From the NCBI RefSeq assembly GCF_000376105.1, contig NZ_AQWM01000028.1, positions 1 through 49,567 on the forward strand: DNA of 49,567 bases, in the 5' to 3' direction. The position numbers and the translations under genes were made by a program. This document shows, in pieces, positions 1-49,567 of this stretch. How positions within the stretch are numbered: the stretch's first letter is position 1; each line of letters opens with the position of its first letter. Below the pieces are notes generated by a model. It was given only the letters and a program-made list of their open reading frames with translations. It was not told where the DNA came from and made no database searches. The DNA comes from Asticcacaulis benevestitus DSM 16100 = ATCC BAA-896. Its GTDB lineage: Bacteria; Pseudomonadota; Alphaproteobacteria; Caulobacterales; Caulobacteraceae.

Positions 1-1133
1 ATCAGGCGCGCGCGCTGATCGGCGGCCAGGTCATCCGGCAAGCCGGCAGCGACGCCACGCCGTATCGCATCGCCCTGCCGGTCAATGGCGCGATCGACAT
101 GCCTATCCTTGACACCATGACTGGAACGTCCGGACATGGCCGAGACGTCGCGTGCCATGCCAGTTTCCAGGTCGATCATTTCCTTCGTCGAATAGCGAAT
201 GCCGTCAGGTCCGTCAGAGATCCGCACCAGTTCGTCTGACGCCATGACTTTTGAATAGAGAGCCTGGTACTCAGACGGGTCGTCATTGATGTACCTGTGC
301 AGCGTGCGGGCGACATCGCGACGATCGAACACGCTCTTCTCACCGGTGATCAGCGTCAGCACCTGGTCGGGGTTTTCGCGGATCAGTTCGGCGTTTCTAA
401 CCCTCGCATCCTCGGCCAACCGTTCGCGTTCCACCTCCTTGCCGTGTCGGTCCATCTGTGTGGCATGAACCCCGACGTGCTGGGTCGGCTCGATCTCCAG
501 CCCCCGGTCCTGGTGCGAGCGGTGATCAATGCGGATGTCATGACCGGCGCGGGCCAGGTGAAGATTAGCCGTTTCTTCCCACTCGACACGCAGGGCCTTT
601 AGCTGCTCGTCGGTCGTCGGCAGTTCACGCGCCTTCAGCCATTTGTTTTCGCGTTCAAGGTCGGCCTTGTCGCCAAGCCCGTCCTCGGTCACCTGACGGG
701 TCGTGAACAGGATGTGCGCATGGTGGTTGCGGATATCCATATCCTGATCGGGTGTGTGCAGGGCGAAGTCCACCGCCACGCCATAGCGATCGGCCAGGCC
801 TTGAGAGAACTCACGCACCAGCTCGAGTCTCTGTTCCCCCGTCAGTTCATGCGGCAAGGCGACTTCGATTTCTCGGGCGACGCGGGCGTCTTTGCGTTTC
901 TCGGCAAACTCAGCGGCATTCCATAACGTCTCCCGGTCGCGCGCCCATTCGGCGGTGCTGCCTTCCGGCAAGACGATCTCAGAATTCTCAATGCCGCCCT
1001 TACGGGTGTAGTCGTGGATCACACCATCGCGCTCATTGGTCAGGCGGGTGCCGGAACGATAGGCGGCCGCGCCCACGGCCGAGCGACCCGATGCACGGGA
1101 GACGGTTTTCATACTCAGATGATAAATCGCCAT
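1..1133 (-). CDS. traA: TraA-type MOBQ relaxase, N-terminal part (runs off the window)
   Basis: This is the first ~377 codons of a conjugative relaxase; the gene continues beyond position 1. The reading frame is open throughout and matches the complete traA at 28915-32058 without indels (constant offset of 30,925 bp). It begins MAIYHLSMKTVSRASG and carries the MobA/MobL relaxase region with the HHAHILFTTR metal-binding motif near residues 137-146. The start at 1133 is preceded by GGGATAGGTCA. The family nicks oriT and pilots the strand; the helicase part would lie outside the window. It is divergent from traD, with oriT between them. Close nucleotide similarity to the second traA shows that the two elements share a mobilisation module. 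Whether the gene is intact further left cannot be seen. Confidence 0.9.
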   Translation of the reverse strand, partial: MAIYHLSMKTVSRASGRSAVGAAAYRSGTRLTNERDGVIHDYTRKGGIENSEIVLPEGSTAEWARDRETLWNAAEFAEKRKDARVAREIEVALPHELTGEQRLELVREFSQGLADRYGVAVDFALHTPDQDMDIRNHHAHILFTTRQVTEDGLGDKADLERENKWLKARELPTTDEQLKALRVEWEETANLHLARAGHDIRIDHRSHQDRGLEIEPTQHVGVHATQMDRHGKEVERERLAEDARVRNAELIRENPDQVLTLITGEKSVFDRRDVARTLHRYINDDPSEYQALYSKVMASDELVRISDGPDGIRYSTKEMIDLETGMARDVSAMSGRSSHGVKDRHVDRAIDRQGDAIRRGVAAGLPDDLAADQRARL

Positions 1134-1171
1134 TGACCTATCCCTTCGCCGGCCCGTGCCGGCGCGCATCT

Positions 1172-1215
1172 GAGTTGCACAGCAACTCGTAAGTGCGCCC
1201 TTCAAAATCTCCGCT
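1172..1215. other. oriT: oriT of element 1 (RSF1010-like nic region)
   Basis: The inverted repeat GAGTTGC-ACA-GCAACTC (1172-1188) is followed directly by GTAAGTGCGCCCTTC. TAAGTGCGCCCT is the nic core known from the RSF1010/MOBQ group, and an inverted repeat just 5' of nic is the usual layout. It lies between divergent traA and traD, the normal Ti/MOBQ position. The function is inferred from this pattern and from the matching oriT at 32097. Confidence 0.82.
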
Positions 1216-1298
1216 ACGCTACGATTGCTCAGGTGTGCTGCACGTTTGTCAGGCACCATGCACACCACAAACACGGTCTCAGAGTACCATAAAAGCAC

Positions 1299-1327
1299 TT
1301 GCAATCAAGAGTCGAGTCTGGCAAAAT
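1299..1327 (+). promoter_or_regulatory. Possible traD promoter
   Basis: TTGCAA, then 17 bp, then CAAAAT, lies 34 bp upstream of traD. The same spacing is kept in the other two copies of the segment (CAAAAT and CAAACT at the -10 position). It is a plausible sigma-70 type promoter by pattern only. Confidence 0.3.
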
Positions 1328-1360
1328 AGAGCATCGTGGAGTTGTTACAGGGGTGGCACA

Positions 1361-1633
1361 ATGGCGCGTAAATCCATCGAAGAACGGCTGGCGCAACTGG
1401 ATGCCCAGCGTAAGACTTTGCAGGCCAGGCTTACCAAAGACGAACGGGCCAGGGACACCCGCCGTAAGGTACTGCTGGGCGCACTGGTTTTACACCGTAT
1501 TGAGGACGGCAACGCGGCCAGTGCCGACTATCTGCGAGACTTCATCAAACGCGAACTACCGGGGTTTCTCACACGCGAGACCGACAAGGCGCTATTCGAT
1601 GATCTAATCGGCTCAGATAAGGCAGCCAAATAG
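1361..1633 (+). CDS. traD: TraD-family conjugal transfer protein
   Basis: A 90-residue basic protein, MARKSIEERLAQ..., with the RDTRRKVLLGALVL segment typical of the small TraD family encoded beside oriT in Ti-like and MOBQ modules; these proteins accompany relaxase and coupling protein in DNA processing. The ATG at 1361 is chosen because AGGGGTGG precedes it and the start is the same in all three copies; the upstream in-frame extension overlaps oriT. An N-terminal coiled-coil-like stretch rich in charged residues precedes the hydrophobic LLGALVLHRI patch. In element 2 the same gene overlaps the next transfer gene; here the downstream transfer genes are deleted except for a traG relic. Confidence 0.8.
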   Translation: MARKSIEERLAQLDAQRKTLQARLTKDERARDTRRKVLLGALVLHRIEDGNAASADYLRDFIKRELPGFLTRETDKALFDDLIGSDKAAK

Positions 1634-1687
1634 AGTGGCTACGAGCGCCGACAACGTTAGGCTATATCGGCCTCAAGACTCGAGTTT

Positions 1688-1949
1688 TTGGTTGATAGAA
1701 ATACGCAAAAATCGCCTGGTTCAGCCCCCGTCGTTTGGCAGAACATCTCCCCCGCCCACGGCAGCGAGGACAGCAGATTGTCATATTCAACGCAGCATAT
1801 CGGCCGACCGCTTTTGATACCAGACGAGACGCACAATCCGCGCCAGGATTTCCAATTTCTGTTCCCTGATTGCTCAAAGGCCGAGGGGCGCCAGGAAGCT
1901 TCGTTTTTGCGATTGCGCGGAGTTCAAAGGGATGTTTGATCCGGCATAA
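1688..1949 (+). pseudogene. traG: traG coupling-protein relic (C-terminal fragment)
   Basis: Translation of 1688 onward gives SYSTQHIGRPLLIPDE, which aligns with SYGEQHTGRPLLTPDE near the C-terminus of the intact TraG at 35864-37540. The preceding VVWQNIS also matches IVFQNMS. After a frameshift the last codons read EFKGMFDPA-stop, matching EFTGRFDPV-stop of TraG. The Walker motifs and about 85% of the gene are gone. Element 1 has therefore lost its own coupling protein, and mobilisation would need one in trans, for instance from element 2. Confidence 0.78.
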
Positions 1950-2011
1950 GATGGTCGGCGTGATGGATGAAAAAAGGCCTCGCCGATGACCGACGAGACC
2001 TGACGCAAAAC

Positions 2012-2323
2012 TCAGTTCCCCGAGGGGCGGCTCCAGAGCAGATGAAAGACCTCGGGCGCATCACTGGCAACCAGGCTGGCATAGACCGGATGGGGGAACG
2101 TCGGATCGTCGAACTTTACGGAAAGGTATTCACGGCCGCTGTCGCGTCCTGTTCGCTTCCAGCCGGCGCCGACCTCAACATCCCCTACCAACAGCCGAAA
2201 GTCGGGGCTGTTTTCTGACGGGGTCTCGGTGGCCACGATATGGATGTCGACATCCAGTTTGAGCGTGTTGATCTTACCCGTGAAGTTTTGGCCCGAAGCC
2301 GTAAAGGTGCCGATGATAGCCAT
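2012..2323 (-). CDS. DUF736 family protein
   Basis: A 103-residue protein starting MAIIGTFTASGQNFTGKI, with the usual DUF736 features: short beta-rich protein, VDIHIVATE, DFRLLVGDVEVGAGWKR, and a C-terminal PVYASLVASD. Members are common on alphaproteobacterial plasmids and integrative elements near transfer genes; no biochemical role is established as far as I know. I place the start at 2323, where the domain begins and AAAGG precedes the ATG, rather than at the longer frame start at 2482, whose extra 53 residues look like non-coding sequence. It is divergent from the MNT-HEPN gene. Confidence 0.82.
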   Translation of the reverse strand: MAIIGTFTASGQNFTGKINTLKLDVDIHIVATETPSENSPDFRLLVGDVEVGAGWKRTGRDSGREYLSVKFDDPTFPHPVYASLVASDAPEVFHLLWSRPSGN

Positions 2324-2592
2324 GAGAAGGTGCCTTTCTGAAAATCGGATCGCGCCAATCGCGACCTCGATGCCGCGCCCATGGACGTGAGGCCGGACCT
2401 CCTGCACCCCGCAGGGGCTGAAACGCAGTGGAGGACGTCGGGCGCGAGCCCGGCGTTGCCGGATGGTCCGGCTTATGTCCAAAGCTGCATGAATGAGGTC
2501 GCTTCAGGCGGCTTCTGCTTCAGAGGGAACCTTGCAGGTATTGCGGACCGAGTCCGGGCGAACTATACCGGTAGGACACTGCGGGAATCTTC

Positions 2593-3492
2593 ATGTCGCC
2601 AGACGCTCTTGACCATCTTCCGGACATCAAACGCCGCGAGCTTGAGCACGTGGTGAAGGTGTTGTTCGACGCCTTTGGAGATGCCACAAAGACGAAGATG
2701 TCTGATAAGCGCAAGGCCGGCCGCATCCTCAAGGTAATCCTGTTCGGGTCCTACGCACGCGGCGACTGGATTGAAGACCGCCTATCGGGCTATCGCTCAG
2801 ACTACGACATCCTGATCGTGGTCAGTGGCCATGAGCTCACCGATTTGCAGGAATACTGGTCGGTGGCGGACGACACCTTCGTGCGCGAATACACCCTCAC
2901 CCATGAGCTAAAGACGCCGGTCAGTTTTATCGTGCACAGCCTCCAGGATGTGAACGACCAACTGGCGCGTGGGCGGCCCTTCTTTAGCGACATCGCACGC
3001 GACGGTATCATGCTGTTTGAGGCCGAGGGGCATCCGCTGGCGAAGGCAAAACCGCTATTGGCGGATGAGGTCAAGGTTGAGGCGAAGGGCTATTACGATC
3101 AATGGATGCCCCGTGCGCTAGAGTTTCTCGCCGGGACAGTGTTCTATTTAGAACGCGGAAATCTCAAAATGACTGCATTCCATCTACATCAGGCGGCCGA
3201 GGCCCTGTACCACTCTCTACTTCTCACTTTGACGCTTTATAGCCCGAAATCGCACCGACTCAGCTTTCTGCGATCGCAAGCTGAGGGCCTCAACGCAGGG
3301 CTACGGGACGTCTGGCCAGACGACAGTAAGTTCGCGCGGCGCTGTTTCTCGAAGTTGCAACGGGCCTATGTAGAAGCGCGTTATTCAGCGGAATATGAAA
3401 TTACGGCTGAAGAACTGGAATGGCTGCAAGAGCGGGTTGGCCTGCTGACGGAGAAGACAAAGCAAATTTGCGAAGCGCACGTCGCGAAATAA
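2593..3492 (+). CDS. MNT nucleotidyltransferase-HEPN fusion protein
   Basis: A 299-residue protein joining two domains that are usually separate partners of a toxin-antitoxin pair. The N-terminal minimal nucleotidyltransferase has the GSYARGDW signature (52-59) and the paired aspartates of SDYDILIV (69-76). The C-terminal half (about 140-290) looks like a HEPN domain: the AFHLHQAAEALYH helix, a long second helix, and RYSAEY near the end. In MNT/HEPN pairs the HEPN part is an RNase and the MNT part modifies and restrains it; a strict R-x4-6-H catalytic motif is not obvious here, so RNase activity is uncertain. It converges on the AAA+ gene (73 bp between stops) beside an RNA-repair operon, which suggests a role in RNA damage or its control. 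No strong ribosome site precedes the ATG. Confidence 0.75.
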   Translation: MSPDALDHLPDIKRRELEHVVKVLFDAFGDATKTKMSDKRKAGRILKVILFGSYARGDWIEDRLSGYRSDYDILIVVSGHELTDLQEYWSVADDTFVREYTLTHELKTPVSFIVHSLQDVNDQLARGRPFFSDIARDGIMLFEAEGHPLAKAKPLLADEVKVEAKGYYDQWMPRALEFLAGTVFYLERGNLKMTAFHLHQAAEALYHSLLLTLTLYSPKSHRLSFLRSQAEGLNAGLRDVWPDDSKFARRCFSKLQRAYVEARYSAEYEITAEELEWLQERVGLLTEKTKQICEAHVAK

Positions 3493-3565
3493 TTCTGTCG
3501 TCCATTCATATCGCCTGAGACGCACCTGTGGTGCCTCCGAAATCAAAATGGCTCGATTGGGCAAG

Positions 3566-5530
3566 TCAGAAGCCAATCTTCACACCCACATCCGGTTTGA
3601 GCAGGCTTTCTTGGCGAAGGTACTCAAGTATCGCCAGCGCATTTTGCGGTGGCAAATAACGCAGTTGGCGCGCCACCACGGCAAAATCACCCGGAGTCAG
3701 GTTCCGTAAGCCTTCAAGTTCTTTCGGCGCCGTCATACCGAAAAACTCCTCAAAGGCGCGCACCAGACGTTCTGGCCCCAATGGCGCAAGATCCAGCTTG
3801 AAGACGAACCGTCGCAAGCTGGCCGGATCAAGTCGATGCCGATAGTTGGTTGCGGCAATCACGGGAAATGGGTGGCGGTCTAGCCAGGTCAACATCTCGT
3901 TGACCTGGCCAACTTCCCAGGACGTGCGGGAATTTGTCCGGTCAAATAGCAAGGAATCTGCCTCATCGAACAGCAAAACGCCCTCCTGCCGGCGCGCGTC
4001 CTCGAAAGCACCGGCAATATTTTGTTCGGTTTCGCCAACCCATTTTGATAAAAGGTCAGATGCCCGACGGACGAGCAGCGGCCGGTCGAGAATACGCGCT
4101 AAATGGTGCGCCAGGGCAGTCTTCCCTGTTCCAGGCGGTCCGGTCAGGAGCAAGGACACATCGGCCATGCCCAGGTCACGGATAGATCCGAAAAGGGCAT
4201 CAAGGGGCCGATCGGTCTCATAGAGCTGAAGGTCTAGCGCGCCAAACCCCTCCAGCGGCAACTCTCCGCCACGCAATGCTCGCACCAGAGATGTTGCAGC
4301 GCGCGCGCCGCAGTCAGCCTCTCCCGCCAGCCGCGCTGCCCGCGTCGCGACACGCAGCACGCTTGCCGTTTCCGGCGCCTGATCGATAAGCTTGCCGATG
4401 GCGTCACCTGGCTCACCCGTTTCATCATTTATGATGCGCTTAAGAATGCGATGGGCGACGCGCCGTGGCGGTAGGTCGAGCTTAAGGACGAAGCTCATCC
4501 GCCGCAGGATGGCATCGTCAACATTGCCAATGGCATTCGTCACCCAGATGACTGGCGCCGCATTGGTTTCCAGAAGACGATTGACGAATACCTTGCTGCC
4601 TTCACGCTTCGAGAACCAATCACCGTCGGAGCGTTGTGCCCCGCCGATCAAATCCTCCATCTCGTCGAACAGGAGAATGGCGCCGCTGCGATCCCCCATC
4701 ACGCGCTGCGCGAGCAGAAGCGCCAGGACGCGGTCATTCCGCGTTGGCTCCTCGCCGTCTTCATCTGCCTCTCCGATCCCATGCAACGCGCAGCCAGCGG
4801 CGGCGGCCAGAGACCGTGCCAATTCTGTCTTGCCTGTTCCGGCGGGTCCATGGATGAGGATGTTGACGCCATGTGCTTGCTCGCGCACCGCCCCCTCCAG
4901 GAGACGGACAAGGAAGCTTGCATCTTGAACGTGGGCAAAATCCGCGAGTTCCAGGTTTGCGACCTGACGACGACCCGCCAAGGCTTCCGCCAAACGATCG
5001 GGAGCGGGTTCACGATCAAGAATACGCGATAACGGCCAGCGAATTTCCACGGGATTATCGTGACGTGACCTAATGCCAAAAGTCATCAGGCCAAGCTTCA
5101 AAACGTCGCTGCGACGAACGCGCGGCCCGGCCTCCACAGGATCTGCACCGGCGATTTCGCCTAGAACGGCGGGTAAGTCTCGAATTTGCTCGGCGACGAT
5201 ATTGAGCAGATCGGCAACTCTTGGAAGACGATCACACGCAATCATCAGGGTGAGCAGACGCGCATCAAATGCCACTAATTGCAGCAAGCGTCCCAGTTCA
5301 TCCGCCAAGTCGAGGACTTGCGGGCGTTGATCTTCTGCCTCTAAGGGACTTTGCAAATAAGCCAGAAAATGTGCCCAGTCAGGTTTTTCGTTCGTAGGCC
5401 ATGCCCCTGCGAAAAGCCAGGCAGCATTCTCAGTGCCCCAAGCTATCAATCGCTCAGCAGTCGCTGAGTTTGGCACGATATCGCGCGCAATCCGGAGCGC
5501 TAAGCTGCGGACAATAAATTGTTCGTTCAT
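3566..5530 (-). CDS. Two-domain AAA+ ATPase linked to RNA repair
   Basis: About 654 residues with an all-alpha N-terminal region (~220 residues) and two AAA+ modules. In the numbering from the upstream ATG at 5590, domain 1 has Walker A GPAGTGKT (248-255) and Walker B ILLFDEME (305-312); domain 2 has GPPGTGKT (484-491) and VLLFDEADSLL (538-548). Domain 2 also has the SDLLSKWVGETEQ loop found in classical AAA unfoldases such as Cdc48/FtsH relatives. Such proteins usually remodel proteins or RNPs with ATP. I prefer the start at 5530 (MNEQFIVRSL), where the predicted helices begin; 5590 would add 20 residues. It lies downstream of the RNA ligase gene on the same strand after a ~440-bp gap. Remodelling of an Rsr-RNA or ligase complex is a guess from context. 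Confidence 0.78.
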   Translation of the reverse strand: MNEQFIVRSLALRIARDIVPNSATAERLIAWGTENAAWLFAGAWPTNEKPDWAHFLAYLQSPLEAEDQRPQVLDLADELGRLLQLVAFDARLLTLMIACDRLPRVADLLNIVAEQIRDLPAVLGEIAGADPVEAGPRVRRSDVLKLGLMTFGIRSRHDNPVEIRWPLSRILDREPAPDRLAEALAGRRQVANLELADFAHVQDASFLVRLLEGAVREQAHGVNILIHGPAGTGKTELARSLAAAAGCALHGIGEADEDGEEPTRNDRVLALLLAQRVMGDRSGAILLFDEMEDLIGGAQRSDGDWFSKREGSKVFVNRLLETNAAPVIWVTNAIGNVDDAILRRMSFVLKLDLPPRRVAHRILKRIINDETGEPGDAIGKLIDQAPETASVLRVATRAARLAGEADCGARAATSLVRALRGGELPLEGFGALDLQLYETDRPLDALFGSIRDLGMADVSLLLTGPPGTGKTALAHHLARILDRPLLVRRASDLLSKWVGETEQNIAGAFEDARRQEGVLLFDEADSLLFDRTNSRTSWEVGQVNEMLTWLDRHPFPVIAATNYRHRLDPASLRRFVFKLDLAPLGPERLVRAFEEFFGMTAPKELEGLRNLTPGDFAVVARQLRYLPPQNALAILEYLRQESLLKPDVGVKIGF

Positions 5531-5590
5531 TGTTTTGTCTTCGTCTATTTGGCGGACGCGCTTCCAAGAGCGCATCTCGCGATGTTCCAT

Positions 5591-5938
5591 TTTATTATTC
5601 AGGAACCAGTGCGCGGTCCGGAGCGTTCCCGCCCCGCCGCAGCGCCCAAAGGCGCTTAGACGAAAGGCAGGATCGCGGCGGGCTTAAGGCCCCGGCTGTT
5701 CTTCGATCCCAACAATCCATACTCTCCATTTGGCCGCATATGACGCGGCAGAGTGAGCGCTATAGTTAAAATTGAAACGATGCGCAAGACAGCCGAGCTG
5801 TATACTTGCCAACCGTGACAACCGCGCCACAGGCGCTGTGCAGAATAGGCTTCCAGGTCGCGTTCTGTATGCTCAGCCTTATTTCGGCCGCTCGGTTCCT
5901 TTGAGCCAGAAGTCAAAGATCTGAGCGTTTGATAGGTT
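5591..5938. other. Intergenic region with no confident gene
   Basis: Upstream region of the AAA+ gene. An 86-codon minus frame (5656-5916) has only a TTG start and no recognised domain. Short hairpins are present (ACAGC-TCG-GCTGT and GCGCC-TGT-GGCGC read on the minus strand), but they do not carry the conserved internal loop of the Y-like RNAs further right. Probably promoter and untranslated leader. Confidence 0.4.
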
Positions 5939-5970
5939 AGTAGCCCGGCAGGTTGCCCCGCCGAACTACT
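5939..5970 (-). terminator. 14-bp GNRA-capped hairpin after the ligase gene
   Basis: On the minus strand AGTAGTTCGGCGGG pairs with CCTGCCGGGCTACT across a GCAA loop, all 14 positions pairing if G-U is allowed. It starts 3 nt past the tandem TGA-TAA stops of the ligase gene. There is no U-run after it, so it may be a 3' stabiliser or RNA-processing end as easily as a terminator. Confidence 0.5.
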
Positions 5971-5973
5971 TTA

Positions 5974-8193
5974 TCACCTCATCATAAAACGGCTACGCAA
6001 GGTAATGATGTCCCGCGTCAGATCTTCATCGTTGAGGCGTTCTGCCCATTCGACAAAAGCCAGGGCATCACTTCCCCATTGGCCAGCCTTAGAACGGTCG
6101 TAAGGTCGTCCCGACTGATGCGCAGCCAGAATGCGCTCCTTCTGGCCACGCATGGATTTCCAGAACGCATAATAGGGTAGCTTGATCTTGAACATGAAGC
6201 CCGCCGCATCTTCGATTACAAAACCTTCGATATGCCGTCCGTTGAAGGTGTAATCCCGGCCCGCTGCATTAACGCTGGCGAACCACACTTTAAACGCACC
6301 GAAGTCGTCAAAGCGGAGTCCATCCTGCTTTACACCAAGACTGAATTCCGCCGCCAAGGCCTGCAAATCCGCATAGCCAAGACGAGCGAATGTCTCAGTC
6401 CGGTGAATCGCATCGAGTAGTACGACATGGCGCTCCGTATATTCGATCATGTGCGGGTCGTTGACTGGGTCATTGACCTCAAACACAAGGCCCAAATTTT
6501 CGTCGCGCAGACGCGCCTTCAACCCTGCCAGTCCGCCCTCACCAACCTGCATGGTGACGATGTCACGGAACCAGCCCGCGAACTCGGACTCCGGTGTCGA
6601 TTTCGACGCGAAGAACAGCTCGTCCGCACCGGCATCGAAGCCGAGAATACCGAGAAAGCCGTTCTCCTTGACGAAAAGGCGCAATGGAAAGCTCAGGCTG
6701 CGCTCAAGATTGCGCATCTGGGTTTCCGCCCGTTCTTCAAGGTTGAAGAACTTGTCATAGGCGCGCGCCACGATCCGGCGGTCGTCAGCCACAAACAGCC
6801 CGCGCGCGGACAAGGTCGTGGCGTCCCACGCACCCTTCTCAAACGCACCGCGCGTGAAGTTGTACGATGCGAGGCCGGGGAAACGTGCGAAACGCTTTTC
6901 CGCAACATGCTTGTGGCCTTTCAAAGCAGCCAGCGCTCCTTCGGAGATCAGGCTGCGAGGATCAGGCGCAAAGGCCGATGGCTTCTCCTTACGGTGGATC
7001 GCGTTGACCACGCGTATGGTTTCGAACCCGCCCGCACCATCCAGCACCATTACGCTCAGGCAGCCGCCGAACTCGACCTCGGATTCGAGGTTGAAGCTGT
7101 TGGCGGACGCCTGGATCGGCAGCTTCGCGCTGTTGCGGTGGCCGTGCACTTGCAGCCAGTTCGTTCCGGCCATCGTACCTGCAAAGGTGGCATCGACCGG
7201 ATCTTCATAGCGTCCCGTACCTTTCCACATCTGGAGCGATGGGATCAGCAACAGGTCTTCGGCCACACGAGACAAGCCCGCATGGGTGACCAGAACGCGA
7301 TGCGGCCCATATTCGTAAACGAAAACGTCCTTCAGCCGCGCTACTAGACGCTTGGCCTCACCCACGGTGAAGTTGGCGGCCAACAATTGCGGAAGCGTGT
7401 TGTGTTCGAACTCCTTCGACACCGGTGGCTGCCCGTTACCGAAGCGATGAATATGGCACTCATGGTTGCCGTAAATCAGTGCAACGTTCTCACGTGGCAG
7501 CAGTTCGTCGACGACAAAGCGGATGACCTTGTCGTTTTCGATACCGCGATCGAGGAAGTCACCGACGAAGATGTAGAACTCATCGTCCTTGAACCCGCCC
7601 TGAAAATACTCAGCCACCGGCGCGTAACAGCCTTGCAGATCGCCAATGTGATGGACGCGTGCATAGGCATTAAGATCACGTACGGGGTCGGTGAGCGCAG
7701 ACAGAAGCCCACCGTCGCCCAAGTCTTCCGGACGCAAAACCTTCAGGCCTTTTGGCAAGGGACTCGACGCGAACCGCTCATAAGCCCGATCGATCACCGA
7801 CTCCGGCACCTGCTTCCATTGAGGACGCATCAGGTTACGTGCTTTGGCTGTCTCAGGCGACACCCCTGAAAAGTCGAGGCACGTCACGCGGTAGGCGTAT
7901 TTCGACGCCAGTGCCATAGGCATCTTGAAATCGCGCTGCGACTGGAAGGTGGCGTCGAACAGGATGAATTCGCCCCGCGACATCTTCTGTTCCAGCAGGC
8001 GCTCGACCTCCTCCCATACCTTTCGGTCATTGTTGGGATTAATGCTGATACGCCCGTCGGGCAGCATGATGACGCCCCCCATCTGCACCCGCAGGGCGTC
8101 GGGCGATAAGGCGTAAGGCTCAAGCCCCGCTTCCGCGATAAAGGTGGATTTTCCGGCGCCTTGCGCGCCACGCATAATGACCAGATGTCTCAT
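5974..8193 (-). CDS. Polynucleotide kinase-phosphatase-RNA ligase fusion
   Basis: A 739-residue RNA end-healing and sealing enzyme. Residues 1-165 form a P-loop kinase (GAQGAGKST, 9-17; FDATFQSQRD, 79-88). Residues 175-400 form a calcineurin-like phosphatase with GDLQGCY (184-190), GDFLDRG (211-217), GNHECHIH (242-249), THAGLS (303-308) and VHGHRN (349-354). Residues 430-739 resemble the T4 Rnl1/Trl1 RNA ligase: KFFNLEE (481-487), nucleotidyl-lysine motif KENG with K509, and ELFFASKS (525-532). Together they would phosphorylate 5' ends, remove 2',3'-cyclic phosphate or 3' phosphate and seal breaks, much as bacterial Pnkp or phage T4 Pnkp-Rnl1 repair cut tRNAs. It is third in the rsr operon, 48 bp after the helix-turn-helix gene. 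Substrate is inferred. Confidence 0.87.
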   Translation of the reverse strand: MRHLVIMRGAQGAGKSTFIAEAGLEPYALSPDALRVQMGGVIMLPDGRISINPNNDRKVWEEVERLLEQKMSRGEFILFDATFQSQRDFKMPMALASKYAYRVTCLDFSGVSPETAKARNLMRPQWKQVPESVIDRAYERFASSPLPKGLKVLRPEDLGDGGLLSALTDPVRDLNAYARVHHIGDLQGCYAPVAEYFQGGFKDDEFYIFVGDFLDRGIENDKVIRFVVDELLPRENVALIYGNHECHIHRFGNGQPPVSKEFEHNTLPQLLAANFTVGEAKRLVARLKDVFVYEYGPHRVLVTHAGLSRVAEDLLLIPSLQMWKGTGRYEDPVDATFAGTMAGTNWLQVHGHRNSAKLPIQASANSFNLESEVEFGGCLSVMVLDGAGGFETIRVVNAIHRKEKPSAFAPDPRSLISEGALAALKGHKHVAEKRFARFPGLASYNFTRGAFEKGAWDATTLSARGLFVADDRRIVARAYDKFFNLEERAETQMRNLERSLSFPLRLFVKENGFLGILGFDAGADELFFASKSTPESEFAGWFRDIVTMQVGEGGLAGLKARLRDENLGLVFEVNDPVNDPHMIEYTERHVVLLDAIHRTETFARLGYADLQALAAEFSLGVKQDGLRFDDFGAFKVWFASVNAAGRDYTFNGRHIEGFVIEDAAGFMFKIKLPYYAFWKSMRGQKERILAAHQSGRPYDRSKAGQWGSDALAFVEWAERLNDEDLTRDIITLRSRFMMR

Positions 8194-8241
8194 TTGAACA
8201 ACTTTAGGAAGCGGCGGCGCTAAGAGATTCGACTGCCGCCC

Positions 8242-8472
8242 CTATTCCTTAGGATCGATCAGGCCTTTAATCTCATATGGCATTTCGCCGGTAATTTCAT
8301 ACAATTTTAGCCAGGCTCTGACGGCGGCGGCCGCCGGTCCTGGAACCGGCAGCCCCGCGAACCAGCGAGAAACTGAGGAGCGATCTACCCCCAAGGCTTC
8401 CGACAAACGCGACATCCAGCCGCGTTCACCGAAAAGAAAGATAGCCGCCTGCCTCAGTTCCTCCGCCGTCAT
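8242..8472 (-). CDS. Small helix-turn-helix protein of the rsr operon
   Basis: A 76-residue protein. Residues 16-45 (WMSRLSEALGVDRSSVSRWF) form a clear helix-turn-helix of the XRE/Cro type, followed by a short proline-rich segment and helix. The ATG at 8472 lies 3 bp after the rsr stop, so it is translationally coupled to rsr. It could repress the operon by binding the GTTGC/GCAAC inverted repeats that flank the RNA array, but that is inference. Such small proteins usually bind DNA as dimers; there is no second domain to give a sensor function. Confidence 0.72.
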   Translation of the reverse strand: MTAEELRQAAIFLFGERGWMSRLSEALGVDRSSVSRWFAGLPVPGPAAAAVRAWLKLYEITGEMPYEIKGLIDPKE

Positions 8473-8475
8473 GGT

Positions 8476-9789
8476 TCAGGCCTCGCTGACGTTAAGCTGG
8501 AAGGTTTCCTGCTCACGTAGGAAGGTCAGCACATTTTCGGAAAAACCGTCGATGTGCGTCCATGTCCCGTAGCCGACGCCATGGCGGGCGGAAGCGACGT
8601 TGATCATGTAGGCCTTGGCGGCCACAGGATCAGGCACGACGTCCTGGCTTTGTTCGTCGGTGATCACGATGAGGCGATCATGTTTGATCGCGTTCACATG
8701 CGTCACCGCCTTACCGAGCAAGGTGCCGTTGGACGGTTGCGACCTTATGATCGCATCGATCCCGGCCATCCCCCGACGCGGCGGCACTTCAATCACTTCG
8801 TTGGAGAAGCTGAAGACCCGCACGTCGCCAGGGATGATGGACGCCAGCGTCGCCGCCGCATCCATGCGCGTCAGGTCGGATTTCGCCGATAGACGCACAT
8901 TCATCGACGGTGATACGTCGACCAGGATCAGAGTCCGCCCCTTAAGAACGGGTTGTTCCAAGATGGTCTCGGCCAGGGCCTGATCGAGCCACGGTTCGAA
9001 CCGGGGGGCCGCCCGCGCTGCCGCCACATACCGGAACGGCAACACACGCTCGGCACCACGACGCGCAAGGATTGCATCCTTGACCAGCGCTTCGTCAACG
9101 CCGGCCTGATCCATGTTCCGCAGGTTACGCAACAGTGCCAGATAGCCGAGCTTTCGCTCGCCCAGCAGGCGCGTAAAGGTCGCGGCCTTGTCCGCCCCGC
9201 CCGACAGCGCCACCTCCCACGTGTCGGGAGAGGCAAGCGTCTTATCGACCAGTTGCTTCCAGATCTCGGCCTGGGCCGTATCCCTGGGTTTGGCGTGACA
9301 CAGGAACAAGACGTCGCGCAGTTTGACGTCTCCGTCGCGGTCGTACTTGGCCAGTTGGTAAGCGTCGAATTTGACGAAGGCGCGCGCAAGGCCCAGCTTC
9401 ATCTGCTTCGACAACGGACGTTTGCCGTTACGCCAGTACAGCGTCACAAGCTCGGTCATTTCGTCGGCCCGCTGGATCACACGCTCAATCGTCGGTGCGA
9501 CCATGGGGCCGCCCTTGGCGATCAGCGCGCACAGCAGCATCAGCGGAGCGTGCCGCAGCTTCATCAGCTCGCGCGCTTCGACCGCTAACGCAGCCAGGAT
9601 TTCTGACGGCACTTCAACCGCGAGCGCAAGGATGCGATCGGCGATCGTCTGACCGTCTTCATAGAATTCGTTTTCCCACAACAGGCAGGACAGAACCGAA
9701 CGCCGAAGCTTTTGTTCGACAGTCAGTTCCCGCGCTGGGGCGCCCTCGTGCGTGATGCCGGGGACCTTTTTGAAAATATTGAACCGCAT
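8476..9789 (-). CDS. rsr: Ro60-family RNA-binding protein (TROVE plus VWA)
   Basis: A 437-residue Ro60 orthologue. The N-terminal ~260 residues form the alpha-helical HEAT-like TROVE ring, with AARAAPRFEPWL near its end. The C-terminal VWA domain has the MIDAS motif DVSPSMN (DxSxS) followed by a threonine/aspartate segment, VITDEQSQD. Ro60/Rsr proteins bind misfolded RNA ends in the ring and Y RNA on its outer surface; bacterial Rsr works with nucleases or RNA-repair enzymes. The start at 9789 has a near-perfect AAGGAG at the right spacing; the longer frame to 9891 has no domain support. It lies directly downstream of four Y-like RNAs and starts an operon with a helix-turn-helix gene and an RNA kinase-phosphatase-ligase. 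Confidence 0.92.
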   Translation of the reverse strand: MRFNIFKKVPGITHEGAPARELTVEQKLRRSVLSCLLWENEFYEDGQTIADRILALAVEVPSEILAALAVEARELMKLRHAPLMLLCALIAKGGPMVAPTIERVIQRADEMTELVTLYWRNGKRPLSKQMKLGLARAFVKFDAYQLAKYDRDGDVKLRDVLFLCHAKPRDTAQAEIWKQLVDKTLASPDTWEVALSGGADKAATFTRLLGERKLGYLALLRNLRNMDQAGVDEALVKDAILARRGAERVLPFRYVAAARAAPRFEPWLDQALAETILEQPVLKGRTLILVDVSPSMNVRLSAKSDLTRMDAAATLASIIPGDVRVFSFSNEVIEVPPRRGMAGIDAIIRSQPSNGTLLGKAVTHVNAIKHDRLIVITDEQSQDVVPDPVAAKAYMINVASARHGVGYGTWTHIDGFSENVLTFLREQETFQLNVSEA

Positions 9790-9923
9790 TGGGCTCTCCT
9801 TTTCCGGACATCGAGGCGCAAAGCGGCCTTCACCGGACACCGTGTCCGATGGCATTTGCGCGTGTAATGGGCTGAGGCGGCGGCAGGCCATACAATTGGC
9901 GGACGCTGCGAGATGGGTGTTTA

Positions 9924-9953
9924 GTGCGTAGCAAGGCTAGAACGCACCTTGCT
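9924..9953 (-). promoter_or_regulatory. Competing hairpins in the rsr leader
   Basis: On the minus strand AGCAAGG (9953-9947) pairs with CCTTGCT (9936-9930). GTGCG (9947-9943) can instead pair with CGCAC (9928-9924). The two stems exclude each other and lie between Y-like RNA 4 and rsr, 135 nt before its start. This could be an attenuator or a processing site; there is no clear U-run. Confidence 0.35.
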
Positions 9954-9968
9954 GCTACTGATTACGTT

Positions 9969-10087
9969 CCGGGGGTACGGACGGGATCGTCAGCCCCTCC
10001 CCCAGCGAACCGGGTTTGGGTTGGGGAGTCGAACCCCGGCCTTGCGGCTTCTCCAGATCGATGAAAACGTATCCCTACGCCACCCGG
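9969..10087 (-). ncRNA. Y-RNA-like RNA 4 (nearest to rsr)
   Basis: Read on the minus strand: CCGGG, loop TGGCGTA, then GGGAT(A)CG on the 5' side; CGATCCC, loop GTCCGTACC, then CCCGG on the 3' side. The helices pair fully except for one bulged A, and the internal loop has the same 7 by 9 nt shape and sequence as in RNAs 1-3. The conserved TTTCATCG follows the second helix. Inside are a GCC-GCAA-GGC hairpin and a T-arm, GGGG-TTCGACT-CCCC, but no good D-arm, so the tRNA-like module is degenerate. ACCGGGT/ACCCGGT (10088-10082, 10015-10009) could also close a tRNA-like cloverleaf instead. Ends are approximate. Confidence 0.68.
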
Positions 10088-10145
10088 TGTGCCGCTCAAA
10101 TGGTTCCTATTGCAGGCCTGTTTAAGCGACGAGGCAGTTACTAAC

Positions 10146-10169
10146 GCAACTTGTTGCGTAATGCAACAA
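10146..10169. promoter_or_regulatory. GCAAC/GTTGC palindromes, right side of RNA 4
   Basis: GCAAC-TT-GTTGC (10146-10157) overlaps TTGTTGC-GTAAT-GCAACAA (10151-10169), giving three alternating half-sites. The second palindrome matches TGTTGC-ATACC-GCAACA at 10629-10645. It sits between RNA 3 and RNA 4. A repressor operator is the simplest reading; as RNA it would form a hairpin just after the TTTTT tail of RNA 3. Confidence 0.5.
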
Positions 10170-10176
10170 AAATGAT

Positions 10177-10344
10177 TCAGAATCGGCTTTCCGGGAACAA
10201 GCGAATCCGGTGGGAGGTGCTTCCGCCGGATATTGCCGTATCCGGGCCACGCTGGCTTGACGGAAAAACCGTCATCCAGGGCTCACCATTTCCCGAGGTG
10301 GCAGCGAAGAAACCGAACTCTACACCACGGAAAACCAACTCTGA
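10177..10344 (-). ncRNA. Y-RNA-like RNA 3
   Basis: On the minus strand TCAGAGTTGGTTTTCCG pairs with CGGAAAGCCGATTCTGA as a 17-bp helix (G-U allowed). This is followed by the internal loop TGGTGTA opposite GCTTGTTCC, then GAGTTCGG/CCGGATTC (8 bp), then the shared TTTCTTCG motif. The apical region has no T-arm or D-arm but holds strong hairpins, TGACGG-TTTTT-CCGTCA and CCGGATA-CGGCAA-TATCCGG. The 3' end is followed by ATCATTTTT, which fits a Rho-independent end for the whole array. It shares the putative Rsr-binding stem but not the tRNA mimicry. Confidence 0.72.
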
Positions 10345-10347
10345 GAC

Positions 10348-10473
10348 GGCCAGGGAAAAAACGACAACAGCAGGTGCTCTACCCCTGAGCTACGCGAAGG
10401 AACCTTCACGACCGGATTCGAACCGGCGACAACCTCGTTATGAGCGATGAAGCTGTTGTCTGCGCCACTGGCC
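10348..10473 (-). ncRNA. Y-RNA-like RNA 2 with permuted tRNA module
   Basis: On the minus strand GGCCAG/CTGGCC, internal loop TGGCGCA opposite GTTTTTTCC, then GACAACAGC/GCTGTTGTC (9 bp). The apical part reads T-arm (CCGGTTCGAATCCGG, 10426-10412), a closed 7-bp acceptor-like hairpin (CGTGAAG-GTTC-CTTCGCG), TA, and D-arm (GCTCAGGGGTAGAGC, 10390-10376). That is a tRNA opened at the anticodon and closed at the acceptor. A bulge on the 5' strand contains CTTCATCGCTCATAACG, resembling an elongator-Met anticodon loop and also the shared TTCATCG motif. It is not a translating tRNA: no free acceptor or CCA end. Confidence 0.8.
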
Positions 10474-10617
10474 GCAGTTGTCAGAGGGAACAGACGAAAG
10501 CGCCTATTCTGTTGCTCTATCCAATTGAGCTACCCGGTTGCCCGGGGCCGGCTTCGAACCGGCAACCTACAGATTAACGAAGGAATCGCTTTCTACACCA
10601 CTCTGACAAAGCAGCCA
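10469..10617 (-). ncRNA. Y-RNA-like RNA 1 with permuted tRNA module
   Basis: On the minus strand TGGCTGC/GCGGCCA, TTGTCAGAG/CTCTGACAA, internal loop TGGTGTA opposite GTCTGTTCC, GAAAGCG/CGCTTTC, an asymmetric loop with TTCCTTCG, then TCTGT/ACAGA in the place of an anticodon stem. The apical module follows as a 5-nt AGGTT variable loop, T-arm (GCCGGTTCGAAGCCGGC, 10563-10547), closed acceptor hairpin CCCGG-GCAA-CCGGG, TA, and D-arm GCTCAATTGGATAGAGC (10530-10514). This permuted order is what is described for bacterial YrlA Y RNAs. Its outermost stem overlaps that of RNA 2 by a few bases, so the two outer stems compete unless the RNAs are made separately. Confidence 0.82.
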
Positions 10618-10628
10618 TTACGGGCAAA

Positions 10629-10645
10629 TGTTGCATACCGCAACA
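10629..10645. promoter_or_regulatory. TGTTGC-ATACC-GCAACA palindrome upstream of RNA 1
   Basis: A perfect 6-bp inverted repeat with 5-bp spacer, 12 bp before the predicted 5' end of RNA 1. It is the same sequence type as the palindromes at 10146-10169, with a further single GCAACA half-site at about 10695. The position suits an operator over the promoter of the RNA array; the small operon-encoded helix-turn-helix protein is a candidate ligand. Confidence 0.5.
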
Positions 10646-10926
10646 GGTAAAGTGCCCTTTGAGTTCGTGCACAGCGAATAGTGTTTCAAATGCAACAATA
10701 TCATAGTGGTGGCTCCTGCGCGCCCAATCAGGAAATAGATTGTTCGTGGAGGTAGATCTCGCGACCATAAGCAGACATCAGCTAGCTGCAGGTGTGAAAA
10801 ACTCCATCGACTGCGCCCATATCCGGTGGGCATGTAAACTTCTTTTGGTGCGGTTTTAATGCCACAAGGGGGCGCTAACATGGCGTCGAAGCTTGTGGGC
10901 GCCGTCTCAGCACTTATGTTTCGCTG
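10646..10926. other. Intergenic region, presumed promoter of the Y-RNA/rsr array
   Basis: No convincing coding sequence. Minus-strand frames here lack ribosome sites and recognisable domains. I looked for a sigma-54 promoter of the RtcR-controlled type (GG, 10 bp, GC) and did not find one. Confidence 0.4.
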
Positions 10927-11139
10927 ATGCGGACACTCATCTATATATTACTTTTCATTTTAATAGCCGTTCTTGCTGCCACGTTTGGCCGCTCTATTGG
11001 CCGTTCCGTTAAGGGTGGTATAGCATTTGCGTCGGTTCTGCTTGGCGTGGGCGTAGTTATGGACTCACCAGCGCGCCATGGCATCGAGGCTGTTGAAAGC
11101 GAGCGCGACGATTCTGAAGCTTCGAAAGATGGCGAGTAA
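10927..11139 (+). CDS. Small membrane protein, unknown
   Basis: A 70-residue protein. The N-terminal LIYILLFILIAVLAATFG is a strong membrane helix, followed by a second hydrophobic stretch (IAFASVLLGVGVVM) and an acidic tail. It is opposite in direction to both neighbouring blocks and separates the RNA-repair and defence blocks. No family recognised, and the ribosome site is weak, so it may not be a real gene. Confidence 0.42.
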   Translation: MRTLIYILLFILIAVLAATFGRSIGRSVKGGIAFASVLLGVGVVMDSPARHGIEAVESERDDSEASKDGE

Positions 11140-11304
11140 ATAGCTCGCCTCCTCCCTTGTCGGCTTGGCGCCCAACGCGGCCATCTGTCGAGGTAATAAC
11201 CAAACGGCCTGTAAGGGGTTATTGGCGACTCACTTTTTTCTCTAACTGAACGGATCAAAGAACGGGGCAACGTCGGCGACCAACATGGATGCTCGCCCCT
11301 CGAC

Positions 11305-12147
11305 TTAAATACTCAGTAGCGTCCGCGAACGATCACGGATCGCCATTTCCAAGGCCTGTAACCCTTCTGCGTTAGGGTAATAAGTGATGACTCGCAGGTG
11401 GCGTAAATCGAAGGGCACATAATCTATGTGCTGCGTGATGAGGATCACTTCACGGCCAAGCGCGTGCGCAATCCCCACCTCGTAGAAGACATTTGGGTTC
11501 TTACCTGTGCAGTCGGCAACGATGATGCGAGACCGATCAATCAAACTCACGATGTCCTGCATGATCTGATGATGGATCCAAATATCGTCTGCGCGGTTCA
11601 CAGTCATACCCACGCTGGCTCCTGCGCGTTGTATCGCCTCATAGACCGGGGTGAACCCAGCGTCAAAAGGCATCATTGCAGACATTTGACTTGCGTCGAT
11701 CGCTGTCGCCTCGCTAACCGTAAACACCGTGGGCCTATTGCGCAGAGGTGTCAGCGCCCTTAGAAAGACTCGATAAATATCGACATCCTTTAGGGCCCAA
11801 TGGGTGCGGTTGAATTCAAAGTCCGCCATCTGAAGTTCACCGGCAATCGTGCCGATCCAAGGGACGGGAACCGGCGGAATATTCGTGTCAAAACTATATT
11901 CGAGTATGATGTCGCCACCACTCGAGGCCGATACCCGTGTGATCTGGCCAACCCTCGCGAGATTGTCCCCTGATCCCTCCTCAGACATGAACAAGGCGGG
12001 ATACTGCATCAATTTATTAAAATTGGGACCATGCGCAGCTGTATGGTCTGCTGCTATATGATCTTCCGTGTATTCGAATATCCTGGAACGCGTGAAGCTG
12101 CTCCGATGCGGCTGCCAGCCACCGCCCATTACCACTAGATTATACAC
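11305..12147 (-). CDS. Protein with C-terminal deoxyribosyltransferase/TIR-like domain
   Basis: About 280 residues. The C-terminal ~120 residues (MSAMMPFDAGFTPVYEAIQ, DDIWIHHQIMQDIVSLIDRS, VADCTGKNPNVFYEVGIAHA) form the Rossmann-like fold of nucleoside 2-deoxyribosyltransferase and TIR-like effectors. The NPNVFYEVGIAHALG segment with its glutamate is the typical signature. Related domains in defence proteins cleave nucleotides or NAD; the substrate here is unknown. The N-terminal ~150 residues (FNKLMQYPALFM, RVGQITRV, HWALKDVDIYRVFL) form a beta-rich domain I do not recognise. The frame opens with GTG at 12180, but I prefer GTG at 12147, which follows AAGGAGGG. It is last in the defence block. 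Confidence 0.68.
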   Translation of the reverse strand: MYNLVVMGGGWQPHRSSFTRSRIFEYTEDHIAADHTAAHGPNFNKLMQYPALFMSEEGSGDNLARVGQITRVSASSGGDIILEYSFDTNIPPVPVPWIGTIAGELQMADFEFNRTHWALKDVDIYRVFLRALTPLRNRPTVFTVSEATAIDASQMSAMMPFDAGFTPVYEAIQRAGASVGMTVNRADDIWIHHQIMQDIVSLIDRSRIIVADCTGKNPNVFYEVGIAHALGREVILITQHIDYVPFDLRHLRVITYYPNAEGLQALEMAIRDRSRTLLSI

Positions 12148-12318
12148 CGTGCCCTCCTTCGCATTCTGGGCTAGCAACACATCCTACGGCTGTGTCATCA
12201 GATACATCGAACAGTCAGATGAGATATCCACCGAGCTAAGTGGTATAACGTTTTCAAATGTCACGCAGGCGCTTAAGGTCTTAGCGCCCGAGCCAGTCTC
12301 TGCGCCGGATTGACAATA

Positions 12319-12984
12319 TCAAACGAACCAATCTTTGCGATCACGAGTCGCCCCCTGAAGTATTCGATCGTAGGTTGCCACTCGAACCTTGTCTCCCAAG
12401 CCCTCAAATTCGGCGCGGCATCTCTGTTGCGCCTCGGTCTCCGTCTGGGAATTGCCGATGACGAGAATGATGCCCTTTGGTGACGCTAAATGGGTCAGCC
12501 CAGTATTTGATCGCACCGTCTCGATATAGTTCAGGAAATGCGCGTAGTAACCGGCGCATTGTGCAATGGCTTTATGTCCGTCAGTCGAATATCCGTCGCC
12601 CCGGGCGTTTGAAAACTGCACGTCAGGCCGCTTCAGCTCGACGATCCACCAATACAAACCTAAGGAATTGCGGTTCGCCACCAGGAAGTCAGGTATGAGG
12701 CCCGGCCGACCGTCCACAGAAGAGGTGCGGATCGTCCGCTTGGGATAGGCCCATGTACCGTGGTGACCGGACTCGGGAATCACATACTGGAGCAGATAGG
12801 GGTTCGCTTCTATTGCTCGATGGATACTTTCCTCATTTCCGTCTTCAAGCGCCATTTGGAAGTCACGGAAATGGTCCTTGTTCAGATTGTTGATGTTACC
12901 ATAACATGAGCCTGGAAACTCAGCGGCGGCCCTGCGTTCATCTTCCTCGGTCCACCGGGCCGGCTTTATTTCAAATCTCGCCAC
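12319..12984 (-). CDS. Shedu-like (DUF4263) nuclease
   Basis: A 221-residue protein with a PD-(D/E)xK nuclease core: IPDFLV (D99), WWIVELKRP (E116, K118), and a helix with Q142 in KAIAQCAGYYAHF. This layout fits SduA of the Shedu anti-phage system, a single-gene defence nuclease. An N-terminal helical region (1-70, with HRAIEANPYLLQ) corresponds to the variable sensor part; it is short compared with many SduA proteins. The GTG start at 12984 has GGAGATGAT before it. It lies 103 bp after gajB on the same strand. Whether it acts alone or with its neighbours cannot be told from sequence. Confidence 0.75.
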   Translation of the reverse strand: MARFEIKPARWTEEDERRAAAEFPGSCYGNINNLNKDHFRDFQMALEDGNEESIHRAIEANPYLLQYVIPESGHHGTWAYPKRTIRTSSVDGRPGLIPDFLVANRNSLGLYWWIVELKRPDVQFSNARGDGYSTDGHKAIAQCAGYYAHFLNYIETVRSNTGLTHLASPKGIILVIGNSQTETEAQQRCRAEFEGLGDKVRVATYDRILQGATRDRKDWFV

Positions 12985-13087
12985 ATCATCTCCGATTGTT
13001 AAGTCGATCGTCAGCGCGATCTGAATCGCGGTCGGATTGTTTTCAGATCATTACTGAAGGTTTTGCTATCGACAAGTCAGTTGCAAT

Positions 13088-14512
13088 TTATGGAATAACC
13101 GGACGCCTTGCGAAAGCACTGATCGTCCGAGCCCCCCTCGACAAAGCGACGTACAGATGTTCTCGGCTCATTCGGTTCTTAGGATTATCGGCGTCAAGAA
13201 TGATCACGTGGTCAGCTTCCAGCCCTTTCAGCAACAGGGTGGACCCAATCGACTTCGGTGCGATGTCGCGGCCGGAATGCCGTCTTTGCTCCCTGAGACC
13301 GACGGTGTATGTCGCCAGATCTTGAGGCGCGCCTTGCACCACCGACTTCAATGCCTCCAGCATCATGTAGTAGGCACTGTCTCTATAAATGCGCCGCGAG
13401 GTGTCTGCTGACATAACCTTGAAAAAAGCGATAACTTCCGCGTACCCACCACTTTGATTGACGGCCAGGGCCGCCATCTCAGCAGGCGTAGGCTCGGTAC
13501 GATTTCGGCGATTCAAAATCGACTGAATTCGGGTTTGGATTTGCGTGCCACCTACGTTCGTCATCACCGAAGAGAGAAAATCCAGTGAAGCCTGTAAAAG
13601 CGGCGCGCCAACTTGGCTATTCATCGACCTGGCGCTCGCCACCACATCGCCAAAATCGACCGGTTCCACCACGCTGACGCCATGCGCCCGGCTAGCATAA
13701 TTGTGCCGCGAAGTGGCCTGGATCGAATCCCCAATAATCAAAATGGATTGGCTAGGATATTGGCGAGATAGCTCATACTGAACGCGAACCTGAGTGGTGA
13801 TGTTTTGATTGAAGTCGTTTGTCAAAGGGTACCAGGTCACGTGCCCCGGGCAGGTTCGAAGGTCAATCTGATGACTGTTCTGTAAAGCCTGCCGAGCGCC
13901 AAGTAGCCAGACACCTAGATTGTTCGCACCAACCCGATTCCACCGCCAGGGTGTTTGTAGCGTTCCAAGAAGTGGAAATGTGCCCATGACATCATTCGTC
14001 CAGTCGGGAAACGGCTCCCGTCGGAAGTTGAAGATGCACTGCATTGGATCTCCGAAGACAACCGTGGGCAAGACACGGGCTAGGCCACTGACAATGCCGT
14101 GCTGGTTGGACGTGCAGTCCTGATATTCATCAACAAACAACCGCCCGTAGGTCGCTCTGATTTCGGAATTAATATGACCGGACTTACAAAGGGTGCCGAT
14201 CGCGTTCTGAATAGCGACATAGTCGGGATTTTGGGTCACATCATGTGCGTAACCGGCTCGCTCCGGAAACATTGAGATTAATGCCAATGCCCAGCCCGCG
14301 ATCGTGTTCAGCCTGTAGGCACTTGACGGGACGCCAAGTCTCTTCAACCGTGCCCGCAGAACGGCAACCCCGGCCGTTGTGTGTGTGAGGAGAAGCGATG
14401 GTTTTGTCGCCTGTTGCGCGACAGAGGCGACAATGAGTTCAGTCTTCCCGCATCCCGCCGGCGCAACTACACACCCCCTCGCCGTACCCAGCACATCAGC
14501 GACGTCGACCAT
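13088..14512 (-). CDS. gajB: UvrD-like helicase, Gabija GajB-like
   Basis: A 474-residue superfamily 1 helicase. Motif I is APAGCGKT (17-24), motif II LFVDEYQDC, a FGDPMQCIF motif III, KGLEADHVIILDAD (motif V area) and YVALSRGARTI (motif VI). The length and the pairing with an OLD-type ATPase-TOPRIM gene fit GajB of the Gabija anti-phage system, which forms a complex with GajA and responds to DNA ends and nucleotide depletion. The ATG follows the gajA TAG with no gap (TAGATG), so the pair is translationally coupled. A general repair helicase is less likely given that linkage. Confidence 0.83.
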   Translation of the reverse strand: MVDVADVLGTARGCVVAPAGCGKTELIVASVAQQATKPSLLLTHTTAGVAVLRARLKRLGVPSSAYRLNTIAGWALALISMFPERAGYAHDVTQNPDYVAIQNAIGTLCKSGHINSEIRATYGRLFVDEYQDCTSNQHGIVSGLARVLPTVVFGDPMQCIFNFRREPFPDWTNDVMGTFPLLGTLQTPWRWNRVGANNLGVWLLGARQALQNSHQIDLRTCPGHVTWYPLTNDFNQNITTQVRVQYELSRQYPSQSILIIGDSIQATSRHNYASRAHGVSVVEPVDFGDVVASARSMNSQVGAPLLQASLDFLSSVMTNVGGTQIQTRIQSILNRRNRTEPTPAEMAALAVNQSGGYAEVIAFFKVMSADTSRRIYRDSAYYMMLEALKSVVQGAPQDLATYTVGLREQRRHSGRDIAPKSIGSTLLLKGLEADHVIILDADNPKNRMSREHLYVALSRGARTISAFARRPVIP

Positions 14513-16300
14513 CTACTGAATACCACCTGGTCGCGGAAGCGGCCGCGCTGTCGGCGATTGCTGTATCCAGTCCCAGAGCGCCCCAAAAGGCGCAGCGAAT
14601 GGTGCGGCCACCTGCCCAAATCCCGGTCCAACCACTTCTCTCATAAGGCGTTCCGCAGGCTCAATGTCCTTAAACCAACTGCCAGATTTATCCTTGGCGG
14701 CTGTGCCCAGCACAGGGCGCATGGCCTCCTCGAAATGAAGCAAGCATGCACCAAGGCTATATGTATTATTGCTAAAGCGTTTGATGAGCGTATCGACAGA
14801 GTCCTGGGACTTCCATTGTACCGCGATGTTCAGCAGTAATTCGATATGGGTTGGAGGCACTGACGCAAACAGGGCCTCTTCCGTCGATAATGGATCCGGC
14901 CAGCGGAAGACGGTGATATTCCTTTGCGCGAGCTCGGCATATATCTGAGGGTCGTAGACGACGTCGGAATCCATGAACAGAGCTGTACGATAGCCCATGT
15001 CAGCAAAGATTTTAGCCCGCTCAAACATGGTCGATCCATTGCCATCGGCCCAGTGACATCCATGGGCCAGCATGCTGTGTTGCCCCTGAGCCTGGGCGTG
15101 CAAATCGAAGCCACGCAGCAATCCGATCTCAGTCTTGCCTTCACAAACGATGACATTAGGCGCCAGAAATGCCTCGGAGCAGGCGCGCAGTGTCTTCTGC
15201 GCCTCTTCCCTGTCTCCTAACGGCCTAATCCAATTTTGGGTCACACGGATGGGAACGCCTCCCTCCACACCCGGCATTGGAGGAATAACCGCTTTTGTCG
15301 TTCTCATCGCGTGCAATTGAACAGACGATAACTCTTTTAATACAATCGGAGAATGCGTGGTCAAAAACACTTGTTGCGTGGAATCATTCGTCTTGGCCCC
15401 CAGAGAGTCTAACAGCCTGACGATCCGGTATGGCTCCAGTCCAAACTCGACTTCATCAACAATAAAGATGGTTGAGTTGCCGACCGATTTTTGCAATCCG
15501 GCGACAAGAAGACGCATGGAACCACTGCCCAGACTTCGCATAGGCACATGGTCGTTGTCATGAAGGGCGATGGCCCCGCCCGTAAAGGTCACCCCTCGGA
15601 CGTCGAGCAAGGCCTTAATATCATCCACGCGGATGCCCATATTATGCGCGATCGTCCTGGATGCGGACAGGATGTCTTCCACGCCCTCGCATCCCTGATC
15701 GGCAAAGGCCTGTCTCGCCTGCCTCGACGCCGCCGCCAATGCCGCCGACGCCTGGGACATGTCAGAAGACAGTTTACCCAATACCGATCTGGGCCCTAAA
15801 GCCATATGGTGGGCTGCAGTCGCACCTAGTCTAACAGGTGCCACATTCTGACGGTGTTTGAACAGGATGTTGCGCTCCCGCCCCTCCGCCGCCGGACCGT
15901 CCGAATATAGCGACCAAAAGGGCTCGAGATCCGCGCTCACGAGGAGGCGTAAGGTCAGGACCGTCTCCAAATGCGCGGCCGTTTCACTTTGCATCTCGCC
16001 GGTGCGTGGATTCCATCCGCGGAAAAAATGTCCATATACCTCAAGATTCAACAATTCATCATCGAGAGATCCAAGCGTCACATCGATAATGATGGATGAC
16101 GAGGTATCGCAGCGATGGAAATCTGCGTCAGTAAAGCTATAGCTCTGACGAGCACCGAGATTTAATTCGATGGCGTCGAGGATAGTGGACTTTCCCCCGT
16201 CTCCGGGTCCGATAAGGCAATTGATACCTGAGTTTGGCCACCATTTGAGATGCGAAATTACTCTGAAATGTCGAATTTCAATCTCACGAATCACCGTCAT
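14513..16300 (-). CDS. gajA: OLD-family ATPase-TOPRIM nuclease, Gabija GajA-like
   Basis: A 595-residue protein. An N-terminal ABC-type ATPase has a slightly unusual Walker A, GPGDGGKST (31-39), the signature GSGSMRLLVAGL, Walker B IFIVDEVEFGLEP and a TTHSPIVL switch histidine. A C-terminal TOPRIM domain has NVIVCEGKTEIGLL (acidic Glu) and ALFMDSDV (DxD). This domain order is that of GajA, a DNA-nicking endonuclease inhibited by nucleotides until phage infection depletes them. The start at 16300 (MTVIREIEIRHFR) follows AAGGTGGGG and puts the ATPase at the N-terminus; a longer frame reaches 16351. gajB follows directly. Confidence 0.85.
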   Translation of the reverse strand: MTVIREIEIRHFRVISHLKWWPNSGINCLIGPGDGGKSTILDAIELNLGARQSYSFTDADFHRCDTSSSIIIDVTLGSLDDELLNLEVYGHFFRGWNPRTGEMQSETAAHLETVLTLRLLVSADLEPFWSLYSDGPAAEGRERNILFKHRQNVAPVRLGATAAHHMALGPRSVLGKLSSDMSQASAALAAASRQARQAFADQGCEGVEDILSASRTIAHNMGIRVDDIKALLDVRGVTFTGGAIALHDNDHVPMRSLGSGSMRLLVAGLQKSVGNSTIFIVDEVEFGLEPYRIVRLLDSLGAKTNDSTQQVFLTTHSPIVLKELSSVQLHAMRTTKAVIPPMPGVEGGVPIRVTQNWIRPLGDREEAQKTLRACSEAFLAPNVIVCEGKTEIGLLRGFDLHAQAQGQHSMLAHGCHWADGNGSTMFERAKIFADMGYRTALFMDSDVVYDPQIYAELAQRNITVFRWPDPLSTEEALFASVPPTHIELLLNIAVQWKSQDSVDTLIKRFSNNTYSLGACLLHFEEAMRPVLGTAAKDKSGSWFKDIEPAERLMREVVGPGFGQVAAPFAAPFGALWDWIQQSPTARPLPRPGGIQ

Positions 16301-16600
16301 TTTGGCCCCACCTTTTTTGTCAGTATCATCATACTTATAACGACGAAGCATTCAATCTTAAGGCGAACAATAAAGCTAGGCAGCTAATATAGCGAACAGC
16401 GTCCCCAAGCCCCGGGGACGTTTCGGGTCGACAAGTAAGCGAATCCGTCTCAAATGTTCTGATAAGAAACAGGCGATTTCGTTGGTAGCTCTAAGAAACG
16501 GCAAGATCATGGACCGCTATCCAATATATTATATGAGGAAAGCAGAAGGTAGCCACGCATGAGACAGGGTAGGCTGAAATCTCAAACCGGGCTGAAAGCG

Positions 16601-19600
16601 CTATTCGAAAGTTACGTTTCGGTTCGACTCGCTCCTGTTAAACATCCGTTCCCAGGCGTCACCACTCGCCATCAACGCTTCATATCCCTGCTGCGTGGCG
16701 AGATCGACTGGACCACCGGTACCATCCGCCAGCGCGCGTACGAGCTCCGCTCGCTCACGAAGGACATCCGCCACGCCGCCATCCCCACCTCGAGGATGAG
16801 CCGTATCGATAGCTATGCGAATAATGGCCAGCCTGTCGGGTGCGTGTTCCAGTATAGCAGATCCCAACTCGGACCACTGCTCTGATTTACTGCCCTCGCC
16901 CGCCTCTCGCCGACGATCGAAGAATTCCAAAGATTTCGCGATCAGTAGGAACCGATGATCGGGGTCAACTTCGCACCAGGCGAGGACTTGGGCAGGGCTG
17001 AGCGAACTTAGGGCTGCCGTATCGTAACGGCTTGAGCGGCCTAGGGCCGCCATAAGTTGCTCATCTTCGGCGAACATCCCCGACTGGAGCAGTTTATCCA
17101 GAATAGCGGTTCCGAAAATTTTGAAGAGCTCGCCGAGTACATTCTTGTCTTTCCAGACGTGGATATAAGTCCGAAGGCGCCAGTGTATATATCCCTTCGC
17201 GACCGCTCCAGCGGCCTCAATCTCCGTGTCGTTGGGAAATGCGAAGGTCACCAAATCTGCCAAATGATGCGCATCACTGTGATCAAGACGCTCGAGATCT
17301 TTCCATGGCACAGAACCGAGAAATTCCCTGGTCAGCGCCTGCATGCCCTGACGATCGCGTGTCGTTTTGTCCTGATCGTAGGCTGCCCAGAACATCATCT
17401 CCAATGCCGATGGAAATCCGTCGGTCTTACCTTGGACGGTGTCGACAAGCCTACGCACTTCGTCAATCGATAAAATGCGAAGACTATGGGCCAGCGACTT
17501 GTAATTCCTGATGGGCGTTCGTTCAAGGACCACCGGATCGAGAACGCGCTCCAGACTGCGGCCGTCCAGCTCAAAGTGTCCCTGCAAATGGACGAAAACA
17601 GGCCCCCAGATCGAATCTGAAAGCGCACTGTCGAGGAACCGCTCGAACTGTTCCGCGCTCCGTGCCTTCGCCGCTCTCAAAAGACAGCTCAGAGCATACA
17701 GCTGCTCGGGCTGGGGGAGCCCACTATAAGCAAACTTCAATTTATCGAACAGCCGGGGAATGTCAGGATAAGCCGCACCAACGCCCTCACCGAAAGCCGC
17801 GCCTGTGTTATAATTGGTCTGCTGGAAAATAAGGTGCAGAACCTCATCTAGGGCAGCATCGTCAAATGCCGCCTGCCGCCCAAGCTCCCTCGCACGATTG
17901 TGCCAGACTAAATATCGGGCTGAATAATCGAAATCTTCCCCAGGCGCATCCTCCTCGATATCCTGAAGACTAAGGTTCTTGAGCCCAAAAACCTGCGCCT
18001 TGATACGGGTCACAAGGGTCGATGGCTTCAATCTCTCCTGAAGACTCTCCAGCCGGGCACGCGCCTCGGGGCTAAGCGTCCGCGAATGGTAGTAGGCGGT
18101 CGATTTGGCGCCGAGCCATCCTTCAGGCCACCCATCGATCGCAGAGAACAGGTTGGCGATGCGGTCCAGGTCGTCCCATAAGTCCCTAAACTCCCAAAGG
18201 TCTGAAATCTTGTCAGCGACGCGCTTACGAACCTCCCCTCCCAGAGGTCCGGCCTCCTGTCCGAGCCTCGCGGAGAAGTTCAAAAACAGTCGATACCATT
18301 CGGCGATTTCGCTTCCCGTCTCCGGAAAAAAACCAAAGCCCATCCGCCTGGCGCCAAAGTCCGCCGACACTCCCCGGCTGATGCGGGTACCAAGGGCTGT
18401 GTCGAGCAGCGAAAATCCAATTGCCTCGAGCTTAGCATCACCTGTCCTCAGTAGGCGCTCGAGGATCCTGGCCCTTTCCGCTGGCAAAGCATCCGTCCCA
18501 GAAAACTGAATTTGATACAGGCGTTCAAGCAGACTTCGTACCGCGACATGGCTGCTGTTGCCGTCCTCCTTCAGAACAAACGCAGCTAGGATGTACACGC
18601 ATCGTTCGAAATACTGCGGTTCGTAGGCGATATTGCGCACTAGGTGCGCTATGCGGCTCCGATCAAAATTTCGGGTCGAAAGAAAAGCCTCGTCGCCTAT
18701 CGCCACCTCAAGTAAAGTAAGCGCGCGTTCGGGTTGGAGGGGAGCGAGGTTGCAGAAAATATCAAGACTTAGCCCCTCGAGCGCCGCGACTTTCGTAAGA
18801 CCGTTGCCGTCAGACAACCACCTAACAGCAAGAGCCATTGCAATCGGGGATTCATGCAAATAACTGAGCCGTCGCGAAAATGACCGGGCAAGCCTTAGCG
18901 AGCCACATGCCAGCTTCGCCCAGAGCATGTCTTGAGGTACATCATCAAGTGCCCGCAGAGCCAGCCGGTTCGATATTGCGTGAGGCAGCAAGGCGCGCCA
19001 ATTAGCCCGTTTCTGAAGGAGCCCCCGCCGGCCAAGGTCATTCAGGCAGTTGCGCATCTTCAACATAGTTAGGCCCGCCAGCTCGGACAGGGTTGCCAAC
19101 TCACTGTCTGGGACGTCGGAGGTTTCACCATCGAAAGAGTAAACTAGCGAAGCCGCCGTCGCGCTCGCCAGGAGCTCAGAACTGGAACCCTGACGTTGAG
19201 AGAAGAGGCGGTCGAACAGTTCATTGTTTCTAAGTTGCGCAAGTTCTCCGCCCTGCTCCGCCGTTCCCGCCAGAACAATGGCCACCCGCGCGTTCCCTCC
19301 CGAAAAGTCTATGATGTGTTCCACGTCATTGTCGCTGAGGTAGTTGTAGCGCCGTCGTACAAGCGCTGAGACCAACTCGTTTGAAGCCGGTTCAAGGCGG
19401 TAAGCCTGCGTCTCCAACGATAGGTCGTCGCGGATGTCGTATTCAATGGTTAGCAGGCTCAGATGGCTGTTGTCCGCCGCGACAATCTTGACCAACCGCT
19501 CATGCAAATCGGCGCCGCAATTGTCGACGACCAGAACCATCCGCCGATTTTCCGCAATAAGCTGATCCGCCATATGGTTCGGAGCTGGTGACGGTTCATC

Positions 19601-20428
19601 CCCCAGATCGGTATATAGAACCGTATCCGGATTAAGGGCCGGATGGTCGGTTTCCACCCTGTCGTCGAAAAGCGCCTGAACTAGTCTTGTCTTTCCCACA
19701 CCTGACAACCCGATCAGTCTCAAGCATTGGCCTGGTTGGCCTAGCCGCTGGCGCATATTTCCAATCGCCGTAAGCGCCGAAACTGACTCCTCCTCGCCCG
19801 GGATAAACGCTTTCACCTCTGGGTCATCGAGGAATTGGGCGTCAGAGGTTGTTTCCATATAGGCCCACGGCCCGTATGACTTCCATCCCTCACTAGAACG
19901 CCCAGCCAAAGCCCTGACCCAGGGCCCGAGCGATTTATGCTCCGATGCCCAGTCCGCGAGCGCACGGCGCCCGTAGTAGTCGACGCCAAGGGTCCTGAGC
20001 TCATGCTGATCTGCGCAGTCACGCATTACGATTTTTCGCTCTCGCAGACGTCGGTCAGCAACTGATGCCCGGGAACTAGCAATGATATAAATCCCACGCG
20101 CTTGATCCAGTTCCGCTAAAGCTGGCCGAACGACATCCCCTGGAAACATCTCCACACGGATTTTTGCTGGAGGTAGATCCTCAGCCTTAATCTGAAAGAC
20201 AGTATTGCGATCGGGTACCCAGCCGGTTATCTCAACGTCCTCCGGAATAGATATGCGCACGTCGATTCCGCCGTCTGAAGCGCGTTGGTCTCCGTCCCAA
20301 GTCACGTAGGCGGGCGACAGACGATTCTTACGCATCTCAGCCTGACATAAGCGCGCGACTAGTATTCGGAGCTGCACGTCATCCAATGAAGCGATGTCGT
20401 CACTACTGATATCTAGATAAGTGTGCAT
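16601..20428 (-). CDS. Mrr-like nuclease-STAND NTPase (Avs-like)
   Basis: A 1275-residue protein. Residues 40-140 form a restriction-like domain with DGGIDVRI (52-59) and FQIKAED (78-84), a PD-(D/E)xK variant with Q in place of E. Residues ~215-400 are a STAND/AAA NTPase with Walker A GLSGVGKT (240-247) and Walker B MVLVVDNCG (297-305). The remaining ~850 residues are mostly helical and repeat-like, as in sensor regions. This layout matches Avs-type antiviral STAND proteins, where the C-terminal part recognises phage proteins and the N-terminal nuclease degrades DNA. The ATG at 20428 follows AGGGG. It is 300 bp upstream of gajA on the same strand. I cannot assign it to a named Avs type. Confidence 0.73.
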   Translation of the reverse strand: MHTYLDISSDDIASLDDVQLRILVARLCQAEMRKNRLSPAYVTWDGDQRASDGGIDVRISIPEDVEITGWVPDRNTVFQIKAEDLPPAKIRVEMFPGDVVRPALAELDQARGIYIIASSRASVADRRLRERKIVMRDCADQHELRTLGVDYYGRRALADWASEHKSLGPWVRALAGRSSEGWKSYGPWAYMETTSDAQFLDDPEVKAFIPGEEESVSALTAIGNMRQRLGQPGQCLRLIGLSGVGKTRLVQALFDDRVETDHPALNPDTVLYTDLGDEPSPAPNHMADQLIAENRRMVLVVDNCGADLHERLVKIVAADNSHLSLLTIEYDIRDDLSLETQAYRLEPASNELVSALVRRRYNYLSDNDVEHIIDFSGGNARVAIVLAGTAEQGGELAQLRNNELFDRLFSQRQGSSSELLASATAASLVYSFDGETSDVPDSELATLSELAGLTMLKMRNCLNDLGRRGLLQKRANWRALLPHAISNRLALRALDDVPQDMLWAKLACGSLRLARSFSRRLSYLHESPIAMALAVRWLSDGNGLTKVAALEGLSLDIFCNLAPLQPERALTLLEVAIGDEAFLSTRNFDRSRIAHLVRNIAYEPQYFERCVYILAAFVLKEDGNSSHVAVRSLLERLYQIQFSGTDALPAERARILERLLRTGDAKLEAIGFSLLDTALGTRISRGVSADFGARRMGFGFFPETGSEIAEWYRLFLNFSARLGQEAGPLGGEVRKRVADKISDLWEFRDLWDDLDRIANLFSAIDGWPEGWLGAKSTAYYHSRTLSPEARARLESLQERLKPSTLVTRIKAQVFGLKNLSLQDIEEDAPGEDFDYSARYLVWHNRARELGRQAAFDDAALDEVLHLIFQQTNYNTGAAFGEGVGAAYPDIPRLFDKLKFAYSGLPQPEQLYALSCLLRAAKARSAEQFERFLDSALSDSIWGPVFVHLQGHFELDGRSLERVLDPVVLERTPIRNYKSLAHSLRILSIDEVRRLVDTVQGKTDGFPSALEMMFWAAYDQDKTTRDRQGMQALTREFLGSVPWKDLERLDHSDAHHLADLVTFAFPNDTEIEAAGAVAKGYIHWRLRTYIHVWKDKNVLGELFKIFGTAILDKLLQSGMFAEDEQLMAALGRSSRYDTAALSSLSPAQVLAWCEVDPDHRFLLIAKSLEFFDRRREAGEGSKSEQWSELGSAILEHAPDRLAIIRIAIDTAHPRGGDGGVADVLRERAELVRALADGTGGPVDLATQQGYEALMASGDAWERMFNRSESNRNVTFE

Positions 20429-20463
20429 CCAACCCCTAAGTCACGATTCCCCGGCTTCTAGCA

Positions 20464-20655
20464 TCAACTCGCCGGAGCCAGTATTTTCTTGTTATCGGCG
20501 TCTCGGGCCTCGACTGCCTGGCCCGCTACCGGTTTGAATTCCAGTCCTGTGGGCTTGATGGACAGTTGATAGCCAAAACCACTGCAAATCAACAATGCAA
20601 TGATGATGGCGACGTACAGTAGGACGCGGTTTAGATCGATTTGAGACGTCGTCAT
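20464..20655 (-). CDS. Small single-pass membrane protein
   Basis: A 63-residue protein with one membrane helix (VLLYVAIIIALLICSGFGY, about residues 11-29) and a short polar C-terminal domain. GAGGATCGG precedes the ATG. It lies just upstream of the STAND gene (35 bp), so it may be co-transcribed. No family recognised; such proteins occur often at the starts of defence and ICE operons, but no role is implied. Confidence 0.5.
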   Translation of the reverse strand: MTTSQIDLNRVLLYVAIIIALLICSGFGYQLSIKPTGLEFKPVAGQAVEARDADNKKILAPAS

Positions 20656-20920
20656 TTTTTCCGATCCTCGGCGAAAATAGACAGACGATCCTTGTCTCTG
20701 GACAACTCCAACTGCCTGACAGCTGTCTTGGTGCGGGCGGAAGGAAGGAACAGAAATGTAAGCCGTCAGGATGCGACATTCTCACGAGAGTTACAAGATG
20801 TTGGTGTTAAACCCATTTGCGTCCGTCGGCGAGCGACGCGCAAATGCAGCCACGCGGGGCGGCTGCTGGGTGATGGCGGTAAGGGCCGCCATTGGTCGGA
20901 CGAGCGCCAGGTGAACTGAC

Positions 20921-22303
20921 TTATTCCCCGTCCGACAATTCGGTAAAGGTGCTTGTATCCGGGCGGCTGCGCCGCCTGGTTTTACGAACATTGATGGCGC
21001 CGGCGTCGATGACATTTTTCAAATGGATAGCGTAATGCTTCTCGATCATCTCAACTGAGGTCCGGCAGTTTTTGGCAAGCTGATAGATGTCGGCGCCGTC
21101 AAGCAGGCGCAGGCAGATATAGGTATGACGCAGGCTGTAAAGCACCCTGGGATGGCCTTCGCGGTCATATTTGAGCCCTTCCTTGACCAGGATGTCATTG
21201 AAGATGTCAGTATGGTTTGAGGGGAACAAAAGATCAGCGGGTTTGGCATATTCGAGGATATTGAGTGCCCCATTCTCACCGAAGAGCGGCGCCAACGCGT
21301 CGTATTGCTCTTGCCTCGCTGGTGAGAGCTTGCCGGCTTCCATTTTTATCGCGGCCAGCTTCTCGTACTGCTTGCGGTCCTTGGCGCGGCCACTTGGCCC
21401 CTGCTTCGGTCGGGCCAGCAGGCGTTCGTAATGCTTTACAGCGGCCGGCATTGATTTGCACGGGCCATAGCCGGTCTTGCCTCTGACCTCGATTTCTAAA
21501 ATCTTCTGGCCGGTGTCGCGGTCGTGCGCGATCGTCACATCCCGGTGCTGCAACCTGGCCGCTTCATCAGGCCGTAGGCCGGTGTTTCCCAGGATTAGTA
21601 TCTGGTCGTAAAGCTGCTCATAGGCGTATCTGTAGCGCTCCGGCGCTTCGCGCGCCGCCTTAGCAACGGCTTTATAGAGCTGCTTGTATTCAGCCAGCGT
21701 GAACCAGGGTCGATGGATGATTTTCTTTTGTTGCCTATAGGGCGGCGATAAATCCGGCACGCCGTGGATCTTGCGGTGCCGATAGGCCGTTTGCAGAACG
21801 AGAGACAGTGTGCCTATCTCATCGTGGATGGTACTGCGCGACGGCGGCTTCGGCGGCCGCACATATTCGCCATCCTGCCCCTTGGCGGGAAGACGGCCAT
21901 ATTGTTTGGCACGGTGCAGGCGGTAACTCTGCGCCTTGCCGGAGTCGATTTCCGTAATGGCCATGCCTTTGAAGAACGGACGTAAATGTAGCCGCAAGCG
22001 GTCTTTGTGACCCTGTACCCATTTGGGGCTCCGCTCGCCCTCGGTGATCAGTTCGTACTCCGCCTCGAACAGGTCGGCCATGTCATCGAAACTTGGCTCT
22101 CGCCTGGTCAGGACACCGGCGCGGGACTTTCCCCGAAGCTCCAGAAACCAGTCTTCAGCGAACTCTTTCGCCAGGACCAGGTTTTCCTCTTTGGTGCTTT
22201 CGCGGCGGCGATCTCCTCCTACGGTCGACGCCACCCACCAAAATCGGCTTTTTGGCTTCCTGTAGAGTTGGACTTTTCCACCAAGAACTTCATGCGTAGG
22301 CAT
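20921..22303 (-). CDS. int: Tyrosine integrase of element 1
   Basis: A 460-residue tyrosine recombinase. The N-terminal arm/core-binding part (MPTHEVLGGKVQLYRK onward) precedes the catalytic domain with TGLRPDEAARLQ (Arg I), YSLRHTYICLRL (Arg/His box) and the tyrosine of IEKHYAIH. It is homologous along its length to the integrase at 47850-49136. It starts 144 bp from the tRNA-fMet 3'-end repeat and reads away from it, the standard geometry for a tRNA-targeting integrase. The start at 22303 has AGGTGGGG before it; the longer frame to 22426 enters the terminator region. It should recombine at the 54-bp repeat. Confidence 0.92.
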   Translation of the reverse strand: MPTHEVLGGKVQLYRKPKSRFWWVASTVGGDRRRESTKEENLVLAKEFAEDWFLELRGKSRAGVLTRREPSFDDMADLFEAEYELITEGERSPKWVQGHKDRLRLHLRPFFKGMAITEIDSGKAQSYRLHRAKQYGRLPAKGQDGEYVRPPKPPSRSTIHDEIGTLSLVLQTAYRHRKIHGVPDLSPPYRQQKKIIHRPWFTLAEYKQLYKAVAKAAREAPERYRYAYEQLYDQILILGNTGLRPDEAARLQHRDVTIAHDRDTGQKILEIEVRGKTGYGPCKSMPAAVKHYERLLARPKQGPSGRAKDRKQYEKLAAIKMEAGKLSPARQEQYDALAPLFGENGALNILEYAKPADLLFPSNHTDIFNDILVKEGLKYDREGHPRVLYSLRHTYICLRLLDGADIYQLAKNCRTSVEMIEKHYAIHLKNVIDAGAINVRKTRRRSRPDTSTFTELSDGE

Positions 22304-22389
22304 TGCATCCCCACCTTGTTCGACCCAGGGTGGAAACAATAACACAGGTGCGTCACGCCAGTCAAAAGTGTGCCAGCAGTGTGCCACGC

Positions 22390-22421
22390 AAAAACGGCCT
22401 CCCGTGAGGAAAGCCGTTTTT
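22390..22421. terminator. Bidirectional terminator between att and int1
   Basis: AAAAACGGC pairs with GCCGTTTTT, with an inner CCTC/GAGG stem. The A-run on one side and the T-run on the other make it work in both directions. It sits just inside the att repeat of element 1, so reading out of the tRNA/rRNA operon would stop here if this element were alone at the locus. Confidence 0.7.
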
Positions 22422-22446
22422 TGCAAGTACTTGCTTTTGTTCTAGT

Positions 22447-22500
22447 TTTTGGTTGCGGGGGCCAGATTTGAACTGACGACCTTCAGGTTATGAGCCTGAA
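22447..22500 (-). repeat. att: Attachment-site repeat, junction of the two elements
   Basis: A 54-bp sequence identical to 49288-49341. It contains the last 50 nt of tRNA-fMet (T-arm, variable loop, 3' part of the anticodon arm including CAT, and CCA). It lacks the D-arm and 5' acceptor strand, so it is not a working tRNA. It marks the border between element 2 and element 1. Confidence 0.9.
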
Positions 22501-22698
22501 CGAAATTCGCATATCTTCCTGATTATAAACGTAATTTTGGCCGCTGAAAAATACTTGTGCTAAATGGTGTGTTAGAAAATGATGGGCTATTTCCGCCTGC
22601 AAGTGCGTTTTCAAGCGCGGCAAACGCTGGTTTGGATAATTACGACGGCTACTTGCGGGGCCCACCAAGTATTACCCTATTGCGACTTTTAAAAAAGG
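22501..22698. other. Left end of element 2, no gene
   Basis: AT-richer spacer between the att repeat and the S41 peptidase stop. No reading frame with support. It may hold integrase arm sites, but I could not define any. Confidence 0.4.
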
Positions 22699-24210
22699 TT
22701 ACTTAGAAGGTCCGTTCTTCGTCGTATCCGCTTCAATCGCGCCAAGCGCCCGCACCGCCCGTTGCCGATCATCCTCGCCTTCGGTCGGCAGAACCGGGAT
22801 GTCCGGTGTGATACCGGCAACCTCGTTGCCGCCATCGCGGCGCAGGCGAATACAGTTCGACATACGCACGCGTATCCGTGAATGGGCCAGAACCAAGGGT
22901 TCCTTCTCGACCATGAAGCCGCAACCATCGCCCCCGGTCTTTACGCCCACCGTCTTGCCTATGCGGTTGTCCTGCATGACGGCGGTAAACATCTCGGCCG
23001 AGGAATAGGTCTTGGCGTCGGTCAGCACATAGACCGGACCGGTCCACATGGCCCACATATCATCCGCACCCGATGGCATAGACAGCTGGTAGGCCACCGT
23101 CTGGTTGCCATAGGCGCCCCTCGGCAATACCGCCGCCGCCCCTCCGGCATAACCGGCAGCTGCCAGGCGTTTGCATTGTGGCCCCGTCCAAGATTTCTGT
23201 GCTCGCCAGACCCAGGACAGATCGCAAGGTGTGGCTGTGGTGGGTTTGCCCTGGGCGAAATAGTTTCGTCCGGCCTGTAGGGCGCTCGTCGCTTCGGACG
23301 ATGGGCTTGCCTTCAAGGCCTCGTCGATACCCGACAGCTGCTCATCAAAATACTGCGCGCCCGTGGGCGAAGCGACCATCATAAGCGGCGCTGAGTTAAC
23401 CGGCTTGTCCGTCAAAAGGCGCGGAAATAAATCGCCGCTGTCGTCACCGCCTGTATTGTTGCCAACATCAACCAGCAGAACTGTGACCCCCGCCGCCTTG
23501 AGCGCCGCGATTTCATCCTTGAACGCTGATAGCCACTGATCATAGGCTGCATCCCGCACAGCCCCGTTCGTCAGTGGCTTGCCCGCCTTGACCAGATTTT
23601 CCCAGCCTAAGGTGCAAGCGGCCGGGAAAGCCCGCATACGAAAAGCCTGGATTCGGATAATTCCCACCCGCCCTCCCCCCGCAGTCGTAATGATACCGGC
23701 GCGATAGACTGAGCTTTGGCCATCAAACTTGAGCGTGAAGCCCGGCAAGGTTTCAAACGGTAGCGAGAAGGCGACCGAACTGGTCGGCAGGAAACCCAGC
23801 GCCGCGCAGGTGCTGATCGGATCGTTGGCGTCGAACGGCGCGCGCTCCACCTTGGGTTCTGGCGTGGCCGCCGGGGCAGCCTGCGTGGTCAGGACGGAGA
23901 AATGGCCATCGTGAAAGGCGCCGATGAACTGCTCCAGCGCTTGCCGGGCTTCGGCATCGGTTCGTGCCGCCGCCAGTGAAGCCTGCGTTCGTTGATCGAG
24001 ACGCGGCAGATTGATACCCCCCTGCGCCGAGCCAAACCAAGCCAAATTGACGTATTCTTTTTCCAACGTCTGTTTAAGCTGGGCATAGTCCTCACGCCAG
24101 GCCGTCGGATCGTACGCCGGATCAGCGAGGGCGCCAAAAGCCGCACTGCCAGTCATAACCACAGCGGCCAAGCCCGAAATCCAAGGATTAATTTGGTGCG
24201 GTTTGCTCAT
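22699..24210 (-). CDS. S41-family serine peptidase, exported
   Basis: A 503-residue protein with an N-terminal signal peptide (ISGLAAVVMTGSAAFGALA) and a tail-specific-protease domain. The GNNTGGDDSG strand, VLTDAKTYSSAEMFTAVMQ with the catalytic serine (SSAEM), and GKTVGVKTGG are typical of S41. No PDZ domain is evident. It probably acts in the periplasm or outside the cell on an unknown protein. The start at 24210 follows GAGGGGC; the longer frame start at 24258 would put residues before the signal peptide. It lies beside an AraC-type regulator on the same strand and looks like cargo rather than a transfer gene. Confidence 0.8.
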   Translation of the reverse strand: MSKPHQINPWISGLAAVVMTGSAAFGALADPAYDPTAWREDYAQLKQTLEKEYVNLAWFGSAQGGINLPRLDQRTQASLAAARTDAEARQALEQFIGAFHDGHFSVLTTQAAPAATPEPKVERAPFDANDPISTCAALGFLPTSSVAFSLPFETLPGFTLKFDGQSSVYRAGIITTAGGGRVGIIRIQAFRMRAFPAACTLGWENLVKAGKPLTNGAVRDAAYDQWLSAFKDEIAALKAAGVTVLLVDVGNNTGGDDSGDLFPRLLTDKPVNSAPLMMVASPTGAQYFDEQLSGIDEALKASPSSEATSALQAGRNYFAQGKPTTATPCDLSWVWRAQKSWTGPQCKRLAAAGYAGGAAAVLPRGAYGNQTVAYQLSMPSGADDMWAMWTGPVYVLTDAKTYSSAEMFTAVMQDNRIGKTVGVKTGGDGCGFMVEKEPLVLAHSRIRVRMSNCIRLRRDGGNEVAGITPDIPVLPTEGEDDRQRAVRALGAIEADTTKNGPSK

Positions 24211-24308
24211 GATATGCCCCTCTTTTGCGCGATAATCAGATGGGCTTAACCGGTCCATATCGTATCGTCTTGAACGCCAGACGGGTTTTGAACGTTAAGG
24301 GGCGTTTT

Positions 24309-25064
24309 TTAGTGCCGATCCCTGCGATAGGCGGCCGGCGTCGTACCGATTTGCGCCTTGAACGCACGGTTAAGGTGCGGCTGATCCGCAAAGCCGCACA
24401 AGACGGCGATCTCAGCAATGGGCAGATGCCCGCAGATCAGCAGCGCCGCTGCCTGTTCAACCCGTAACCGGCGCTGATAATCGCCAACTGTACAACCTAG
24501 ATAACGACGAAAGGCCTCCGATAAACGACCGGCATCACAGCTCACAACAGCCGCCAAATGATCCAGCGTCATCTGAGCGCCTTTGGCATCATTCAGGTAA
24601 TCAATTGCCACTTTTAGAAACCGGGGCAAACGCATGCCTGCCGCCTGGCCACGGGCGAATAAACCCAGCAGTTCGTGCGACAACCCCTCGATAACCAGAG
24701 ACGAAAAATCATCCGCCCGGCGCAATTCAGTCAATATGCGACGCCCGACATCCGCCACGGCGGCAGAACGCACGATCGGTGCTTCAGCTAAACGCGACAC
24801 CTCACCCAGACGACCCAGAGCATCCGCCGTGGGCGAAAAAACCAGCTTGTACACCCCGCCCAGCCCAAATCTCTGGGCATGCAGCTCGTCCGGCGGACAG
24901 ACCAGCAAGGCGCCTGCGCTGTGGGTTTCACTACGTCCACGGATGGTTTCCTCATAGCTGCCGGACAGCACTAGCGAAAAGCTAGTGTCATCATGGGCAT
25001 GAGCAGCCATGACCACATCCGGCTTGTAACGCGACGGGCGAATGGAGGAAAACAGGCCGTTCAT
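24309..25064 (-). CDS. AraC-family transcriptional regulator
   Basis: About 251 residues. The N-terminal half is a cupin-like sensor (AHAHDDTSFSLVLSGSYEE, LLVCPPDELHAQRF). The C-terminal ~100 residues carry two helix-turn-helices: MTLDHLAAVVSCDAGRLSEAFRRYLG and LPIAEIAVLCGFADQPHLNRAFK, ending with the family motif GTTPAAYRR. The ATG at 25064 follows GAGG; a TTG at 25103 would add 13 residues. It is just upstream of the S41 peptidase on the same strand, so it may control it. The ligand is unknown. Confidence 0.85.
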   Translation of the reverse strand: MNGLFSSIRPSRYKPDVVMAAHAHDDTSFSLVLSGSYEETIRGRSETHSAGALLVCPPDELHAQRFGLGGVYKLVFSPTADALGRLGEVSRLAEAPIVRSAAVADVGRRILTELRRADDFSSLVIEGLSHELLGLFARGQAAGMRLPRFLKVAIDYLNDAKGAQMTLDHLAAVVSCDAGRLSEAFRRYLGCTVGDYQRRLRVEQAAALLICGHLPIAEIAVLCGFADQPHLNRAFKAQIGTTPAAYRRDRH

Positions 25065-25270
25065 GACCTCGACTATATGCCGGCTTTTACGCCCGTCAAG
25101 CAACGCCGCAGCCTCTGCACAAGTTAGCTTTCTATGTTGTCTTGCACGCTACCAGAATTCGAGCATGCCTATGAACGTGTGCGAGGATTTTACAGAAGCT
25201 TGCCCTGGTCCTGAATACAAGTCTGTCAACCCCACGCCATCGTCGAGCTTTGACTGTTGCGTTGGCGATC

Positions 25271-26671
25271 CTAAGCTTGGCGAAGTTGCTCAGCATATGA
25301 CCAAGGTGTTGCAGGTCGCGTCGGTGACGGCGCTAGTCTTACATGCGATGCCGCAGGGACTTCGAAACCGGCCAAAGCATAAGCTGTCGCAAGTGAGCCA
25401 AACCGCGCCGCGATGTGTTTATAGCCCGGCAAGGTTGGCTCGTTATTGATCAGAGACGCAGTTATTTTGCCGTGAGTTGCAAATAGCTTGCGCATGCGGC
25501 GCAGCAATTTTTCATTTGTTACAGATTTGAAAACGGCTCGCTTCGATTTAATAACCGGAATAGGGCTGAAGCCTACAAGTTCGCATGCCGCCCAGAAGCC
25601 TCCCAGACGAGCGTGATAAGTTGAAGCCGACTGAGTGTAAGGACATGCATCGACCAAGGACCAGGACAGCGTCTTTTTGGCTTTGAGTAACTTGCGAAGA
25701 GTAGCGATCAATTCACCGTCAGAAACAGTGTGGTGCCGAAGAAATTTAAGTTTTTCACTCGCCTTTATAAATACCGACCTCCGCACAATCGGTGTCACAG
25801 CGCTCACACGTACCCACTCAGATTCGGGATTCAGCATGTGCGGTGACTTCAGTTTTTTGGTAGTCTTGTTATAGACGTAATTTCCGATCACTAGTTCGTT
25901 TTTCAGAACGCTTTTAACGATGGAAAAATTCCAGCGATGGCCGTTAGTGGATAGGATATTTTTCCGATTTAAAACCGCCGCGATCTCGCGAAGATTCATT
26001 TCCCTGTCCACAAAAAGTTTGAATATCAATTGAATTGTTTTGACTTCTTCCTCAGGTCCGAGGGTTATCAGGACCTTATCGCTTGGATGGGCTTTCACTT
26101 CCCCCGCCTGCATCACACCGCGCACTTGGAAATCAGTGTCAATCAAGAGGCGCCTGTAACCATATCGTGGCGGGGCACCTTGAAAGTATCCAAGTTTTGC
26201 TTGCTGGACATGCGCACGTGAAACTTTTCGCGATAATTCTCTGCAATATTCGCCGGCCATTACCCGTTTGACGTGTTTCACGGCCGCCGTTGTGAACGTC
26301 TGATCGTTTTCGAACGCTTCATTAACATATTCGACGTGTACGCCGGCCTCTCGACAGAAAAATTCGTAAGCTGCACCTTGATCCGCGTCCAGAAACCTGC
26401 CCCAACGGGTCACGTCAGAAACCAGCACAATTGAAAACGCGGGAATTGGCGCCCATACATCCTGAAGCAGTTCAGAGAATGCGGGCCTTTCTTGCAAGGT
26501 TAGACCGCTTTTGCCTTCGTCAGCGTAGGTTCGGACGATGTCGATATTATTTGCAGCAGCAAATTCCGCGATGATCGCTGCCTGCGCCGCCATCGAATTT
26601 TGCTGGCTGTTTGTAGACGTTCGCAAATACTGAGCCGCTTTTCGCGTTAGACCGGAACTTGGGCAATCCAT
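25271..26671 (-). CDS. Large serine recombinase 2 of a pair
   Basis: A 466-residue resolvase/invertase-type recombinase. QYLRTSTNSQ holds the nucleophile at Ser19; YADEGKSGLTLQERPAF and VSDVTRWGRFLDAD complete the catalytic domain, followed by a recombinase domain (REIAAVLNRKNILSTNGHRWN) near residues 220-260. The C-terminus has two copies of a ~55-residue module ending RFGSLATAYALAGF-like. I prefer the ATG at 26671, directly after GGAGGAGG. It follows recombinase 1 (26686-28092), to which it is homologous. Pairs of such recombinases often work together in integration or excision. Confidence 0.85.
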   Translation of the reverse strand: MDCPSSGLTRKAAQYLRTSTNSQQNSMAAQAAIIAEFAAANNIDIVRTYADEGKSGLTLQERPAFSELLQDVWAPIPAFSIVLVSDVTRWGRFLDADQGAAYEFFCREAGVHVEYVNEAFENDQTFTTAAVKHVKRVMAGEYCRELSRKVSRAHVQQAKLGYFQGAPPRYGYRRLLIDTDFQVRGVMQAGEVKAHPSDKVLITLGPEEEVKTIQLIFKLFVDREMNLREIAAVLNRKNILSTNGHRWNFSIVKSVLKNELVIGNYVYNKTTKKLKSPHMLNPESEWVRVSAVTPIVRRSVFIKASEKLKFLRHHTVSDGELIATLRKLLKAKKTLSWSLVDACPYTQSASTYHARLGGFWAACELVGFSPIPVIKSKRAVFKSVTNEKLLRRMRKLFATHGKITASLINNEPTLPGYKHIAARFGSLATAYALAGFEVPAASHVRLAPSPTRPATPWSYAEQLRQA

Positions 26672-26685
26672 GTCCTCCTCCATAT

Positions 26686-28092
26686 TTAGGTAGATTTTAA
26701 CGATGCAGACGACCACGGCAGTTTTGAGCGAACCAAACGCCAGTGACGCTGCATACCTCGTCGCATCAAATCGCCTTTGTCATACTCTAATCCGGCAAGT
26801 CGATAGGCAGCCCCTAAACTTCCAAACCGCTTCTTATAATGTTGGGGCGCAGGCAATTCGTCATCTGCGTGTATGATTGCCGCCGATAACCAGCCATGAA
26901 TCGCGTGCAAACGCCGCAGACCCGCAAATAGAAATTCGTCCGAGTATTTCTTACGCCGAGGGGTGCGACAGTTTCTTTTATCAGTGTCAAATCCAGCAAG
27001 CTCATATGCATTCTTCAGACTACCGAACCGAACGAGATATGTGCCGGCGCAAGGTACGTAAGAACACCCGTTAATGACTTGCCAATTGAGCTTACCGTTT
27101 TCTCGCAGCAGACGCTTGAGACCTGCGATCATTTCCTCGTCGGGGATACGGTGATCTATAGGCGCCTTGAGTCGTTCATTTGCGAGACGGAATAACTCTG
27201 GGTCAACTAAAGGCTTGAAAAGTTGAATGCGCACCCACTCAGATTCTGGATTTGGGCGTGTCGGGCTCTTCAATCGCTTTGTTGTGCGGTTGAAGACGTA
27301 TTCACCGATCATCAGATGATTGACCAATACGCGCTTGACTAAATGGCCATCCCATTCCTGGTTAAGCAAGGCTGGGACTTTTTGATCATTCAGAAGCCTT
27401 GCCACTTCTCGCATGCTCAGGCCTCGCTTTACAAACAGACGGAAAATTTTACGCACCACCTCTATTTCGTGAGATGGGCCAGGTATTAAAACGATCTTGT
27501 CGCTTCTTAAAAATTTATGATCCCCAGGTTTTAAAATGCCGCGTTCATTCCCATCCGCGTCAAGGACCAATCGGCGAACACAATAAGCTGGCCCTCCTCC
27601 TTGTTTGAAGCCTAGGCTAGCGGACCTCTTAACGGCTTGAGTGACCTTACGAGATAGTTCCCGGCTATACTCTGCCGCCATAACTCTTTTCAGGTGCTTC
27701 AGAATTGCCGCGCCAACGCTGTCGTCATTCGCGAATGCTTCTACTGCGTATTCAATCCGCACACCTGCCTCTCTACAGAAAAACTCATAGGCGGCAGATT
27801 GATCAGGGTCTTGAAACCTCCCCCAGCGCGTGACGTCAAGGACTAGAACTATCGAGAAATCATGATCGGGTTGACGAACATCATGAAGCAGTTGCGAAAG
27901 CCCCTTTCGCTCTCGTAGGGTCAATCCACTCTTACCCTCATCGGCATAGGTGGCGACAATGTCATATCCCATCAGTTCCGCATATTCGCCAATTGCGGCA
28001 ACCTGATTATCTATGGAATAGCGCTGATGGTCCGTCGACATTCGGACGTATTGCACCGCGCGCGGACGGCCTGTGAGGGTCAATTGTTTCAT
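26686..28092 (-). CDS. Large serine recombinase 1 of a pair
   Basis: A 468-residue serine recombinase, clearly homologous to its downstream partner. QYVRMSTDHQ holds Ser19; TYADEGKSGLTLRERKGL and VLDVTRWGRFQDPD are catalytic-domain motifs; MREVARLLNDQKVPALLNQEWD marks the recombinase domain. Two RFGSL-x2-AY-x-LAG modules (RFGSLKNAYELAGF and RFGSLGAAYRLAGL) form the C-terminus, similar to repeats seen in homing endonucleases. The ATG at 28092 is chosen by alignment with the partner; the frame is open to 28158. The target sites were not found. Confidence 0.85.
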   Translation of the reverse strand: MKQLTLTGRPRAVQYVRMSTDHQRYSIDNQVAAIGEYAELMGYDIVATYADEGKSGLTLRERKGLSQLLHDVRQPDHDFSIVLVLDVTRWGRFQDPDQSAAYEFFCREAGVRIEYAVEAFANDDSVGAAILKHLKRVMAAEYSRELSRKVTQAVKRSASLGFKQGGGPAYCVRRLVLDADGNERGILKPGDHKFLRSDKIVLIPGPSHEIEVVRKIFRLFVKRGLSMREVARLLNDQKVPALLNQEWDGHLVKRVLVNHLMIGEYVFNRTTKRLKSPTRPNPESEWVRIQLFKPLVDPELFRLANERLKAPIDHRIPDEEMIAGLKRLLRENGKLNWQVINGCSYVPCAGTYLVRFGSLKNAYELAGFDTDKRNCRTPRRKKYSDEFLFAGLRRLHAIHGWLSAAIIHADDELPAPQHYKKRFGSLGAAYRLAGLEYDKGDLMRRGMQRHWRLVRSKLPWSSASLKST

Positions 28093-28180
28093 GCAGCACC
28101 GCGACAAATGAATGCCCCGGCAGCCTGCCCGAAATTCATTTATCACAAAGCGCGGCAAATTGCATCATAGCAATTCCCTT

Positions 28181-28903
28181 TCACTGGCCACTCTGAGGCA
28201 ATACCTTCACAGTGCATTTCTGCACCTGCCCCGCTTTCGCTGCCAACTGCCTGCACCGTATAAGTGATGCCGCGTTGTCAGCGCCAAGTTGTGCATTGAC
28301 GGTGACGGCCTTCCAAACATCCGGATTGGTGGCATGCATTATGGCTGTGCCAGTTTCCCAACGTGATTTACCCATGATGGCGGCCGCCACATAGGTGTCC
28401 GCATCGAATGGCAACAACCTTGGCAGGAATAACAACAGCAACGCGCCCACTATTAGGCCCAACCCACCGGCGATCGCCACGTACCGCCTGTAATTGTGCC
28501 GATCATTGATGTTCCTGGTAATGCGTTCGAACGAGGCAGCCGCATAGTCGAACCTTTGCGCTTTTTGATCAAACGCCTGCGCCGACGTTTTCACAAGGTC
28601 CGTGCCTGCGCGCTCGAAGGCATTGATGCCCTGCTTCAGAGCCGGCGAGGCCTCCAATGCCTCCAACCGTTTGGCGACGACAACACCGATCTGTTTCAAC
28701 TGAGCCAGGTCTGCCGCGAAGTCAGGCTTGGCTTGCAAAGCCTCGATCTGGTCGAACAAGGCTTCGACGCCTTTACGGATGGTCTTCAGTTCAGCCGTCG
28801 TCGCGCTATTGCGCCTGTCGATGGACTTGCGTAGCGCGTCAAACGCCTTGGCTGCCTCGTCACTATCATCCTCGCCACCCGCTGACGCCATCTCGTCTAC
28901 CAT
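28181..28903 (-). CDS. TraA-linked coiled-coil membrane protein (DUF6118-like)
   Basis: A 240-residue protein. The first ~140 residues are charged and helical (coiled-coil-like). One strong membrane segment follows (YVAIAGGLGLIVGALLLLFLPRLL, split here only for its hydrophobic run), then an ~85-residue C-terminal domain with conserved cysteines (LIRCRQL, QKCTVKVL). It resembles the DUF6118-type protein often found after traA in alphaproteobacteria. AGGAGGGG precedes the ATG, 11 bp after the traA stop, so it is in the traA operon. A role in mating or relaxosome anchoring is inference. Confidence 0.65.
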   Translation of the reverse strand: MVDEMASAGGEDDSDEAAKAFDALRKSIDRRNSATTAELKTIRKGVEALFDQIEALQAKPDFAADLAQLKQIGVVVAKRLEALEASPALKQGINAFERAGTDLVKTSAQAFDQKAQRFDYAAASFERITRNINDRHNYRRYVAIAGGLGLIVGALLLLFLPRLLPFDADTYVAAAIMGKSRWETGTAIMHATNPDVWKAVTVNAQLGADNAASLIRCRQLAAKAGQVQKCTVKVLPQSGQ

Positions 28904-28914
28904 TCTCTCCCCTC

Positions 28915-31900
28915 CTACAGTCCTAAACCGCGATCACGGTCGCGGTCGCGTTGGATTGATCGTTCCAGCTCACGACTGATGCTGTCCTGACCGCCAGCCT
29001 TGGCGAGCCCAAGTTCCTGACGCCGATTGCGCAGCAACGACTCCACCTGCGGATCGCGGGCTATCTCTTTGGCCATGTCGCGCATGGCCTTTTCCACGGG
29101 CGCGCGGGCCTCGTCGTGCTGCCAGCCCTGCAAGCTCTGCTGCCGGGCACTCAGCGACTGCCACCGATCCACTAAGCGATCAGCCCGCACATGCGGGTCG
29201 GCCAAGGCCTGACGCTCCTGCGACATGCCGGTGATCAGGGTCTGGGTTCGAGCCTCCCCCGACAAATCCATCATGGCCTGTCGTATGGCCGGGTTGTGCC
29301 GCAAGGCCGACTCCATAACCCCGGCCGTACCGGGCTGCGCCTGGTCAAGAGACCGCGATGCCTCGTTCAGCGCCAGCTTCTGTCCTTCAAGGATCGGGAG
29401 GCCTTCCCGCTGCATGCGGGCGGCGTCGCTGTAGGCGCGGGCATATCGGTCCGTCGCCTTCTCCAGCGGAGACGTGCCGCGCCTACCGGGTCGATCGTCA
29501 ATGGCAGCATCCCAGTTGTGGTTGTTGTCACGCTCCGGGGCATTCGCCTTCAGCTTCAGGCCTGTGAATATGCTGCGCTTCTTCGCCGGCTGGGCCGGCT
29601 CGTTCGATCTATCGGGCTCCGCGTCCGTCCCGCGCGCCAGGCCAGATGACTGCCGCTCAACCGGATAGACAATATCGCTGTCGATCCCGCGCCGCCGGGC
29701 AAAGGCCTCGGTGTCCCTCACCGGCTGACCAGTGTCACGACGGCGGCCATCGCGATCGACATAGTCCAGAACCGTCTCCTTGGCGCCTGAGCGGCCGAGA
29801 CGGGACTTAAGAGACGCCATGTCGGCGAACTGGTCTTCACCAGCGTACAGTGTTGCCATGTCCTTATGACGGGTCATGGCGACATAGGTCATATGCCGGT
29901 CCATCGTCTCTGAGGCGAGCACATAGGATCGGTCTACCGTTGCCCCTTGCGTCTTATGGATCGTCGTGGCGTAGCCATGATCGAACGTCTTGTACTCGCT
30001 CGCATCAATCGCCACCGCCCGATCACTGCCATCCAGCCGCGTTAGGATGCGCCCCTGCTCGACGGCTTCGACCGTGCCCAGCGTGCCATTCTTCACATCC
30101 ATGTCGCGGTTGTTTTGCAGGAAGACGATGCGGTCGCCGACTGTGAAATTGCGCTCGCCATTCTCGGTCTTGTAGGTCATCTCATCACCCTGAAGATGCT
30201 CCCTGCCCTTCAGTTCATCGCGGATGTGTTCATTGAGGGCGTGAACATCAACGCGGCGATGCGCCATGGCAGCTCTGCTGCCACCCGGCCGGGCTTCGAC
30301 GTCATCGACATAGTCACGCACCAACGCGGCACGGGTGGCCTCCTGGTCGGCCCTTAGATGGACGTGGCCGCGCTGCTGATAGGCCGACAGCCCCTCCTCC
30401 GTCCGCTCGGTGGCAAAGGCGCGAGAGGCCTCCTTTTGCCAGTCGGTACGCTGCCGGCGGATATCTTCGACAGAGGCGTAGCCAACCTCTTCCGCAATGG
30501 CCCGGAAGGGCGCGCCGGCGCCGATCGCCTGAAGCTGTTCATGGTCGCCAACCAGCACCAGCTTGGCGCCCGTCCGTTCGGCCTCAGAGACAAATTTCGC
30601 GAGCTGTCGCGACCCGACCATGCCAGCCTCGTCGATGACCATGACATCACGCGGGCCAAGCTGCGCCGTCCCCATCTTCCAGCGCATCTCCCATGACGCG
30701 AGCGTTCGTCCCTCGATGCCGGCGCTCTCCTCCAGTCCGGCGACGGCCTTGCCCGCAAGCGCCGCGCCGTGCACGGTGTAGCCCTCGGCTTCCCATGCCT
30801 CCTTCGCGGCCGCCAGCATCGTGCTCTTGCCGGCGCCGGCAAAACCAACAACGACGGACACCTGAGCATCGCCAGTGATATGCCTGACGGCATCACGCTG
30901 CTCGTCGCTCATACCGGCGGCTTGCAAGCGGCGCGCGCGCTGATCGGCGGCCAGATCATCAGGCAATCCGGCAGCGACGCCGCGCCGTATCGCATCGTCC
31001 TGGCCGTTAATGGCACGATCGACATGGCTGTCCCTGACGCCGTGTTTTGAGCGTCCGGACATGGCTGACACATCTCGCGCCATGCCGGTTTCCAGTTCGA
31101 CCATTTCCCGCGTTGAATAGCGCACACCGTCAGGTCCTTCAGAGATCCGCACCAGTTCGTCAGACGCCATGACTTTTGAATAGAGCGCCTGATATTCCGT
31201 CGGGTCGTCATTGATGTAGCGATGCAAGGTGCGGGCGACATCGCGACGATCGAAGACGCTCTTCTCACCGGTGATCAAAGTCAGCACCTGGTCGGGGTTT
31301 TGGCGGATCAGCTCGGCATTGCGTACCCTTGCCTCCTCGGCCAATCGCTCGCGCTCGACTTCCTTGCCGTGCCGGTCCATCTGCGTGGCGTGCACACCGA
31401 CGTGCTGGGTCGGCTCAATCTCCAGCCCTCGATCCTGGTGCGAGCGATGATCGATGCGGATATCATGACCGGCGCGGGCAAGATGAAGATTGGCGGTTTC
31501 TTCCCACTCGACACGCAGCGCTTTCAACTGCTCGTCGGTCGTCGGCAGCTCTCGCGCCTTCAGCCATTTGTTTTCACGTTCCAGCGTCGACTTGTCGCCA
31601 AGTCCATCCTCCGTCACCTGACGGGTCGTGAACAGGATGTGCGCATGGTGGTTGCGGATATCCATATCCTGATCTGGCGTATGCAATGCGAAGTCCACCG
31701 CCACGCCATAACGATCGGCAAGAGATTGCGAGAAGTCACGCACCAGTTCGAGTCTTTGTTCCCCCGTCAGTTCATGCGGCAAGGCGACTTCGATTTCTCG
31801 GGCGACGCGGGCATCCTTGCGTTTTTCGGCAAACTCGGCGGCATTCCACAACGTCTCCCGGTCGCGCGCCCAGTGGGCATGGCTGCCCTGCGGCAAGACG

Positions 31901-32058
31901 ATCTCCGAATGCTCAATGCCGCCCTTGCGGGTGTAGTCGTGGATCACACCATCGCGCTCATTGGTTAGGCGGGTGCCGGAACGATAGGCCGCCGCGCCCA
32001 CGGCTGAGCGGCCCGATGCACGGGAGACGGTTTTCATGCTCAGATGATAAATCGCCAT
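28915..32058 (-). CDS. traA: TraA relaxase-helicase (MOBQ type)
   Basis: A 1047-residue conjugative relaxase. Residues 1-220 form the MobA/MobL relaxase with the NHHAHILFTTR metal-binding histidines (136-146). A TraI/RecD-like helicase follows: P-loop GFAGAGKST near 403-411, VMVIDEAGMVG near 470, and TTIHKTQGATVD near 700. The C-terminus is helical and charged (Gln/Arg-rich). It nicks oriT at TAAGTGCG/CCCT, stays covalently bound to the 5' end and unwinds DNA for transfer. The ATG at 32058 follows GGGATAGGTCA, as in the copy at 1133. It is divergent from oriT and traD. Confidence 0.93.
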   Translation of the reverse strand: MAIYHLSMKTVSRASGRSAVGAAAYRSGTRLTNERDGVIHDYTRKGGIEHSEIVLPQGSHAHWARDRETLWNAAEFAEKRKDARVAREIEVALPHELTGEQRLELVRDFSQSLADRYGVAVDFALHTPDQDMDIRNHHAHILFTTRQVTEDGLGDKSTLERENKWLKARELPTTDEQLKALRVEWEETANLHLARAGHDIRIDHRSHQDRGLEIEPTQHVGVHATQMDRHGKEVERERLAEEARVRNAELIRQNPDQVLTLITGEKSVFDRRDVARTLHRYINDDPTEYQALYSKVMASDELVRISEGPDGVRYSTREMVELETGMARDVSAMSGRSKHGVRDSHVDRAINGQDDAIRRGVAAGLPDDLAADQRARRLQAAGMSDEQRDAVRHITGDAQVSVVVGFAGAGKSTMLAAAKEAWEAEGYTVHGAALAGKAVAGLEESAGIEGRTLASWEMRWKMGTAQLGPRDVMVIDEAGMVGSRQLAKFVSEAERTGAKLVLVGDHEQLQAIGAGAPFRAIAEEVGYASVEDIRRQRTDWQKEASRAFATERTEEGLSAYQQRGHVHLRADQEATRAALVRDYVDDVEARPGGSRAAMAHRRVDVHALNEHIRDELKGREHLQGDEMTYKTENGERNFTVGDRIVFLQNNRDMDVKNGTLGTVEAVEQGRILTRLDGSDRAVAIDASEYKTFDHGYATTIHKTQGATVDRSYVLASETMDRHMTYVAMTRHKDMATLYAGEDQFADMASLKSRLGRSGAKETVLDYVDRDGRRRDTGQPVRDTEAFARRRGIDSDIVYPVERQSSGLARGTDAEPDRSNEPAQPAKKRSIFTGLKLKANAPERDNNHNWDAAIDDRPGRRGTSPLEKATDRYARAYSDAARMQREGLPILEGQKLALNEASRSLDQAQPGTAGVMESALRHNPAIRQAMMDLSGEARTQTLITGMSQERQALADPHVRADRLVDRWQSLSARQQSLQGWQHDEARAPVEKAMRDMAKEIARDPQVESLLRNRRQELGLAKAGGQDSISRELERSIQRDRDRDRGLGL

Positions 32059-32096
32059 TGACCTATCCCTTCGCCGGCTACTGCCGGCGCGCATCT

Positions 32097-32127
32097 GAGT
32101 TGGCTAGCCAACTCGTAAGTGCGCCCT
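32097..32127. other. oriT: oriT of element 2 (complete)
   Basis: GAGTTGGC-TA-GCCAACTC followed by GTAAGTGCGCCCTT. Compared with oriT 1 the inverted repeat has changed on both arms (GAGTTGC/GCAACTC to GAGTTGG/CCAACTC) so that pairing is kept, which supports a real structural role. The nic core is the MOBQ/RSF1010 type. Confidence 0.85.
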
Positions 32128-32470
32128 TCAAAATCTCCGCTACGCTACGATGGCTCAGGTGTGCCGCACATTTGTCAGGCGCGAGACACACACCACATAC
32201 GGTCTCAGAGTACCACAAAAACACTTGCAATCAAGAGTCGAGTTTGGCAAAATAAAGCATCGTGGAGTTGTTACAGGGGTGGCGCAATGGCGCGTAAATC
32301 CATCGAAGAACGGCTGGCCCAACTGGATGCCCAACGCAAGACTTTGCAAGCCAGGCTGACCAAAGACGAACGGGCCAGAGACACCCGGCGCAAAGTGCTG
32401 CTGGGCGCACTGGTCCTTCATCGTATCGAAGACGGCAACGCAGCCAGTGCCGACTATCTGCGCGACTTCA
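32115..32470 (+). repeat. oriT-traD repeat, copy 2 (truncated)
   Basis: Matches copy 1 and copy 3 from the nic region to codon ~61 of traD (CTGCGCGACTTCA), then ends abruptly. The following sequence belongs to the TonB-receptor insert. Confidence 0.82.
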
Positions 32471-32508
32471 CGCATCTCACATGGCACCTCCTTTGGAGCA
32501 CTGCTTGA
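32287..32508 (+). pseudogene. traD: traD truncated by insertion
   Basis: The first ~61 residues match traD copies 1 and 3 (MARKSIEERL through ADYLRDF); the last 12 residues (THLTWHLLWSTA) are unrelated and come from the inserted DNA. The usual C-terminus (IKRELPGFLTR...) is missing. The leader and ribosome site are intact, so a chimeric 73-residue product could be made, but it is probably not functional. Confidence 0.75.
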
Positions 32509-32690
32509 CTTGAATTACCAATGCTTTGAAAAAGATAGGGAAGCGCGATGATAACGTTGGGGAGACGCTCTCTAATCGCACTGGCGACCTTTGCCGGCAT
32601 CGCTACTTGTACTCGTCAGGGACTTGGATCGCCGCACACCTAATCCACGCAACAAACACGCCTAGCCCACAGAAGGCATTCGCATCGATT

Positions 32691-34904
32691 CTATTGCTCG
32701 CTGTTCCCGAACTTACGCGTAAGGCCGATCATAACCGCCAGACGTTTCGCGCGACCGATTGTCCTCGACTCGCCTTCCGGCGTGACAAATAGAGTTGTTT
32801 GCTTCGAAGAATTCAACAAATCCATTGCATTCACCGCAATCGTCAATTTCGCCGTTAGCTTGCGACGATAGGCCAAGTCTAAACGATAAAAGCCTGTCTG
32901 GTAACCTTGTAGCATGACACTACGCCCGGCGCCATTCAGGTTCAATTGCAACCAGTCCTCATGCGTCGGCTTGAATTCGACAATCGCGTTGCCGGACCAG
33001 GTGACGTACTGCCGGCGCAGAGTTTCACCGCCGAACACGCCATTGACTTCGCTATCGAAGACATTCAGGTTCACCGAGTAATCAGCTGTTTTCGTAATCT
33101 TACCCTTCGCACTTAATTCAAGTCCTGCCGCGCGTGACTTGTCGGCATTGATAACTGTAGCGATGACGGTCTGGTCTGCTGCTACGCGGCGTGCATCGGT
33201 TAGAGGGTCATGGCTAACCCGGTAGTAGAGACTGCCGTTCGAGCTGAATTTCTTGCCCGTGAACTCATACCCGACCTCGAAGGAGTCTGTGTTCTGGGCG
33301 CGGAGATCCGAATTGCCCTCATAGACCAAGTATCGCGAGTAATAGACTCGGCGTGGGTTGAGCTGAATGATGTCCGGCCTTTGCGTACGTTTGCTGTAGC
33401 TCGCCACGAGGCGCATTGTGTCTGACAGCGGACGGTTTAGGCTGAGCGACGGCAGGAGCCGCAGTTCGTCGCGCGATGACGCGCCAGCATTCCACTGTTC
33501 AGACTCAATGCGTAACCCTGGCATTACCACCCAGCGGGCAAGCGGTGTCTGCCAAGTGCCGTAGCCTGCGAGTGTGCGTCGGTCATAAAGGAAAGTTGTA
33601 TCAAAATCGCTTTCTGATGGGACAATGGCAGCGATATTCTCCGAACGGCTCCGGACGTCGTTGTCGCTCGTCTCGACCCAGAAACCAGCGGTCAGGCGCG
33701 AAGTCCCAAAAGGTCGTTCGTAGTCACCGCCTAACGATGTGCTGCTGGTGGGAGATAGGTTGGAATAGGAATAATTCTCGTCCTCCGGTGACGGTACCGT
33801 CCTGCTCAGGTGATGATCCGCGATATCGGCAGTTCTTCCATCGACACGGTTAAGTTTGAGACTAAAACGTTCTCCATCAACCTTGCCCTTGTGCACATAA
33901 CTGAACGTCCATACAGCGCTGAAACCGTTGTCGGCGGTAAAGATGGTTTCTTTTTGGTCTTCGACAACTGCGCCTGATGGCCCGGTAATCTGAACGATCC
34001 CGCTATCATCCACAGAGCCGCGCCAGTGGTAGTTTCCGAAGCCGAGTTCTAGCCTGTCATTGATAGAGGCATCATAGACCAGCCGCGCTGTTTCAAAACC
34101 AAACCGGCGTGAGAAGCTGGTAAGATTGGCGCTTGTAGTGGTTTCGATGCCCGACGGGGTCGACCACTGTTGAAGTCCATTTAAGGTCCGCAGATCCCGG
34201 ATGTGGTTCGAGCCTGCACCCGCTGAGGCCGTCCAACGTCCGGTTTTATAGCTGACATTGCCGCTAAAATTGTAGCGTTCGTCACCGTCAGCGCCGAGAC
34301 TTACGTCGCCGTTTATCCCTTGCTTCCGCTTCTTTTTCAAAATGATATTGATGATGCCACCGCTACCGTCCGAAGCAAACTGGCCGGAGGGATTCGTCAT
34401 AACCTCGATACGATCGATTTCCGACGCTCTGAGGTTGCTAACAACTTCGGGCCGGCCCTCTACGCCATCAATCAGCACCTTGACCTGCCTATTGCCGCGT
34501 AGCGCGATGCGACCACGGGGATCGACAGTCACCGAAGGTATCCTTGACAGCACGTCGTTAGCATTGGAAAACGCATCGTCGCGGGCGGAGACATCGTAAA
34601 CGCGCCGATCGATTTTGTTAGTTATCGATGGTTTGCGTACAGTGACCACGATGGCGGGGCCATCCTCAGCCTTGTCGATTCCGGCCGCTGGCTGCTCTGG
34701 TGCTGCTGGCGCCACATCCTGCGCGTGCAGGGCCCGCTCAGAATGGACTACGAACTGTTCGGTAGGATCGGAGCGGTGTAGGGTGCCTTCCCCTTGTGAA
34801 AGCACGCGGAGCGAGGTAGCAGCGTCAACGGCATTTGCGGAAGGTGCGGCCAGTGTAATTCCAAGTGCAACCACACAAAGGACCCGCGAAAGAAATTTAC
34901 GCAT
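32691..34904 (-). CDS. TonB-dependent outer-membrane receptor
   Basis: A 737-residue protein with signal peptide (MRKFLSRVLCVVALGITLAA). The plug domain spans about 80-210: VVVTVRKPSI, DVLSRIPSVTVDPRGRIALRG, VLIDGVEGRP, IDRIEVMTNPSGQFASDGSGGIINIILKK. The long C-terminal beta-barrel has alternating aromatic strands (YKTGRWTASAGAG, SFEVGYEFTGKKF) and ends LTRKFGNSEQ. The family imports siderophores, vitamins or glycans using TonB; the substrate is unknown. The start at 34904 is preceded by GGAG at suitable distance. It sits inside the duplicated oriT-traD segment, so it is an insertion into the mobilisation module rather than a transfer gene. Confidence 0.87.
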   Translation of the reverse strand: MRKFLSRVLCVVALGITLAAPSANAVDAATSLRVLSQGEGTLHRSDPTEQFVVHSERALHAQDVAPAAPEQPAAGIDKAEDGPAIVVTVRKPSITNKIDRRVYDVSARDDAFSNANDVLSRIPSVTVDPRGRIALRGNRQVKVLIDGVEGRPEVVSNLRASEIDRIEVMTNPSGQFASDGSGGIINIILKKKRKQGINGDVSLGADGDERYNFSGNVSYKTGRWTASAGAGSNHIRDLRTLNGLQQWSTPSGIETTTSANLTSFSRRFGFETARLVYDASINDRLELGFGNYHWRGSVDDSGIVQITGPSGAVVEDQKETIFTADNGFSAVWTFSYVHKGKVDGERFSLKLNRVDGRTADIADHHLSRTVPSPEDENYSYSNLSPTSSTSLGGDYERPFGTSRLTAGFWVETSDNDVRSRSENIAAIVPSESDFDTTFLYDRRTLAGYGTWQTPLARWVVMPGLRIESEQWNAGASSRDELRLLPSLSLNRPLSDTMRLVASYSKRTQRPDIIQLNPRRVYYSRYLVYEGNSDLRAQNTDSFEVGYEFTGKKFSSNGSLYYRVSHDPLTDARRVAADQTVIATVINADKSRAAGLELSAKGKITKTADYSVNLNVFDSEVNGVFGGETLRRQYVTWSGNAIVEFKPTHEDWLQLNLNGAGRSVMLQGYQTGFYRLDLAYRRKLTAKLTIAVNAMDLLNSSKQTTLFVTPEGESRTIGRAKRLAVMIGLTRKFGNSEQ

Positions 34905-35195
34905 GTCATTCAACTCCATATGAAACGTTGTGTTCCACATCAACCAACTTGGTATCTCAATGCCCGCTGCTATCGTGATCTGACAGCCTCTGCGATATTG
35001 CTAAACGGCATAGAGGTTGCTAATCCGCCGAAGGCCGATGTTTGACTGGTATAATCTCAAATCCTTGAATACTGGCATCTGTTGAGAAGCCTAGGAGAAT
35101 AAATTCAAAGCCTTTCAGCGCCAATTATCTTGTGATGCAAGGTATGCATAAATCTTGAAATCGGCAAGAGCTTTCTGAGCACATAGCGCTAACGG
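34905..35195. other. Upstream region of the TonB receptor
   Basis: No gene. It ends exactly where homology to the oriT leader resumes at GTAAGTGC. Presumed promoter region of the receptor; no operator recognised. Confidence 0.45.
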
Positions 35196-35640
35196 GTAAG
35201 TGCACCCTTCAAAATCTCCGCTACGCTACGATTGCTCAGGTGTGCTGCACATGTGACAAGCGCGAGACACACAACACATACGGTCTCAGAGTACCATAAA
35301 AACACTTGCAATCATGAGTCGCGTTTGACAAACTAAAGCATCGTGGGGTTGTTACAGGGGTGGCACAATGGCGCGTAAATCCATCGAAGAACGGCTGGCG
35401 CAACTGGACGCCCAGCGCAAGACCTTGCAGGCCAGGCTGACCAGGGACGAACGGGCCAGGGACACACGCCGCAAGGTGCTGCTGGGTGCGCTGGTTCTTC
35501 ACCGTATCGAAGACGGCAACGCGGCAAGCGCCGACTACCTGCGCGACTTCATTAAACGCGAACTTCCGGGGTTTCTCACGCGCGACGCCGACAAGGCTTT
35601 GTTCGATGACATTTTGAAGCCGGCTGGAGATTCAAAATGA
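35196..35640 (+). repeat. oriT-traD repeat, copy 3 (oriT half lost)
   Basis: Homology to copies 1 and 2 starts at the nic sequence itself, GTAAGTGCACCCTTC. The inverted repeat 5' of nic is absent (replaced by GCACATAGCGCTAACGG), and the core has G to A at its eighth base. It continues through the leader and a full traD. It is unlikely to be an active oriT. Confidence 0.82.
35368..35640 (+). CDS. traD: TraD-family conjugal transfer protein (intact copy)
   Basis: A 90-residue protein almost identical to the copy at 1361-1633, with RDTRRKVLLGALVL and the complete C-terminus IKRELPGFLTRDADKALFDD. AGGGGTGG precedes the ATG. Its TGA overlaps the ATG of the next gene (ATGA at 35637), which starts a coupled traD-membrane protein-traG operon. 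As the only intact traD in element 2 it presumably serves mobilisation. Confidence 0.82.
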   Translation: MARKSIEERLAQLDAQRKTLQARLTRDERARDTRRKVLLGALVLHRIEDGNAASADYLRDFIKRELPGFLTRDADKALFDDILKPAGDSK

Positions 35641-35867
35641 CGCAAGGCCCTTCGAACTTAAAAGATTCCGTCGTCGCTGCATTGCGCGCCATTCCGTGGC
35701 TGATCGCCCTCGTATTCATCGCTCTGTCGCGTCCGGCACTCGCGAATTCGGCCGGCGTGGTGGTGGCGATGGGCTTACTCAGCGCGGCGATCTCCCGGCT
35801 CGCTCCGGTGCAGGTGGCGAGACTGCGACAGATACGCCGCAACTATCCCAAAGATGACTCAGAATGA
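35637..35867 (+). CDS. Small membrane protein between traD and traG
   Basis: A 76-residue protein with two hydrophobic segments (IPWLIALVFIALSRPALA and AGVVVAMGLLSAAISRLA) and a basic C-terminus. It overlaps traD by 4 nt at its start and traG by 4 nt at its end, so it is translated as part of the transfer operon. No named family recognised. By position it may help anchor the coupling protein; this is inference. Confidence 0.68.
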   Translation: MTQGPSNLKDSVVAALRAIPWLIALVFIALSRPALANSAGVVVAMGLLSAAISRLAPVQVARLRQIRRNYPKDDSE

Positions 35868-37540
35868 TCAACTGGTTCTTCCGTGTTTTCCGCGCCCTGG
35901 GCAACATGCTGGCCGCCGCCGCGCGTGACCCACTGTGGGCGTTCATGTGCATTGTGATGGCGCCATTTCGGATGTGGAAACATGTCCTCGGCACGCTCGT
36001 CATTGTCATTCTGTCTGCCATCGTACTCGACCTGTTTCTGCTCTGGATTTATTCCCTGATTGTGCCGCATGGGACCCGGAATAAAGTGCTCGATATCGCG
36101 TTCGGGATTGTCCTTCTCGTCGTCATGGCGGCGGTCTTTCTGCGTGTGATTGCCGCGCCATTGCTTCTCCACTTCGACTACGGTGACGGCGCGAACACGC
36201 ATGGCTCGGCGCGGTTCGCCACCCGGAAAGACATGGACGGCATAACGAGTTTACGTGTTGGCTTGCTGATCGGTCGCGAAGGTCCTGGCGGCAAGCTGAT
36301 GCGTTATGATGGGCCGGCGCATTTGCTGACCATGGCCCCTACGCGCTCCGGCAAGGGTGTGGGTACGATCATTCCAAACCTGCTAACGCAGAACCGCTCG
36401 ATCGTCTGTATCGATCCCAAGGGCGAGAATGCCCGCATTACGGCACGGGCGAGATCTGCATTCGGGCCGGTCCATATCTTAGATCCGTTCGGCGTCACAG
36501 ACCAACCTTCTGCCGCCTATAATCCGCTCGCCGCCCTCGATCCTGATAGCCCCGATATTGCCGAGGACGCCGCCCTTCTGGCTGACGCCCTGGTCGTCGA
36601 TCCGCCTGGTGCCGCCGGTGAAGCCCACTGGAACGAGGAGGCCAAGGCGCTCATCACCGGCATCATACTCTACATCGTTTCAGAGGAAATTGGGGTTCAC
36701 CGCAACCTGGCTGTGCTCCGTGACTGCCTGACATTGGATACGCACGAGTTTGCCGATCTGCTGACAAGAATGCAGGCAACCCCTGCCTGTCACGGCCTGA
36801 TCCGCAGAGCCGCCAATCGCCATAAGTCGAAGTCAGATCGTGAGGCTGCCGGCGTTCTGTCGGCCGCGCAACGCCACACCCATTTTCTCGACAGCCCCCG
36901 GATGGCGGACGTCCTGCGCCGGTCGGATTTCAGCTTTGGTGATCTGAAGCGCGGTGTCACGACCGTCTTTCTGGTCCTGCCACCCGATCGGCTGGACACC
37001 TATGCGCGCTGGCTCAGGCTATTGGCAACACAGAGCCTGACGGACATGGTTCGCGCGCCGGAACGTCTCACCTCCCCCGTTCTGTACCTCTTGGATGAAT
37101 TCGCCAGCCTGGGCCACCTGGCGGCGGTGGAGCGCGCCATGAGCCTGCTGGCCGGTTACGGCGTGCAACTCTGGCCAATCCTTCAGGACATCCACCAGCT
37201 AAAGGCCACCTATGGTCAGAGGGCGGGCACCTTCCTGTCCAATGCCGGCGTCCTCCAGGTCTTCGGCGTCAATGATCATGAGAGCGCGCGACTGATTTCT
37301 GATCTGTTGGGTCAAAGCACGATCGTGTTCCAGAACATGAGCCGCAACCTCGATTCCCAAGACTCCGGCATCAGCTATGGTGAACAGCATACCGGCAGGC
37401 CGTTATTGACCCCGGACGAGGTGCGACGCCTGCCACCGGAATCGGAATTGTTGTTCCTGGCCGGGCAAGCGCCGCACATCGCGTACAAACTCAAGTACTA
37501 CGCCGATTCTGAGTTCACAGGCCGGTTTGATCCGGTCTAA
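35864..37540 (+). CDS. traG: TraG/VirD4-type coupling protein
   Basis: A 558-residue type IV coupling ATPase. Two membrane segments occupy about 40-66 and 75-100. Walker A is APTRSGKGV (158-166) and Walker B is VLYLLDEFASLGHL. Other family blocks include DPKGEN, DPF, and QDIHQLKATYG near the C-terminal third. It would connect the TraA-oriT complex to a mating channel, which must come from elsewhere because no virB-like genes are visible. It overlaps the preceding gene by 4 nt. The C-terminal SYGEQHTGRPLLTPDE segment identifies the relic in element 1. Confidence 0.92.
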   Translation: MINWFFRVFRALGNMLAAAARDPLWAFMCIVMAPFRMWKHVLGTLVIVILSAIVLDLFLLWIYSLIVPHGTRNKVLDIAFGIVLLVVMAAVFLRVIAAPLLLHFDYGDGANTHGSARFATRKDMDGITSLRVGLLIGREGPGGKLMRYDGPAHLLTMAPTRSGKGVGTIIPNLLTQNRSIVCIDPKGENARITARARSAFGPVHILDPFGVTDQPSAAYNPLAALDPDSPDIAEDAALLADALVVDPPGAAGEAHWNEEAKALITGIILYIVSEEIGVHRNLAVLRDCLTLDTHEFADLLTRMQATPACHGLIRRAANRHKSKSDREAAGVLSAAQRHTHFLDSPRMADVLRRSDFSFGDLKRGVTTVFLVLPPDRLDTYARWLRLLATQSLTDMVRAPERLTSPVLYLLDEFASLGHLAAVERAMSLLAGYGVQLWPILQDIHQLKATYGQRAGTFLSNAGVLQVFGVNDHESARLISDLLGQSTIVFQNMSRNLDSQDSGISYGEQHTGRPLLTPDEVRRLPPESELLFLAGQAPHIAYKLKYYADSEFTGRFDPV

Positions 37541-37599
37541 GTTCTTTGACATACCCGGTATTCAATACCCGTAATTCGTTACATAGCTGGAGGAACGTC

Positions 37600-38151
37600 A
37601 TGACAGTAGATGAGAGAATATCGAAGCTTGAGAAGCGCCATGGCGTCACGACGGCCCTGCTATCTTTGGTCGTTGTCGGGCTTATTGGCGTGGCGAGTTA
37701 TCAGGCTTACAGACTGCATGGGCTGGAGACGGCAAAAACACTCCGCGTCAAGGAGATCAGGGTTTACGACGACAAGGGAGTTGACCGCGTCGTCCTGGCC
37801 GGCAACCTGCCGCAGGTGACGCTCAACGGCAAGCCGAGGAATTTCAAACCCCGCGAGATGGGGGGGATGCTGATCTACGACGGGTCGGGCACGGAACGTG
37901 GCGGCTACGGCACCATGAACGGTTATGCTAACGCCATGCTCTCGCTGGATTCAGGCCCGGAAGAACAAGGCAAACAGGTCATGCTACTGTTGGCTGAGCC
38001 GGGGGGCGGTGCCTTCTTCCGCCAATGGGACGGAACCGGCTCCGTTACCATGGGCGTGTATGAAAAGCCGTTCCTGACCGTTATGGACGGCAAGGATGTT
38101 GTGCTCGCCAAGCCGGAAGATAACGCCTGGACCAAACGCGGCGTCAAATAG
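37600..38151 (+). CDS. Hypothetical membrane-anchored protein
   Basis: A 183-residue protein. A short N-terminal coiled segment (DERISKLEKRHG) leads to one membrane helix (LLSLVVVGLIGVASYQAY); the remaining ~140 residues look beta-rich (VKEIRVYDDKGVDRVVLAG, GGMLIYDGSGTERGGYG, GVYEKPFLTVMDGKDVVLAK). GGAGGAAC precedes the ATG at 37600. The beta domain repeats a pattern of short strands ending in D-G or D-x-x-G turns. It follows traG by 59 bp and may be read with it. No family recognised. Confidence 0.62.
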   Translation: MTVDERISKLEKRHGVTTALLSLVVVGLIGVASYQAYRLHGLETAKTLRVKEIRVYDDKGVDRVVLAGNLPQVTLNGKPRNFKPREMGGMLIYDGSGTERGGYGTMNGYANAMLSLDSGPEEQGKQVMLLLAEPGGGAFFRQWDGTGSVTMGVYEKPFLTVMDGKDVVLAKPEDNAWTKRGVK

Positions 38152-38193
38152 CCACGCCCTGTGACCGGATGGTCAAAATACCGACTTCAAATT

Positions 38194-38628
38194 TCAAGCT
38201 ACCCGGAGATGAACATCGCATCGATATTGTTCGGAGGCCATTTCATAATACACCAATAGCACATACGCGCGCACGATAAGGCGTTGCGCGAGGAAGTCCG
38301 GAATGCCCGTTCTCGCCTCAATTTCCGCGTAATTTAAATTGTCCCATCTGCGGAAGAATAGGACGGCGCGCAGCGTAATCGGCAGCTTGGCGATGATGGA
38401 AATCCAGCGTAGCTTTTCGGCGCGTGTTGTCTCATCCATCTGGGCCTGTTGGATCGCACGGTGAAGACGCCTCACCTCATAGGCCTTTGGAATGGAGGGA
38501 TGAAAGCGAGGCCGGCCTTCCCTGAAGAGCGTGAACCTGAAGACGCACCAGCCGCAAAGCACGTCTTCAAGGAACCGATGGCGGTATCGTCTGATTGACC
38601 CAACGTAGTCCGGGCTTGCCGGCTTCAT
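38194..38628 (-). CDS. Sigma region-4-like regulator, short
   Basis: A 144-residue protein. The C-terminal half (LPITLRAVLFFRRWDNLNYAEIEARTGIPDFLAQRLIVRAY) has the spacing of sigma-70 region 4: an L-P-x-x-R-x-V-L-F start, a Y-x-E-I helix, and a recognition helix. The N-terminus is basic and cysteine-containing. Its start overlaps the stop of the preceding gene (ATGA at 38625), so it is the last of four coupled regulatory genes. It could be a diverged sigma factor or an anti-terminator type regulator. Confidence 0.55.
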   Translation of the reverse strand: MKPASPDYVGSIRRYRHRFLEDVLCGWCVFRFTLFREGRPRFHPSIPKAYEVRRLHRAIQQAQMDETTRAEKLRWISIIAKLPITLRAVLFFRRWDNLNYAEIEARTGIPDFLAQRLIVRAYVLLVYYEMASEQYRCDVHLRVA

Positions 38629-39614
38629 AGCCTTGGCCCACGAAGCTTTCGTCCTGTCGGCTTGGGCGGCTGGGGACCATACCGCGCCACGTCACGCTCA
38701 GCCTCCCGCAGGCGCTGGGTGACCATGGATGTGCTGATACCCTGCCACTCGGCAATCTCGGCAACCGTCAGACCATCGACATGGTGCAGAAGCCATATCT
38801 CCCGCACCTTTGGCGTCATTCGCCTGGTCGCTTCATAGAACTGCGTCACATACGTCGCCGCAGTAGAACGATGCGCATCCTCATACGTCTGGCAATAATC
38901 GTCCGCGAATATCAAAGGCAGGAGCATCATCCGAGGATCGATTACCGGGTTTCCCGCCTCGGCCTCCATGATGTCCTTTTCTGTCAGACACAGCGCCGCG
39001 CCCAGCCCCCGCTCGTACATGCCAATTTTTCCCCTCCAGGCCCTGATACGTTCGCCGTAGTTCTCATTGGCAGCATGTCGGGCTTCGATTTCGGCAGGCG
39101 TTCGACCGGCACGGGATGCCGTTTCATCGTCAGCTCGACGGGTCGCGGCCGCACGGGTAGCTTTGATGCGGCGAAGAATTTGCGCCCGGCACAGATCGAG
39201 AATGGCTTGCCACCTATGGCCGATCTCATCATCCGTCAGGTTGGTTTGGGCGATCGCATAGAGTTCCAGTATCTGCCAGTCTGTGAACTCGCCGCTACAA
39301 ACGAACTCGGTGGCTTCGCGATAGTCCTCCGGGTCGAAGCCGGGAAGGTCTCGAACCTCCCCGGCCTCAGGCTCGCGCCCGCACATTCGAGCGATAAGCA
39401 CATCCTCGATCTGCTTGAACCGCGCCCCGAACACCCACTTGCTATCCATTGTCCAGTCGTGGATCAGGAAATATAGATTTATCAGTTCCCCATCGGGCAT
39501 ATCGGGGCGGAACAGCTTTTCGATGACGGCCAGTTCACGCTGGCCAAATCCACCTGGCGGAACGTCGACATCTGGCAATTCGTCCACCAGTCGCTTGTCA
39601 GGCTTCCGTTTCAT
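38625..39614 (-). CDS. Repeat protein with sigma region-4 domain
   Basis: A 329-residue protein. The N-terminal ~120 residues hold two copies of a ~50-residue helical module (DGELINLYFLIHDW... and DWQILELYAIAQTNL...WQAILDLCRAQILRRIK) that also occurs in the upstream neighbour. A helical linker follows, then a clear sigma-70 region 4: MTPKVREIWLLHHVDGLTVAEIAEWQGISTSMVTQRLREA (about 265-305). No region 2 is apparent, so it is not a complete sigma factor. It overlaps both neighbours and is probably a regulator of element genes. Confidence 0.62.
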   Translation of the reverse strand: MKRKPDKRLVDELPDVDVPPGGFGQRELAVIEKLFRPDMPDGELINLYFLIHDWTMDSKWVFGARFKQIEDVLIARMCGREPEAGEVRDLPGFDPEDYREATEFVCSGEFTDWQILELYAIAQTNLTDDEIGHRWQAILDLCRAQILRRIKATRAAATRRADDETASRAGRTPAEIEARHAANENYGERIRAWRGKIGMYERGLGAALCLTEKDIMEAEAGNPVIDPRMMLLPLIFADDYCQTYEDAHRSTAATYVTQFYEATRRMTPKVREIWLLHHVDGLTVAEIAEWQGISTSMVTQRLREAERDVARYGPQPPKPTGRKLRGPRL

Positions 39615-40638
39615 CGCGACCTCCTTGACTATGCGCTGTTAAACGCCGCACCAGTTCCGCGCGCTTCCAATCTTCCCGGTATCCCTCGTCTCTTCGCAGA
39701 GGTGGTGGCTTCATGCGGCGTAAAATCTGCGCCCGGCACATATCTGCAATAGCCATCCAAGGCGATTCCGGCTCGCAATCCCAGGCCATGCGATAGATCG
39801 TCAGGAGGTTCTTGTTGGAAAGCTTACCCGTAAGGACAGCCGCAAGCGCGTGGGCGTGGTGGTCCGGATAGTCGAACCCTTCAACAGGCGGAATGAGCGC
39901 CAGGTCCGGGCTGCCCTGCTCTATCCGCTTTTGCAGCATCTCGGTTATGGGATCGAGGATATCGTCAAAAATCTCATCGTCAGGGCCGGCACCACAATTG
40001 TCTACGAGGATGTAGAGATCGAGCAGTTTGGCATCCGACAATTCAGATTCGAAGGCGTCTTCGGCGACGCGCAAAACATCGCGCAGAGAGACGTAATCAT
40101 CGGTATAAGCATCCTCGGCTTCGTCGTCCTCGTCGTCCTCGTCGCTGGCTTCCGGTGCACCCTTAAAGGACAATGGTGGTTTGGGCGCTGCAACCCGACG
40201 CAGGATTTCTTCGCGGCACTGGACGGCAACCCGATCCCACCTAGCTTGCATCGGTTCGGCTTCGCGTAAATAGGCGGTTTCCGATGCCTGGATGAATAGG
40301 GTCAGAAGACCGGCATTATCCATTTTGGGGATGGAGTTGAGGGCGTGGCGGAACATCTTTGGTTGCCAGTCCGTGTCGGGGTCTCGCCAGCCCAGATGGT
40401 CGGCTTCGACATTGCCGTCCAGCAATTGCATCAGTTCGGCGCCAGCCTCATCGCGAAGCTGGTCCCAGTGTCCGGGTCTCGGCGCGGCGTGGCCTTCTTT
40501 CTCGGCCTCGTGCTGGTCCGCCAGCAGCAACAGGTCCAACAGTCGCTCCGGTGAAGGTGACGACGCCAGAATATGGCCAGCAACGTCAAATTGACCAGTC
40601 ATGTATCCGGCCGGCAGGGGATGTGAAATGGCGTTCAT
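39598..40638 (-). CDS. Helical repeat protein, unknown
   Basis: A 346-residue acidic protein built from about four related segments, each with a pattern like L-x2-LY-x-L and ending in a charged I-L-R-R helix. Examples are DAKLLDLYILVDN and NKNLLTIYRMAWDCEPESPWMAIADMCRAQILRRMK. The middle has a strongly acidic run (DEDDEDDEAEDAY). The same module is found in the downstream gene, but this protein has no helix-turn-helix. It overlaps the XRE gene by 4 nt upstream and the sigma-like gene by 17 nt downstream. No family recognised. Confidence 0.55.
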   Translation of the reverse strand: MNAISHPLPAGYMTGQFDVAGHILASSPSPERLLDLLLLADQHEAEKEGHAAPRPGHWDQLRDEAGAELMQLLDGNVEADHLGWRDPDTDWQPKMFRHALNSIPKMDNAGLLTLFIQASETAYLREAEPMQARWDRVAVQCREEILRRVAAPKPPLSFKGAPEASDEDDEDDEAEDAYTDDYVSLRDVLRVAEDAFESELSDAKLLDLYILVDNCGAGPDDEIFDDILDPITEMLQKRIEQGSPDLALIPPVEGFDYPDHHAHALAAVLTGKLSNKNLLTIYRMAWDCEPESPWMAIADMCRAQILRRMKPPPLRRDEGYREDWKRAELVRRLTAHSQGGRDETEA

Positions 40639-40940
40639 GGCCGCACCACCCCACCCTTCCGGACCATGCCGGAAATCGGGTCGATAAAGAACGGAACGCG
40701 GACCCTGAGCGCAATCGGAAGCACCGCCAACATATCCGCGCGGAACGGGATTTCGCCGCGCTCGTATTTGCGGATGTCGTCCTTGGTCAGCGCCAGTTGA
40801 GCGGCCAGCCCGCTCTTGGTGAGACCCAGATGCTTGCGGCGTTGCCTCATCAGCTCGCCAAGGCGGATATCTACCGGATTACGCCCGGCAATCGTTACAC
40901 AAGCACCGGCTGTCCGATGCACAACTTTACGCACACGCAT
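40635..40940 (-). CDS. XRE-family regulator
   Basis: A 101-residue protein with a central helix-turn-helix (IRLGELMRQRRKHLGLTKSGLAAQLALTKDDIRKYERG, about 24-61) of the Cro/CI-XRE type, flanked by a basic N-terminus and a short hydrophobic C-terminus. I use the ATG at 40940; a frame start at 40958 adds six residues. It is first of four overlapping genes and lies just downstream of the competing-hairpin leader at 41010-41088. Likely a master regulator of the element. Confidence 0.78.
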   Translation of the reverse strand: MRVRKVVHRTAGACVTIAGRNPVDIRLGELMRQRRKHLGLTKSGLAAQLALTKDDIRKYERGEIPFRADMLAVLPIALRVRVPFFIDPISGMVRKGGVVRP

Positions 40941-41009
40941 GTCTAACCCCTTCTGCAAGTCGAAGACGCCAAGCGGGTTATTCGCTTGGTGAGCTTCGAG
41001 TCCTGGTGA

Positions 41010-41088
41010 TCGGGGAGTTAGTAAACCGCGATAAGACGGTCCCTATGGCCTTCGGACGAGCCTATTGCATACGCCATAGGCTCCCCGA
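41010..41088 (-). promoter_or_regulatory. Structured leader with competing stems before the XRE gene
   Basis: Three perfect 8-bp stems share this segment: TCGGGGAG (41010) with CTCCCCGA (41081); CCTATGGC (41042) with GCCATAGG (41073); GAGCCTAT (41058) with ATAGGCTC (41076). The first two stack directly, while the third excludes both. This is the pattern of a two-state cis-regulatory RNA or of overlapping DNA operators. It ends 70 bp before the XRE start (minus strand) and ~340 bp before the Z1 gene (plus strand). The rest of 40941-41425 holds no supported gene. Confidence 0.5.
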
Positions 41089-41425
41089 CCATATAGGGTC
41101 AAAGGAGATCGCACCGGAGATGGCCGGCATCAAACCACTTATCGAGGAGGCTTACTACGGCCCCACAACCGCATGTGGCGGTTGCAACGTGAAGGTGACA
41201 TAGAACCGGAGAAAAATCAATTCCGGGGAGTGTTAGAAGCAATACTTATTAGAAGATAGCGTCCAGACCTTTTCGGCGAATGAAATTAAGAAGACGACGC
41301 ATGGGCCGTTGGCTGGCGGGTTAATTATGCGGCAGATGCACCGTCGATGCGTCACATCCCTAGGTCTTCGAGATTGACGATTCTCTATGAATGATTGAAA
41401 GTAGCCTAAGGAATGAGGGGCGATC

Positions 41426-43276
41426 ATGGAAAAGAGTTTCGATATTAGCAATTTCGTCAATGCGAAAGTTGCTAACCAATATGAAGGTCAACTTTCGCGC
41501 CTCAAGAATGCTGGAAAACAAGTAGACTGTATTGAAAGCGCCGTCAGAGGCGCCTTAGAGAACTTACAAAAAGGAGACTGCAATTCCTTTGTAATCTATG
41601 GGGAGCCTCAAAGCGGTAAGACAGAAATGATGGTCTGCCTGACTGCGAAGTTGCTAGACGAGGGATATACGTTCATTTTGCATTTGCTGAACGATAGTGT
41701 GGACCTTCTAGGGCAAAATCTAGGCAGATTTAAAAAATCTGGCCTTGCGCCAGCTTCGAGGAATTTTTCCGAAGTCCTCGATCCGGCCTTCAATCTAAAA
41801 ACGGGCAAACATGTTATTTTCTGCAAGAAAAATGGGAACGATCTTAGAAAACTGATCGATAAAATTGGCACTGTAAAGAATATAATCATAATAGACGACG
41901 AGGCAGACTACGCTTCGCCAAATGCAAAGATCAATATTGGCGAAAAGACCGTTATTAACGAGCTGATAGAAACGCTCAAGGGAAAAACGGGCATTTATAT
42001 TGGCGTGACTGCTACACCGGCGCGGCTAAATTTAAATAACACATTTCAAAACGACAGCCATTTGTGGGTCAATTTTCCTCCCCACAATGCCTACACGGGC
42101 CAAGACATCTTTTTTCCGATCGATAAAAAGATAGAATATTCTCTTCAGCTTCTCCCCGACGCAGGCGACAACCCTAAATACCCAAGAAATGCATTTTTTA
42201 GTTTTCTCGTTAACGCGGCATACTTAAATTTATACGTCAACACAATTGAAGAAAACTATTCGCTCCTCATTCATACGAGTGGGAAGAAGGTCGATCATAA
42301 GGGCGATTGGGGCACTATCAACGCTACCCTCCAAGAGCTGATGACTTCGGGGTCCAAAAATTTTGAGTCATATGTAAGGCAAATATGGTCACTCGCAGCT
42401 ACCCGCTATACCGATGCGGACACAGATAAATTGACACAATATATTGTGCAAAACATTTCTAGAAATTCGCTTATCGTGTTGAATAGCGAGACAGACTTTG
42501 CGCAAAAAGGCCCCTCTGCCACAAATCCGAGCAGCCTATTCACTATAATTATCGGCGGGAATATTGTTTCACGTGGCGTAACTTTAGATAACTTGCTTTC
42601 AATGTTCTTTACTCGCGATGTTAAGCACAAAATGCAGCAGGATACCTATATCCAGCGTGCTCGTATGTTTGGTAGTCGCAGCGGATACTTGAAGTTTTTT
42701 GAGCTTACAATCCCGAATTCACTTTATGTCGATTGGCATCGGTGTTTTGTATTCCATAGACTGGCGTTAGAAGCGATCCGACAGAAAATGGGCTCACTTG
42801 TATGGTTGAGCGATTCAAGGATCGCGGCCGTAGCGACATCGAGCATTAACACTTCAACAGTTGATATGCAGCGCGGGGAAATGTCGTTCCAGTTATTCGA
42901 CTACGATGACGCTATCGATGATCTTATAGAATCGAAAGCCGGCATTTTTGACAAAATGACGAAGCTTGGAGACATTCTGGGGCCAGGCGCTTTCCCAGAA
43001 TATCTCGCAAAATATGTATTACAGGTGCTCCCAAAAAGTGGCCACTCAATTGCGATACACCCGACTTCTTCAATTTCGAATCGTAAAGAAGATACGAACC
43101 AAGAACTGATTGAGCGGGACAAGGGGCTAATGGGTAAGTCTGAACTTCAAAAATCAAAATACCCGGATGCTATCCATCATTTTAAAATATTTAAGAACTC
43201 TAGTAAAAAAGCTCGACTGTTCTACAAATATGAAGGATCAATTCAATTTATAAAGAATCTAAAAAATGGTTCCTGA
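41426..43276 (+). CDS. Z1-domain superfamily 2 helicase-like ATPase
   Basis: A 616-residue protein. P-loop YGEPQSGKTE (58-67), DEAD-like IIIIDDEADYASPN (about 153-166) and GVTATPAR (about 193-200) form the first helicase half; IIIGGNIVSRGVTLDN and YIQRARMFGSRSGYLKFFEL (about 374-425) belong to the Z1 domain. Z1 proteins occur with MORC/MutL-like GHKL ATPases, DNA methylases and nucleases in predicted restriction systems (Iyer/Aravind), and in the Mza anti-phage system. Those partners are next to it here. Codon use is AT-richer than in the neighbouring transfer genes, as expected for transferred defence genes. It overlaps the next gene by 11 nt. Confidence 0.82.
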   Translation: MEKSFDISNFVNAKVANQYEGQLSRLKNAGKQVDCIESAVRGALENLQKGDCNSFVIYGEPQSGKTEMMVCLTAKLLDEGYTFILHLLNDSVDLLGQNLGRFKKSGLAPASRNFSEVLDPAFNLKTGKHVIFCKKNGNDLRKLIDKIGTVKNIIIIDDEADYASPNAKINIGEKTVINELIETLKGKTGIYIGVTATPARLNLNNTFQNDSHLWVNFPPHNAYTGQDIFFPIDKKIEYSLQLLPDAGDNPKYPRNAFFSFLVNAAYLNLYVNTIEENYSLLIHTSGKKVDHKGDWGTINATLQELMTSGSKNFESYVRQIWSLAATRYTDADTDKLTQYIVQNISRNSLIVLNSETDFAQKGPSATNPSSLFTIIIGGNIVSRGVTLDNLLSMFFTRDVKHKMQQDTYIQRARMFGSRSGYLKFFELTIPNSLYVDWHRCFVFHRLALEAIRQKMGSLVWLSDSRIAAVATSSINTSTVDMQRGEMSFQLFDYDDAIDDLIESKAGIFDKMTKLGDILGPGAFPEYLAKYVLQVLPKSGHSIAIHPTSSISNRKEDTNQELIERDKGLMGKSELQKSKYPDAIHHFKIFKNSSKKARLFYKYEGSIQFIKNLKNGS

Positions 43277-43715
43277 ATACAAATTCTTTCATGGCGCTGT
43301 ATTATGTGATTTAATAGATATTAGTACGGCGCCTATAACTATTGACGAATTGAAAGAGGACGGGCGGCTAACATCCTACACGCTCAATGGCAAGGTGGGC
43401 CTTCAGATTAAGCACTCATCGGCACGATTGTCCCCATGGAGCTTTTCTTTCACTTCTTCGAATTGGGAAGAGCTTGTTCAATTAAGCCGTAAATTTCGAA
43501 AGCGGGTTTTCGTCTGCTTTGTTTGCAATGATGCTGGTATAGTCACGCTTGATATTGAATCAACCCTAAACTTGCTGACTTCTGGGCAGTCCGATCAGGC
43601 TTGGATACGCATAACTCGCCGGCCAGGAAAATGGTTTGAGGTTACCGGTAGCTCTGGAGAAGATGCTATAAAACGGCCAAGCGGTATCGTTCAAATTATC
43701 GATTCCTTGACCTAA
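43266..43715 (+). CDS. Small partner of the Z1 helicase, unknown
   Basis: A 149-residue protein starting MVPEYKFFHGAVLCDLID. The sequence is a mix of strands with LQIKHSSARLSPWSFSF and a beta-strand-rich middle (RVFVCFVCNDAGIVTLD). The segment VGLQIKHSS, preceded by possible acidic residues, could be a degenerate PD-(D/E)xK nuclease with QIK, but I cannot show the upstream aspartate convincingly. It overlaps the Z1 gene, so the two are translated together. In related systems a small nuclease (Vsr-like or AIPR) fills this position. Confidence 0.55.
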   Translation: MVPEYKFFHGAVLCDLIDISTAPITIDELKEDGRLTSYTLNGKVGLQIKHSSARLSPWSFSFTSSNWEELVQLSRKFRKRVFVCFVCNDAGIVTLDIESTLNLLTSGQSDQAWIRITRRPGKWFEVTGSSGEDAIKRPSGIVQIIDSLT

Positions 43716-43716
43716 T

Positions 43717-44892
43717 TCAAGCAGCCTTGAAACACAGGATCGTCTCAGTTCGCATGCGTTTTGCCAGCTGGTGTCCCGTCACAGGCAAATATCGGCTCGA
43801 ATTGGGTATTTCGCGTTCATATTCGTCGGTTAGCGTTAAGCCGACAGTCTCACCCGCTATTCTTACCGCCTCTGAATTTTTGATATAAACGCCCTTGAGG
43901 CAAGAATTACCCACAACATATGTAGCTAAACCTCCCCGTGTTAGCACTCTCTTGGATTCAGACATGGCGCTGCACATATCATGAGTATAACGCTCAATCA
44001 TTGCACGACTACGAGCGGGAAGTACATCAAGGTCGCCCATTGATTTCATTATAATCTTGTATTTATCTTCATCCTTAGTACCGGACAAACCTTTCTCAGC
44101 ACCAATACTTTCGGTACGTATCGCCCGTAGGTCCTTCACATTATAGCCAAGCCATACTAATGCAAGTTTATGGCCGCGCATGTAGTCGATCGCATTGAGG
44201 TAAGGCGGTGAAGTAACAATGGCATCGACTGAACCATCTTCCACTTCCTTCAGAACGCGTGCATCTCCAAGTCCGGCAAAAGCGCTACCGGAGAACTTGT
44301 TATCGGAAAGACGTCCAATAATTTGAAGTGCGCTTCTCTCAAACCCCGCGAGTACATCAAACTGATTTTCCAACGCGACACGGTGGGGACGACTGTGTGA
44401 GGTATCGCGTGCCAAAGAGGCTGCTTGTTCTTTGGTAACAATTATCCTGCTGAGGGCAAGCTTAAAAACGTTCAATATTGACTGTGGGATATCGATCGTG
44501 TTGTGGAGGATATAGGCCAACTTACGCAATGCCGCTCGTTGACTAGATGCAAACCAAAATTCGATAAATTTTATAGTTTCATCGTCGTTTTCTTGCCACG
44601 GCAGATCAACTTGCTCCTCGGACGTGACTTTCACACGTTCAATGATATCCCACAATTCAATGCGTGCATCTCGTGCATTGACATTTGAACTCCAGACATT
44701 GCTCATCAGGACCGCCAGCGGGTCAACGTCGAAGCCAAATGCGGTATGTCCAAATTCCACAGCTTGCCTGAGCACTGTGCCAGACCCCGTCATTGGGTCC
44801 AATACAACTGCCCCAGTTTTTAAAGCGCCTAATGCCTTTAAGGCGAGTTCTGGTGCCATTCGGGCAGGGAAAGGATGGACAGGCTTGATCAC
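43717..44892 (-). CDS. DNA methyltransferase (N4C/N6A type)
   Basis: A 391-residue SAM-dependent DNA methylase. Motif I is DPMTGSGTV near residue 32; the catalytic motif IV is VTSPPYLNAIDYMRGHK near 230. Motif I before motif IV, with ~190 residues between them that could include target recognition, suggests an alpha- or gamma-like order. SPPY is typical of N4-cytosine or N6-adenine enzymes. It starts with GTG at 44892. It is convergent with the Z1 operon, 1 bp between stops, and downstream of the GHKL ATPase. It likely provides self-protection for the Z1/GHKL system; the target sequence is unknown. Confidence 0.83.
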   Translation of the reverse strand: MIKPVHPFPARMAPELALKALGALKTGAVVLDPMTGSGTVLRQAVEFGHTAFGFDVDPLAVLMSNVWSSNVNARDARIELWDIIERVKVTSEEQVDLPWQENDDETIKFIEFWFASSQRAALRKLAYILHNTIDIPQSILNVFKLALSRIIVTKEQAASLARDTSHSRPHRVALENQFDVLAGFERSALQIIGRLSDNKFSGSAFAGLGDARVLKEVEDGSVDAIVTSPPYLNAIDYMRGHKLALVWLGYNVKDLRAIRTESIGAEKGLSGTKDEDKYKIIMKSMGDLDVLPARSRAMIERYTHDMCSAMSESKRVLTRGGLATYVVGNSCLKGVYIKNSEAVRIAGETVGLTLTDEYEREIPNSSRYLPVTGHQLAKRMRTETILCFKAA

Positions 44893-44983
44893 TTAACTGG
44901 CAATCCGGGGAATTGTGGTGGAAAATTAGCCCAATGAGGGCAGTTCGAACGTATGGTGAGGCGTGTCGGCCGGGTTGTCAAAT

Positions 44984-44998
44984 AACGGCCCGGCCGTT
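44984..44998 (-). terminator. Terminator of the GHKL ATPase gene
   Basis: AACGGCC-G-GGCCGTT palindrome (working loop probably 5 nt) followed by ATTT on the minus strand, 18 bp past the ATPase stop. Weak U-run, so partial read-through into the methylase is possible. Confidence 0.45.
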
Positions 44999-45015
44999 CT
45001 TCACTTGCGAAATGA

Positions 45016-47574
45016 CTATTTGCCAAGCGCAAGTGTTAGAGGCCCCTTTTGATATTTTGCTGGTATGGCATCTAGTTGGATCTGGAGCGCCTCGGCAATT
45101 TTTTTCGGCGTCGTGAGGAGATAAACGTCACCGTTCGTGTTCGCAGAAATCACGCTAGGGACTATCAACTGTAAGCCCTGCATAGCAGCTACAATGTTCC
45201 TTTTATGAGGAAACTCATCGTTCTTCAAAATTTCTCGACAACGTTCTGCAATTTGCGAAGCGTGGATAATGTCAGGGAGCTTTGGATTTGTAGACACCAC
45301 TCTATCAAGCGCCTCAAGTATGACGCCAATTGTTAGGAGGGTGCCTTGGCTGAGAGTCTGTTCAAATGTAGACACCCAATCCGAAGTTTCCTGAGGGGAA
45401 TACAACTCAAAAAGCGGCTTAATTTTTCGCAAATCCAAAGGCCCTTGACGAAGCGTCAATGAAACCAGCCGTCCCAAAGTCTCCGCTGTCATCGGCGTCA
45501 CTTTGCTAGTGAGACACTCTTTCTCTAAGGCGCCAGTTGCAAAGGATGGAGCCACTACCAGCGCAAAGTCTGCATCATAATCTTTCTTATGCCTTGCAAG
45601 ACCAGACACTCCTACATTTCCTGCCGACGCCTTTCCATGAACTGACGATTTTGCATCATAGGTTAGCTTGTAATCTTGCTTCTCTTGGTCGTTTTCCCGC
45701 GACACGATGGCACTTGCCACACCTTCTGGCTTCCCGGTTTGCCCCAGACGCTCAACTACAAAACCGAGATAGTCGAGCGCATCGCCTACTATCACCTCAA
45801 AACCTTTGACGTGGTCAGTTACTTCGCTAAGCAACTTCACTATTTGAGGAGCAGTCCGCCGGCGGAGCGTCGCTACAAGCCGAAGCATTCTGTCACGATA
45901 ATCGCTTATTTCTGCTAAGCGGTCTTCGGGGAGGCCGCTGTCGAGCATGTATGTATCTGTCAGGAACTCAACTAAAGCAGAGTCTTGAAGCATACGCAAT
46001 TGCTCTGGGCTGTCAGAGTATTCAATGCTAAATGGATGACTCTTATTGATAACGATCTCTTGGCGAGCAACATCGTAACGGACCAGCTTCTCGGATGGTC
46101 CCATTTCTGACATAACGGTATTGCGGACAAGCTTTTCGGGTGAACCTATAATCTGTTCGCGCCACATCTTTCGAAATGTCGCCGCGTCTCCAATGTTTCC
46201 AGTGTCGATAAAATCCGGAATTTGATCACTAGAGGCAAGATAGTCATCAACTAGCCGCTCTAGAGGTTGAAACGGCATACGTTCCCCCATCTTCCCCGCG
46301 ATCGCGTCGCCTTGGGATGGCCAACTGTCTTCAACAGACTTCTTTGCTGCGTTACGCGCGGTATTAAAGAATCTCATCAAAATTTCGCGTGTTACGGCCA
46401 GTTCTCGGCTAGTGGCCACGCCTTCGCGATCGACAGAGATTTTTCCGTCCAGATAATTAGCTTTTACGGCGGCACGAAACGAAGCCCATGTTGAGTGATT
46501 TAAATTGGTCAGACCGAAATAAGGGTCTTCCGGAAGGATATTTCTTCCCAACACATTGACGATAAAGCCATTAGAGCTCTCCAAATCATCGCTTTTACCG
46601 CCTGAAATCTTGTCCCCGAAAAGGCGCACAGTACCTGTAAGCTCACCGATACCCTCGATCTTTATATGCGGATATGGCGTTTTATGATGCGTGACCGCAA
46701 CGGGCTCGCCATTTACCTGAATGCTTTCAAAGTCATAGTCTTTGCCAATAATCCATTCCTCAAGGACTCTGGTGTCCACTTTTTTGGGAACGATTACCTC
46801 ATCATTTACGGAAATTCGAATAGAATCGCCTAAAGGTAACGATGTTCTTAGAAGGCGCTTTATCCAACCAGATTTGATATCCTGTCCTGCGGCTTTGAGA
46901 TCGGACAAAATTGCCAGGGTCCAGGTCTTTTCTCTTTTGGACGGCTCGTTTTTTGCACCCCCAAACTCGTCAAAGTAATCGGCCTTAACAATTGCAGGTA
47001 CATCTTTTGATAATAGCTCGATAACTGCGTCACGACCTTCATCTGGAGAAAGCATTTCCTTAACATCTGCCAAGGTCACCTCGCGAACCGCAAGTGGCAA
47101 AGCCTCGATATGAAGTTTCTCGCGATTTTCTTCTCTGTCGATGTCGCGATAGTCCATAGTAATAGCGCGAATTTTTCCATCCGGTGCTTTACATACGTAC
47201 GTCAACTCGTTCGCCAACAAATATGTAGCAAGTTTTCCGACGCCAAATTTCCCGATCGGCTTGCGTTTTGCCTGATAGTCGGGATTCCGTTTTTTTGATT
47301 TTGCAACTGACCAGAGGTCTTTGAAACCTCCAATATCCATGGATATGCCGTCGTCAAGAATCCAAATTTGCGAATCGGGGCTGTTTAGCTTTTCAGGTAT
47401 GCCCACGTAAACATTTTCTGCGTCCGCATCCCATGAGTTACTAATTAGCTCCTCAAATGCCTTATTCGGAGAGGAATATAGCTGTTGGCTAAATAGATTT
47501 AAGAACTGCGGACCGATTTGCACGTTAACAGAGTCAACTTCGCTACCAGCAGTCTTAATTTTCTTGTCTATCAT
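45016..47574 (-). CDS. MORC/MutL-like GHKL ATPase
   Basis: An 852-residue protein with an N-terminal histidine-kinase/Hsp90-type ATPase: N-box AFEELISNSWDAD (39-51), ILDDGISMD (72-80) and KPIGKFGVGK (105-114). An S5-like transducer region follows (about 200-400), then a long helical and mixed C-terminal part that includes a strand pattern YDADFALVVAPSFATGALE near residue 670, possibly a second functional domain. GHKL ATPases of this kind occur with Z1 helicases and methylases in predicted restriction systems and are the bacterial relatives of MORC. AGAAGGGG precedes the ATG. It would act as the ATP-driven clamp or remodeller of the system. Confidence 0.82.
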   Translation of the reverse strand: MIDKKIKTAGSEVDSVNVQIGPQFLNLFSQQLYSSPNKAFEELISNSWDADAENVYVGIPEKLNSPDSQIWILDDGISMDIGGFKDLWSVAKSKKRNPDYQAKRKPIGKFGVGKLATYLLANELTYVCKAPDGKIRAITMDYRDIDREENREKLHIEALPLAVREVTLADVKEMLSPDEGRDAVIELLSKDVPAIVKADYFDEFGGAKNEPSKREKTWTLAILSDLKAAGQDIKSGWIKRLLRTSLPLGDSIRISVNDEVIVPKKVDTRVLEEWIIGKDYDFESIQVNGEPVAVTHHKTPYPHIKIEGIGELTGTVRLFGDKISGGKSDDLESSNGFIVNVLGRNILPEDPYFGLTNLNHSTWASFRAAVKANYLDGKISVDREGVATSRELAVTREILMRFFNTARNAAKKSVEDSWPSQGDAIAGKMGERMPFQPLERLVDDYLASSDQIPDFIDTGNIGDAATFRKMWREQIIGSPEKLVRNTVMSEMGPSEKLVRYDVARQEIVINKSHPFSIEYSDSPEQLRMLQDSALVEFLTDTYMLDSGLPEDRLAEISDYRDRMLRLVATLRRRTAPQIVKLLSEVTDHVKGFEVIVGDALDYLGFVVERLGQTGKPEGVASAIVSRENDQEKQDYKLTYDAKSSVHGKASAGNVGVSGLARHKKDYDADFALVVAPSFATGALEKECLTSKVTPMTAETLGRLVSLTLRQGPLDLRKIKPLFELYSPQETSDWVSTFEQTLSQGTLLTIGVILEALDRVVSTNPKLPDIIHASQIAERCREILKNDEFPHKRNIVAAMQGLQLIVPSVISANTNGDVYLLTTPKKIAEALQIQLDAIPAKYQKGPLTLALGK

Positions 47575-47849
47575 GATAGCCCCTTCTCCCGCGCAATCAA
47601 TGCCTCATTAGCATTAGGTCGCGAGAACATTCAATCACTGCTTGCGCTTTCCGGATGATTTCCTGCAAGTCGCAGTGAGCGCACTTCGTTGATTACAAAT
47701 GATTTGGCATATTCCACTCACGTTTAACATGCTTATCTAGTTTAGGCCGTTCGGCCTGTTTGCCTGATCGGCGTTCGCCGGGCAAACCCAGACCGGTGCC
47801 GGTCTGGTGGGTTTCGCGCGGAGCCGGTTCCGTCTTGTAAGAGCGCGCT
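47575..47849. other. Intergenic region between the ATPase and int2
   Basis: No supported gene. A minus frame at 47693-47887 overlaps the integrase end and codes for a low-complexity sequence. The part at 47744-47807 holds three adjacent hairpins, listed separately. Confidence 0.45.
47744..47807. terminator. Three consecutive hairpins after int2
   Basis: AGGCCG-TT-CGGCCT (47744-47757); GTTTGCC/GGCAAAC enclosing CGGCG-TT-CGCCG (47758-47787); CCAGACCGG-TG-CCGGTCTGG (47788-47807). They lie back to back within 64 bp, 43 bp past the integrase stop. They may be a compound terminator, or a recognition array for an integrase accessory factor. No U-runs. Confidence 0.45.
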
Positions 47850-49136
47850 TCACTCATCGGTATGCAGGTCTGGCGCCTGCACCTCACCTTTGCGCCGTGG
47901 CCGGCGGCGGTTGATGGCGGAGGTGTCGAGGGTGTTTTTGATGTGGGCGGCGTAGTATTTCTCTATCATCTCGACCGAGGTGCGGCAGTTCTTGGCGATC
48001 TGATAGATGTCAGCGCCTTCCATCAGACGCAGACAGATATAGGTGTGACGTAAGGAATAGGCCGTGCGCAACTGGCCGTCACGATCCTCCTTCAGGCCAT
48101 TGCGCTCCAGCAGGTTGTTGAACAACTTGATATGGTTGCCAGGGAAGACCGGGTCTTTCGGTTCGGGATAAGCGCTAGCCGGCATGATGATATCCCCTGC
48201 CCGCTTCTGCTTGGCCGTCAGCTTGCTACGAGCGGTGGGCTTCGCCCGCTTTAACAAGCGCTCATAGACGACAACCGCGCCGGGCATCGACTTGCAGTAA
48301 CCAACACCGATCTTACCGCGCACTTCGATCTCCAGGATACGCTGGCCGGTGTCTTCATCCTTCACAATGGCAATGTCACGATGCTGGAGGTTCTTCGCCT
48401 CGTCCGGCCGCAAGCCGGTATTGCCCATGAACAGGACAAAGTCATGCACCTGCTCGGCATTCCAGCGATGACGCTCGTGTACCGTTTTCGCGTAGTCCCT
48501 CGTGGCGGTGTACAGCGCCTTGTATTCGACCGGACTGAACCACGGCCGATGACTGATCTTGCCGCGCGTCCCGTAAGGCGGCGACAGGTCCGGCAGGTGG
48601 GTCAGCCAGGCGTGGCGCTGGGCGGTCTTCAGCACCTGTCGCAGCGTTACGATCTCATCATGGATGGTGGAACGCGAGGGCGGCTTGGCCGCCAACGCCT
48701 CTTCTCCTTCTTTCGGGGGTCTAGGCTTGCGCCCTGTCTGGCCGGCGCGGTGAACACGATAGGCCTGCACCTTGCCAGCGGTGACCTCGGAGATTCCAAG
48801 CGCGCCGAAGAACGGCTTCAGGTGCAAACGAAGACGATGCTTGTGCCCCTCAACCCAACGCGGGCTCCTCTGGCCCTCGGTGATGGTCTCGTATTCGAGC
48901 TCGAACTGGTCGGCGACCTTGGCGAAGGTGATCTCCTTCTTCTTGATCAGGCCGACGCGCGACAGGCCGCGCAGGTTGAGATACCAGTCCTCGGCCGCGA
49001 TGCGCGCCAGGGCCAGATCTTCTTCCTTGGTGCTCGATCGATGCTGGACGCCATCGATGCTGGCGGAACAATGCCATGTCTTATTTGTGCGGCGGTAGAG
49101 CTGCACCTTGCCGCTTAAAATCTCGTGGTTTGCCAT
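47850..49136 (-). CDS. int: Tyrosine integrase of element 2
   Basis: A 428-residue tyrosine recombinase. MANHEILSGKVQLYRR at the N-terminus matches MPTHEVLGGKVQLYRK of the other integrase. The catalytic domain has NTGLRPDEAKNLQ, YSLRHTYICLRLMEG and the tyrosine of IEKYYAAH. It lies 156 bp from the tRNA-fMet 3' end and reads away from it. The start at 49136 follows AGGGG; the longer frame to 49178 lacks support. It is expected to recombine at the 54-bp repeats, freeing a 26.8-kb circle. It differs enough from integrase 1 that each may have its own accessory sites. Confidence 0.92.
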   Translation of the reverse strand: MANHEILSGKVQLYRRTNKTWHCSASIDGVQHRSSTKEEDLALARIAAEDWYLNLRGLSRVGLIKKKEITFAKVADQFELEYETITEGQRSPRWVEGHKHRLRLHLKPFFGALGISEVTAGKVQAYRVHRAGQTGRKPRPPKEGEEALAAKPPSRSTIHDEIVTLRQVLKTAQRHAWLTHLPDLSPPYGTRGKISHRPWFSPVEYKALYTATRDYAKTVHERHRWNAEQVHDFVLFMGNTGLRPDEAKNLQHRDIAIVKDEDTGQRILEIEVRGKIGVGYCKSMPGAVVVYERLLKRAKPTARSKLTAKQKRAGDIIMPASAYPEPKDPVFPGNHIKLFNNLLERNGLKEDRDGQLRTAYSLRHTYICLRLMEGADIYQIAKNCRTSVEMIEKYYAAHIKNTLDTSAINRRRPRRKGEVQAPDLHTDE

Positions 49137-49246
49137 CGTCATTCCCCTAGAAAAACGTGTCAAAGACGATGTTACCACCTAAGCGGTAAAATGACAAATT
49201 TTGTGCTAGGTTGGTGTTAGGCGATTCAGAGCCCTAAACGCAGAAA

Positions 49247-49264
49247 AGCCCGCGCAAGCGGGCT
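49247..49264 (-). terminator. Terminator after tRNA-fMet
   Basis: AGCCCGC-TTGC-GCGGGCT followed by TTTTCTG on the minus strand, 28 bp past the tRNA 3' end. A good Rho-independent terminator for the rRNA-tRNA operon. It lies inside element 2, so the element supplies it. Confidence 0.75.
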
Positions 49265-49287
49265 TCTAACTGACTGTTTTAATGTAT

Positions 49288-49368
<81 letters not shown>

Positions 49369-49530
49369 TCACCAACATCACTTGCAGGTTTTCCTCAGGC
49401 TTAGCCTTCGGGAACTTTGAAGTGGATCCATGTGTAAGAAACACAAACGACCGCCAAGCGAATGGCCTGACGGTCGAGTGTGTATTTGTAATGAAGGGCT
49501 GTAGCTTTCGCTACTATAAACCTCTGTAAT

Positions 49531-49567
49531 CTGTAGACCTGGCGACGACCTACTCTCCCGTGACTTA
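49531..49567 (-). rRNA. rrf: 5S rRNA, 3' end (runs off the window)
   Basis: The minus strand ends GGGAGAGTAGGTCGTCGCCA then GGTCTACAG, a typical alphaproteobacterial 5S 3' end. The rest lies beyond 49567. It shows that the elements are inserted at the distal end of an rRNA operon. Confidence 0.85.

What the first reader, a model, noticed from the sequence alone, without database searches (positions are those of the whole stretch)
9969..10617. Four tandem Y-RNA-like RNAs upstream of a Ro60 gene on a mobile element
Folding by eye gives four minus-strand RNAs (10469-10617, 10348-10473, 10177-10344, 9969-10087), each with long paired ends and the same internal loop, directly before rsr. Bacterial Y RNAs next to rsr are established knowledge (YrlA), normally one or two per locus. 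I know of no described four-member array with both tRNA-like and non-tRNA-like members, carried by an integrative element.
Basis: partly seen in the sequence, partly recalled or inferred. Interest (0 to 1): 0.93.

Follow-up and report, generated by a model that had tools for sequence, protein, structure and literature searches.

The report
Four-member Y-RNA array feeding one Ro60
In front of a bacterial Ro60 gene, on a likely mobile defence island, lie four stretches of sequence, probably made into RNA, that share one covarying stem and internal loop predicted to dock on the Ro60 ring while their far ends differ, so one protein would be served by a set of interchangeable RNA adaptors.

Summary
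A covariance model built from the third RNA and six relatives finds exactly the four proposed RNAs as top hits in 1.6 kb around the array, and 74 sites in 33 sources, 73 upstream of rsr and one in an array without rsr. The paired ends covary strongly. All four share one internal loop; the inner domains differ: two tRNA-like (YrlA-like, below Rfam's cut-off), one not tRNA-like, one with a T arm only. Corrections: the first RNA probably starts near 10609, and larger arrays are common in relatives and phages (19 of 43 loci have three or more). New here: the three distal RNAs fold as adjoining domains with 2- and 1-nt spacers behind one predicted promoter; a palindrome overlaps the predicted -35 of both units and accompanies a small HTH gene after rsr (18 of 18 loci with it, 0 of 19 without); a 90%-identical copy of just the three-RNA unit lies elsewhere in Asticcacaulis AC466 without rsr. 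The next gene is a kinase-phosphatase-RNA ligase where six relatives have RtcB or Hen1-Pnkp. Transcription, Rsr binding and function are untested. Verdict: new variant of a known kind.

The parts
10629..10645 (-). P1 palindrome TGTTGC-N5-GCAACA (operator-like); predicted -35 10643-10638, -10 10620-10615, start near 10608
   Evidence: exact match in genome search; 42-site profile with TA at +25/+26 (38 and 39 of 42), 17-nt spacer
10478..10609 (-). Y1: tRNA-like (YrlA-like) Y RNA module; 5' loop at 10601
   Evidence: Rfam YrlA 49.9 bits, below cut-off 69; model R1 E 6.9e-6; compensatory pair 10609/10478 against the free-standing copy; fold
10346..10475 (-). Y2: tRNA-like (YrlA-like) Y RNA module; 5' loop at 10468
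   Evidence: Rfam YrlA 38.9 bits, below cut-off; model R1 E 1.5e-8; T and D arms
10177..10344 (-). Y3: non-tRNA-like Y RNA module with 16-bp outer helix, followed by ATCATTTTT (possible terminator of unit 1)
   Evidence: fold z -4.8; 18 of 47 pairs with both-sided changes in 8 sequences; 13 of 43 pairs, 0/500 shuffles, in 7 sequences
10152..10168 (-). P2 palindrome TGTTGCATTACGCAACA (operator-like); predicted -35 10166-10161, -10 10143-10138, start near 10131
9969..10087 (-). Y4: Y RNA module with T-arm-like hairpin, lying in the predicted 5' leader of rsr; 5' loop at 10083
   Evidence: model R1 unfiltered E 0.0021; 16 of 25 pairs with both-sided changes in 11 Y4-type sequences; but fold z +0.18 alone and missed by the strict rule
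8476..9789 (-). rsr (Ro60 orthologue, 437 aa; start at 9789 by length of homologues)
   Evidence: TROVE 3.3e-12; model matches D. radiodurans Rsr 2nvo E 5e-13 and Ro60 1yvp E 1e-11
8242..8472 (-). HTH76, small helix-turn-helix protein, predicted regulator acting at the two palindromes
   Evidence: adjacent to rsr in all 17 rsr-bearing family genomes; confident 4-helix model
5974..8193 (-). kinase - calcineurin-like phosphatase - T4 Rnl1-like RNA ligase (739 aa), predicted RNA end healing and sealing
   Evidence: AAA_33, Metallophos, RNA_lig_T4_1; tRNA ligase 9qw7 E 3.5e-13

Best explanation
The region encodes four predicted Y RNAs that share one covarying stem with an internal loop, likely the part that docks on the Rsr (Ro60) ring, and that differ in the domain held at the far end, so that they would act as interchangeable adaptors for one Rsr. 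Shown by sequence comparison: the common module, its covariation, four different inner domains, recurrence upstream of rsr, and a free-standing copy of the first three. Inferred: a promoter carrying a palindromic operator (P1) makes one transcript with Y1, Y2 and Y3 as adjoining folded domains, and a second such promoter (P2) makes Y4 together with rsr, the HTH gene and the RNA ligase gene. The HTH protein probably represses both promoters by binding the palindromes. On induction, likely by RNA damage, Rsr would load onto each module. The tRNA-like domains of Y1 and Y2 would bring Rsr to proteins that handle tRNA, Y3 would bring a different partner, and Y4, in the leader of the rsr mRNA, could let Rsr limit its own synthesis. 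The kinase-phosphatase-ligase would heal and reseal cut RNAs, while Rsr with Y RNA would direct unrepairable ones to a nuclease such as PNPase, as in Deinococcus.
For: Module: 80 hits in 59 kb upstream of rsr against 0 in 435 kb elsewhere on the strand, 0 in 495 kb of the other strand and 3 in 1.48 Mb shuffled. Helices tested on 84 modules picked by loop motifs alone: outer positions 1-6 paired 0.869 against a shuffled maximum of 0.544, inner 0.871 against 0.645. Covariance model from Y3-type RNAs recovers all four in the window and 74 sites in 33 sources. Y3-type and Y4-type covariation. Free-standing P1-Y1-Y2-Y3 copy, 90% identical, 0 of 71 pairs broken. Three-domain fold of the predicted transcript with 2- and 1-nt spacers. 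Palindrome-promoter profile. Palindrome in 18 of 18 loci with HTH76 and 0 of 19 without a close copy. RNA-repair gene after rsr-HTH: RtcB in 3 and Hen1 with Pnkp in 3 of the 6 relatives looked at, and the ligase here. Rsr fold.
Against: No transcription or binding data. Y1 and Y2 stay below Rfam's YrlA cut-off. Y4 folds no better than shuffles on its own and fails the strict census rule. The generic scan found no sigma-70 promoter and no terminator in 9780-11000. Palindrome and HTH76 are both nearly confined to Caulobacterales, so their association is partly shared ancestry; 11 exact palindromes of 33 lie outside rsr loci and outside the free-standing copy. The HTH76 fold has no significant PDB match (best E 0.31). 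The ligase gene is in 1 of 199 family genomes, so it is not part of the conserved core. No evidence bears directly on PNPase or tRNA-enzyme partners.
Confidence: 0.72

Rival explanations
1. Poly-Y scaffold: Y1-Y2-Y3 stay joined as one RNA that carries up to three Rsr rings side by side, rather than being cut into separate Y RNAs.
For: The 445-nt predicted transcript folds into three closed domains with 2- and 1-nt spacers. Of 52 gaps between successive modules listed, 21 are 9-28 nt from loop to loop, leaving no room for promoters. The free-standing copy keeps the three together.
Against: Most other gaps are 57-116 nt or more. Some arrays carry a palindrome before single members (L033, L035, L042, L018). 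Known bacterial Y RNA is described as a modular RNA of 90-150 nt (PMC8394870, passages).
Confidence: 0.25
2. Leader attenuator: the modules are mainly cis-acting parts of the rsr operon leader through which Rsr or tRNA-binding factors control rsr expression, and are not free Y RNAs.
For: In 10 of 32 loci the last module ends 28-64 nt before the rsr start, too close for a promoter in between. Y4 follows P2 in the window.
Against: The free-standing three-module unit has no rsr within the 9 kb read around it. Modules 1-3 precede P2 and a possible terminator. In the window Y4 ends 184 nt before rsr.
Confidence: 0.15
3. Degenerate tRNA array: Y1 and Y2 are decayed tRNA genes picked up by a mobile element, and the stems are incidental.
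For: T and D arms resemble tRNA; mobile elements often carry tRNA genes (general knowledge).
Against: ARAGORN calls no tRNA here. The non-tRNA outer and inner helices covary across loci, Y3 has no tRNA part, and the module recurs upstream of rsr.
Confidence: 0.01

Closest known systems
YrlA-type bacterial Y RNA (Rfam RF02553; Salmonella, Mycobacterium)
   Same: encoded beside rsr; long stem formed by the two ends; tRNA-like domain with T and D arms in Y1 and Y2
   Different: scores below the Rfam cut-off in the window and in all 16 family loci scanned (best 57.2 of 69); loop strands GUGGYGYAG / CG-N-GUUCCC; several members per locus; Y3 is not tRNA-like
Salmonella rsr-yrlBA-rtcBA RNA repair operon
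   Same: rsr, more than one Y RNA and an RNA ligase in one locus (PMC7790460, passages)
   Different: Y RNAs lie before rsr; HTH76 and palindromes in place of RtcR; a kinase-phosphatase-Rnl1-like ligase here, RtcB or Hen1 with Pnkp in the six relatives looked at
Deinococcus radiodurans Rsr-Y RNA-PNPase (RYPER)
   Same: Rsr fold (2nvo); lower stem is the Rsr-binding part and the Y RNA the tether to PNPase (PMC4726728, passages)
   Different: one Rsr with four different far ends; no PNPase link tested here
Vertebrate Y RNA / Ro60
   Same: paired ends with bulges bound by Ro60 (PMC4726728, passages); four different human Y RNAs (PMC4030889, abstract start and passages); the consensus fold here leaves a single bulged pyrimidine in the conserved loop
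   Different: different sequences and inner domains; individual genes

Membership tests
Bacterial Y RNA (broad sense) | gene next to a Ro60/Rsr gene | tested here: met
   four modules directly upstream of rsr; recurs in relatives
Bacterial Y RNA (broad sense) | stem formed by the two ends with a conserved internal loop | tested here: met
   loop-selected modules pair far above shuffles; covarying pairs
Bacterial Y RNA (broad sense) | bound and stabilised by Rsr | not testable with these tools
   needs pull-down and an rsr deletion
Bacterial Y RNA (broad sense) | discrete small RNA made in the cell | not testable with these tools
   needs RNA-seq or Northern blots
Bacterial Y RNA (broad sense) | canonical Ro60-binding motif (bulged C in a 7-bp helix; GNCGAAG as recalled, not found) | tested here: inconclusive
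   loop G[UC]GG[CU]G[CUA]AG with a bulged pyrimidine resembles it, but helix and sequence are not identical
YrlA (Rfam RF02553) | score above the family gathering cut-off of 69 bits | tested here: not met
   Y1 49.9, Y2 38.9, Y3 and Y4 no hit
YrlA (Rfam RF02553) | tRNA-like domain | tested here: inconclusive
   Y1 and Y2 have T and D arms, Y4 a T arm only, Y3 neither
Ro60/Rsr protein | TROVE ring with vWA domain | tested here: met
   Pfam TROVE and VWA; fold match to 2nvo and 1yvp; D291-x-S293-x-S295 invariant in 24 sequences
rsr RNA-repair operon | RNA ligase encoded with rsr | tested here: met
   ligase gene starts 48 nt after HTH76 on the same strand; activity not tested
Integrative mobile element | recombinase and mobilisation genes | tested here: met
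   two large serine recombinases, MobA/L relaxase, TraG-like coupling protein
Integrative mobile element | attachment sites and integrated state | not tested
   the window is one whole contig; ends not resolved

The most novel reading that the evidence does not exclude
Bacterial Ro60 in this lineage and its phages works with a programmable set of Y RNAs: one docking module repeated 3-7 times in arrays under HTH76-operator promoters, each repeat presenting a different effector domain, with the Y1-Y2-Y3 unit remaining one transcript that gathers several Rsr rings. The unit can move by itself and serve an rsr elsewhere in the genome.
Probability: 0.3. Interest if true: 0.82.

Novelty: new variant of a known kind. 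Interest (0 to 1): 0.62.

Why it matters
What the far end of a Y RNA does, and why cells keep more than one, is an open question in both bacteria and animals. These arrays hold the likely Rsr-docking part constant and vary the rest within one locus, in harmless Caulobacterales. Deleting or swapping single members would show directly which partner each far end recruits. The shared loop and model also find Y-RNA-like modules that Rfam's YrlA cut-off misses, including two that overlap annotated tRNA genes in phage records, and the HTH-palindrome pair offers a candidate regulator other than RtcR.

Tried and rejected
A further YrlA-like hit in the same genome at C1:473047 is two tRNA-Pro genes spanned by the model. 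One search lists matches in 42 of 199 genomes, but most are 22-nt, 100% matches to query 311-332, which I read as tRNA D arms from their place in the query; those and a few other short ones (for example G149:C158, G082:C17) were not each checked and not counted. A conserved gene upstream of the array was sought in 7 relatives (9 upstream proteins; the tenth protein of that call was a downstream one) and not found. Tandem Repeats Finder finds no repeat in the region: the members are structural, not sequence, repeats. Six of the 20 sources gave no model hit (L055, L066, and the TROVE loci L074, L075, L076, L079 of other members of the phylum; the last four also none), so the loop motif is not universal; their flanks are short. 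L070 and L071 overlap L082 and L083.

Limits of the controls: the loop motifs were refined by reading these same loci, so the location contrast is partly circular; the helix test and the model are less so, although the model contains 7 of the sequences it finds. The shuffles keep pairs of bases only in blocks. Several of the 84 modules are plainly mispaired (for example L027 -626/-690, L050 -271), which lowers the observed value. One search left out L025, L044, L053, L060, L061, L062 and L064 as duplicates or cut loci. The strict census (0 in 7, 1 in 10, 2 in 7, 3 in 9, 4 in 5, 5 in 3, 6 in 2 of 43 loci; 3 control hits in about 543 kb) undercounts, gives the window 3, and includes L044 with only 71 nt upstream. 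In the palindrome-HTH comparison L037, L049 and L052 end at or within 15 nt of the end of the rsr match and L044 has almost no upstream sequence; these four are left out. L051 and L065 have only distant HTH relatives and are counted as without; L055 and L040 have less than 1.1 kb upstream.

Full report
What was claimed. Four minus-strand RNAs before a Ro60 (rsr) gene, each with paired ends and the same internal loop, on a mobile element.

Is it there? Yes. The loop 9-mer GTGG[CT]G[CT]AG occurs four times on the minus strand of the 49.6-kb window, once in each candidate, and once on the plus strand far away. Each copy has a partner strand ending in WWCCC, and both are enclosed by an outer and an inner helix. 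Rfam's YrlA model sees the first two with E 6e-10 and 1e-6, under its cut-off of 69 bits. Folding alone supports candidates 1-3 (z -5.2, -2.7, -4.8) but not 4 (z +0.18).

More than chance? A two-part scan of 42 rsr loci (one a duplicate, L025 = L041) gave 80 hits in 59,427 nt upstream of rsr, none in 435,254 nt elsewhere on that strand, none in 494,681 nt of the other strand, and 3 in 1.48 Mb of shuffled sequence. In 84 distinct modules chosen by loop motifs only, from 32 of 40 loci, outer positions 1-6 pair in 86.9% of cells (shuffled partners: mean 48.9%, maximum of 2000 shuffles 54.4%) and inner positions 1-6 in 87.1% (mean 58.9%, maximum 64.5%); there are 67 different outer 6-mers. The module also has a third conserved piece, C[AT]TCG, just after the inner helix in 67 of 84 (shuffled about 5%). 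Over 33 sources it finds 74 sites at E up to 0.01: 73 upstream of rsr on its strand and one in the array without rsr; seven of them are the training sequences. In a second set of 20 sources, two of which overlap the first set, it finds 31 sites in 14 of them, all upstream of rsr except one downstream in L068.

Anatomy. Y1 (10609-10478) and Y2 (10475-10346) carry T and D arms like tRNA; Y3 (10344-10177) carries several hairpins and nothing tRNA-like; Y4 (10087-9969) carries a T-arm-like hairpin. Y3-type RNAs in eight sequences have both-sided changes in 18 of 47 pairs; counted on seven sequences, 13 of 43 pairs and 27 cells, reached by none of 500 shuffles. Y4-type RNAs in eleven sequences have both-sided changes in 16 of 25 pairs. 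In the consensus fold of Y3 the loop keeps G-C pairs around one bulged pyrimidine, which recalls the bulged cytidine of the vertebrate Ro60 site (PMC4726728, passages); the resemblance is not a test.

Transcription units (predicted). A palindrome TGTTGC-N5-GCAACA lies at 10645-10629 and 10168-10152. In 19 Caulobacterales loci 42 such sites (up to one mismatch; two of them in L037, whose contig ends before the HTH gene) share a TA at +25/+26 (38 and 39 of 42), so TTGCRY inside the palindrome and this TA stand at -35/-10 spacing of 17 nt. The predicted start before Y1 (near 10608) falls on the first base pairs of its outer helix. The 445-nt stretch from there to the T run folds into three closed domains with spacers of 2 and 1 nt. 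Y3's 16-bp helix followed by ATCATTTTT could end the unit (inferred; the generic scan found no terminator and no promoter). The second palindrome precedes Y4 and rsr. In 10 of 32 loci the last module ends 28-64 nt before rsr; in the window it ends 184 nt before.

Regulator. A 76-aa HTH protein follows rsr. It is found in 18 of 199 family genomes: all 17 that carry rsr, adjacent to it, and one weak case, G117. The palindrome (up to one mismatch, within 1.1 kb upstream) is present in 18 of 18 loci with this gene and in 0 of 19 without a close copy; four cut loci are left out. Two of the 19 (L043, L046) have a two-mismatch site. L041 and L030, two rsr loci of one genome (Asticcacaulis AC466), differ in both features together. 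Of 33 exact palindromes in 199 genomes, 21 are in rsr loci and one in the free-standing array. The AlphaFold model is confident (pLDDT 93); the listed PDB matches are largely repressor- or antitoxin-type HTH proteins, best TM for Aca2 (0.69), none significant.

A free-standing copy. No rsr lies in the 9 kb read around it, while the genome has two rsr genes elsewhere. Of 71 helix pairs, 68 are unchanged, 1 changed on both sides, 2 on one side, none broken, among 35 substitutions in 518 aligned bases. This makes the three-RNA unit a separate entity.

Neighbours. rsr-HTH is followed by RtcB in L028, L029 and L030 and by Hen1 and a Pnkp-type ligase in L026, L034 and L047 (ligase domain only partly matched in L047); here by a kinase-phosphatase-T4 Rnl1-like ligase found in no other of 199 family genomes. 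The window also carries Gabija, Shedu, a PD-Lambda-4 protein and an IetA-like ATPase, a relaxase, a coupling protein and two large serine recombinases.

Rsr. The 437-aa model (pLDDT 86.5) matches phage Ro60 9kop/9l5y, D. radiodurans Rsr 2nvo and vertebrate Ro60 1yvp.

How common are arrays? Strict census of 43 loci: 19 have three or more modules, the most being six. The looser scan gives seven in L082, another alphaproteobacterium, two of them with a loop mismatch. The model gives six sites in Caulobacter phage CcrColossus (seven 5' loops by a relaxed pattern), five in Brevundimonas phage Kikimora, three in Xanthomonas phage Olaya and one on a Deinococcus gobiensis plasmid. Close relatives of this rsr are rare: 3 of 385 genomes of the class with this query, 17 of 199 of the family.

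What is known. From passages read: bacterial Y RNA is modular, 90-150 nt, with the stem binding Rsr and the tRNA-like end facing PNPase (PMC8394870); Salmonella has two in rsr-yrlBA-rtcBA (PMC7790460); phages with Ro60 genes have been noted (PMC7824862 and PMC7765460, passages). Recalled, not seen: Chen et al. 2014 reported Y RNAs near Ro60 in over 250 bacterial and phage species, at least one tRNA-like per species. Eight searches listed, by title and start of abstract, no paper on such arrays, but the main Y-RNA papers are not in that library, so absence from print is not shown.

Verdict. Real, conserved and covarying; a Y-RNA array by structure and place; a variant richer than the one- or two-member loci known to me. 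The function of the separate members is open.

Noticed in passing
L117:1618-1795 and L116:2319-2463: Genes annotated as tRNA-Gln (Caulobacter phage CcrColossus) and tRNA-Ser (Brevundimonas phage Kikimora) lie inside Y-RNA model hits before the phage Ro60 gene; they are probably tRNA-like domains of Y RNAs, not tRNAs.
   Followed up: partly
G119:C24:4045-4563 (L084): Three-member Y-RNA unit with its own palindrome and no rsr nearby, 90% identical to the window's.
   Followed up: yes
window 5974-8193: Single protein with kinase, calcineurin-like phosphatase and T4 Rnl1-like ligase domains; found in 1 of 199 family genomes.
   Followed up: partly
window 12319-20428: Shedu, Gabija (GajB, GajA) and PD-Lambda-4 genes in a row, a defence island.
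   Followed up: no
window 2593-3492 (+): Protein with nucleotidyltransferase and HEPN domains, possibly a toxin-antitoxin-like pair in one chain, at the far side of the island.
   Followed up: no
window 26686-28158: Large serine recombinase with a homing-endonuclease-associated repeat at its C-terminal side, next to a second large serine recombinase.
   Followed up: no
window 9958-9928: A hairpin-forming stretch (GTAGCAGCAAGG...CCTTGCTAC) follows Y4 before rsr; a similar stretch seems to follow Y4 in L026, read by eye only.
   Followed up: no
L028, L029, L030, L033, L035, L042, L018 upstream of the first or second module: Where the palindrome stands 61-66 nt before the 5' loop, a small hairpin seems to precede the Y RNA; where it stands 42-45 nt away it seems to be missing (read by eye).
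   Followed up: no
L068:7603-7755: The only model hit lying after rsr instead of before it (viral contig, E 0.0045).
   Followed up: no
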